Both the position numbers and the translations under genes were made by a program. Below the pieces are notes generated by a model. That model made no database searches, had not been told where the DNA came from, and saw only the letters and a list, made by a program, of their open reading frames with translations. 32,722 nucleotides of DNA from Gammaproteobacteria bacterium (lineage in GTDB: Bacteria > Pseudomonadota > Gammaproteobacteria > Pseudomonadales > Azotimanducaceae): positions 1 to 32,722 of the forward strand of contig VYFT01000027.1 of NCBI GenBank assembly GCA_009842245.1, read 5' to 3'. The first letter of the stretch is position 1, and every line of letters begins with the position of its first letter. Of the stretch, positions 1-32,722 are shown in pieces.

Positions 1-47
1 GTATACAGGAGATGTAGTCAACAAATCAAATTCGTTCAAATAAATCT

Positions 48-1853
48 ATGATAACTACAAGCGAAAACACAGCAACCGGTCTCAAACTCGTTCTTGGAAT
101 CGGGCTAACGTTCATCGCAGGACTGACTCTTGGGGTATTCGCGGTTATTGCGATCCAAAACCTAATTCCACAAAGTGAGCACACGTCTCAAGATGTTGTT
201 CAAAGAGGTGTCAGCGAATCCTCGACTACAAGAGCTGACAGTGGTGCTACAGCTGATTCGCGTGAAATTTGGCTAATTCAGGACATCTTAAATCAACCGA
301 GCGCATTTGATCAACAAAGAGCACTGTACGCTACCCTTTCGTCGGCAACGGCGAAAGATTTGAAAGACTTGTGGATTCAATCTCAATCAATTGAGAGAGA
401 GAGTCATCGTGAAACGGTACAACACGGAATTCTCAGCAAGCTTGCTACCATAAGCCCAGTTGAAGTACTCGAGTTCATTGACGAAGTATCAATTTTTCAA
501 ACGGACGCGTTGTTAACGAGTCTGTTCAGCGAGTGGTCGATCTCACATTTAGAAGACGCAATTGAAGCCGCCGCCAAGCTTGTGGGTACACAACGGAATG
601 TCGCTCTCGAAGCAATCCTTGAAACCCGCGATGACCTATCCGAAGAAAGACGTCGCGCGATCGCGGTACAACTCGACAAGGAAGAGACATATTTAAAGAG
701 GGTCAGTGACACGAAAGCAATAATGAGCCTCACGGAACCACTGCGTTCATGGGACACGTTAGTCACCGACGAAGTAGAAGACTATCTGCAGATAGAGTCT
801 CTCATAAAAGTCGCTGAGGCGTGGCGCGAACAGATTGGTTTTGAGGTGCTCTCCAACATCTACCGTACAGACATGGAGGACAACCAACTCAAACAACAAT
901 TAATTCGTACGATTGTCGAAGTGGATCTACCAGGAGCGTTGGACTATACCCGCGGGCTAACCGACGAGAGCGAAAAATTTAGTTTGTCGAGGACCATAGT
1001 TCGTGCATGGGCTCGATCGGATGCACTAGCCGCCCTTTTAGCAGTCTCAACATTTGAACCCACTTCTATTGCGTCCGAGTTAAAGGTTCAAATCGCTATG
1101 GTTTGGGGAAGTACGAAGCCTAATGAAGCGATAGAAAATATTGAAGCGTTGTCGGATCAGTATAGGCTTAATACGCTTGAGTCAGCATTTGCACAACTTG
1201 CATCTCAGGACCCTAAGAACGCTCTCGCTAGAGTGAGTTCTGTCGAGAATCTAGTAGCGAATACTTCGTCGATAATACTCAGTGTTGTACGCGCATGGTC
1301 TTATGACCAACCTAGAGACGCGACTGATTGGGTGTTAGAAAACTATGCGCGAGAAGACCCGCAACGTCTAAGGTTGTTGCGAAGTGTTTTACGGCAGTTG
1401 GCTCCCGTTGAGCCAGAAGCCGCGTTTGAAATTGCGTTAGAACACTCCACTGGGGGAAGATTGGGTGGATTTGAACTGGACGTGTTAGTTTGGATCACAT
1501 ATTCCGGAAATCTAGCACTAGCGAAAGAACTAATTCCACGAGTACACGAAGATTCCATATCTTTTGCCTACGTACACGTTGGAGGGGAAATGGTAAAGAA
1601 ATCTCAAGCGGATGACGCGTTGGAATTGGGAAGAGATTTGAACGAAACACAGCAGTCAGAATACCACTACGGACTTATGCGTATTTGGGCAAGAGAGAAT
1701 CCTAAGAACCTATACGAGAAGCTTGACAAATTACCTACAGACGATCTCAAGTCATTTGCTGCAGAGCAGCTGATAAGCAGCAACACTCGTCCCCCGTATT
1801 TAAGCGATGATCAGATCAATCATGCCCAAACATTTGTAAAGTCCGATGACTAG
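48..1853 (+). CDS. SOL1: membrane-anchored periplasmic alpha-solenoid protein (unnamed family)
   Basis: This 601-residue protein is the first of seven tandem paralogues. Residues about 13-37 form one hydrophobic helix with a GLTLG (GxxxG) motif, preceded by a short polar tail, so it is probably a signal anchor with the rest in the periplasm. Residues about 40-75 are a variable Ser/Thr/Asp-rich linker. Residues about 104-129 carry the family motif LKxxWxQSxxIERxSHR, and residues 193-209 carry RDDLS followed by RRxIAxQL. From about 130 to the end I count roughly a dozen helical-hairpin units of about 35 residues with the pattern W-x3-DP-x2-A (for example AWARSDALAAL and LASQDPKNAL), as in TPR/HEAT-like solenoids. 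The last unit is LSDDQINHAQTFV. There is no cysteine. The ATG has no well-placed Shine-Dalgarno sequence; AGGAG at 7-11 is too far away. The molecular function is unknown; a scaffold or binding role is inferred. Confidence 0.85.
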   Translation: MITTSENTATGLKLVLGIGLTFIAGLTLGVFAVIAIQNLIPQSEHTSQDVVQRGVSESSTTRADSGATADSREIWLIQDILNQPSAFDQQRALYATLSSATAKDLKDLWIQSQSIERESHRETVQHGILSKLATISPVEVLEFIDEVSIFQTDALLTSLFSEWSISHLEDAIEAAAKLVGTQRNVALEAILETRDDLSEERRRAIAVQLDKEETYLKRVSDTKAIMSLTEPLRSWDTLVTDEVEDYLQIESLIKVAEAWREQIGFEVLSNIYRTDMEDNQLKQQLIRTIVEVDLPGALDYTRGLTDESEKFSLSRTIVRAWARSDALAALLAVSTFEPTSIASELKVQIAMVWGSTKPNEAIENIEALSDQYRLNTLESAFAQLASQDPKNALARVSSVENLVANTSSIILSVVRAWSYDQPRDATDWVLENYAREDPQRLRLLRSVLRQLAPVEPEAAFEIALEHSTGGRLGGFELDVLVWITYSGNLALAKELIPRVHEDSISFAYVHVGGEMVKKSQADDALELGRDLNETQQSEYHYGLMRIWARENPKNLYEKLDKLPTDDLKSFAAEQLISSNTRPPYLSDDQINHAQTFVKSDD

Positions 1854-1970
1854 GGAAACGACAACCGACTTTGAAGAAATTATGAAATTTTCCCTGACAG
1901 CGATACCAAGATATGCGTTTCCACTTTCAGACGAAGTACCGTACATTAAGAAGCCAAACTGAGTTGCAAT

Positions 1971-3776
1971 ATGACAGACACTAGCAGTAAATCTAAAACA
2001 GGTCTAAAGCATATTGTTGTTTTTGGAGTTACTTTCACCGTAGGTGTGACTTTGGGAGCTCTCGGTGTTATTTCATTCCAAAACTTCGAATCTCAAAATG
2101 AGACCCCGACCGAAGGCGGTGCGCAGATTGAAGAGCGACCAATTTCGACTGAGATCTCTGACTTCGGTTCAAGTGCTAGGCCAAGGGACTCTGGACCAAT
2201 ACAAGAAGTCTTAAACCAACCAAGTATTTTTGATCAGCAAACAGCAATCTTCGATTCTCTTGCATCTGCAACTGAACAAGAGTTGAAGGAGTTGTGGATT
2301 CGATCTCAAGAAATAGAGAGGCAGAGTCATCGTAAGACCGTACAGCATGCCATACTCCGAAAGTTGGCGACGACAAATCCACATGACGCGCTTCAACTCC
2401 TCGACGGTGTTTCCATATTTGAGATGGATTCGATGGTGGGGAGTTTGTTTAGTGAGTGGTCGATCTCACAGTTAGACGAAGCAATCGAGGCCGCCAATAC
2501 TCTATCATGGGAACGCCGGAAAATTGCTGTTGAAGCTATTCTGAAAACCCGAGACGATCTGACAGAAAAAAGACGCCACGATATTGCCATACAACTCGAA
2601 GAAGAAGAAATATTTATTAAGTTGACTAGTGATTCGAAGGCGTTAGAAAACATCGAGGACCCCAAGAAGTCATGGGACACATTGCTTAATGACGAGGTAG
2701 AAGACTACCAGCAAAGAGAGTCTCTTGTAAAAGTAGCTGAGGTGTGGTGGAAACAAATTGGTTTTGAGGTACTCTCGAAGATTTACAGCGCGGACATTGA
2801 GGACTACCAGCTTAAGCATCAATTATTGCGTAAGGTTGCCGAAATCGATCTACCGCTCGCTTTGGACTACACGCGCGATCTAACAAACGAGAGAGAAAAA
2901 TCAAATCTGTCAAGGATCATTGTGCGTATCTGGGCTCGATTGGATGCACAAGCCGCCCTGTTAGCAATCTCAAGTTTTGAACCCGCTTCTTTGGCTTCAA
3001 TTCTCGAAGATGAAGTATCAAGGATTTGGGCGAGTACCAGACCGATCGAGGTGATTGAGAATATTGAAGTGATTCCGGAAGAACTTCGAATAGATACTTT
3101 AGAGTCAGCGTTTGCACGGATTGCGGCGCAGGATCCGTTGGATGCTCTTGCTAAAGTAAGTTTAGTCGAGAAGTTGATTGATAACACTTCTTCGATCATA
3201 GATTCGATCGTGCGCGAATGGTCTCATAAAGAACCTAGAGACGCGACTGAGTGGGTTTTAGAAAACTATACCCCAGAAGACCCCCAGCACCGTTTATTGT
3301 TATTACACGCGTTACCGCGCTTAGCTCGCGTAGAACCCAACAAAGCATTTGAACTTGCGATTGAACACACTACTGACGGGTTTTTAGTACGATTAGATAC
3401 TGAGGTCGTTGGAGAAATATTAGACTCAGGCAATTTAGAACTCGTTAAGGAACTAATTCCTCGAGTACCCGATGCTTCTAAGTTTCGAATTTACTTAACA
3501 GTCTCTCGAGTCATGATCAGACAGGGACAAACAGAAGAGTCGTTAGAACTCGGAAAGGACTTAGTCGGAGAGCAAAAGAGAGCCTACTATGAGGGACTCA
3601 TGCGTAATTGGTCTAGATCTGATCCCAAAGATCTTTACGAGTCCCTCGACGACTTACCGACAAGCGATCTGAAGTCTCTCGCGGCAGCGCAATTGATCAG
3701 TAGCAACAAATACACTCCCCAATTGACCGATGATCAGATCGAACACGCAAAAACTTACGTGACAACTGACGACTAG
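1971..3776 (+). CDS. SOL2: membrane-anchored periplasmic alpha-solenoid protein
   Basis: This 601-residue paralogue begins 117 bases after SOL1. By eye it is the closest relative of SOL1: same length, the same LNQPSxFDQQ segment after the linker, and the same ending in LTDDQIEHAK plus a short acidic tail. The membrane helix is at about residues 12-36 with GVTLG as its GxxxG. The WIRSQEIERQSHR and RDDLT motifs are present, followed by the W/DP repeat units (for example IWARLDAQAAL, IAAQDPLDAL, NWSRSDPKDLY). No cysteine is present. No convincing Shine-Dalgarno sequence precedes the ATG, and I see no terminator between SOL1 and SOL2, so read-through from SOL1 is possible. Function is unknown; the location is inferred to be the inner membrane with a periplasmic solenoid. 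Confidence 0.85.
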   Translation: MTDTSSKSKTGLKHIVVFGVTFTVGVTLGALGVISFQNFESQNETPTEGGAQIEERPISTEISDFGSSARPRDSGPIQEVLNQPSIFDQQTAIFDSLASATEQELKELWIRSQEIERQSHRKTVQHAILRKLATTNPHDALQLLDGVSIFEMDSMVGSLFSEWSISQLDEAIEAANTLSWERRKIAVEAILKTRDDLTEKRRHDIAIQLEEEEIFIKLTSDSKALENIEDPKKSWDTLLNDEVEDYQQRESLVKVAEVWWKQIGFEVLSKIYSADIEDYQLKHQLLRKVAEIDLPLALDYTRDLTNEREKSNLSRIIVRIWARLDAQAALLAISSFEPASLASILEDEVSRIWASTRPIEVIENIEVIPEELRIDTLESAFARIAAQDPLDALAKVSLVEKLIDNTSSIIDSIVREWSHKEPRDATEWVLENYTPEDPQHRLLLLHALPRLARVEPNKAFELAIEHTTDGFLVRLDTEVVGEILDSGNLELVKELIPRVPDASKFRIYLTVSRVMIRQGQTEESLELGKDLVGEQKRAYYEGLMRNWSRSDPKDLYESLDDLPTSDLKSLAAAQLISSNKYTPQLTDDQIEHAKTYVTTDD

Positions 3777-3827
3777 TAAGCTTAACAGAAATCGTAAGTC
3801 GTTTTTAGGAACCATGTAAACTCGTTA

Positions 3828-3833
3828 TATAAT
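3828..3833 (+). promoter_or_regulatory. Candidate -10 box upstream of SOL3
   Basis: TATAATC lies 26 bases before the ATG of SOL3, and the same heptamer lies at the corresponding place before SOL4 (6008). Around it, the two upstream regions otherwise agree only at the GGAGTAGC ribosome-binding stretch. The -35 side is poor (TTAGGA at 3805-3810, 17 bases away). It is a perfect consensus hexamer in a plausible place, but it is not proven to be a promoter. Confidence 0.35.
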
Positions 3834-3859
3834 CGAAAAGATTACTTTGGAGTAGCAAC

Positions 3860-5686
3860 ATGGCAAGGACTAGCGGGCAACCTTCGGTCGGTCCCAACAG
3901 CCGTCGTCTGATGGGGATTTCATTCACAGCAGGACTAACACTGGGAGTGCTGGCCGTTATCGCAATCCAGATCTTATGGCCTCAAACAGAGCTCTCATCA
4001 CAAGACAGTGCTCAAGACATAGGTCAACAGTACGATACTAACGAAAGTTCAACCACGGGTACGGTTGTAACCGAGAAATTTGAAGATGTCTTTAGACATC
4101 AGAGGATTTTTGATCAAAACAAAGCGCTTCACGATATGCTATCAGAAGCTTCAGAAACCGAGCTGAAAGATTGGTGGGGTCAATCCCAAAAAATTGAAAG
4201 AAAGAGTCAGCGCGAAATAGTGCAGGACGCTATACTTCGGAAACTAGTTGGGGTGAATCCCCAGGAAGCACTACGGTACGTTGATGGCGCATCAAAATTT
4301 AGGGTTGACACTCTACTGCACAGTGTATTTTCCGAATGGGCAGTCGCAAATTTAGACGAAGCTATCGAAGCTGCTACTACCCTATCAGGTTCGCGACGTG
4401 TTGCTGCTCTTCAAGCGATGCTTGAGTTTCGCGACGATCTGTCCGAAAACGAACTTCGTCAGATCGCTCAACAGCTCGAGGGGGAAGAAATCTTTTTCAA
4501 ATACGTCAGTGACACGAAAGCCTCGCAAAACATAGCAAACCCGCAAGAATCGTGGGAAATTTTGCTCGGTGACAACGTCGACGATTATCTGCAGACCGAG
4601 TCCCTCACGATCGTCGCTAAAGCCTGGCGCGAACAAATTGGGTTTGAAGTCCTTTCGAAAATCTACAACACGGAAACCGAGTACTTTCGAGCCAAGCTAG
4701 AATGGGTAAGTGCAGTGGCTCAGGCCGATATTGCTGGTGCTCTGGAGTACGCACGGGGAGTATCTGATGAGCAAGAAAAGCGGTATTTGTCGACCGTTGT
4801 TGCGCGTGAATGGGCTAGAACGGACGCGCTTGCTGCACTTACAGCTGTCTCGACTATAGAGCCATCCTCCTTAGCTTCAGAAATTGAAACTGCGGTCGCA
4901 TACGTTTGGGCAACAACCAATCCTCGCGAACTGATCACAAATATCGCCGTAATACCGGAAGAAGCAAGACTCTTGCCTTTAGAGTCTGCGTTTTCAAGAA
5001 TAGCGATGCAAGATCCAGCGGAAGCAATCGCACAACTGAGTTCAGTGGAAGACTACGTCGGAAATACTTCGACCATAGTTAGAAGAATTGTTATGCAATG
5101 GTCTTATCAAGAGCCTGCAGAAGCGGCGAACTGGGTTGTTAACAACTTTGAGGAAGACGATCCACAACGTCGAACATTGTTGCAGAACGTTTTACCACGT
5201 TTAGCTAATATAGATCCAAACCAAGCTTTTGAACTGGCGATTGCACAACCGGCACCCAGCTCAGGCTTCGGTCTAGAAATTTATGTGATTTATGAAGTAG
5301 CGGGCGACGGGGACATTGAACTTGCTCAGAAGTTTCTACCACGAGTGTCAGAAAATACCCAAACAATAGCCTACTCTGAAGTGGGATCCGCAATGGTACG
5401 GAATTTACAGATAAATGAGGCTATCGAACTTGGAAATGACTTAGAAGGACGCAATCAGACTATATACTACGGGCGAGTCTTCTCGGCGTGGGCGAGTGAT
5501 TCTCCCAAGAACCTATACGAGTCGCTTGAAAACTTTCCAACGAGTGAGCTCAAATCGACCGCGGCAAGGCAACTCATCACGCAGAACCAGTACGAACCCG
5601 TTTTGAACGATGAACAGATTGAGCGTGCAAGAACATTTTTGAACTCAGATGACGAGAATTTCTTAAAACGTATTGAAAGCAGATAA
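3860..5686 (+). CDS. SOL3: membrane-anchored periplasmic alpha-solenoid protein
   Basis: This 608-residue paralogue has the cleanest translation start of the array: GGAG at 3849-3852, a 7-base spacer, then ATG at 3860. The tail NSRR precedes a membrane helix (about residues 18-40) with GLTLG, supporting a cytoplasmic N-terminus by the positive-inside rule. The linker is followed by the KFEDVF/RIFDQN segment, WWGQSQKIERKSQR, RDDLS, and the repeat units (EWARTDALAAL, IAMQDPAEAI, QWSYQEPAEAA, LANIDPNQAF). The protein ends in LNDEQIERARTFL plus a short charged tail that SOL1 and SOL2 lack. It has no cysteine. A TATAAT box upstream suggests its own promoter. It begins 83 bases after SOL2. Function is unknown. 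Confidence 0.87.
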   Translation: MARTSGQPSVGPNSRRLMGISFTAGLTLGVLAVIAIQILWPQTELSSQDSAQDIGQQYDTNESSTTGTVVTEKFEDVFRHQRIFDQNKALHDMLSEASETELKDWWGQSQKIERKSQREIVQDAILRKLVGVNPQEALRYVDGASKFRVDTLLHSVFSEWAVANLDEAIEAATTLSGSRRVAALQAMLEFRDDLSENELRQIAQQLEGEEIFFKYVSDTKASQNIANPQESWEILLGDNVDDYLQTESLTIVAKAWREQIGFEVLSKIYNTETEYFRAKLEWVSAVAQADIAGALEYARGVSDEQEKRYLSTVVAREWARTDALAALTAVSTIEPSSLASEIETAVAYVWATTNPRELITNIAVIPEEARLLPLESAFSRIAMQDPAEAIAQLSSVEDYVGNTSTIVRRIVMQWSYQEPAEAANWVVNNFEEDDPQRRTLLQNVLPRLANIDPNQAFELAIAQPAPSSGFGLEIYVIYEVAGDGDIELAQKFLPRVSENTQTIAYSEVGSAMVRNLQINEAIELGNDLEGRNQTIYYGRVFSAWASDSPKNLYESLENFPTSELKSTAARQLITQNQYEPVLNDEQIERARTFLNSDDENFLKRIESR

Positions 5687-6049
5687 GTCCATACTACGGA
5701 ATTGATCCTCGTTTTTCGTTTGTCTAAAAACTAGTTCTGTGAGAACCTACACACTACCTGACTAACTTCAATCCCACCGGAACGTTCGGCTTCTAACTCG
5801 TCAGACTCCGAAAAATCGCTCAGATTCGTGGATGGAATAACACTAATACACGATTGCCTTCGTTACCGTAGTTGATGCTAAAGTTCGTTTATTCGCGATT
5901 GCAAGGCCATATTTCCCAATTAATCAGAGTAAAGTCCAAACACATGTAGTCTCAGGTCGATCTGTGTATCGGTTGACAACGGTCAATTAGGTGCAACATA
6001 CAGACCATATAATCAAAGAAGAATTTAAAGGAGTAGCCACTGAGCGACA
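5687..6049 (+). other. Non-coding gap SOL3-SOL4 with possible promoter
   Basis: This 363-base gap has no convincing ORF and is the longest spacer in the array. TTGACA, a perfect -35 hexamer, lies at 5973-5978, but the nearest good -10 (TATAAT, 6008-6013) is 29 bases away, so they do not pair as a classical sigma-70 promoter. A weak CATACA lies at 5997-6002. I see no strong terminator hairpin. Confidence 0.4.
6008..6013 (+). promoter_or_regulatory. Candidate -10 box upstream of SOL4
   Basis: TATAATC occurs here 16 bases before the GGAG of SOL4, matching the box at 3828 upstream of SOL3. The conserved placement relative to the ribosome binding site in two paralogues is the main support. No matched -35 is seen at 16-18 bases. 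Confidence 0.35.
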
Positions 6050-7876
6050 ATGAGCGCGCAACCTTCGACAAAGTTCAAACAAATTTCTTTAGTTGGAATC
6101 TCATTAGGGAGTGGGCTGGTATTGGGGATGCTGGCAGTTGTTGCGATCCAAAATTTCAATCCTCCAAATAATCGTACAGACTATGATTTCATACAAAGCG
6201 ATCTCCAACAAGACTCGATCAAAAACGGCGACTACGATTCATCCGATAATCCAGTTGTAGTTGAAAAATTTGAAGGAATTTTCAAACAACGTAGCACTGC
6301 CGAACAATACAAAGTACTATACAACACCCTCTCCCAGAGCAATGAACAAGAACTGAAGGAGTGGTGGAAGCAATCTAAAAATGTTGAAAGAGCGAGTCAT
6401 CGCAACATTGCACAGCACGTCATTCTTCACAATCTGACCGCGATAAATCCGCAACAAGCTCTACGGTACGTCGATGAAGTATCAATCTTTCAATCGAATG
6501 CACTTTTGACGACCGTTTTCAGCGAGTGGGCAGTTTCACATTTAGAGGATGCTGTAAAAGCTGCTGCCAGTCTTGTGGACTCGCGACGCATCGTCGCACT
6601 GCAAGCCATTCTTGAATCCCGCGACGACCTGTCCGCCAGTGAACTTCGTTCGATTGCGATGGAACTTGAGGGCGAAGAAATTCTCCTCAAGTTAACCAGT
6701 GATCAACTGGCGGCCCAAAGTATCGAGGAACCCGCGAAATCTTGGAACATTATGCTCGATGACGACGTAGACAACTCGCTCCAAAAAGAGTCGTTTGCGA
6801 AAATTGCCGAGGCGTGGCGTGAGAAGGATGGATTTGCAGTGCTTTCGCACATTTACACTGACCTTCCCAATATGAGATTTGAGCTAGTGCGCGCAATCGC
6901 CCGAGTTGATCTTGCTGGTGCTTTAGACTTCACTCGTACCATACTCGACGAAAACGAACAAAAGTACATAGCAATGGTCATTGTGAACGAATGGACGAGA
7001 ACAGATGCTCAAGCGGCATTGGCAGCTGCATTGACATATACGCCCGCCTCTATGGCGTCATATCTTGAAAATTCAGTCGCCTCAACATGGTCGTATACGA
7101 ACCCGAATGAATTGATCGAAAATATCGGATCGATTTCGGAGGAGTTACGATTAGGTAAGTTGGAGTCCGCGTTTTGGCAAATTGCCCGCAAAAATCCAAT
7201 GGAAGCAATTGCAAAAGTGAACTCTGTAGAAAGCTATGTTGGTAACACTTCTTCTATACTAGACACTATAGTATTTCAATGGTCTTACCAAGAACCCGCG
7301 GTTGCAGCTGAATGGGTTATCAAAAACTTTGCTAAAGATGACCCGCAGCGGCATGACCTGTTGGAGAACATAATGCCCCGCTGGGCACGACAGGATCCAG
7401 TACAAGCCTTCGAATTGGCGATAGCTCAACCCGCTCGTAGTGAGGGTATTGAGTTGGATTACTGGGTTATTGATGAAATAACCTCAGATGGTGATGTAGA
7501 ATTGGCTAAGAAGCTTTTACCTCGAGTAAAAGAAAAAACTAGACTACACGCTTATATCAAAGTCGGAGCAGCGATGATAGCCGAGTCGCAGACGGAAGAG
7601 GCTTTGGAACTTGGAAAAGACTTCGAAGACGATCAAAGACGTCAGTATTATCAACGAGTTTTGAACGACTTGGCTAGAAATAACCCTAAAAACCTGTTTG
7701 AGACTCTGGAAAGTCTTCCGTCAAGTAGTGTCCAGTCCCTTGCTGCAATACAGCTAGTGAGAGTTAATCGATATCAACCTCTGTTGACTGACGAGCAAAT
7801 TGAACGAGTCAGAGTTTATATAAACCCCGAAGACGAAGCTTCAGATGGAAGCTCAGGAATTCTCTTTGGAAACTAA
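6050..7876 (+). CDS. SOL4: membrane-anchored solenoid protein with displaced start codon
   Basis: This 608-residue paralogue has a membrane helix at about residues 13-35 (GLVLG as GxxxG) preceded by KFK. The usual motifs follow: KFEGIF, WWKQSKNVERASHR, RDDLS, then W/DP repeats (EWTRTDAQAAL, IARKNPMEAI, QWSYQEPAVAA, WARQDPVQAF), and LTDEQIERVRVYI near the end with an acidic/Gly/Ser tail. It has no cysteine. The start is odd. Aligned base for base with SOL3, GGAGTAGC at 6030-6037 is conserved, but the codon where SOL3 has ATG is TGA (6041-6043). The first ATG is three codons later at 6050, leaving 16 bases between GGAG and the start. Translation may therefore be weak. Function is unknown. Confidence 0.83.
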   Translation: MSAQPSTKFKQISLVGISLGSGLVLGMLAVVAIQNFNPPNNRTDYDFIQSDLQQDSIKNGDYDSSDNPVVVEKFEGIFKQRSTAEQYKVLYNTLSQSNEQELKEWWKQSKNVERASHRNIAQHVILHNLTAINPQQALRYVDEVSIFQSNALLTTVFSEWAVSHLEDAVKAAASLVDSRRIVALQAILESRDDLSASELRSIAMELEGEEILLKLTSDQLAAQSIEEPAKSWNIMLDDDVDNSLQKESFAKIAEAWREKDGFAVLSHIYTDLPNMRFELVRAIARVDLAGALDFTRTILDENEQKYIAMVIVNEWTRTDAQAALAAALTYTPASMASYLENSVASTWSYTNPNELIENIGSISEELRLGKLESAFWQIARKNPMEAIAKVNSVESYVGNTSSILDTIVFQWSYQEPAVAAEWVIKNFAKDDPQRHDLLENIMPRWARQDPVQAFELAIAQPARSEGIELDYWVIDEITSDGDVELAKKLLPRVKEKTRLHAYIKVGAAMIAESQTEEALELGKDFEDDQRRQYYQRVLNDLARNNPKNLFETLESLPSSSVQSLAAIQLVRVNRYQPLLTDEQIERVRVYINPEDEASDGSSGILFGN

Positions 7877-7942
7877 CAGAGAATTTACCATGTGTCTTCA
7901 GAAAAAATATTGTCGTCTGGTGACATAGATTCAACAGAAAAA

Positions 7943-9787
7943 ATGTCTGTAGTGTCCAAAAACAGTCTTGTGCTTGCCGGTATATTCGCTGCTGGTCTTG
8001 CAGTAGGAATACTTGCGGTTGTCTCAATCCAAAACGTTGGTAAACGAAACGAGCATCTGACCCAAGATGTTGCTCGAGTCGATGTCGTGCAAACTTCTAC
8101 GGAGCGTGCCGACAATCGATCTTCAAAAAGCACACACATTGCCGGGCAATTCGAAGAAATCTTCAAACAACGTAGTACGGCTGAACAATACAAAGCACTA
8201 TACAACACCCTCTCCCGAACCAACGAACAGGAATTGAAAGAGTGGTGGAACCAGTCTAATAAGATTGAGCGCACTAGTCACCGGGAAATCGCGCAACAAG
8301 TCATACTCCGATATCTGAGCAAGATAGATCCTGAAGCAGCTCTTCAATACCTAAGTGAAGTCACGTTCCACCAAACGGATGCATTGTCAAGGACAATTTT
8401 TAGTGAGTGGGCGGTTTTAGACCTAGACGAAGCAATCAAAGCTGCCTCAAAACTTTTGGGTGCGCGACGAAGCGTAGCACTTGAATCAATCCTTGAAACC
8501 CGTGATGACCTATCTGAAGATAGACGTCTTGCGATTGCGGTGCAGCTCAATCGAATAGATACTTTCGATAAATTGAATAGCGAAATGAAAGCGCTTCACA
8601 GCATTGCAGACCCTAGTACATCGTGGGACATTTTGCTCAATGACAATGTTGATGATTCTCTACAGATTGGAGCTTTAGCACTAGTCGCGGAGCAGTGGCA
8701 GGGACAAATTGGTTTTGAAGTACTCTCGAAAATCTACCATTCTGGATTTGAAGACTTCGAAATCAAGAGATTGCTATTAGAGGCGATCGCGCAAGTGGAT
8801 CCAGCTCAGGCGTTGGAATTTGCCCGAGAGGTGTCCGATGAGAACGAACAGTCTTTTCTATCCGGCATAATTGTTGAGGAATGGGCTTCGACAGACCCAC
8901 TTGCAGCACTCGCTGCTGTTTCATCGTTTAAACCGGCCTCTCTATATTTTGATCTCGAAGAAGAAATCGGGGTAGTTTGGGCTAAGAATAAACCCTATGA
9001 ATTTATCCAGAGTATAGAACTAATGTCGGAGGGGTCTAGAGTGTGGCCGTTGGAGGTGGCTTTCGCGTACCTCACTCGTGAAGACCCACTAGGGGCAATC
9101 GAGTCACTTAGTTCTATGAAAGACTATGTTGGAAATACGACTACGATTCTACATCGAATTATTGAACAATGGGGCATGCTACAGCCTGAAGTTGCGACAA
9201 ATTGGATATTAAATGACTTTGACCAAGAGGACCCGTATCTTCGTTACTCGTTACTGGAGGAGACACTCCCCTCTCTGGCTCTCCAAGATCCACAAAAGGC
9301 ATTTGAAATCGCGCTAGAACAACCCACTCCAGACCACGGATTAGCATTCGGGTTAGATTTTAGGGTCATCTCGGAATTAGCGTGGCACGGCCGCGTCGAA
9401 CAAGCGATCGACCTTCTACCTCGAGCGCGTGAAAGTTCTAAAGCTTCTGCTTATGAGAGTGTTGGTAAGGCGTTGGTAGACAAAGGACAGGGACTAGACG
9501 CATTGGAACTGGGAAGCGATCTAAAGCCAAACCAACAACAGCGGTACTATCGTAGCATTATTCAAAGGTGGGCATGGGCCGATCCAACTGAGCTGTACGA
9601 GGCACTTGAAGATTTACCATCCAGTGATGCTCAGTCGTTGCAGTCGATTGCGGCATCAGAGCTACTCACCAGGCGGTTCAGTCGCCATCAAGTTTTAACT
9701 GATGAGCAGCTCGAACGAGCAAGATCCTTCCTTAACGACAACGATAGAAAGCGGGTGCAATTGATTGAAAGGCTCGAAAATCAATAG
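7943..9787 (+). CDS. SOL5: membrane-anchored periplasmic alpha-solenoid protein
   Basis: I choose the ATG at 7943 (614 residues). The frame opens earlier, with a GTG at 7892 that would add 17 residues, but from 7943 the N-terminus aligns codon for codon with SOL7 (MSxxSKxxLVxAG) and places the membrane helix (GLAVG as GxxxG) at about residues 9-31, as in the paralogues. Motifs KFE-like QFEEIF, WWNQSNKIERTSHR and RDDLS are present. Repeats include EWASTDPLAAL, LTREDPLGAI and LALQDPQKAF. The end is LTDEQLERARSFL plus a basic tail. It has no cysteine. A 55-base stretch near the linker is almost identical to SOL4. The start has only an A-rich leader, no clear Shine-Dalgarno. The gap to SOL4 is 66 bases. 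Confidence 0.83.
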   Translation: MSVVSKNSLVLAGIFAAGLAVGILAVVSIQNVGKRNEHLTQDVARVDVVQTSTERADNRSSKSTHIAGQFEEIFKQRSTAEQYKALYNTLSRTNEQELKEWWNQSNKIERTSHREIAQQVILRYLSKIDPEAALQYLSEVTFHQTDALSRTIFSEWAVLDLDEAIKAASKLLGARRSVALESILETRDDLSEDRRLAIAVQLNRIDTFDKLNSEMKALHSIADPSTSWDILLNDNVDDSLQIGALALVAEQWQGQIGFEVLSKIYHSGFEDFEIKRLLLEAIAQVDPAQALEFAREVSDENEQSFLSGIIVEEWASTDPLAALAAVSSFKPASLYFDLEEEIGVVWAKNKPYEFIQSIELMSEGSRVWPLEVAFAYLTREDPLGAIESLSSMKDYVGNTTTILHRIIEQWGMLQPEVATNWILNDFDQEDPYLRYSLLEETLPSLALQDPQKAFEIALEQPTPDHGLAFGLDFRVISELAWHGRVEQAIDLLPRARESSKASAYESVGKALVDKGQGLDALELGSDLKPNQQQRYYRSIIQRWAWADPTELYEALEDLPSSDAQSLQSIAASELLTRRFSRHQVLTDEQLERARSFLNDNDRKRVQLIERLENQ

Positions 9788-9940
9788 GAAATTCACCAGA
9801 AAATTTGAACGAACCGTTTGATCAGATAGGATCTTGGCGGAGGTTAGTGAAAAATCACCGATTTAAATGAACACAAATTCGAGACGTGAGCTATTTAAGG
9901 CAAAACAAACGTTGATCTAATAACAACTGGGAGAAGTTCA

Positions 9941-9943
9941 ATA
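9941..9943 (+). promoter_or_regulatory. ATA in the start-codon position of SOL6
   Basis: GGGAG at 9929-9933 is followed by a 7-base spacer and then ATA, in frame with SOL6. SOL3 has the same GGAG, 7-base spacing and ATG. The encoded residues after ATA (NLNRKYVIGITF) align with the N-terminus of SOL3 (NSRRLMGISF). This suggests that an original ATG mutated to ATA while the ribosome binding site stayed. Confidence 0.5.
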
Positions 9944-9961
9944 AATTTAAACCGCAAATAC

Positions 9962-11776
9962 GTGATCGGTATCACTTTCTTAGCCGGTCTAATGCTAGGG
10001 ATACTTGCCGTCTTCGTGGTGCAATACTTCGTTCCTCAAAAAGAACCTACGACCCACGGCATTGGTCAAAGTAACGTCGAGCGAACTGAGACAGAGAGTG
10101 CTCACAATCTACCATCAATGACCACGGTCGGCGTTGGTAAATTCGAACAGATCTTCGATGACCCTAGTCCCACTGAACAGTACCAAGCACTATACAACAC
10201 ACTCTCCCAAAATAATGAAAAGGAATTGAAGCGGTGGTGGATTCAGTCTCAGAAAATTGAGCGCGCTAGTCATCGAGAAATTGCGCAACACGTCATTCTC
10301 CAAAGTCTGACCGCAATAAATCCTCAAGAAGCTCTTCGGGCTCTAGACGATGCCTTGATGCTTGAAAGGGATGCTCTGTCAAGGACAATATTTAGCGAGT
10401 GGGCGTATTTGGACTTAGACGAAGCAATCTCCAGTGCCGCAAAACTTGCGGGAACTCAAAGAAGCGTCGCGGCCGAAGCAATCCTTAAATCCCGCGATGA
10501 TCTGTCTGCGGATAAACGTCGAGCGATCGCGGTGCAGTTAAAGCGGGAAGAAACTTACCTTAAACTGATTAGTGATGAGGAGGCATTTCAAAGTACTACA
10601 GATCCTGGTGAGTCATGGAACATTCTTCTCAATGACGATGTCGATGATTTACGACAGATGGGAACTCTAGCAATAGTCGCTGACGCGTGGCGGGAACAAA
10701 TTGGTTTTGAAATACTTTCGAAAATATACCATTCTGAATTTAAAGACTACCGGATCAAATGGAAGCTCGCGGCGACGATCGCACAAGGGGACCCAGCTCT
10801 TGCGTTCGAATATGCCCAAGGGGTGTCTGAGGAGAACGAACAGTCTTATTTGTCCGAGATAGTTGTTGAGGAATGGGCGCGTACAGACCCACAAGCCGCG
10901 CTAGCTGCTGCTTCAACCTTTGAAGCTTCCTCCGTAGTTGCTCATCTTGAAGAAGAAATCGCAGAGGTTTGGGCTAGAACTGAACCTTATGAATTGATCG
11001 GAAACATAGAACTTGTAGCGCAGGAGTCACGTGTTTCGCCATTGATATTAGCGTTTTCGCGCATCTCGCGTGAAGAACCACTAAGGGCAATTGAATCACT
11101 TAGTACCGTAGAAGACTCTGTTGGAAGTACGTCTCCAATCCTCCAACGAATTGTAAATGAATGGAGTCAACAACAACCGGAAGCCGCTACAGATTGGGTG
11201 TTAGATAACGTTGACCAAGAGGACCAACCCCTTCTTCAATCTCTACTGAAGGAAGTGCTGCCCTCTCTAGCTCGCCAAGATCCAAAAAAAGCCTTTGAAA
11301 TCGCGTTAAAACAACCTGTTCCCGACTTCAGCGAAGGGTTAGAGCTTCGGGTTATATCTCAATTAACCCAAGACGGCAATATCGAACTAGCGCTTAGCCT
11401 CCTACCTCGAGTGCGTGAAAAAAATACTCAAGAGTACGCTTACCACAATATTGCGTCAGCCATGGTAAAAAAAGGACGAACATTGGAAGCTTTGGAACTG
11501 GGACGTGATCTAGAACCACGACTGCAAGAATCTTACTATGGTAGAGTCGTTCAGACGTGGGCAAATACCGATCCCACAGGCCTTTACGCCTCACTTGAAG
11601 ATTTACCGACCAGTGCTACTCAAACAGATGCCGTATCTGCTCTCTTTCTTAGCAACGATGTCAGTCCAGTTTTAACTGATGATCAACTCGAACAAGCAAA
11701 ATCACTCTTAGACCCCGATGACGCAGCCCGAATACAAACTGGTACGGTGAAAGTCAATCGAAGTATTCCCTGTTAG
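9962..11776 (+). CDS. SOL6: membrane-anchored solenoid protein with eroded start codon
   Basis: This paralogue has 604 residues if counted from the GTG at 9962, the only canonical start. From there the protein would begin directly in the membrane helix (GLMLG as GxxxG) without the usual polar and basic tail. The frame is open back to 9899 and encodes family-like residues NLNRK just upstream, so the ancestral start was probably at 9941, now ATA. Motifs KFEQIF, WWIQSQKIERASHR and RDDLS are intact, as are the repeats (EWARTDPQAAL, ISREEPLRAI, LARQDPKKAF, TWANTDPTGLY). The end LTDDQLEQAKSLL is followed by a longer tail finishing in a single Cys, the only cysteine in SOL1-SOL7. The gap to SOL5 is about 155-175 bases. 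The gene may be poorly expressed; function is unknown. Confidence 0.75.
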   Translation: MIGITFLAGLMLGILAVFVVQYFVPQKEPTTHGIGQSNVERTETESAHNLPSMTTVGVGKFEQIFDDPSPTEQYQALYNTLSQNNEKELKRWWIQSQKIERASHREIAQHVILQSLTAINPQEALRALDDALMLERDALSRTIFSEWAYLDLDEAISSAAKLAGTQRSVAAEAILKSRDDLSADKRRAIAVQLKREETYLKLISDEEAFQSTTDPGESWNILLNDDVDDLRQMGTLAIVADAWREQIGFEILSKIYHSEFKDYRIKWKLAATIAQGDPALAFEYAQGVSEENEQSYLSEIVVEEWARTDPQAALAAASTFEASSVVAHLEEEIAEVWARTEPYELIGNIELVAQESRVSPLILAFSRISREEPLRAIESLSTVEDSVGSTSPILQRIVNEWSQQQPEAATDWVLDNVDQEDQPLLQSLLKEVLPSLARQDPKKAFEIALKQPVPDFSEGLELRVISQLTQDGNIELALSLLPRVREKNTQEYAYHNIASAMVKKGRTLEALELGRDLEPRLQESYYGRVVQTWANTDPTGLYASLEDLPTSATQTDAVSALFLSNDVSPVLTDDQLEQAKSLLDPDDAARIQTGTVKVNRSIPC

Positions 11777-11977
11777 CAATACTCTTTGAAAATATAATTA
11801 TTCATATACATCAACGTGTTGAAACTTTTGATTCAACCAAAGTATCATGATTTGCATCGTCGCCAGACAATAGCGATTTCACTTTGACAGCTACTATTTC
11901 CAACACTGTTTTCTGTCCTTAAAAATTGATTCAAGGGTAGCATAGAACCAATTTCACAACTTTGGCAAAAAAGAAAA

Positions 11978-13168
11978 ATGGCTAGTATGTCAAAACGCAT
12001 TCTTGTGATTGCAGGTACATTCGTGACTGGTCTTGCAGTAGGAATTCTCGCTGTTTTAGCATTCCAAAGCATACGTCCGCACGAGGAACATTCTTCACAA
12101 GACATTGCTCATGGTGAATTCGAGCAAACTTCGCCAAAGAGAAACAACAGTTCGTTATCGACAAGCACGGTTGGTGTTGGGAAATTCGAAGATATCTTCA
12201 AACACAAGAGTATCGTTGAACAATACAGCGTCCTTCAGGCCACCCTGTCGCACGCTACCGAGCCGGAATTAAAGCGGTGGTGGACTGAATCTAAGAAAAT
12301 AGCTCGGGACAGTCACCGCAAGATCGCACAACACGTGATTCTCCGATATCTGACGGCGAAAGATCCACACGAAGCTTTTCGGCTCATCGACGAAGTGTCA
12401 ATATTTCAAACCGAAGCAGCATTGACGACAGTTTTTAGCGAGTGGGCAGTGCTACACTTGGAAGGCGCGATCGAAGCTGCCGCCACGATGGTGAGTTCGC
12501 AGCGAAGAGTCGCCCTTGAAGCCATTCTCGAAACCCGCGACGATCTACCTGAAAACAGTCTTCGATCGATTGCGAGACAACTTGATAGTGAAGACACGTT
12601 TCTCAAAATGGTTAGTGAAGTAGAGGTGTCCAAGAGCATAGACGATCCAAAGGAGTCATGGGAAATTTTGCTCAATGACGATGTCGACGATGCTCTTCAA
12701 ATGGAAACGCTCGTGTTCGTCGCTACAGTTTGGTATGAACAAATTGGATTCGAAGTACTCTCGAAAATTTACTCAGAGATCGAGGACTACACAAGTCAAC
12801 GACAATTGTTGAGAGTCATTGCCCAGAAGGATCCAATTGGTGCATTGGACTATACCCGCGGGTTAACTGCCGACTACGATAAATTGAATTTATCCACAAT
12901 AATTGTTCGTGATTGGGCGAAAACTGATGCACAAGCTGCATTGGACGCGATCTCAACAATCGAGTCCTCTTCTTTCTCTTCAACACTTGAAGATGTAGTC
13001 GTGACAACTTGGGCGCGAACTACTCCGACCAAAGTGATTGAAAATATCGAATCGATATCGGAACATCACCGATTGTCTACTTTGGAAACAGCATTCGCAA
13101 CTCTCGCACGCGAGGACCCTATGAACGCTCTCACCAAGCTGAGCTTTAGAGATGAGTACATCTATTAA
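11978..13168 (+). CDS. SOL7: 3'-truncated solenoid paralogue
   Basis: The frame encodes 396 residues against about 600 in its neighbours. The start ATG, basic tail (SKR), membrane helix with GLAVG, linker, KFEDIF, WWTESKKIARDSHR and RDDLP motifs are all normal. The repeats run as far as LAREDPMNALTKLS. Homology then stops at about 13144 and seven unrelated codons lead to TAA. About 200 residues, the last five or so repeats, are missing. The sequence beyond 13144 is the antisense of the 3' end of the converging TPR gene, so this is a rearrangement junction rather than a simple nonsense mutation. It could still make a shorter membrane-anchored protein, but I regard it as a probable pseudogene. 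It has no cysteine and a weak ribosome binding site. Confidence 0.75.
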   Translation: MASMSKRILVIAGTFVTGLAVGILAVLAFQSIRPHEEHSSQDIAHGEFEQTSPKRNNSSLSTSTVGVGKFEDIFKHKSIVEQYSVLQATLSHATEPELKRWWTESKKIARDSHRKIAQHVILRYLTAKDPHEAFRLIDEVSIFQTEAALTTVFSEWAVLHLEGAIEAAATMVSSQRRVALEAILETRDDLPENSLRSIARQLDSEDTFLKMVSEVEVSKSIDDPKESWEILLNDDVDDALQMETLVFVATVWYEQIGFEVLSKIYSEIEDYTSQRQLLRVIAQKDPIGALDYTRGLTADYDKLNLSTIIVRDWAKTDAQAALDAISTIESSSFSSTLEDVVVTTWARTTPTKVIENIESISEHHRLSTLETAFATLAREDPMNALTKLSFRDEYIY

Positions 13169-16100
13169 TGTCGGTAAACTTTTGTCTTCAGGATTCACAT
13201 TTGGTCTTCCACTTCTCGCTGCTCGTCCTCGCGCCCCGTATTGATCGTACGTAATCTCACGCGACAAAAGCCCTTCACTAGGCCATTGAAGTAAGACGGG
13301 TTGAATGTTGCCTACTCTGTAGTTGCTACTTGAGGTTTTGCCAAGCGTAGTGGCATGCGATCCTCGCCAAACTGTTCGTAGTAGTTGTGCGGTTTCCTCT
13401 TGATTGGTCTGTTCACTCGAAACGACGGTCTGCAACCGAGTCATCATCGACTTTAAGTCGTCCGGGAGAATGTCATCGACCACATATCGTGTTCCAAACT
13501 CGTTCCTATTGAGGATCAATTTGAGAAAGAACGAAGGAGAGTATTGACCGTGGACCCGTACAGCATCATTACGCGCGATAATGCCTTCACGTACTTCGTT
13601 GTCCAAGAGATTCGGCCCTCCGTCCAAAGCAATTGCTAATGCTTGATCAAAGTTTCCGTTCTCAATGGCTATTAAGAAATATGACAACCGAATGAACTCT
13701 TCGCTTTTGTCGATTTCGTACAAGTTACGAAGGAAATAGACTAATTTTTCTAAGTCATCACTTTCAATGTAGTCACTGATTAATCGTACCAGCAAATGCT
13801 CGTTATCTGGAAATTTCTTAACGAGTGTCTCTTGAAGAAATGAGTACTCTGCACTGTCTATCATGTCTGCGTCAAAGTACCTCGAACTGTTTAAAATCGC
13901 AACGCCGAAGTCTACGTCGCTTATAGTGCCGTCTCTAATCTGTTGGATGGAATGCTCATATTGCTCTTTGAAAGGGGTATATATCAGATTTCGAACATAC
14001 ATTCCAAAGTAGAGGTTATTACTCGAGACGTCAATTAGTGTTCGGTATGCTGATTCCGTGTTTCCGGAATAAAAGTCGCGTAACAGAGAGACTTCTGACT
14101 CTGAAATTCCCGAAAGATCTTGCACATCCTCCACAAATTGAAAGAACAAATCGAGATTGGATTGATGTACCTCAAAGTTGAAAATCATCGGATCACAAAA
14201 ACTGCGAGCTTGCTTATCTTGCAAGTTCACTTTGCTCAGCAGAGTAGACGTTGCCTCGTCTACGCGTCTCAGAAGCTTTTTGTTGAGCGGAACACTTAGA
14301 ACTTTTCGGTGGAGTGAAAATAGATCAATTGTCAGTAATGAAATTCCCGATGGTCTGAGATTGTTGACGATGCGTTCGAAAAGAGCGACTAAGTTGTCTA
14401 CATCGCCCTTTTGCATAAAGTAATACTGCAAACTAGGGATGCTGCGATAATACGTTCCGAGAACTTTTTGAACATCTGCGTTGCGCCAAAAGTCGTCGTC
14501 GAATTCAGATAGTCTTCTACTGATTTGGTCTTCAATTTCGACCACAAGCGTAGGGTCGTTGATAAGAAGTTCGATCAGGTCGCTCGGTGATTCTCGAAAC
14601 GACGAGATAACGGTATTTAGTAGCCCTGAATACTCCCTTTCGTTCAGCACGTTGGATGCGTAGTGCAAAGTCGCGCGTAGATCTCCTTCGTCCAAGTATT
14701 GGTGAAAAAACGAATAAAGAGATTCCGTTGGTTCGACAATAGTACCAAGACGTGTGACTCTTTCGATGTTTTGCAGCTCGACGGCACTGTCAAACGCGAA
14801 TTCGACAAGTGTCTTATCTTCTGGGATCCCACTGAACTTTAAATCTTTGACATTCTCGACCAAAGCAGGTTTAGGTTCGATCCCGTTGTCCCAGAAGTGT
14901 AGTCGTAGAGTTTCAGCGAAACGCTCATCATTTCCAAAGTGAGATGCGAGGGCGAAGTCGATCTGTTCCGCAATTTCCGCTCTATTGACTGCGACAAACA
15001 ATCGACGTAAAGTTCGCGCGATGTAGTCGAGGCGTGAGAATCGAGACAACGAGAGATCACTTTCATTGTCGTCTCCTATAGCGTTCATTCTCTGATTTGC
15101 AAGATTGATGACCTTGGTGAACTCTTCGTCAAACAATTTGACAAACAGATCGGTCCTTGCCTGTGCGTTCTCTTCCTCATCAGGCCAAGTCGTGAGCAAA
15201 CCTTGCATTAGAACTTCATAGTAAGTGGTGAAAGTCTGTGGTAAGATAGCAGTGTTACTTGAGGCTTGGAGTTGTGTTTCGTGCAACTCAGTCGGTAGCG
15301 ATTGGATCAACTTAGTCAAGGCACTTGCGTACAACACGTTCGCGATGTCAAAGTGTCCATTTACCTCACGAAGTATCGCGGTTTTAGCGTTAAGTTCTAT
15401 ATCGTCTCGATTAACAGCCAAGGCTTGACTATACGCTGTAAGCGCGTGTCCGCTGTAAGCCTCAGCCATAAACAGGTCCCCTTTAGTCTTGGTCACATTC
15501 ATCAATCCTGTGATGTCTCGAACCAGAGCTAGCGACATTTCCGCTCCAAGTGTATCCCCTTGTGCCAGCAAAGTTCGTGCAATATTGACGTACACATCGG
15601 GAGGTAGCTGCTGGCGTAGACCGATTAGACGTCTCCCATAAATCAATTGACGATCAACATCTTTCACTTTTCGTAAATTCGAAAAACCAGCAATCGGAGT
15701 CGCCATAGTCACTATCTCGCGCAACACAGCTAATCTTCGAATACCAGCTTGGGACACCGAATTCTCTAAAGCTACAAATCCACCTTCATGATCGTTAGTC
15801 TCTAAAGCAATATCAGATAACAAACGATACAGGTAGAACTTATCATCCTGCTTAGTGAGCCGTTCCAATATAACTCGATGAGCCCATCGAAAAACCGCTT
15901 CGTTCTCAGTTGGTAACCTGTGGACGAACGAATGTTGCCCGACCATGTTGATGATACCGTCGATTGCTACGACAAATTCGTTGTCATCTCTAGCGTGCTC
16001 TGCCACGTATTGAAGAAGAGTCACAGCTTCTTCTGTTAAGTTGTTCTGCTTCATCAAATCAGCCATGAGTAGAAGATTGTCGCTGTGATCAGGTTGATCG

Positions 16101-18193
16101 ATCATCGCTGTGCGGTAGCTCTTTATTGCCTCGTCTGAAAAACCACCAGACGCTAGCACAGCAGCTTCAAATTCGCCACTCACGGCTTCTGAGTGGTAGC
16201 TGCGCAATTGGTTTAGCCAATACAAAATGTCACCGTACAACTCTTTCGGTTCTTCTCCGAGGTCGAACACCAACATATTCAGCACTATGTTTTGTATGTG
16301 TTCGATTCGATTCTCAGCATCAATTCGTTCTAACCGTCTCAGCACTTCATCGTATTTCTTGTATTCCTGCATCTGTCGATACACTGGCGCTAGCCGGCGC
16401 AAACGGTCAATTTCTGTCATGTCTGAACGGCGAGCAAATTCGTTTACAACCTCACTCGCGGAAAACGAGTCTCCCACCTCCATATAGATCCGCACTAAGA
16501 GGTCCATTTCGTAATTGGTCGCAGTTCCTGTTGACAACTTAGACTCAATATCAAGGGCGATACCTGCTAACGCGTTTTGCTCCGCGGCAAGTTGCAGCAG
16601 CTGTCCTTCAGCAAAATTTCGTCGAGCCAAAGTTTCTTCACCAACCCAAATTTCTCTCCACTGCTTGAGAGCTTCTTCTTTGTTCCCAACCGCATTCCAA
16701 AGCCTCGCTAATCGAATCCTGTCGTCGTAATCTAGCATGTCAACCTGATGCCTGATTGATAGGTACACATCTATTGCTTTTTCGTATTTACGTAAACGTT
16801 CATAGGAATTTGCGACTAAAAGTAAGTCCCTCGAATCAAGAGGTAATACCTCTTTTAACTCATCCAGCACTTGTTCTGCCTCGACTTCGCGCCCTTGTTC
16901 TAAGTGCGTATCGAACAAGAACAAGTTTCCGATCTTGCTTGTGCCGTGAGTTTCTTCGTACCGCTCAACCATCAACACCGCTTCAGTACCGTATCCCATT
17001 TGATTCATGTACTCCGCGCCTTGAACCAACAGCTCGATTCGTTCTTTGTTATTAACCTCAAAACGATCCCATACTTGTAAGGCTCTTTCAGGTTGGGCGA
17101 TATTTATGTAATGTGAAGCTAATCCTTGATACCACTGAACCACATTGGGTTCTCTCGAAATTTGGTGCTCGTATTCCGATTCCATCTCAGACGATCTACC
17201 TGCAATGTCGTAAATCCCAAGTAATTTTTGTCGAGCATTTACGTCGGACATGTCTTGGTTTAGCTCTTTGTAGAGTGCTATTGCGTCGTCGAAACGGCTT
17301 AGATTCATGAGTAGATCGATTCGAAAGTCTAGTAAGATTTCATTTTGGGTCCCACGTCTCTCCAATTCCCCGACAAGATCGTTCATTTTTCCATCAAGAC
17401 GATATGCTTCGTCCACGAGAGTCAATGCGTATAAAGCATCAAGTCGAATCTCCGCTTCGTCAAAAGCTTGCCATGCGCGCATGCGCGCAATCTCATAGTC
17501 TTCTGCCTTTAAAGCCCACTCCGCTACCCTAATCAGTTGAGAAACGTAATGATCCGACTCACTCTCTGGAACGTACAGTACCAAAGCATCTTTCGGATAT
17601 CCTAGGATCGCTAGTACAAGTGCTGCCCGATTCTTAAACTGTTGATCTCGATTGACAGCGAGTCTTACCAATGCATCTGCATTTCGACGGTCAACTTGGA
17701 TCATTGTCAATCGAATCTGAAGAAATTCCTGTTCGTCAGGAAGTTCAGTGCTTTCTATCGCTTTCCGATACCACTCTGCGGCCTCTGCTTCCTCGCCATC
17801 TGCATCTAGGAGCTGAGCTTTAAGCAACGTGCCATCTCTAGTCTGTTCCAAGGATAGTGCTGACTCCACGGAGTTGAGGGCACCGTTGCGGTCTCCGTAC
17901 CGCCAGTAGAAGTGTGCGATTGTCAGATGTGCGTTTACTCGCTCCCCAATTTCTCGATCTTCGTCTATGGCGATTTCGTGAAAAACTTCAATTGCTGATG
18001 AGATAATCCTCTCTTCTCCAATCCAATGGTCGTATACACGGTCTACCATAGAGGTATTGAGCCGACTATCCGAAGCATTCGAGACAATCAATTCGTCCGT
18101 TGGATCTTCCTGACCCCAAGCAGTCCATAGATGCACTGAGAACAGCAAGCAACTGGTTTTGACAAGTAGTCGTCGATTAATCATTCGAAACAT
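12980..18193 (-). CDS. Large secreted TPR-repeat protein, probably with foreign C-terminal tail
   Basis: The 1737-residue product starts at ATG 18193 with AAGGA about 9 bases upstream. It has a Sec signal peptide: RR near the start, hydrophobic residues about 9-25, then AWGQED. The N-terminal half has many TPR-like helix pairs, for example LTIAHFYWRYGDRNGAL, LVANSYERLRKYEKAI, LARLWNAVGNKEEAL and LMADLMKQNNLTEEAV. The C-terminal half is also helical but less regular. Such proteins usually act as periplasmic or outer-membrane-associated scaffolds, as in exopolysaccharide export; no specific role can be assigned. The last roughly 55 codons (13144-12980) are antisense to SOL7 and cysteine-rich, so the native protein probably ended near residue 1682 or lost its true C-terminus. 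It is divergent from the EF-hand gene. Confidence 0.8.
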   Translation of the reverse strand: MFRMINRRLLVKTSCLLFSVHLWTAWGQEDPTDELIVSNASDSRLNTSMVDRVYDHWIGEERIISSAIEVFHEIAIDEDREIGERVNAHLTIAHFYWRYGDRNGALNSVESALSLEQTRDGTLLKAQLLDADGEEAEAAEWYRKAIESTELPDEQEFLQIRLTMIQVDRRNADALVRLAVNRDQQFKNRAALVLAILGYPKDALVLYVPESESDHYVSQLIRVAEWALKAEDYEIARMRAWQAFDEAEIRLDALYALTLVDEAYRLDGKMNDLVGELERRGTQNEILLDFRIDLLMNLSRFDDAIALYKELNQDMSDVNARQKLLGIYDIAGRSSEMESEYEHQISREPNVVQWYQGLASHYINIAQPERALQVWDRFEVNNKERIELLVQGAEYMNQMGYGTEAVLMVERYEETHGTSKIGNLFLFDTHLEQGREVEAEQVLDELKEVLPLDSRDLLLVANSYERLRKYEKAIDVYLSIRHQVDMLDYDDRIRLARLWNAVGNKEEALKQWREIWVGEETLARRNFAEGQLLQLAAEQNALAGIALDIESKLSTGTATNYEMDLLVRIYMEVGDSFSASEVVNEFARRSDMTEIDRLRRLAPVYRQMQEYKKYDEVLRRLERIDAENRIEHIQNIVLNMLVFDLGEEPKELYGDILYWLNQLRSYHSEAVSGEFEAAVLASGGFSDEAIKSYRTAMIDQPDHSDNLLLMADLMKQNNLTEEAVTLLQYVAEHARDDNEFVVAIDGIINMVGQHSFVHRLPTENEAVFRWAHRVILERLTKQDDKFYLYRLLSDIALETNDHEGGFVALENSVSQAGIRRLAVLREIVTMATPIAGFSNLRKVKDVDRQLIYGRRLIGLRQQLPPDVYVNIARTLLAQGDTLGAEMSLALVRDITGLMNVTKTKGDLFMAEAYSGHALTAYSQALAVNRDDIELNAKTAILREVNGHFDIANVLYASALTKLIQSLPTELHETQLQASSNTAILPQTFTTYYEVLMQGLLTTWPDEEENAQARTDLFVKLFDEEFTKVINLANQRMNAIGDDNESDLSLSRFSRLDYIARTLRRLFVAVNRAEIAEQIDFALASHFGNDERFAETLRLHFWDNGIEPKPALVENVKDLKFSGIPEDKTLVEFAFDSAVELQNIERVTRLGTIVEPTESLYSFFHQYLDEGDLRATLHYASNVLNEREYSGLLNTVISSFRESPSDLIELLINDPTLVVEIEDQISRRLSEFDDDFWRNADVQKVLGTYYRSIPSLQYYFMQKGDVDNLVALFERIVNNLRPSGISLLTIDLFSLHRKVLSVPLNKKLLRRVDEATSTLLSKVNLQDKQARSFCDPMIFNFEVHQSNLDLFFQFVEDVQDLSGISESEVSLLRDFYSGNTESAYRTLIDVSSNNLYFGMYVRNLIYTPFKEQYEHSIQQIRDGTISDVDFGVAILNSSRYFDADMIDSAEYSFLQETLVKKFPDNEHLLVRLISDYIESDDLEKLVYFLRNLYEIDKSEEFIRLSYFLIAIENGNFDQALAIALDGGPNLLDNEVREGIIARNDAVRVHGQYSPSFFLKLILNRNEFGTRYVVDDILPDDLKSMMTRLQTVVSSEQTNQEETAQLLRTVWRGSHATTLGKTSSSNYRVGNIQPVLLQWPSEGLLSREITYDQYGARGRAARSGRPNVNPEDKSLPTLIDVLISKAQLGESVHRVLACESCECCFQSRQSVMFRYRFDIFNHFGRSSSRPSCHDYIFKC
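13140..13152. other. Rearrangement junction between SOL7 and the TPR gene
   Basis: On the + strand, family similarity of SOL7 ends at the serine codon 13142-13144. On the - strand, the TPR protein changes character at the same place (about residue 1683): two Cys in the 1682 residues before it, six in about 55 residues after it, all of which are the antisense of SOL7 coding sequence. Both genes therefore end at one shared breakpoint. A deletion or inversion that removed both 3' ends is the simplest reading. Confidence 0.65.
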
Positions 18194-18252
18194 ACTAGGG
18201 TTCCTTTATTTCTTTATTTAGATTAGATTCTTGTGTGTTGCGCGAAGAATCA

Positions 18253-18268
18253 CGTTTCAATTGAAACG
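18253..18268. promoter_or_regulatory. 16-bp perfect palindrome between divergent genes
   Basis: CGTTTCAATTGAAACG is a perfect inverted repeat in the 209-base region between the divergent TPR gene (starts 18193) and EF-hand gene (starts 18403). Its place suggests an operator that could serve both. I could not pair it with convincing -35 and -10 boxes. Confidence 0.35.
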
Positions 18269-18402
18269 GTACGTATTCTATCCTTCTATGTACAGTGTGT
18301 CTTTACGAACATAAAATCGCACCGAGTTGCTCGAAACTATGTGTAACTCTTGAGTGTTCCGAAGTATCTAAAACATGAACGAAATTATCCTTTGGTATCA
18401 CA

Positions 18403-19074
18403 ATGAAAAAATATCTGGACCAAATTCCGCCAACCAATCAGTCCGCCAATTTAGCAATACTGGTTGTAGCAGTCTTATGGTTGGTTGTACCCGCAGTGTC
18501 TCAAGGTAGCTCATACCAACTGTCGGCTGTGTCGGACCTATCGGATGCTATTGGCACTCTTTCAGAATTGACCAAAGAGACTGGTACCTCTTTCGGCACG
18601 AGAACTGACGTAAAAATCGGTTCAAAGTTATTGAATGAGGAAACCATCAAAAAGCTCCAAGTGTTAACAGCATCTTTGATATCGCAGACTGAATTGAAAC
18701 TTGAAAAGCTTCCTCCAAATCACGAGATACACTTAACGAGAATAGGACCTGTGCTAGAGATTAAGAACACAGCAAAACAACTGAAGTTAACCAATCTGAA
18801 TAATGAAGTCTTAGAACGTAAATTGAATCCACAACCTTTGAAGGTAGTTAATCTCAAGCTGCCGGTAGAGATAGATACTCAAAGGATTTTCAATGCGATG
18901 GATACAAACGACGACGGAGAAGTGTCCCTAGAGGAATTCAAAACAGGTACGAAACTTCCGGACGCAAAAGAGCATTTCAACAAGATAGACACTGGTAACG
19001 ACGATACCCTCTCCTTCGAGGAATTTCAAGAACTATTGAAACCTAAGTCGACGACAACACCAATAGAAGACTAA
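18403..19074 (+). CDS. Secreted EF-hand calcium-binding protein
   Basis: This 223-residue protein has an N-terminal hydrophobic stretch (about residues 17-33, ending AVSQG) that looks like a long Sec signal peptide or anchor. The middle is a Lys/Leu-rich helical region without a recognisable domain. Near the C-terminus are two EF-hand loops. The first, residues 167-178 (DTNDDGEVSLEE), has all canonical ligands with Gly at position 6 and Glu at 12. The second, residues 196-207 (DTGNDDTLSFEE), has Gly at position 3 and Asp at 6 and is probably weak. It should bind calcium outside the cytoplasm. No clear Shine-Dalgarno is present. It lies 192 bases before the thioredoxin-ankyrin start chosen here, same strand. 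Its partner is unknown. Confidence 0.8.
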   Translation: MKKYLDQIPPTNQSANLAILVVAVLWLVVPAVSQGSSYQLSAVSDLSDAIGTLSELTKETGTSFGTRTDVKIGSKLLNEETIKKLQVLTASLISQTELKLEKLPPNHEIHLTRIGPVLEIKNTAKQLKLTNLNNEVLERKLNPQPLKVVNLKLPVEIDTQRIFNAMDTNDDGEVSLEEFKTGTKLPDAKEHFNKIDTGNDDTLSFEEFQELLKPKSTTTPIED

Positions 19075-19266
19075 CATTCTTCAATTAAACTTGTACATCT
19101 TCTTGGAGTGAGTCATCCATAACTTTCTCCATAAATTTTTTACGACTTTACCTGCGGCTTAGACCGTATTGTCTGAGTCTATGAATATGACAAAGGGAGG
19201 CTTGAATTCAAATCTTATTACTGAGCGACCTTCTTCTATTAACTGATCGGGATGAGGAGAGTGTCA

Positions 19267-20511
19267 ATGAGATCTAAATGGTTCTTCAATGTCTTGATTT
19301 TCCTGACAACTAGCACCCTGGTGGCTACTACAAGTAATGCCGACGATGAAACTGCTAGCCCAAATTTAGCAGACAAAGTAGCTCATGTAACAACAGAGAA
19401 TTTCAAAACTGAAGTATTAGAAGCAAATGTACCCGTACTCGTCGACTTTACAGCTACGTGGTGTGCACCGTGCAAAGAGCTTGATCCAATCATCGAGAGT
19501 CTTATGCCTGAAATGTCAGGACGCGCGAAGGTGTTTAAGCTTGATATTGATGAATCGCAAGAAATATTTACTCAGTATGGACTAACAGGTGTTCCTACTG
19601 TCCTTTTCTTCAACAACGGTGAGGTAGAGGATCGAATCGTCTCTCCACAATCGCGAGAGGTTTACGTCAAGTACCTTGAGGGTATGATTGACGGAAGTTC
19701 TGCGTTGGAGGTGAAGGTCGCTTTGCTCGACGAAGATGCATTTCGCAGAGATTTCATCCTCAGGCAACGTCCGACAGTACTCGAGTCAATCCTTGAACAC
19801 CGACCAACGTTGCTCACAGAACGATTTGAAAATGGACAATCGCCGCTGTCGTTGATTCTAAATCATCCAGCGAGTAGCCGGGATCGACGATTAGACATAG
19901 TTTTGTCTTTGGAAGAAAAGGCTGAACCAATCTCATCTGAAAGTTCAACTGTCAATCCGAGCGACCTTGTTGGATTGGGACGTTGCGACGAGTTCAAAAT
20001 GTTGTTGGAGAAAGATCCTGAAGCAGTCAACCGTCCCGATCCGGATGGTAATACTCCGTTACTCACTGCCCTACTCCAGGCGACTCGACTGAAAAAAGAC
20101 AGCTGCCTTCGCGCTGTTCTGGATGCTGGAGCAGATCCAAGGGTAAAGGAAGAGTCTAACTTCACACTAGGCCATGCCGCAGTTCTAAGTTTCGATACAG
20201 AGATACAAACGGAACTATTAGCAAAAGGATTAAATCCTTTACGCACAGACCAAGACGGACGAAATTCTTTACACTGGGCGGCGTTCTACGGATATCCGGA
20301 CACGGTGAAAGTGCTGTTGGACTATGGTGTTGACCCGACTATTCAAGCGTTAAACGGAGAGACCGCTGCGGACATCGTGCGGGACGCACGCGACCAGTGG
20401 GTGGTTATGCTCGACGATTCCAATACTTCAGCTGAGGCGGTGAAAAGCGTTGTGGAATTAAAAGACGAAATTCTTGCCCTTCTAGAACCTAGCGAGACAG
20501 AAACCGATTAA
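19267..20511 (+). CDS. Exported thioredoxin-ankyrin fusion protein
   Basis: I choose ATG 19267 because AGGAG at 19255-19259 lies 7 bases before it; an earlier in-frame ATG at 19252 overlaps that site. The product is 414 residues. A signal peptide ends near residue 25 (TTSNA). Residues about 36-145 are a thioredoxin fold with W65-C66-A-P-C69-K and the cis-proline loop GVPT at 108-111. After a helical linker, residues about 230-375 hold ankyrin repeats (DGNTPLLTAL, FTLGHAAV, DGRNSLHWAAFYGYPDTV, NGETAADIV). Periplasmic thiol-disulfide exchange with an attached protein-binding ankyrin arm is the likely role. The target is unknown. Only 31 bases separate it from the next gene, so the two are probably cotranscribed. 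Confidence 0.87.
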   Translation: MRSKWFFNVLIFLTTSTLVATTSNADDETASPNLADKVAHVTTENFKTEVLEANVPVLVDFTATWCAPCKELDPIIESLMPEMSGRAKVFKLDIDESQEIFTQYGLTGVPTVLFFNNGEVEDRIVSPQSREVYVKYLEGMIDGSSALEVKVALLDEDAFRRDFILRQRPTVLESILEHRPTLLTERFENGQSPLSLILNHPASSRDRRLDIVLSLEEKAEPISSESSTVNPSDLVGLGRCDEFKMLLEKDPEAVNRPDPDGNTPLLTALLQATRLKKDSCLRAVLDAGADPRVKEESNFTLGHAAVLSFDTEIQTELLAKGLNPLRTDQDGRNSLHWAAFYGYPDTVKVLLDYGVDPTIQALNGETAADIVRDARDQWVVMLDDSNTSAEAVKSVVELKDEILALLEPSETETD

Positions 20512-20542
20512 ACATATTCATCTATAGAGTTTAAGAACAAAT

Positions 20543-22996
20543 ATGTGTAACCCGAATCGCTTCAGTGTTTTGATCATCGTGTCGATTTTGACCATTCTGT
20601 TTGTTAGCGACGTTGATACGACCGAGCCGATAGTTGACGGAAGCAATGGAGTGAGTTCTTTTAGAGATTCCTTGGAATCGGGTGGCGAAGGACCAGAAAT
20701 GGTGGTGATTAGCAGCGGGACGTTTCAAATGGGCTGTCTGAAAGACGATGACTGTCGAGACGAAGAACTACCTGTGCGGGAAGTTAGAGTCACGAAATTC
20801 GCTCTGAGCAAATATGAAGTTACGTTTGCGGAGTACGATAAATTTGCAAAAGCAACCGAACGTCGATTACCAAACGACTTTGGATGGGGTCGAGATGATC
20901 AACCAGTCATCAACGTGTCTTGGAATGACGCAAAAGCATACGTAGATTGGTTGTCGCAAGAGACTGGGAAAAATTACCGACTGCCGAATGAAGCTGAGTG
21001 GGAGTACGCAGCTCGAGCTGGTTCAAAATCTACCTTCAGTTTTGGCAACGATGTTGCAAAGTTGTGCGAATATTCCAATCATGCAGATTCAAGTACAGAA
21101 TATAGATGGAGTAACGAAAGTTGCTCTGATGGTGTTGCTTCTCAACCCGCGACGATAGGTAGCTTCATCGCTAATTCTTGGGGATTGCATGACATGCATG
21201 GAAATGTTTGGGAGTGGGTTGAGGATTGCTGGCACCAAGATTACACCAAAGCACCCACTGACGGTAGTGCGCATACTTCCGATGATTGCACCGATCGAGT
21301 TATCCGTAGTGGGTCTTTTCAAAGTGATACTCGAATGGTGAGTTCATCATTCAGACTCAATACCTTAGCAGATTATCCGGGGCACATTTATGGTTTTCGA
21401 GTTGCCAAAACACTCGACGAAACACCGTCTGTCGATGCGGCAGAAACTGACCTTGCCAACACATTCACGATCGTCGGAGAAATTAAGACATCGCAGGATT
21501 CTAGCATCGCTAATTCAGAGAACGATATCGCCGAATCCGACTGGGCGCAAGCCTTGGTGACCGTTACCCACGAACTCACAAACACTGAAGGCGACGATAT
21601 AGTAGTTGAATTAGCTTCAGGAAGTTTCGTAGACGGTCACGTTTCTCTAGTTGGTGAAATCGACGAACCAACATTGGTGCAAATCAGCACGAAAAATAAC
21701 AAAAACAAAGATACTACAGTCAGCGCGACAATCACACCGGGTGGTGAGACTGTATCGTTCGTGTTAGTCCAACTGAAGGATTCTCCGGTAGCGCAGTTAC
21801 ATTTGATTGGGACGTCAAGACAATCAACAAATTCCGAGAATCGCTTCGAGATCGCAGGTACGTACGAATCTGAAGAAAACCACGATGATGAAGTACTTTT
21901 AAAAGCCAGTCTATTTACAGCGATTGAAAATGAAGTTGGAGAACCGCGTCGCAGTGTCTTAGGCACTGTACTGTTGGACGATGGAAGATTTTTGTTCGAG
22001 GCCGAAGTCGACGAACCACGAGTAGCAAAACTGGAAATATTTAAAGGACGCGATCTTGTCTGGGACACACTGATGGTGGTAGAACCTCAGGTAGAAATCA
22101 CCATTTCAAGACATGGTCCAGACAACGTTTTGTATGAACCGAGCGCAAATGCAGGTAGTCAAGTGAGATTGTTGGATAGTTGGCGACTCAGCGAGGAATT
22201 TCTTTCGCTTCATCATAAATCGTACATCGCTGGAAAGAAGCTGCTAGAAGAACTCGGACCTGGAAAACCTCTATCTGCCGAAGTTATGACGCTTTGGCAG
22301 GAATTAGAAACGAAAAAGGCCAAGGAATTGAAACGTCTCGCTTTGGATTCGGAAGATCCATTCGATTCACTCTTGGCGTTGGAGTTAGCAGCTCAGTACT
22401 ATTTAATCCCAAGAATTCTCGACGCAAACGAAGTTGTAGCGATCTACGACAAACTATCGACTTCGTTGAACGAAGATGTCGTCGCAAGACGAGTTACACC
22501 AACACGTAACCGCTTAGCGGCAGACGCCGCTCGGGTTGCCAACTTTGAACGACTTGTCGTCGGGGAAGAGGTCCCTGACTTCGCGTTACCTGACTTGGAT
22601 GGAGAAATGCACTCTCTCAAGGAAATTATCGACGCAAACGAATTGGTGTTCATCGACTTTTGGGCGTCGTGGTGTGGTCCTTGTATTGCAGCCTTTCCTG
22701 CGTTGAAAGAGCTGTACACCAACTACTCCGACAAAGGATTTGAGATAGTATCCATATCAGTCGACATGATCCAACAAGATTGGGTGGAAAGTTCTGACGA
22801 ACAAGAGTTACCGTGGATCGATCTAGGAGAGATTAGAAACATGTATGGTGCTACCGCGGTCGCTTATGGCGTTAGCGCACTTCCGACGACCTATCTCATC
22901 GACAACAACAAACAAATTATTCGAAAGAGTCTCAAATCATCTGACCTTAAAAATGTGCTTCTTGAACGATTGGGAGAATCTAATTCCAAAGATTAA
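20543..22996 (+). CDS. Exported FGE/SUMF-like domain fused to a TlpA-type thioredoxin
   Basis: The 817-residue product begins with a signal peptide or anchor (residues 7-22). Residues about 50-290 match the formylglycine-generating/sulfatase-modifying-factor fold: EMVVISSGTFQMG, RLPNEAEWEYAARAG, GLHDMHGNVWEWVED, RVIRSGSFQ and YGFRVAK. Both FGE catalytic cysteines are replaced: the segment is SFQSDTRMV where FGE has SFxCxxxxC. It is therefore unlikely to make formylglycine. From about residue 299 (AETDLANTF) the protein is homologous to the separate TlpA genes at 23548 and 27401: two DUF4369-like beta modules, a helical region, then a TlpA/AhpC-type thioredoxin with W710-C711-G-P-C714. It appears to be a true gene fusion. 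It is likely cotranscribed with the thioredoxin-ankyrin gene. Confidence 0.88.
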   Translation: MCNPNRFSVLIIVSILTILFVSDVDTTEPIVDGSNGVSSFRDSLESGGEGPEMVVISSGTFQMGCLKDDDCRDEELPVREVRVTKFALSKYEVTFAEYDKFAKATERRLPNDFGWGRDDQPVINVSWNDAKAYVDWLSQETGKNYRLPNEAEWEYAARAGSKSTFSFGNDVAKLCEYSNHADSSTEYRWSNESCSDGVASQPATIGSFIANSWGLHDMHGNVWEWVEDCWHQDYTKAPTDGSAHTSDDCTDRVIRSGSFQSDTRMVSSSFRLNTLADYPGHIYGFRVAKTLDETPSVDAAETDLANTFTIVGEIKTSQDSSIANSENDIAESDWAQALVTVTHELTNTEGDDIVVELASGSFVDGHVSLVGEIDEPTLVQISTKNNKNKDTTVSATITPGGETVSFVLVQLKDSPVAQLHLIGTSRQSTNSENRFEIAGTYESEENHDDEVLLKASLFTAIENEVGEPRRSVLGTVLLDDGRFLFEAEVDEPRVAKLEIFKGRDLVWDTLMVVEPQVEITISRHGPDNVLYEPSANAGSQVRLLDSWRLSEEFLSLHHKSYIAGKKLLEELGPGKPLSAEVMTLWQELETKKAKELKRLALDSEDPFDSLLALELAAQYYLIPRILDANEVVAIYDKLSTSLNEDVVARRVTPTRNRLAADAARVANFERLVVGEEVPDFALPDLDGEMHSLKEIIDANELVFIDFWASWCGPCIAAFPALKELYTNYSDKGFEIVSISVDMIQQDWVESSDEQELPWIDLGEIRNMYGATAVAYGVSALPTTYLIDNNKQIIRKSLKSSDLKNVLLERLGESNSKD

Positions 22997-23364
22997 GGTT
23001 GGTTAGCTACAAGTCCTGCCCGTAAAAACGGTTTAATTTGTACTGTTTATGCGCACTTAAAGTGTTTGGGCAACTTATTCGCCACAAACTGAAAAATACT
23101 AGGAACTGCTCGGACTCAATCCATCGAATTTCAAAGCACTGATTCATTAATACACTCTTCGCGTTGACGGCAGAGTGAATTTGGAACAAACATTAGTTAC
23201 TTACGTTGGAGTTTCTCCGTAAGTCATCCTGGCCATTACACCCTACCCTTTAGAATTGGAACTCCATTAGTCAGAATCTGAAATATCGATTTCTACGATC
23301 CGAAACAGAACTCATACAGTTTAAAAAGTTGTAAATCTTCGGACCGCTGAAAAGTTTTTGACAA

Positions 23365-23416
23365 GCACACCGGGTCATTGTTGCACTTGAACTGATCAGT
23401 TCAATATCAGGTGTGC
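23365..23416. promoter_or_regulatory. Nested inverted repeat with 18-bp perfect palindrome
   Basis: The core TTGAACTGATCAGTTCAA (23387-23404) is an 18-bp perfect palindrome. It is enclosed by GCACACC (23365-23371) and its exact inverse GGTGTGC (23410-23416). It sits directly downstream of TTGACA (23358) and about 140 bases before the TlpA-type gene start. A dimeric repressor or activator site is the likeliest meaning; an RNA cruciform or hairpin is possible. Confidence 0.45.
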
Positions 23417-23495
23417 AGCGGGATGTAAATGTCTATCAGTCCATCAACGCCGTAATAGTAACCAAGCCACCGTACTAAGCATCTATCAATTCGAA

Positions 23496-23513
23496 AAGAA
23501 CTACACAGTTCTT
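23496..23513 (+). other. Small hairpin in the leader of the interrupted TlpA gene
   Basis: AAGAACT, a 4-base ACAC loop and AGTTCTT form a perfect 7-bp stem that ends 21 bases before the ribosome binding site at 23535. It has no T-run, so it is not an obvious terminator. Confidence 0.3.
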
Positions 23514-23547
23514 CAGCGCAATTGTTTAGACGGTGGGAGATTTACGA

Positions 23548-25125
23548 ATGAAAAGTATGGTTCAAACTTTGATGTTGATCCATCTTGTAGCGATACTTGT
23601 CGCCGAAGAGGACGACGCTTCGCACAGGTTTACCATCGAAGGACAATACATAGCTGTAGAGAAGACATCTAACGAACGCGAGATAAGAGACAACCATCTA
23701 AATCTTTCAAACATCAAAGTTGTAGTCAGTCGGCAAATATCGGGCGAGGACGGTGAAATTGATTCAGATACACTTGCATTGGGAAGTTTTGAAGAAGGAC
23801 AAGTATCGCTTGAATTCGATTTAAATCAATTTACAGAAGCACAGATCTCGATTATCGATGGAGAGGATGTAATCTGATCTACTGACGTATGGATCGAGCC
23901 GGGTGAACAGGACATTTCATTCGCGCTCTTAGACAGAATCGCCAACGACGCCGACGAATTGCTTTTTGTTGGTACCTATAAGAAAGTTAAAAATCACGAT
24001 AAAAAATTCTCGGTCTCAGGGATATACGATCTGACAGATGGAGAAAAAGCTCCAGGTCATCTCTCAGCAACCCTAACTTCATTCGACTACCTTGAGAACG
24101 GCACGCCCGTTCAAATCGAATTTGCTGAGGTGTTGTTGCAAGATGGTCGTTACCTAATCGAAGCTGAGGTCGATGAACCGAGAGCTTGCAATTTACGCAT
24201 ATTTCGTGGTACGGAATTCGTGTGGTCCACCGCACTAGTGATCGAACCCAATGCTAAAATCGAGATTGCGAGACACGAACACGGACCGAGTAATTGGCTG
24301 ATTGCGACGGCAGAGACGGGCAGACATGACAAACTCATCGATAGTTGGCACATGGACAAGGATTTTCTTTCTAAGGGGTCACAGATGGTGTCAGCACCAA
24401 TTCAAGAACGCCATGCACGTTTTGAGAAAATGTGGGAAGTGCGAACCAATGCATTGAAAAAACTTGCTTGGACGTCAGAAGATCCATTTGATTCTTTAGT
24501 AGCTCTGGAGCTCACGGGTACATTCTTCGGCGGAGATATGGGGTTAATCGACGGTGAAGATAAGGTAAAGCTATACGACAAACTTTCTATCCAGCTCGAC
24601 GAAGACGTGGTAGCTCGACGAATAAGACCTTTGCGGGATGTAATGGCGGCGAACATTGCAAGAGCTAACAATCTCGAGAAGATGTCTGTTGGTGAGAAAG
24701 CACCAAATATAGTGCTCGACAATGTGAACGGGGAGAAAATTGATCTATCCGACATTCTGTCCGAAGCAAACCTAGTGTTGGTTGAATTTTGGGCATCGTG
24801 GTGTGCACCTTGCATTGCAAAGTTTCCCACACTAAAAAGTTTGTACGCTGAGTATCAAGACGCAGGGTTTGAAGTCATGACCGTTTCGCTGGACACGAGC
24901 GTCGACGATTGGAAACGGGCATCAGAGAATCACAAGTTACCTTGGTATGACGTAGGCGACGAAAAGGGTTTCTTCGGACCTTCAGCAGTAGACTTTGGCG
25001 TGGAAGGAGTTCCTACCAACTACCTACTAGATGGAGAGGGGCTCATTGTTGAGAAGAATACAGACCTTGAACAACTAGAGCGATTACTTGAAGCTCAACT
25101 TTCGACTACCTCGGAAAGCAACTAA
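23548..25125 (+). pseudogene. TlpA-type thioredoxin gene interrupted by an in-frame TGA
   Basis: The reading frame is homologous to the TlpA-type gene at 27401 along its whole length and would encode about 525 residues. GGGAG at 23535-23539 precedes ATG 23548 by 8 bases, and a signal peptide follows (MKSMVQTLMLIHLVAILVA). The only defect I see is TGA at 23875-23877; the frame then continues unchanged to TAA at 25125. The first part holds a DUF4369-like module. The second part holds another such module, a helical region and a TlpA fold with WCAPC (Cys at about residues 419 and 422) and GVPTNYLL. The aligned residue at the TGA is Leu or Thr in the paralogues, so selenocysteine is unlikely. A recent nonsense mutation, stop read-through or a base-call error are the options. 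Confidence 0.75.
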
Positions 25126-25161
25126 TTTAGGTTCGTGGTGATCTTTTTGATTTTAAACTTC

Positions 25162-27018
25162 CTAATCGCTGAGTGAGGAACCGCCTTCCGACAAAAACTC
25201 TCGAGCAAATTTAATCTGATCGTCGGTCAACGCTTTTCGATATTTTTGGAATGCGATCATTCTTGAAGCAGCTCGCGCCTTGATCACTTCATTAGGTAAT
25301 TTGTCAATTCGATCCAACAGATGGACAGGATCAGAAAGAGCCCAAGTGTCTATGATTGTTTCAAAGTAGCGATTTTGTTCCTCTTCGGATAAGTCGTCGA
25401 CGAGTGTAAGAGCTTGATCGACATCGCCGTTTCGAATCAATTGAGTTCCGACTAAAGAGTAAGCTCTCACTTTTGTTGGACCTTCCCGCACTCTTGACAA
25501 CATCTCAGTCGCTTGCTGAGGGTCACTCAATGCCAAGGAACCTAATACTGAGGCTTCCATACCCCATGGATCACTCTCGATAGGTTGCGCTAGTGCGATT
25601 TCAATTGCTTTATTTGGATCGGTAGTTACCAGTTCTCCCAATGCGATAGGTAGCAACTCTTTCTGCAACCCAGCTACATGAGGAGTCGACAAAACCCAAT
25701 CGAGCGCAGTTTGAGCATCTTGATCAGACCAATTTCTTACTAAAGACTGAGCGATCGACAATTTTTTGTTCCCTTCGTACTGTTCAACGAAAATCCTAGA
25801 TGCACTTGTGGGATCCGTGCGAGACATTGCGACTACCGCATGTTCCGTTCCCGACAATCGCATACTGGTTGGTAACAAGTTCAATGAGGCTAGTAACCCA
25901 TTAGGGTTCTTACTCGCCCATGTTCGAACTATCGTATCTTGGAGCTGAGTACGAAGTGCCTCCGAATCTACCGACTCGACAGCATCTAGTGCTCCGGAAG
26001 GATCAACGTTCGCCCAAGACTGCACCACGGACGTAACTAGAAAATCACCCTGGTCGAAGTCCAACTGTAGTACGTGTTCAAAAGTCGTTTGAGGGTCTCG
26101 TAATGTTGCCTTATGGAGCGCTGTCGATAGTACGGGCATGCGAATTTGCCAGTCAGTGATCGACTCGTAAATGTCTTCGATGACGTCTAGTCCATCTCTT
26201 TCAATCCAGTTTTCCACGATTCGAGTTAATCTATCGATTTGTGACAGATCCATCTGCGCGTCGCTAGCCAGTTCTAGCCACTCCAAATCGGGTGACTCAA
26301 TAGTTTCGTAGTCATCGGATCGAGAAAGTAGATCCTGCGTCAAATGTTTGACACCTAGTTGCGCAGCGATGCTACGATGTTGAGAATCGGAAAGATCATC
26401 TCTCGATCGGAGGATACCGCGAAGTGCAAGGAACTTTTTGCGTGTCTCAAGAGTTTTGGCATGATTAACAGCATCATCCAGACTTTTGATTGCCCATTCC
26501 CCAAAAATTAGCACAACTAAAGTGCCTTGATTAGCGATCTGCAATTTCTCAATCTGTCCCAATGTCTCTTTAGGGTTCAACGTAGCTAAGCGGTGTACGA
26601 CTAAAAGCTGTACATCGTCACGAATGCTTTGTCGAGAAATGTTTGTAGTATTTGCGAGTACTTCGAACAAATCGTTCTCAGTAAACTGCATCAATCGTTG
26701 ATGAACAGCTGCGTTTCGAACGAAACGATTTGGGAATCTATCTAGTTCACGAAAGTCTTCCGTGAGCAACAGGTCCTCACCCAAACCATTTGTACCGACG
26801 ACGTCTTGGGTTCGAACCGCGTTTATCTCTTCATTTTCAACTTGTCCGTTCTCGATTTCAGCTATTCGCTGATCACCGCGCTCACAACTGCACAAAAACA
26901 AACAAAGCAGGATTCCCGAAAAGAAACAATTGAAATTGGACGCAGACTGCTGAAATAGTAAAACGCGACGGCTAAAGGAGTACCCTTCCAAACCGTAAGA
27001 AAGTAGAGGAGATTTCAA
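25162..27018 (-). CDS. SOL8: lipoprotein member of the alpha-solenoid family
   Basis: This 618-residue protein is a clear but distant paralogue of SOL1-SOL7. It keeps RDDLSDSQHRSIAAQL, the repeat units (SWANVDPSGAL, TWASKNPNGLL, MSRTDPTSAS, ELVTTDPNKAI, TWALSDPVHLL) and the end LTDDQIKFAREFL, but the WWxQSxxIER motif is degenerate. The membrane helix is replaced by a lipoprotein signal with LCSC at residues 42-45. Cys45 would be lipidated, and Glu at +2 predicts outer-membrane sorting. The start is TTG at 27018, supported by GAGG six bases upstream; the pre-sequence is long (44 residues), so a later start is possible. Mature SOL8 has no other cysteine. It converges on the interrupted TlpA gene with a 36-base gap and is divergent from the TlpA gene at 27401. 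Confidence 0.83.
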   Translation of the reverse strand: MKSPLLSYGLEGYSFSRRVLLFQQSASNFNCFFSGILLCLFLCSCERGDQRIAEIENGQVENEEINAVRTQDVVGTNGLGEDLLLTEDFRELDRFPNRFVRNAAVHQRLMQFTENDLFEVLANTTNISRQSIRDDVQLLVVHRLATLNPKETLGQIEKLQIANQGTLVVLIFGEWAIKSLDDAVNHAKTLETRKKFLALRGILRSRDDLSDSQHRSIAAQLGVKHLTQDLLSRSDDYETIESPDLEWLELASDAQMDLSQIDRLTRIVENWIERDGLDVIEDIYESITDWQIRMPVLSTALHKATLRDPQTTFEHVLQLDFDQGDFLVTSVVQSWANVDPSGALDAVESVDSEALRTQLQDTIVRTWASKNPNGLLASLNLLPTSMRLSGTEHAVVAMSRTDPTSASRIFVEQYEGNKKLSIAQSLVRNWSDQDAQTALDWVLSTPHVAGLQKELLPIALGELVTTDPNKAIEIALAQPIESDPWGMEASVLGSLALSDPQQATEMLSRVREGPTKVRAYSLVGTQLIRNGDVDQALTLVDDLSEEEQNRYFETIIDTWALSDPVHLLDRIDKLPNEVIKARAASRMIAFQKYRKALTDDQIKFAREFLSEGGSSLSD

Positions 27019-27400
27019 GAGTTACCTCGTCGAACAGGTTAGTCTGTAAAAAAAGTAGATGTCGCAAACATTCAATAAGTTTCACTACTGCTAGTCGATT
27101 AATAGTCAAACGGGGTCGAACTCGAAGTTCAAATTTACTTACGCTTCAATCCTAAAACTCCATCGAATTTAAACCGCGATACGACTCGCGTGTGAGCATA
27201 TCAGACTATTTGCTAGGAATTGGAGACACGTGCACGTCAATCAATTCGCGTAAGAAACTCTTTCGTACTCTACATCATCTATGAATTTGACTGGTGTAAG
27301 TTCATTTGGTGTTGCTAACGCTTGTTGCTCAATTGGCACTAGTTCAAGATACTAACAAAAAGCCTACTCAAGCTGGATGTTAGCCCTCTGGAGAATGAAA
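27019..27400. other. Divergent intergenic region SOL8 / TlpA-type gene
   Basis: These 382 bases should contain promoters for both divergent genes. I see ACGTGCACGT, a 10-bp palindrome, just after GGAGAC near 27230, but no convincing paired -35/-10 on either strand and no conserved ORF. Confidence 0.4.
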
Positions 27401-29026
27401 ATGGTAAAGACGTACACGATCATTGGGATAGTCGCTATTGCAATGTCTGTCGGTCCTGCAGAAACTGATTCTGCTAATACATTTTTGATCGTTGGAGAGA
27501 TTAGAACTTCGCAGGACAGCGATGGGTTTCAATCAGAGAACGATATCGCAGAACAGACCAAATTCGACTGGGCGGAAGCATTGGTGACCGTTACCCACGA
27601 AGTCACAAACTCTAGAGGCGAGAATAGAGTCGTTGAATTGGCTTCAGGAAGTTTTGAAGACGGACGGGTATCTCTCCAAGGTGATATCGATAAACCGACT
27701 TATGCAAAAATTTCGATAGACAATAGTCAGGACAGTTCGTTGTCGTCGACTGTTTTGATTGTTCCAGGAAATTTAGTCGTTCACCACTTTGCTCTTTTGG
27801 ACCATCGTGGCTCGCACCCGAACGAAATAGTTCTCGTTGGTGCAGCCAGAAGTACAACGAATCAGAACTCCATGTTTTCGATTTCTGGGACTTATGAACC
27901 TCAACAAGAAGACATTGATAACGATCTCCTATCGGTACATATAACTGCTGAAGAGTACTACAAGGATAACACCCTAAATGTAATAGACTATGGTGAAGTT
28001 CTTCTCGATCAAAGCAACAAGTTCTTAGTCGAAGCAGATGTAGATGAACCGAGAGTTGCCCAATTGGAAATAGCAGCGGGGACGCGTGTGCTGGTTCGCA
28101 AATATGTAGTTATAGAACCCAAAGTAAAGATCAGTCTTAAGCGAAATCACACTGTCGAGAGTCAATTTGTTGTCGCAACTAGCGACCTTGGACGACACGC
28201 TATGCTTCTCGACAGCTGGCAGCTTCAAGACGAGTTTGTTTCTGCATGGGACGCAACCATTGTGGCAAGCAAGAGCGGCTCATCTAGCAATAAAGACGGA
28301 TCGCCTACGGAAGATTTCATGCAACATTGGGACAAAGCATTCGACATCCAGCTTAAGAATTTGAAACAGTTCGCATCGGAGGCTCAGGATCCGTTAAATC
28401 GATTGCTGGCATTGGAACTAGCGCGGAAAATATTGCCACCTGGCACCCTCAAATACCGAGAAATCATCGCTTGGTACGACGAATTAGCAACTTTACTGGA
28501 TTCGGATATAGTAGAAAGGAGAGTAACACCTGCTCGAAACAGAATCACTGCTTTTTTGAAGAGAACGGAGAACGCCGCTAATCTCGGTGTCGGAAGTCGG
28601 GTACCTGAATTCTCGCTTGCTAACCACGAAGGCGAACCGATCTCGCTTACGCAAATCACAGAAGACAAACGTCTCATTTTGATTGACTTCTGGGCAATAT
28701 GGTGCGGTCCTTGCATCGAAGCGTTTGTTCCATTGAAGAAACTTTACGAAAGCTACAGCAACCGGGGATTTGAGGTAGTGTCTATTGCTGTAGATACGAC
28801 GATCGAAGACTGGAAAGCAATCTCACAAAAGTACGAACTTCCCTGGTTTGATTTACACGCTGCTGGTGATCTCTTAGGACCCATTGCCGTCGCATATGGG
28901 GTCCAGCAGCTACCTACCACCTACTTAATCGACAGTGAAAATCGTATCCTTCGTAAGAATATAAAACCCGACGAACTCTCCAAAGTACTTCAGAAACGCT
29001 ATGGAGACTCTTCCTCAGAGAATTAG
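27401..29026 (+). CDS. Exported TlpA-type thioredoxin with N-terminal DUF4369-like modules
   Basis: I choose ATG 27401 because GGAG at 27390-27393 lies 7 bases before it and a compact signal peptide follows (MVKTYTIIGIVAIAMSVGPA); ATGs at 27377 and 27395 are too close to or before that site. The product is 541 residues. Two beta-rich modules (starting FLIVGEIRTSQD and MFSISGTYEP) each show the DUF4369-like pattern of a Gly-x-(I/Y) start and a later VDEP or IDKP. A helical region follows (DPLNRLLALELA). Residues about 400-540 are a TlpA/AhpC-type thioredoxin with W434-C435-G-P-C438 and QLPTTYLID. It probably catalyses periplasmic disulfide reduction; the substrate is unknown. It is the intact counterpart of the interrupted gene at 23548 and of the C-terminal 520 residues of the FGE fusion. 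Confidence 0.87.
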   Translation: MVKTYTIIGIVAIAMSVGPAETDSANTFLIVGEIRTSQDSDGFQSENDIAEQTKFDWAEALVTVTHEVTNSRGENRVVELASGSFEDGRVSLQGDIDKPTYAKISIDNSQDSSLSSTVLIVPGNLVVHHFALLDHRGSHPNEIVLVGAARSTTNQNSMFSISGTYEPQQEDIDNDLLSVHITAEEYYKDNTLNVIDYGEVLLDQSNKFLVEADVDEPRVAQLEIAAGTRVLVRKYVVIEPKVKISLKRNHTVESQFVVATSDLGRHAMLLDSWQLQDEFVSAWDATIVASKSGSSSNKDGSPTEDFMQHWDKAFDIQLKNLKQFASEAQDPLNRLLALELARKILPPGTLKYREIIAWYDELATLLDSDIVERRVTPARNRITAFLKRTENAANLGVGSRVPEFSLANHEGEPISLTQITEDKRLILIDFWAIWCGPCIEAFVPLKKLYESYSNRGFEVVSIAVDTTIEDWKAISQKYELPWFDLHAAGDLLGPIAVAYGVQQLPTTYLIDSENRILRKNIKPDELSKVLQKRYGDSSSEN

Positions 29027-29273
29027 TCGGGAACGGTGGTATTTCGGCCAATCCCCGAGATTTGTCTGCCGAGAAAGAAAGTGAGAAATTGAACCAAGCA
29101 ACCAAATAGACTACTCAGTTTTGTTATTTGTGACTTGTCAAAGTCTACCCTAGAGTCTGTCTAGTGTCCACATTTCAAAGCCCCGATTCCCCGCGAGGTC
29201 TTTTTTAAAAAAGTCTCAAACGATCTAGTTGTCCTACGCCACTCAGAGCCTACATATTTGGTTGTGGTACCAG

Positions 29274-29951
29274 CTAAAACGACCGGCCAAATTGAAGCGA
29301 AAATCGAAATCCAGATGCTTCACTTTCTAGAAGCATTTCGAGTTCAGCACCCACGGCAAATTTATTGTCCATTTGAAATAGTACGCCTCCAGAAATGCCT
29401 ATACGTTCACTTTCTTCCAAGATATTTAATGCTCCTCTGACCTTGAAGGTACCGAATTCTCGCCATACCCCGGTGTGGACACCAAAAGTGTCTGCTGTTG
29501 ATTCTACCACATACCCCGGGTTGAAACCATAGTACCTTTCGCTGTCCCCGAATACAAACCCAAACCTAGTTTCTTCGGGTTCAGTCGTGGTCCAGGACCC
29601 ACCGACAAACGGAATCCATTGACCTAAATCCCAGCCGATTTCGAAAGAGTACCTGGAAAATGTCGTGTCGACCGATGCGCAGGTTGCCTCTAAACAAATT
29701 TCTACATCCCCGGCCATATAACCAAGACCCATTCCACCGTACAACCCGTCGGTTTGAAACCTATAAAGTTTTGCACTGAATCCATTCATGGATGATTCCC
29801 TACTAACAGAATCTGCGAAATATGGAGCGTCGTACTCTTCTGAAAGTAGTTCAAAAGAGCCGAGAATGACTCGACCGTCGGCGATTACATTGTTGGCTAC
29901 CATACTGAAGGTTAGCAATACGAACGGTAGTGGCAGAAGAAGTTTTTTCAT
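29274..29951 (-). CDS. Outer-membrane beta-barrel-like protein, copy A
   Basis: This 225-residue protein has a Sec signal peptide (MKKLLLPLPFVLLTF, cleavage near VIADG) and alternating hydrophobic/polar strands rich in Gly and aromatics (GLYGGMGLGYMAGD, QWIPFVGGSW, FKVRGALNI, ERIGISGGVLFQM, FRFSLQFGRSF). It ends in Phe, the typical signal of outer-membrane barrels. The size suggests a small 8-stranded barrel. Two cysteines five residues apart (CLEATC) would sit in a loop. AGGA eight bases before ATG 29951 supports the start. A paralogue lies at 31410-32081. It converges on the TlpA-type gene at 27401. No specific function is evident. Confidence 0.8.
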   Translation of the reverse strand: MKKLLLPLPFVLLTFSMVANNVIADGRVILGSFELLSEEYDAPYFADSVSRESSMNGFSAKLYRFQTDGLYGGMGLGYMAGDVEICLEATCASVDTTFSRYSFEIGWDLGQWIPFVGGSWTTTEPEETRFGFVFGDSERYYGFNPGYVVESTADTFGVHTGVWREFGTFKVRGALNILEESERIGISGGVLFQMDNKFAVGAELEMLLESEASGFRFSLQFGRSF

Positions 29952-29998
29952 GGCCGTAATCCTCTAATTTTGGTCCCATCGAACAGAGACCTGTTGAT

Positions 29999-30160
29999 TT
30001 ACAGAATTGTATCGGAAAATTTAGCTTGTGCGTCCGCTTCTAGACTTTGACTGATTGCATCCGTTTCTGTCTCAGTCTCTTCTTTATCTGAGCCGCCTTG
30101 GCGAATCGGTAGTCGACTCTGATAAGCTCCGTTGGAAGCTTCTACAACGAGCAGTTCGTG
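29999..30160 (-). other. 53-codon open extension beyond an amber stop
   Basis: Directly after the TAG that ends the 308-residue gene (30163-30161) the same frame stays open for 53 codons and ends in TAA at 30001-29999. The translation looks protein-like (ELLVVEASNGAYQSRLPI, then an acidic stretch ETETETD). It has no ATG, GTG or TTG start of its own. Copy B keeps the TAG and a recognisable but frameshifted version of this stretch. It may be a read-through extension, the ancestral C-terminus, or the remnant of another gene. Confidence 0.5.
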
Positions 30161-31087
30161 CTAGTAACTGAGAAAACTATTTTCGTTCTCTTCAGGTAGC
30201 AAAAATTGCACCGGTTGTTCACAGGTTATTTCGCTGTATGTGTATTCGCTTAATTCTTCTTGTTTCCCCTCGATTATCATGGAGGTCTGAAAGAGCTCTT
30301 TCATTTTGCTGACAGCGAAACTGCCGCAACTTTCGATGTACGAATAATAAAAGTCCATTTGGATCTTACTAATCGCGAATACGAACCGCTTTCTAACAGG
30401 TTTCGCGAGTTTCACCGTGATACGTTCAGGAGTGAGATCAGCTTTGCTTACCGAGATTTCAAACACCCATTTCATTTTCTTGGCCAAGTTAGCAAACATT
30501 TCATCTTCGGCGTCGTGAAACAGAGGGAAATGGTAGTCAAACTCAAATGTCGCTGAAGAATCTGATTCACTTTGCAATTTCCCACTTTCCGCAACGAATG
30601 GGACAGAGGAAAAATACATAAAAGGATTGTTGGAGCTTAAAGGGAGTTTAAATAGAGCGTTTTCTCGCTCGACGTGCCCAGCAACTTTCACATCGACCCT
30701 ACTTGAAGCCTCAATGGGACCCTCTTCTCCCGTGATCTGCAAATTCACAATTTCGTTGAAAAATCCCGAGGCTTTTGTCGTTTGGGTGAATGAACTGACA
30801 GGAACACCGACATAAGCCTTTGCTATCGCATTTGATACTAGCCGTTGATGTTCCGCGCTCAGCTTCGACTCGGTCAGTGCTTCGGCAAGTGTGTCACGAC
30901 GTTCGTCTCGATGGGCAGTCATCGCTTCCACATCCATCAAGGTAAAAGCGACGCTGTTCGAGTCCGTATTTTGCGGGGTCGCTTGATCATCCTCATCTTG
31001 AGCGTAGCTGAAAGAGCCGATACTCAAGATTGTGAGAATCGATAGATAATTTGCTATGACTGCACATTGACGGTCGATTGCGAGCAT
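30161..31087 (-). CDS. Exported protein of unknown function
   Basis: I choose ATG 31087 (308 residues) because AGGA lies 9 bases upstream of it; the earlier ATG at 31096 abuts that site. A Sec signal peptide follows (hydrophobic NYLSILTILSIGSF, cleavage near SYAQ). The mature protein begins with an acidic stretch, then a helical region (EAMTAHRDERRDTLAEAL) and a mostly beta-like C-terminal two thirds with alternating hydrophobics. Two cysteines (ESCGSF, ITCEQP) could pair. I do not recognise a family. The gene ends at TAG, after which the frame is open for 53 more codons. A decayed second copy lies at 32130-32522. It is upstream of the beta-barrel gene on the same strand and may be cotranscribed with it. 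Confidence 0.65.
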   Translation of the reverse strand: MLAIDRQCAVIANYLSILTILSIGSFSYAQDEDDQATPQNTDSNSVAFTLMDVEAMTAHRDERRDTLAEALTESKLSAEHQRLVSNAIAKAYVGVPVSSFTQTTKASGFFNEIVNLQITGEEGPIEASSRVDVKVAGHVERENALFKLPLSSNNPFMYFSSVPFVAESGKLQSESDSSATFEFDYHFPLFHDAEDEMFANLAKKMKWVFEISVSKADLTPERITVKLAKPVRKRFVFAISKIQMDFYYSYIESCGSFAVSKMKELFQTSMIIEGKQEELSEYTYSEITCEQPVQFLLPEENENSFLSY

Positions 31088-31409
31088 GCAATTCATTCCT
31101 GGGAAAGTGAAATTTTTGTGTGATTATGCAATGTTCGCTCTAGGTTTCCCGTACTTCTCTTGGAGTCCTCGAGAGCTTTGCGTTGTTGTAGAGTCTGACT
31201 ATCCAAAGTGCCTGTCTGAGCTTGCGTTGAAGGACCGAGGTCAAGCGTTGTTAACACCAGGGAACGTTGAATGACCGAACTTTTCCTGTCCGATGTAAAA
31301 CAAACTACAGTCTGATTTCAGGTGCCCACGCCGGTGGTTCGAGATCGATAGACGATTGTTTTGGTTGCCCTACACCACTCAGAAACTACATATTTGGTTG
31401 TGGTACTAG
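31088..31409. other. Intergenic region upstream of the 308-residue gene
   Basis: This holds the leader of the - strand gene and the left boundary of duplication copy B (near 31360). On the - strand a CATAAT, close to a -10 consensus, lies about 40 bases before the start, without a good -35. I see no gene and no terminator hairpin. Confidence 0.35.
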
Positions 31410-32081
31410 CTAAAACGACCGGCCAAATTGAAGCGAAAATCGAAATCTATTTGCTTCATCATCTAGACTTACTTCGAATTCAGCACCAACAGCAAATTCG
31501 TTGTCCATTTGATACAGTACACCTCCCGAAACGCCTATGCGTTCACTTTCGTCCCAGATATTCAAAGCTCCTCTAACCTTGAAGGTATCGAGTTCTCGCC
31601 ATAACCCGATGTTGAGATAAAAAGGTTCTGCTGATTGATCTACCACTGAATGGGGGTAGAAACCAAGACTAATTTCGCTGTTCCAAAAAAGATGGTGGGT
31701 TTCTTCGGCTTGAGTCGAGACCCATGTCCCCCCGACAAATGGAATCCATTGACCTAGATCCAAACCGATTTCCGAAGTGAACATGGAAACTGTCGTGTCG
31801 GCTGGTGAGCAGTTTGACTCTAAACAAACATCTACATCGCCGGTCACATAACCTAGACCTATTCCACGGTAAAGCCCATTGTCTCTAAACCAATAAAGTT
31901 TTGCGCTGAATCCATTCATGGTTGATTCCGTAGTAACGTTATCTCCCCAATAGGGAGCGTCGGACTCTTTTGTAAGTCGTTCAAAAGAACCGAGAATGAT
32001 TCGATCATCGGCGGTGGCATCGTTGGTAACCATACCGAAAATTAGTAATACCAACGGTAGTGGTAGAAAAAGTTTTTTCAT
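31410..32081 (-). CDS. Outer-membrane beta-barrel-like protein, copy B
   Basis: This 223-residue paralogue of the barrel at 29274-29951 has the same signal peptide style (MKKLFLPLPLVLLIF, cleavage near ATADD), the same strand pattern and the identical C-terminal FRFSLQFGRSF. The segments QWIPFVGG, FKVRGALNIWDESERIG and SGGVLYQMDN are nearly identical to copy A, while the predicted loop around residues 120-155 differs strongly (HHLFWNSEISLGFYP). The cysteine pair is kept as CLESNC. Divergence concentrated in loops is typical of surface-exposed barrel loops. The reading frame is intact, unlike the neighbouring pseudogene in the same duplicated segment. Confidence 0.78.
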   Translation of the reverse strand: MKKLFLPLPLVLLIFGMVTNDATADDRIILGSFERLTKESDAPYWGDNVTTESTMNGFSAKLYWFRDNGLYRGIGLGYVTGDVDVCLESNCSPADTTVSMFTSEIGLDLGQWIPFVGGTWVSTQAEETHHLFWNSEISLGFYPHSVVDQSAEPFYLNIGLWRELDTFKVRGALNIWDESERIGVSGGVLYQMDNEFAVGAEFEVSLDDEANRFRFSLQFGRSF

Positions 32082-32129
32082 GGCTGTAATACTCTTAACT
32101 TTGATCCCGTTGGACGGAGTCGGTTTGAT

Positions 32130-32522
32130 TCACAGAATTGTATAACAAAATGTAGAGTAAGCGACCGCAGCTAGATTTTGAGTAGCTGCATCCGCCTCTG
32201 CCTCATTCTCTTCGTTAATCTGAACCACCTTGGCGATTCAGTAGTCGGCTCTGATAAGCTCCGTCGGAGGCTGCCTCAAAGAGCAGTTTGCCCTAGAAAC
32301 TGAGAAATTAATTTTCGTTTTCTTCGGGGAGTAAAAATTGCATGGGTTGTTCACAGGTTACTTTGCTATCTGTAACAACGGGAAATCGTAGTCAAACTCA
32401 AACGTCACTGAAAAATCCGATTCGCTCAGCAATTTCCCACTCTCTGCAATGAATGAGACAGCCGAAAAATACCCAAAGGGATTTCTGGAGATCAAAGGGT
32501 ATTTAAGTGAAGTGGTTTCCGG
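32130..32522 (-). pseudogene. Decayed second copy of the 308-residue exported protein gene
   Basis: The sequence aligns with the 3' part of the gene at 30161-31087 and its 53-codon extension. It keeps the C-terminal QFLLPEENEN coding stretch but has a TAA right after it, then the same TAG as copy A. It also has a 1-base insertion in the extension, a deletion of about 280 bases with the join near 32373, and no 5' end beyond about 32522. It cannot make the original protein. Confidence 0.7.
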
Positions 32523-32638
32523 CAGCATCAATTTCAAAAATCGAAAAACACTACGCCAAAGAAATTCCTAAGAGGAACCCGTAAAAGAGAAAAGTAGAAT
32601 TTCGGTGGTTAACCAAGATTCCGTTGAAGAAATCGAAC

Positions 32639-32722
32639 ATGCGACTCTCTAAATTTTCACTTACTGCAATAATCGCTGGATTTGCACTGACGTTTCTACT
32701 CGCCGGTAGCCTATCAGCAAAG
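32639..32722 (+). CDS. Start of an exported protein (cut by the window end)
   Basis: ATG at 32639 opens a frame of 28 codons that runs off the end. The translation is a textbook Sec signal peptide: MRLSK, a hydrophobic core (about residues 6-22), then GSLSA before the break. No Shine-Dalgarno of note is seen. The mature protein is outside the window, so no function can be given. Confidence 0.55.
   Translation, partial: MRLSKFSLTAIIAGFALTFLLAGSLSAK

What the first reader, a model, noticed from the sequence alone, without database searches (positions are those of the whole stretch)
48..13168. Seven tandem membrane-anchored solenoid paralogues: a possibly undescribed family expansion
Seven same-strand genes of about 600 codons share one architecture: membrane helix, variable linker, a WWxQSxxIERxSHR block, an RDDL(S/T/P) block and about a dozen W/DP repeat units. 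Strong conservation of the Trp and DP-x2-A positions across diverged copies argues for selection on the fold. I know of no named system with this layout. Tandem diversification of a periplasmic solenoid suggests variation in what is bound.
Basis: partly seen in the sequence, partly recalled or inferred. Interest (0 to 1): 0.75.

Follow-up and report, generated by a model that had tools for sequence, protein, structure and literature searches.

The report
Huge family of membrane-anchored solenoid proteins
A probably animal-associated bacterium carries about fifty very different copies (relatives up to about a hundred) of an unnamed membrane-anchored, spring-shaped binding protein that the standard family libraries searched do not recognise; most of its copies outside this window's array sit next to a copy of another type, and they probably catch many different molecules just outside the inner membrane.

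Summary
The array is real but is the tip of a much larger expansion. The window holds six full copies, a seventh cut short at a breakpoint, and a diverged eighth on the other strand. This genome has about 51 family genes (50 counted in full: 3.5% of the assembly, no two 60% identical). Six named relatives have 59-116 matches in 2.5-3.4 Mb. Ten of 18 genomes of the genus are expanded; the other eight have 0-7 matches. No Pfam or NCBIfam model reached its cut-off in five window copies, and PADLOC and PHROGs gave nothing for three. AlphaFold predicts an all-helical solenoid behind a membrane helix and disordered linker, also for a copy 23% identical. All 114 copies examined are acidic; 84 lack cysteine. 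The fold is kept (dN/dS about 0.25), yet amino acids change 6-14 times faster, relative to silent change, than in core genes. Outside the array 36 of 43 copies here adjoin a copy of another subclade; partner trees mirror each other (r 0.94) in two of three pair types, suggesting a two-solenoid unit. Thioredoxin-fold proteins, and in relatives conjugation-type genes, lie nearby. Best guess: periplasmic capture proteins diversified for host- or rival-derived ligands. Fold class known; family apparently undescribed; ligands untested.

The parts
48..1853 (+). SOL1, full-length membrane-anchored solenoid, 601 aa
   Evidence: family profile E 3.3e-282; orthologue G007:C1:120301
1971..3776 (+). SOL2, full-length copy, 601 aa
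   Evidence: orthologue G007:C1:118368
3860..5686 (+). SOL3, full-length copy, 608 aa; AlphaFold model m00f90d3291fb, pLDDT 87.2; no clear orthologue in G007
3902..3976 (+). SOL3 N-terminal membrane helix (residues 15-39)
   Evidence: model secondary structure; hydropathy
3977..4072 (+). SOL3 disordered variable linker (residues 40-71)
   Evidence: pLDDT below 50 to residue 69; highest column entropy, mean 3.40 against 2.63 in helices
4073..5680 (+). SOL3 all-helical solenoid (residues 72-607)
   Evidence: same architecture in a copy 23% identical
4430..4444 (+). SOL3 RDDLS block (residues 191-195)
6050..7876 (+). SOL4, full-length copy, 608 aa; 93% identical to its G007 orthologue (pS 0.10)
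7892..9787 (+). SOL5, full-length copy, 631 aa
9962..11776 (+). SOL6, full-length copy, 604 aa
11978..13168 (+). SOL7, 3'-truncated copy, 396 aa; family homology ends at about 13131-13162
   Evidence: full-length orthologue G007:C1:101959
25162..27018 (-). SOL8, diverged full-length copy, 618 aa; N-terminal hydrophobic stretch ends LCSC (lipobox-like, not matched by the strict pattern)
   Evidence: orthologue G007:C1:18051, 84.5% identical
12980..18193 (-). neighbour: TPR-rich protein, convergent with and overlapping the cut end of SOL7
   Evidence: TPR_19 41.9 bits over cut-off 25
19252..20511 (+). neighbour: thioredoxin-ankyrin fusion
20543..22996 (+). neighbour: FGE-sulfatase domain fused to an AhpC/TSA thioredoxin-fold domain; member of the co-expanded cluster
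23959..25125 (+). neighbour: AhpC/TSA thioredoxin-fold protein, same cluster (N-terminal part apparently in a separate ORF at 23533-23877)
27377..29026 (+). neighbour: AhpC/TSA thioredoxin-fold protein, same cluster

Best explanation
These are inner-membrane-anchored periplasmic capture proteins. Predicted from sequence: one N-terminal membrane helix, a disordered tether, then a Cys-poor, acidic all-helical solenoid without an obvious catalytic site (judged by eye; RDDL and a few other polar residues are conserved). By the positive-inside rule (recalled, applied by eye) the solenoid faces the periplasm. Inferred: like other alpha-solenoids it binds polypeptides along its surface, and tandem duplication plus fast amino-acid change on a conserved fold has made each copy bind something different. 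Outside the window's array the working unit is probably two different solenoids encoded side by side. The ligands are most likely polypeptides that reach the periplasm from the animal host or from rivals, such as cationic defence peptides or proteases, which the acidic solenoids would hold away from the inner membrane, beside the alpha-2-macroglobulins and thioredoxin-fold proteins encoded nearby. The ligand step is a guess.
For: Topology and make-up: 111 of 114 copies have an N-terminal membrane helix by hydropathy; pI beyond residue 75 is 4.2-5.6 in 114 of 114; 84 have no Cys there and 21 have one. Net charge -6.4 per 100 aa against -2.0 for 24 core-region ORFs and -3.2 for 126 other island ORFs. 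Fold. Conserved columns are mainly Trp, Ala, Leu and Pro plus RDDL; the linker varies most. Fast change under constraint: median family dN/dS 0.23-0.30 (4-20 reciprocal best pairs per genome pair) against core 0.018-0.044 (12-22 genes) in all six genome pairs. No recent copies: 0 of 1224 within-genome pairs reach 60% identity. Pairs: 38 of 39 neighbour contacts outside the SOL clade join different classes, label shuffles 0 of 2000; 36 of 43 such copies of this genome have a neighbour of another class; mirror trees r 0.94 for two of three pair types, and r 0.95 with six units of this genome alone (12 of 720 permutations as high). Company: 33-member thioredoxin-fold cluster, alpha-2-macroglobulin. 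Lineage bias: 10 of 18 genus genomes expanded.
Against: No ligand, expression or localisation data. The hosts of the isolates are recalled, not given by a tool (searches found none), and those of the low-copy genomes are unknown, so the animal link is weak. Low pI is shared by the neighbouring thioredoxin-fold proteins (-8.3 per 100 aa), so it may be general to exported proteins here. One or a few copies of the same architecture occur in other families and one other order, so the ancestral role need not be host-facing. No block of 20 codons reached pN/pS of 1; the highest, 0.54, are at residues 41-80. The window's SOL1-7 array is not made of different-class pairs. Block duplication alone can give mirror trees; the third pair type gave r 0.49 (922 of 5000 as high). 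Pair order is fixed at isolated loci but ambiguous in alternating runs.
Confidence: 0.32

Rival explanations
1. Eukaryotic-like repeat effectors: solenoids that act on host cells (for example on uptake by phagocytes), as reported for ankyrin-repeat proteins of sponge symbionts.
For: Sponge MAGs are enriched in ankyrin, LRR, TPR and HEAT repeat proteins, and such proteins expressed in E. coli conferred evasion of phagocytosis (PMC8163846, passages). A conjugation-type cluster is found across the genus and is interleaved with solenoid genes in G011.
Against: The N-terminal membrane helix in 111 of 114 copies argues for retention. A few copies exist in other families and one other order. The conjugation-type genes are equally present in G005, which has no solenoid match.
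Confidence: 0.2
2. Envelope housekeeping: scaffolds or chaperones for assembling envelope machines, amplified because there are many client machines.
For: Conserved architecture in 12 homologues from ten loci of low-copy genomes; neighbouring pairs suggest stable complexes; TPR-like periplasmic scaffolds are a known kind (recalled).
Against: 0-1 matches suffice in G005, G012 (77% complete) and G015; 50-116 clients are hard to name; amino acids change far faster than in core genes. No recurring neighbour around the outgroup copies (by eye).
Confidence: 0.2
3. Poly-immunity or entry-exclusion array: each copy neutralises one variant toxin or one conjugation system of rival cells.
For: Tandem divergent paralogues, conjugation-type genes nearby in relatives, and low silent divergence of the window's array between species.
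Against: Immunity proteins are usually small (recalled); no PADLOC match in three window copies and two neighbours; no toxin gene recognised beside them; old, species-shared gene order.
Confidence: 0.15
4. Binning artefact: contig C55 (the window) belongs to another species close to G007, so its low silent divergence has nothing to do with exchange.
For: C55 has no obvious core gene (by eye), and six of its copies have pS 0.10-0.43 against a core minimum of 0.46.
Against: Within C55, SOL7 (pS 0.68) and SOL3 (about 0.7, no true orthologue) differ sharply from SOL4 (0.10). Copies on C35 and C54 also have pS 0.40-0.52. C35 starts where C55's neighbour is expected. C55 holds the only SOL1-7 clade array seen in this genome. 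The other 42 counted copies lie on other contigs of the bin.
Confidence: 0.07
5. Neutral or selfish growth: copies multiply and persist without benefit.
For: Very high copy numbers; some broken copies: SOL7 and split ORFs at G004:C28:10263-12129, G004:C45:14818-16820 and G013:C43:22559-24418.
Against: dN/dS 0.15-0.42 between orthologues, long-kept gene order, most copies with open frames of full length.
Confidence: 0.04

Closest known systems
TPR / PPR alpha-solenoid repeats
   Same: Helix-pair repeats of about 31-36 residues (from helix spacing); the 50-sequence profile touches designed PPR proteins (best E 3.6e-10); three of 50 members touch TPR_19 at E<=0.01.
   Different: No TPR or PPR cut-off reached in five window copies; acidic, while RNA-binding PPR proteins are basic (recalled); Trp/DP signature; membrane anchor.
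HEAT/ARM and karyopherin alpha-solenoids
   Same: Top Foldseek hits (karyopherin-beta2 E 1.7e-4, SF3b, transportin 3).
   Different: TM-score at most 0.30 among the 50 hits listed; generic solenoid resemblance only.
Eukaryotic-like repeat proteins of sponge symbionts (PMC8163846)
   Same: Repeat proteins multiplied in probable symbiont MAGs; lateral transfer reported there.
   Different: That survey identified them with Pfam (passage), which does not see this family at cut-off in the copies scanned; here one family takes 3.5% of the assembly and is membrane-anchored.
Expansion of TTT solute-binding proteins in Rhodoplanes (434 genes in 8.2 Mb; PMC5994714, start of abstract in the search listing)
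   Same: Lineage-specific explosion of one binding-protein family.
   Different: A known transporter family, not a solenoid (recalled).
PFGI-1 / TOL-type conjugative elements (TIGR03761, TIGR03754, TIGR03744)
   Same: In relatives the array lies beside such genes.
   Different: PFGI-1 relaxase model absent in 18 of 18 genomes; the genes are present whether or not solenoids are.

Membership tests
TPR/PPR repeat family | Profile match over the curated cut-off | tested here: not met
   Five window copies: none over a cut-off; best TPR_19 18.2 bits against 25. The scan of 50 members lists E-values only: TPR_19 in 3, best 8.4e-5.
TPR/PPR repeat family | Helix-pair solenoid of about 34-residue units | tested here: met
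   AlphaFold models; unit length judged from helix spacing.
HEAT/ARM karyopherin-like solenoid | Global structural match to a solved member | tested here: not met
   TM-score at most 0.30 among the 50 hits listed of 809.
Eukaryotic-like repeat proteins of symbionts | Repeat domain of a named eukaryotic-type Pfam class | tested here: not met
   (five window copies); one search gives sub-threshold-type E-values only
Eukaryotic-like repeat proteins of symbionts | Enrichment in host-associated genomes | tested here: inconclusive
   10 of 18 genus genomes expanded, but no call gives the isolates' hosts.
Eukaryotic-like repeat proteins of symbionts | Action on host cells | not testable with these tools
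   needs experiment
Cargo of a PFGI-1-type conjugative element | Element-typical genes beside the array | tested here: met
   In relatives: PFL_4669 of G013 161.6 bits (cut-off 110.7), TraD of G007 826 bits (cut-off 647.6); ParB of G013 136.5 bits, just under 143.8; positions. In this genome only by the inferred C55-C35 neighbourhood.
Cargo of a PFGI-1-type conjugative element | Relaxase of that class | tested here: not met
   TIGR03760: 0 of 18 genomes.
Cargo of a PFGI-1-type conjugative element | Integrase and attachment sites | not tested
   not looked for
Cargo of a PFGI-1-type conjugative element | Element and cargo come and go together | tested here: not met
   G005 has the element genes and no solenoid match; most copies of G000 lie on other contigs.
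Known anti-phage defence or phage protein family | PADLOC or PHROGs match | tested here: not met
   No match at E<=0.01 for SOL1, SOL3, SOL8; SOL3 without match in plasmids and phages; A1 without relative in viral contigs.

The most novel reading that the evidence does not exclude
A bacterial repertoire of paired receptors: two different membrane-anchored solenoids made from one two-gene unit form a heterodimer that recognises one polypeptide, and the unit has been copied and diverged many times, giving an animal symbiont a large recognition repertoire at its inner membrane, functionally comparable to the receptor repertoires of its host.
Probability: 0.16. Interest if true: 0.88.

Novelty: new variant of a known kind. 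Interest (0 to 1): 0.66.

Why it matters
One protein family without a name in the libraries searched takes 3.5% of this genome and, by rough arithmetic from 116 matches of about 1.83 kb, about 8% of a relative's. A survey of repeat proteins in sponge symbionts that relied on Pfam (PMC8163846, passages) would probably miss it. The neighbouring pairs and mirror trees give a directly testable prediction (two-solenoid complexes), and the split of one genus into expanded and unexpanded species offers a natural comparison for what the family does.

Tried and rejected
RNA-binding PPR-like role: rejected because all 114 solenoids are acidic. Enzyme: disfavoured for lack of an obvious catalytic site (by eye). 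Phage, plasmid or viral origin: no match (SOL3; A1). Defence system: no PADLOC match. Tandem repeats in the window that could drive phase variation: none found. RNA families: none at gathering score. Promoter-like sites in 1-13500: fewer than in shuffles, 9 against a mean of 17.4. 'The array is simply conjugative-element cargo': weakened by the missing relaxase, by G005, and because most C35 genes have silent divergence like core genes while six copies of the window do not. I first read that low divergence as element transfer; pairs among G007, G013 and G004 show no such deficit, so exchange is proposed for G000 only, with mis-binning as a rival. The Mann-Whitney test used only family pairs over 50% identical, which biases it; I do not rest on it. 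Recurrence counts orthologous loci of different species, and so does, whose units I chose by eye (one of them, C9:65426 with C9:63407, is about 410 bp apart and outside the 400-bp rule); the G000-only check of one pair type is. One gene, C9:59215-61134, was cut by the edge of two fetched stretches and dropped from the 50 (a single open frame). Literature: ten searches showed no paper naming this family in the listings and passages seen; only PMC8163846, PMC8941161 and PMC8552685 were opened, by passages.
Full report
1. The observation. The window holds six full copies (601-631 codons) and a seventh of 396 codons on the + strand between 48 and 13168, and an eighth on the - strand at 25162-27018. 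All eight are related (56 of 56 ordered BLASTP comparisons significant, worst E 6e-36; 0 hits from shuffled copies in 20 x 8 trials). RDDL is in all eight. The W-block is literal in only some copies, and strict xP..A motifs number 3-6 per protein, not a dozen. SOL7 loses family homology at about 13131-13162, where a convergent TPR gene overlaps; its G007 orthologue is full length.

2. Scale. A profile of the eight copies gives 54 matches, some of them partial, in the 2.58 Mb genome, on 14 contigs; a broader profile gives 51. After removal of nested and short ORFs (under 390 aa) 50 genes remain, 90.6 kb or 3.5% of the assembly; one further gene was cut by the edge of my stretches. Median pairwise identity is 21%, maximum 59.3%; 0 of 1224 pairs reach 60%. 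Named MAGs have 116 (SB0661_bin_12), 99 (Plut_88873), 82 (SB0661_bin_9), 77 (SB0662_bin_2), 64 (CO36404bin_7) and 59 (COS2_bin_1) matches in 2.5-3.4 Mb (matches can be partial and were not all checked). In the genus 10 of 18 genomes have 38 or more matches, 6 have 1-7, 2 have none; three of the eight low ones are under 90% complete. In the family sample 28 of 100 genomes match, in the order sample 5 of 194, in the class sample 2 of 274, the own genome included each time; in these wide searches at most 13, 6 and 4 candidates per genome were scored. No call gives the isolates' hosts; from memory the names are those of sponge (SB, COS, CO) and Porites lutea coral (Plut) MAG series. Sponge symbionts of two Pseudomonadales families, HTCC2089 and Pseudohongiellaceae, are reported (PMC8941161, passages); I could not place this genus.

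3. What the protein is. No Pfam or NCBIfam model reaches its cut-off in the five window copies scanned; three of 50 members touch TPR_19 at E<=0.01. A PDB profile search touches designed PPR repeats (best E 3.6e-10). The AlphaFold model of SOL3 (pLDDT 87.2, pTM 0.71) has a membrane helix 15-39, a disordered linker and an all-helical solenoid 72-607. A copy 23% identical gives the same layout (pLDDT 85.6, pTM 0.66). Foldseek finds only generic solenoids, TM-score at most 0.30 among the 50 hits listed. Of 114 copies, 111 have an N-terminal membrane helix by hydropathy, all are acidic (pI 4.2-5.6), 84 have no Cys beyond residue 75. The lipobox count there (12) is unreliable because it includes Cys inside membrane helices. 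Twelve homologues from ten loci of low-copy genomes are also acidic (pI 4.4-5.6), 11 have no Cys and 11 an N-terminal helix.

4. History. In a tree of 114 proteins SOL1, 2, 4, 5, 6, 7 and 8 each group with a G007 orthologue, and the order of the array is kept: these paralogues are older than the species. A tree rooted on outgroups puts the sampled copies of expanded species in one clade apart from the three G009 copies; nine copies sampled from a second group of expanded species interleave with the others. So part of the expansion came before those species split, and the SOL1-7 clade grew later. Both are FastTree trees with many open forks.

5. Selection. Orthologue dN/dS is 0.15-0.42. In six genome pairs the family median is 0.23-0.30 (4-20 reciprocal best pairs, not all true orthologues) against 0.018-0.044 for the rpoBC region (12-22 genes). 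Core silent sites are near saturation in pairs with G000 but not among G007, G013 and G004, where the contrast holds. No block of 20 codons reaches pN/pS of 1 in 14 pooled orthologue pairs; the highest, 0.54, are at residues 41-80. Between G000 and G007, SOL1, 2, 4, 5, 6 and 8 have pS 0.10-0.43 against a core range of 0.46-0.81; other copies range from 0.40 to 0.79. This suggests exchange of the array between species, or a mis-binned contig.

6. Pairs. Of 66 co-directional family neighbours within 400 bp (median gap 84.5), 39 lie outside the SOL clade and 38 of these join different classes (37 at the loosest cut). Recurring pair types cover 26-31, never reached in 2000 label shuffles (maximum 10-20; orthologous loci count as recurrences). 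In this genome 36 of 43 copies outside the SOL clade have a neighbour of another class. Of 29 contacts in recurring types, 22 are in the majority order; the other seven lie inside alternating runs on C19, C20 and C9, and for the C19/C20 type the two orders are 4 and 4, so order is clear only at isolated loci. For two pair types partner trees mirror each other (r 0.94; 0 and 9 of 5000 permutations as high); a third with five units does not reach this (r 0.49, 922 of 5000). With six units of this genome alone r is 0.95 (12 of 720). Block duplication by itself gives mirror trees; that both partners are kept through deep divergence is what suggests a complex. The window's array is an exception.

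7. Surroundings. A 33-member single-linkage cluster of thioredoxin-fold (AhpC/TSA) proteins recurs beside the solenoids (five members scanned); three lie in the window. Relatives also carry large tandem ORFs, one of which was scanned and matches alpha-2-macroglobulin. The array lies beside PFL_4669 and ParB genes in G007, G013 and G004, with TraD farther along in G007 and G004. PFL_4669, TraD and TraC have matches in all 15 genomes of at least 90% completeness and at most 5% contamination (TraD only as a fragment in G013 and in two pieces in G002), with or without solenoids, and the PFGI-1 relaxase model finds nothing in 18. In this genome contig C35 begins with ParB, which in G007 lies 1.7 kb from SOL1, so C35 and the window are probably neighbours (inference).

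8. Verdict. The fold class is known; the family, its scale and its pairing are, as far as ten literature searches and the library scans above show, undescribed. Function is inferred: periplasmic capture of diverse polypeptides, probably from host or rivals. On re-checking I lowered the best explanation from 0.33 to 0.32 and the novel case from 0.17 to 0.16 because pair order proved ambiguous in alternating runs, and raised neutral growth from 0.03 to 0.04 because several copies are broken.

Noticed in passing
window 20543-22996, 23959-25125, 27377-29026; G007:C1 (13 members): A second co-expanded family: AhpC/TSA thioredoxin-fold proteins, some with a DUF4369-like N-terminal match under cut-off, one fused to an FGE-sulfatase domain; 33 members among 205 non-family ORFs.
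   Followed up: partly
G000:C35:2356-3516 and orthologues (L087:204-1364): ORF ending in DUF6573 (scanned in G007) beside PFL_4669 with pS about 0.10 against all four relatives compared while most of its neighbours have 0.44-0.77: unusually conserved at silent sites, unexplained; an inverted repeat of about 38 bp follows it.
   Followed up: partly
window 29274-29951 and 31410-32081 (-): Two paralogous small proteins, the first without Pfam match, possibly outer-membrane barrels (by eye); the second has dN 0.25 and dS 0.26 against its G007 match, a ratio near 1.
   Followed up: no
G000:C35:18003-42267, G011:C34:440785-460595, G007:C1:145577-163353: Three to four tandem ORFs of about 840-2000 aa; the one scanned (G007) matches alpha-2-macroglobulin domains.
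   Followed up: no
window 19252-20511: Thioredoxin-ankyrin fusion.
   Followed up: no
window 23533-23877 and 23959-25125: A thioredoxin-fold gene whose N-terminal part seems to lie in a separate upstream ORF; possibly a broken copy.
   Followed up: no
all 18 genomes of the genus (G000-G017): PFGI-1-type conjugation genes (TraD, TraC, PFL_4669) matched in all 15 genomes of high quality, without the PFGI-1 relaxase model: perhaps a retained secretion or transfer system.
   Followed up: partly
L171 (G009:C20): A large ORF that looks like a sulfatase (judged by eye, not scanned) between solenoid copies of a low-copy species.
   Followed up: no
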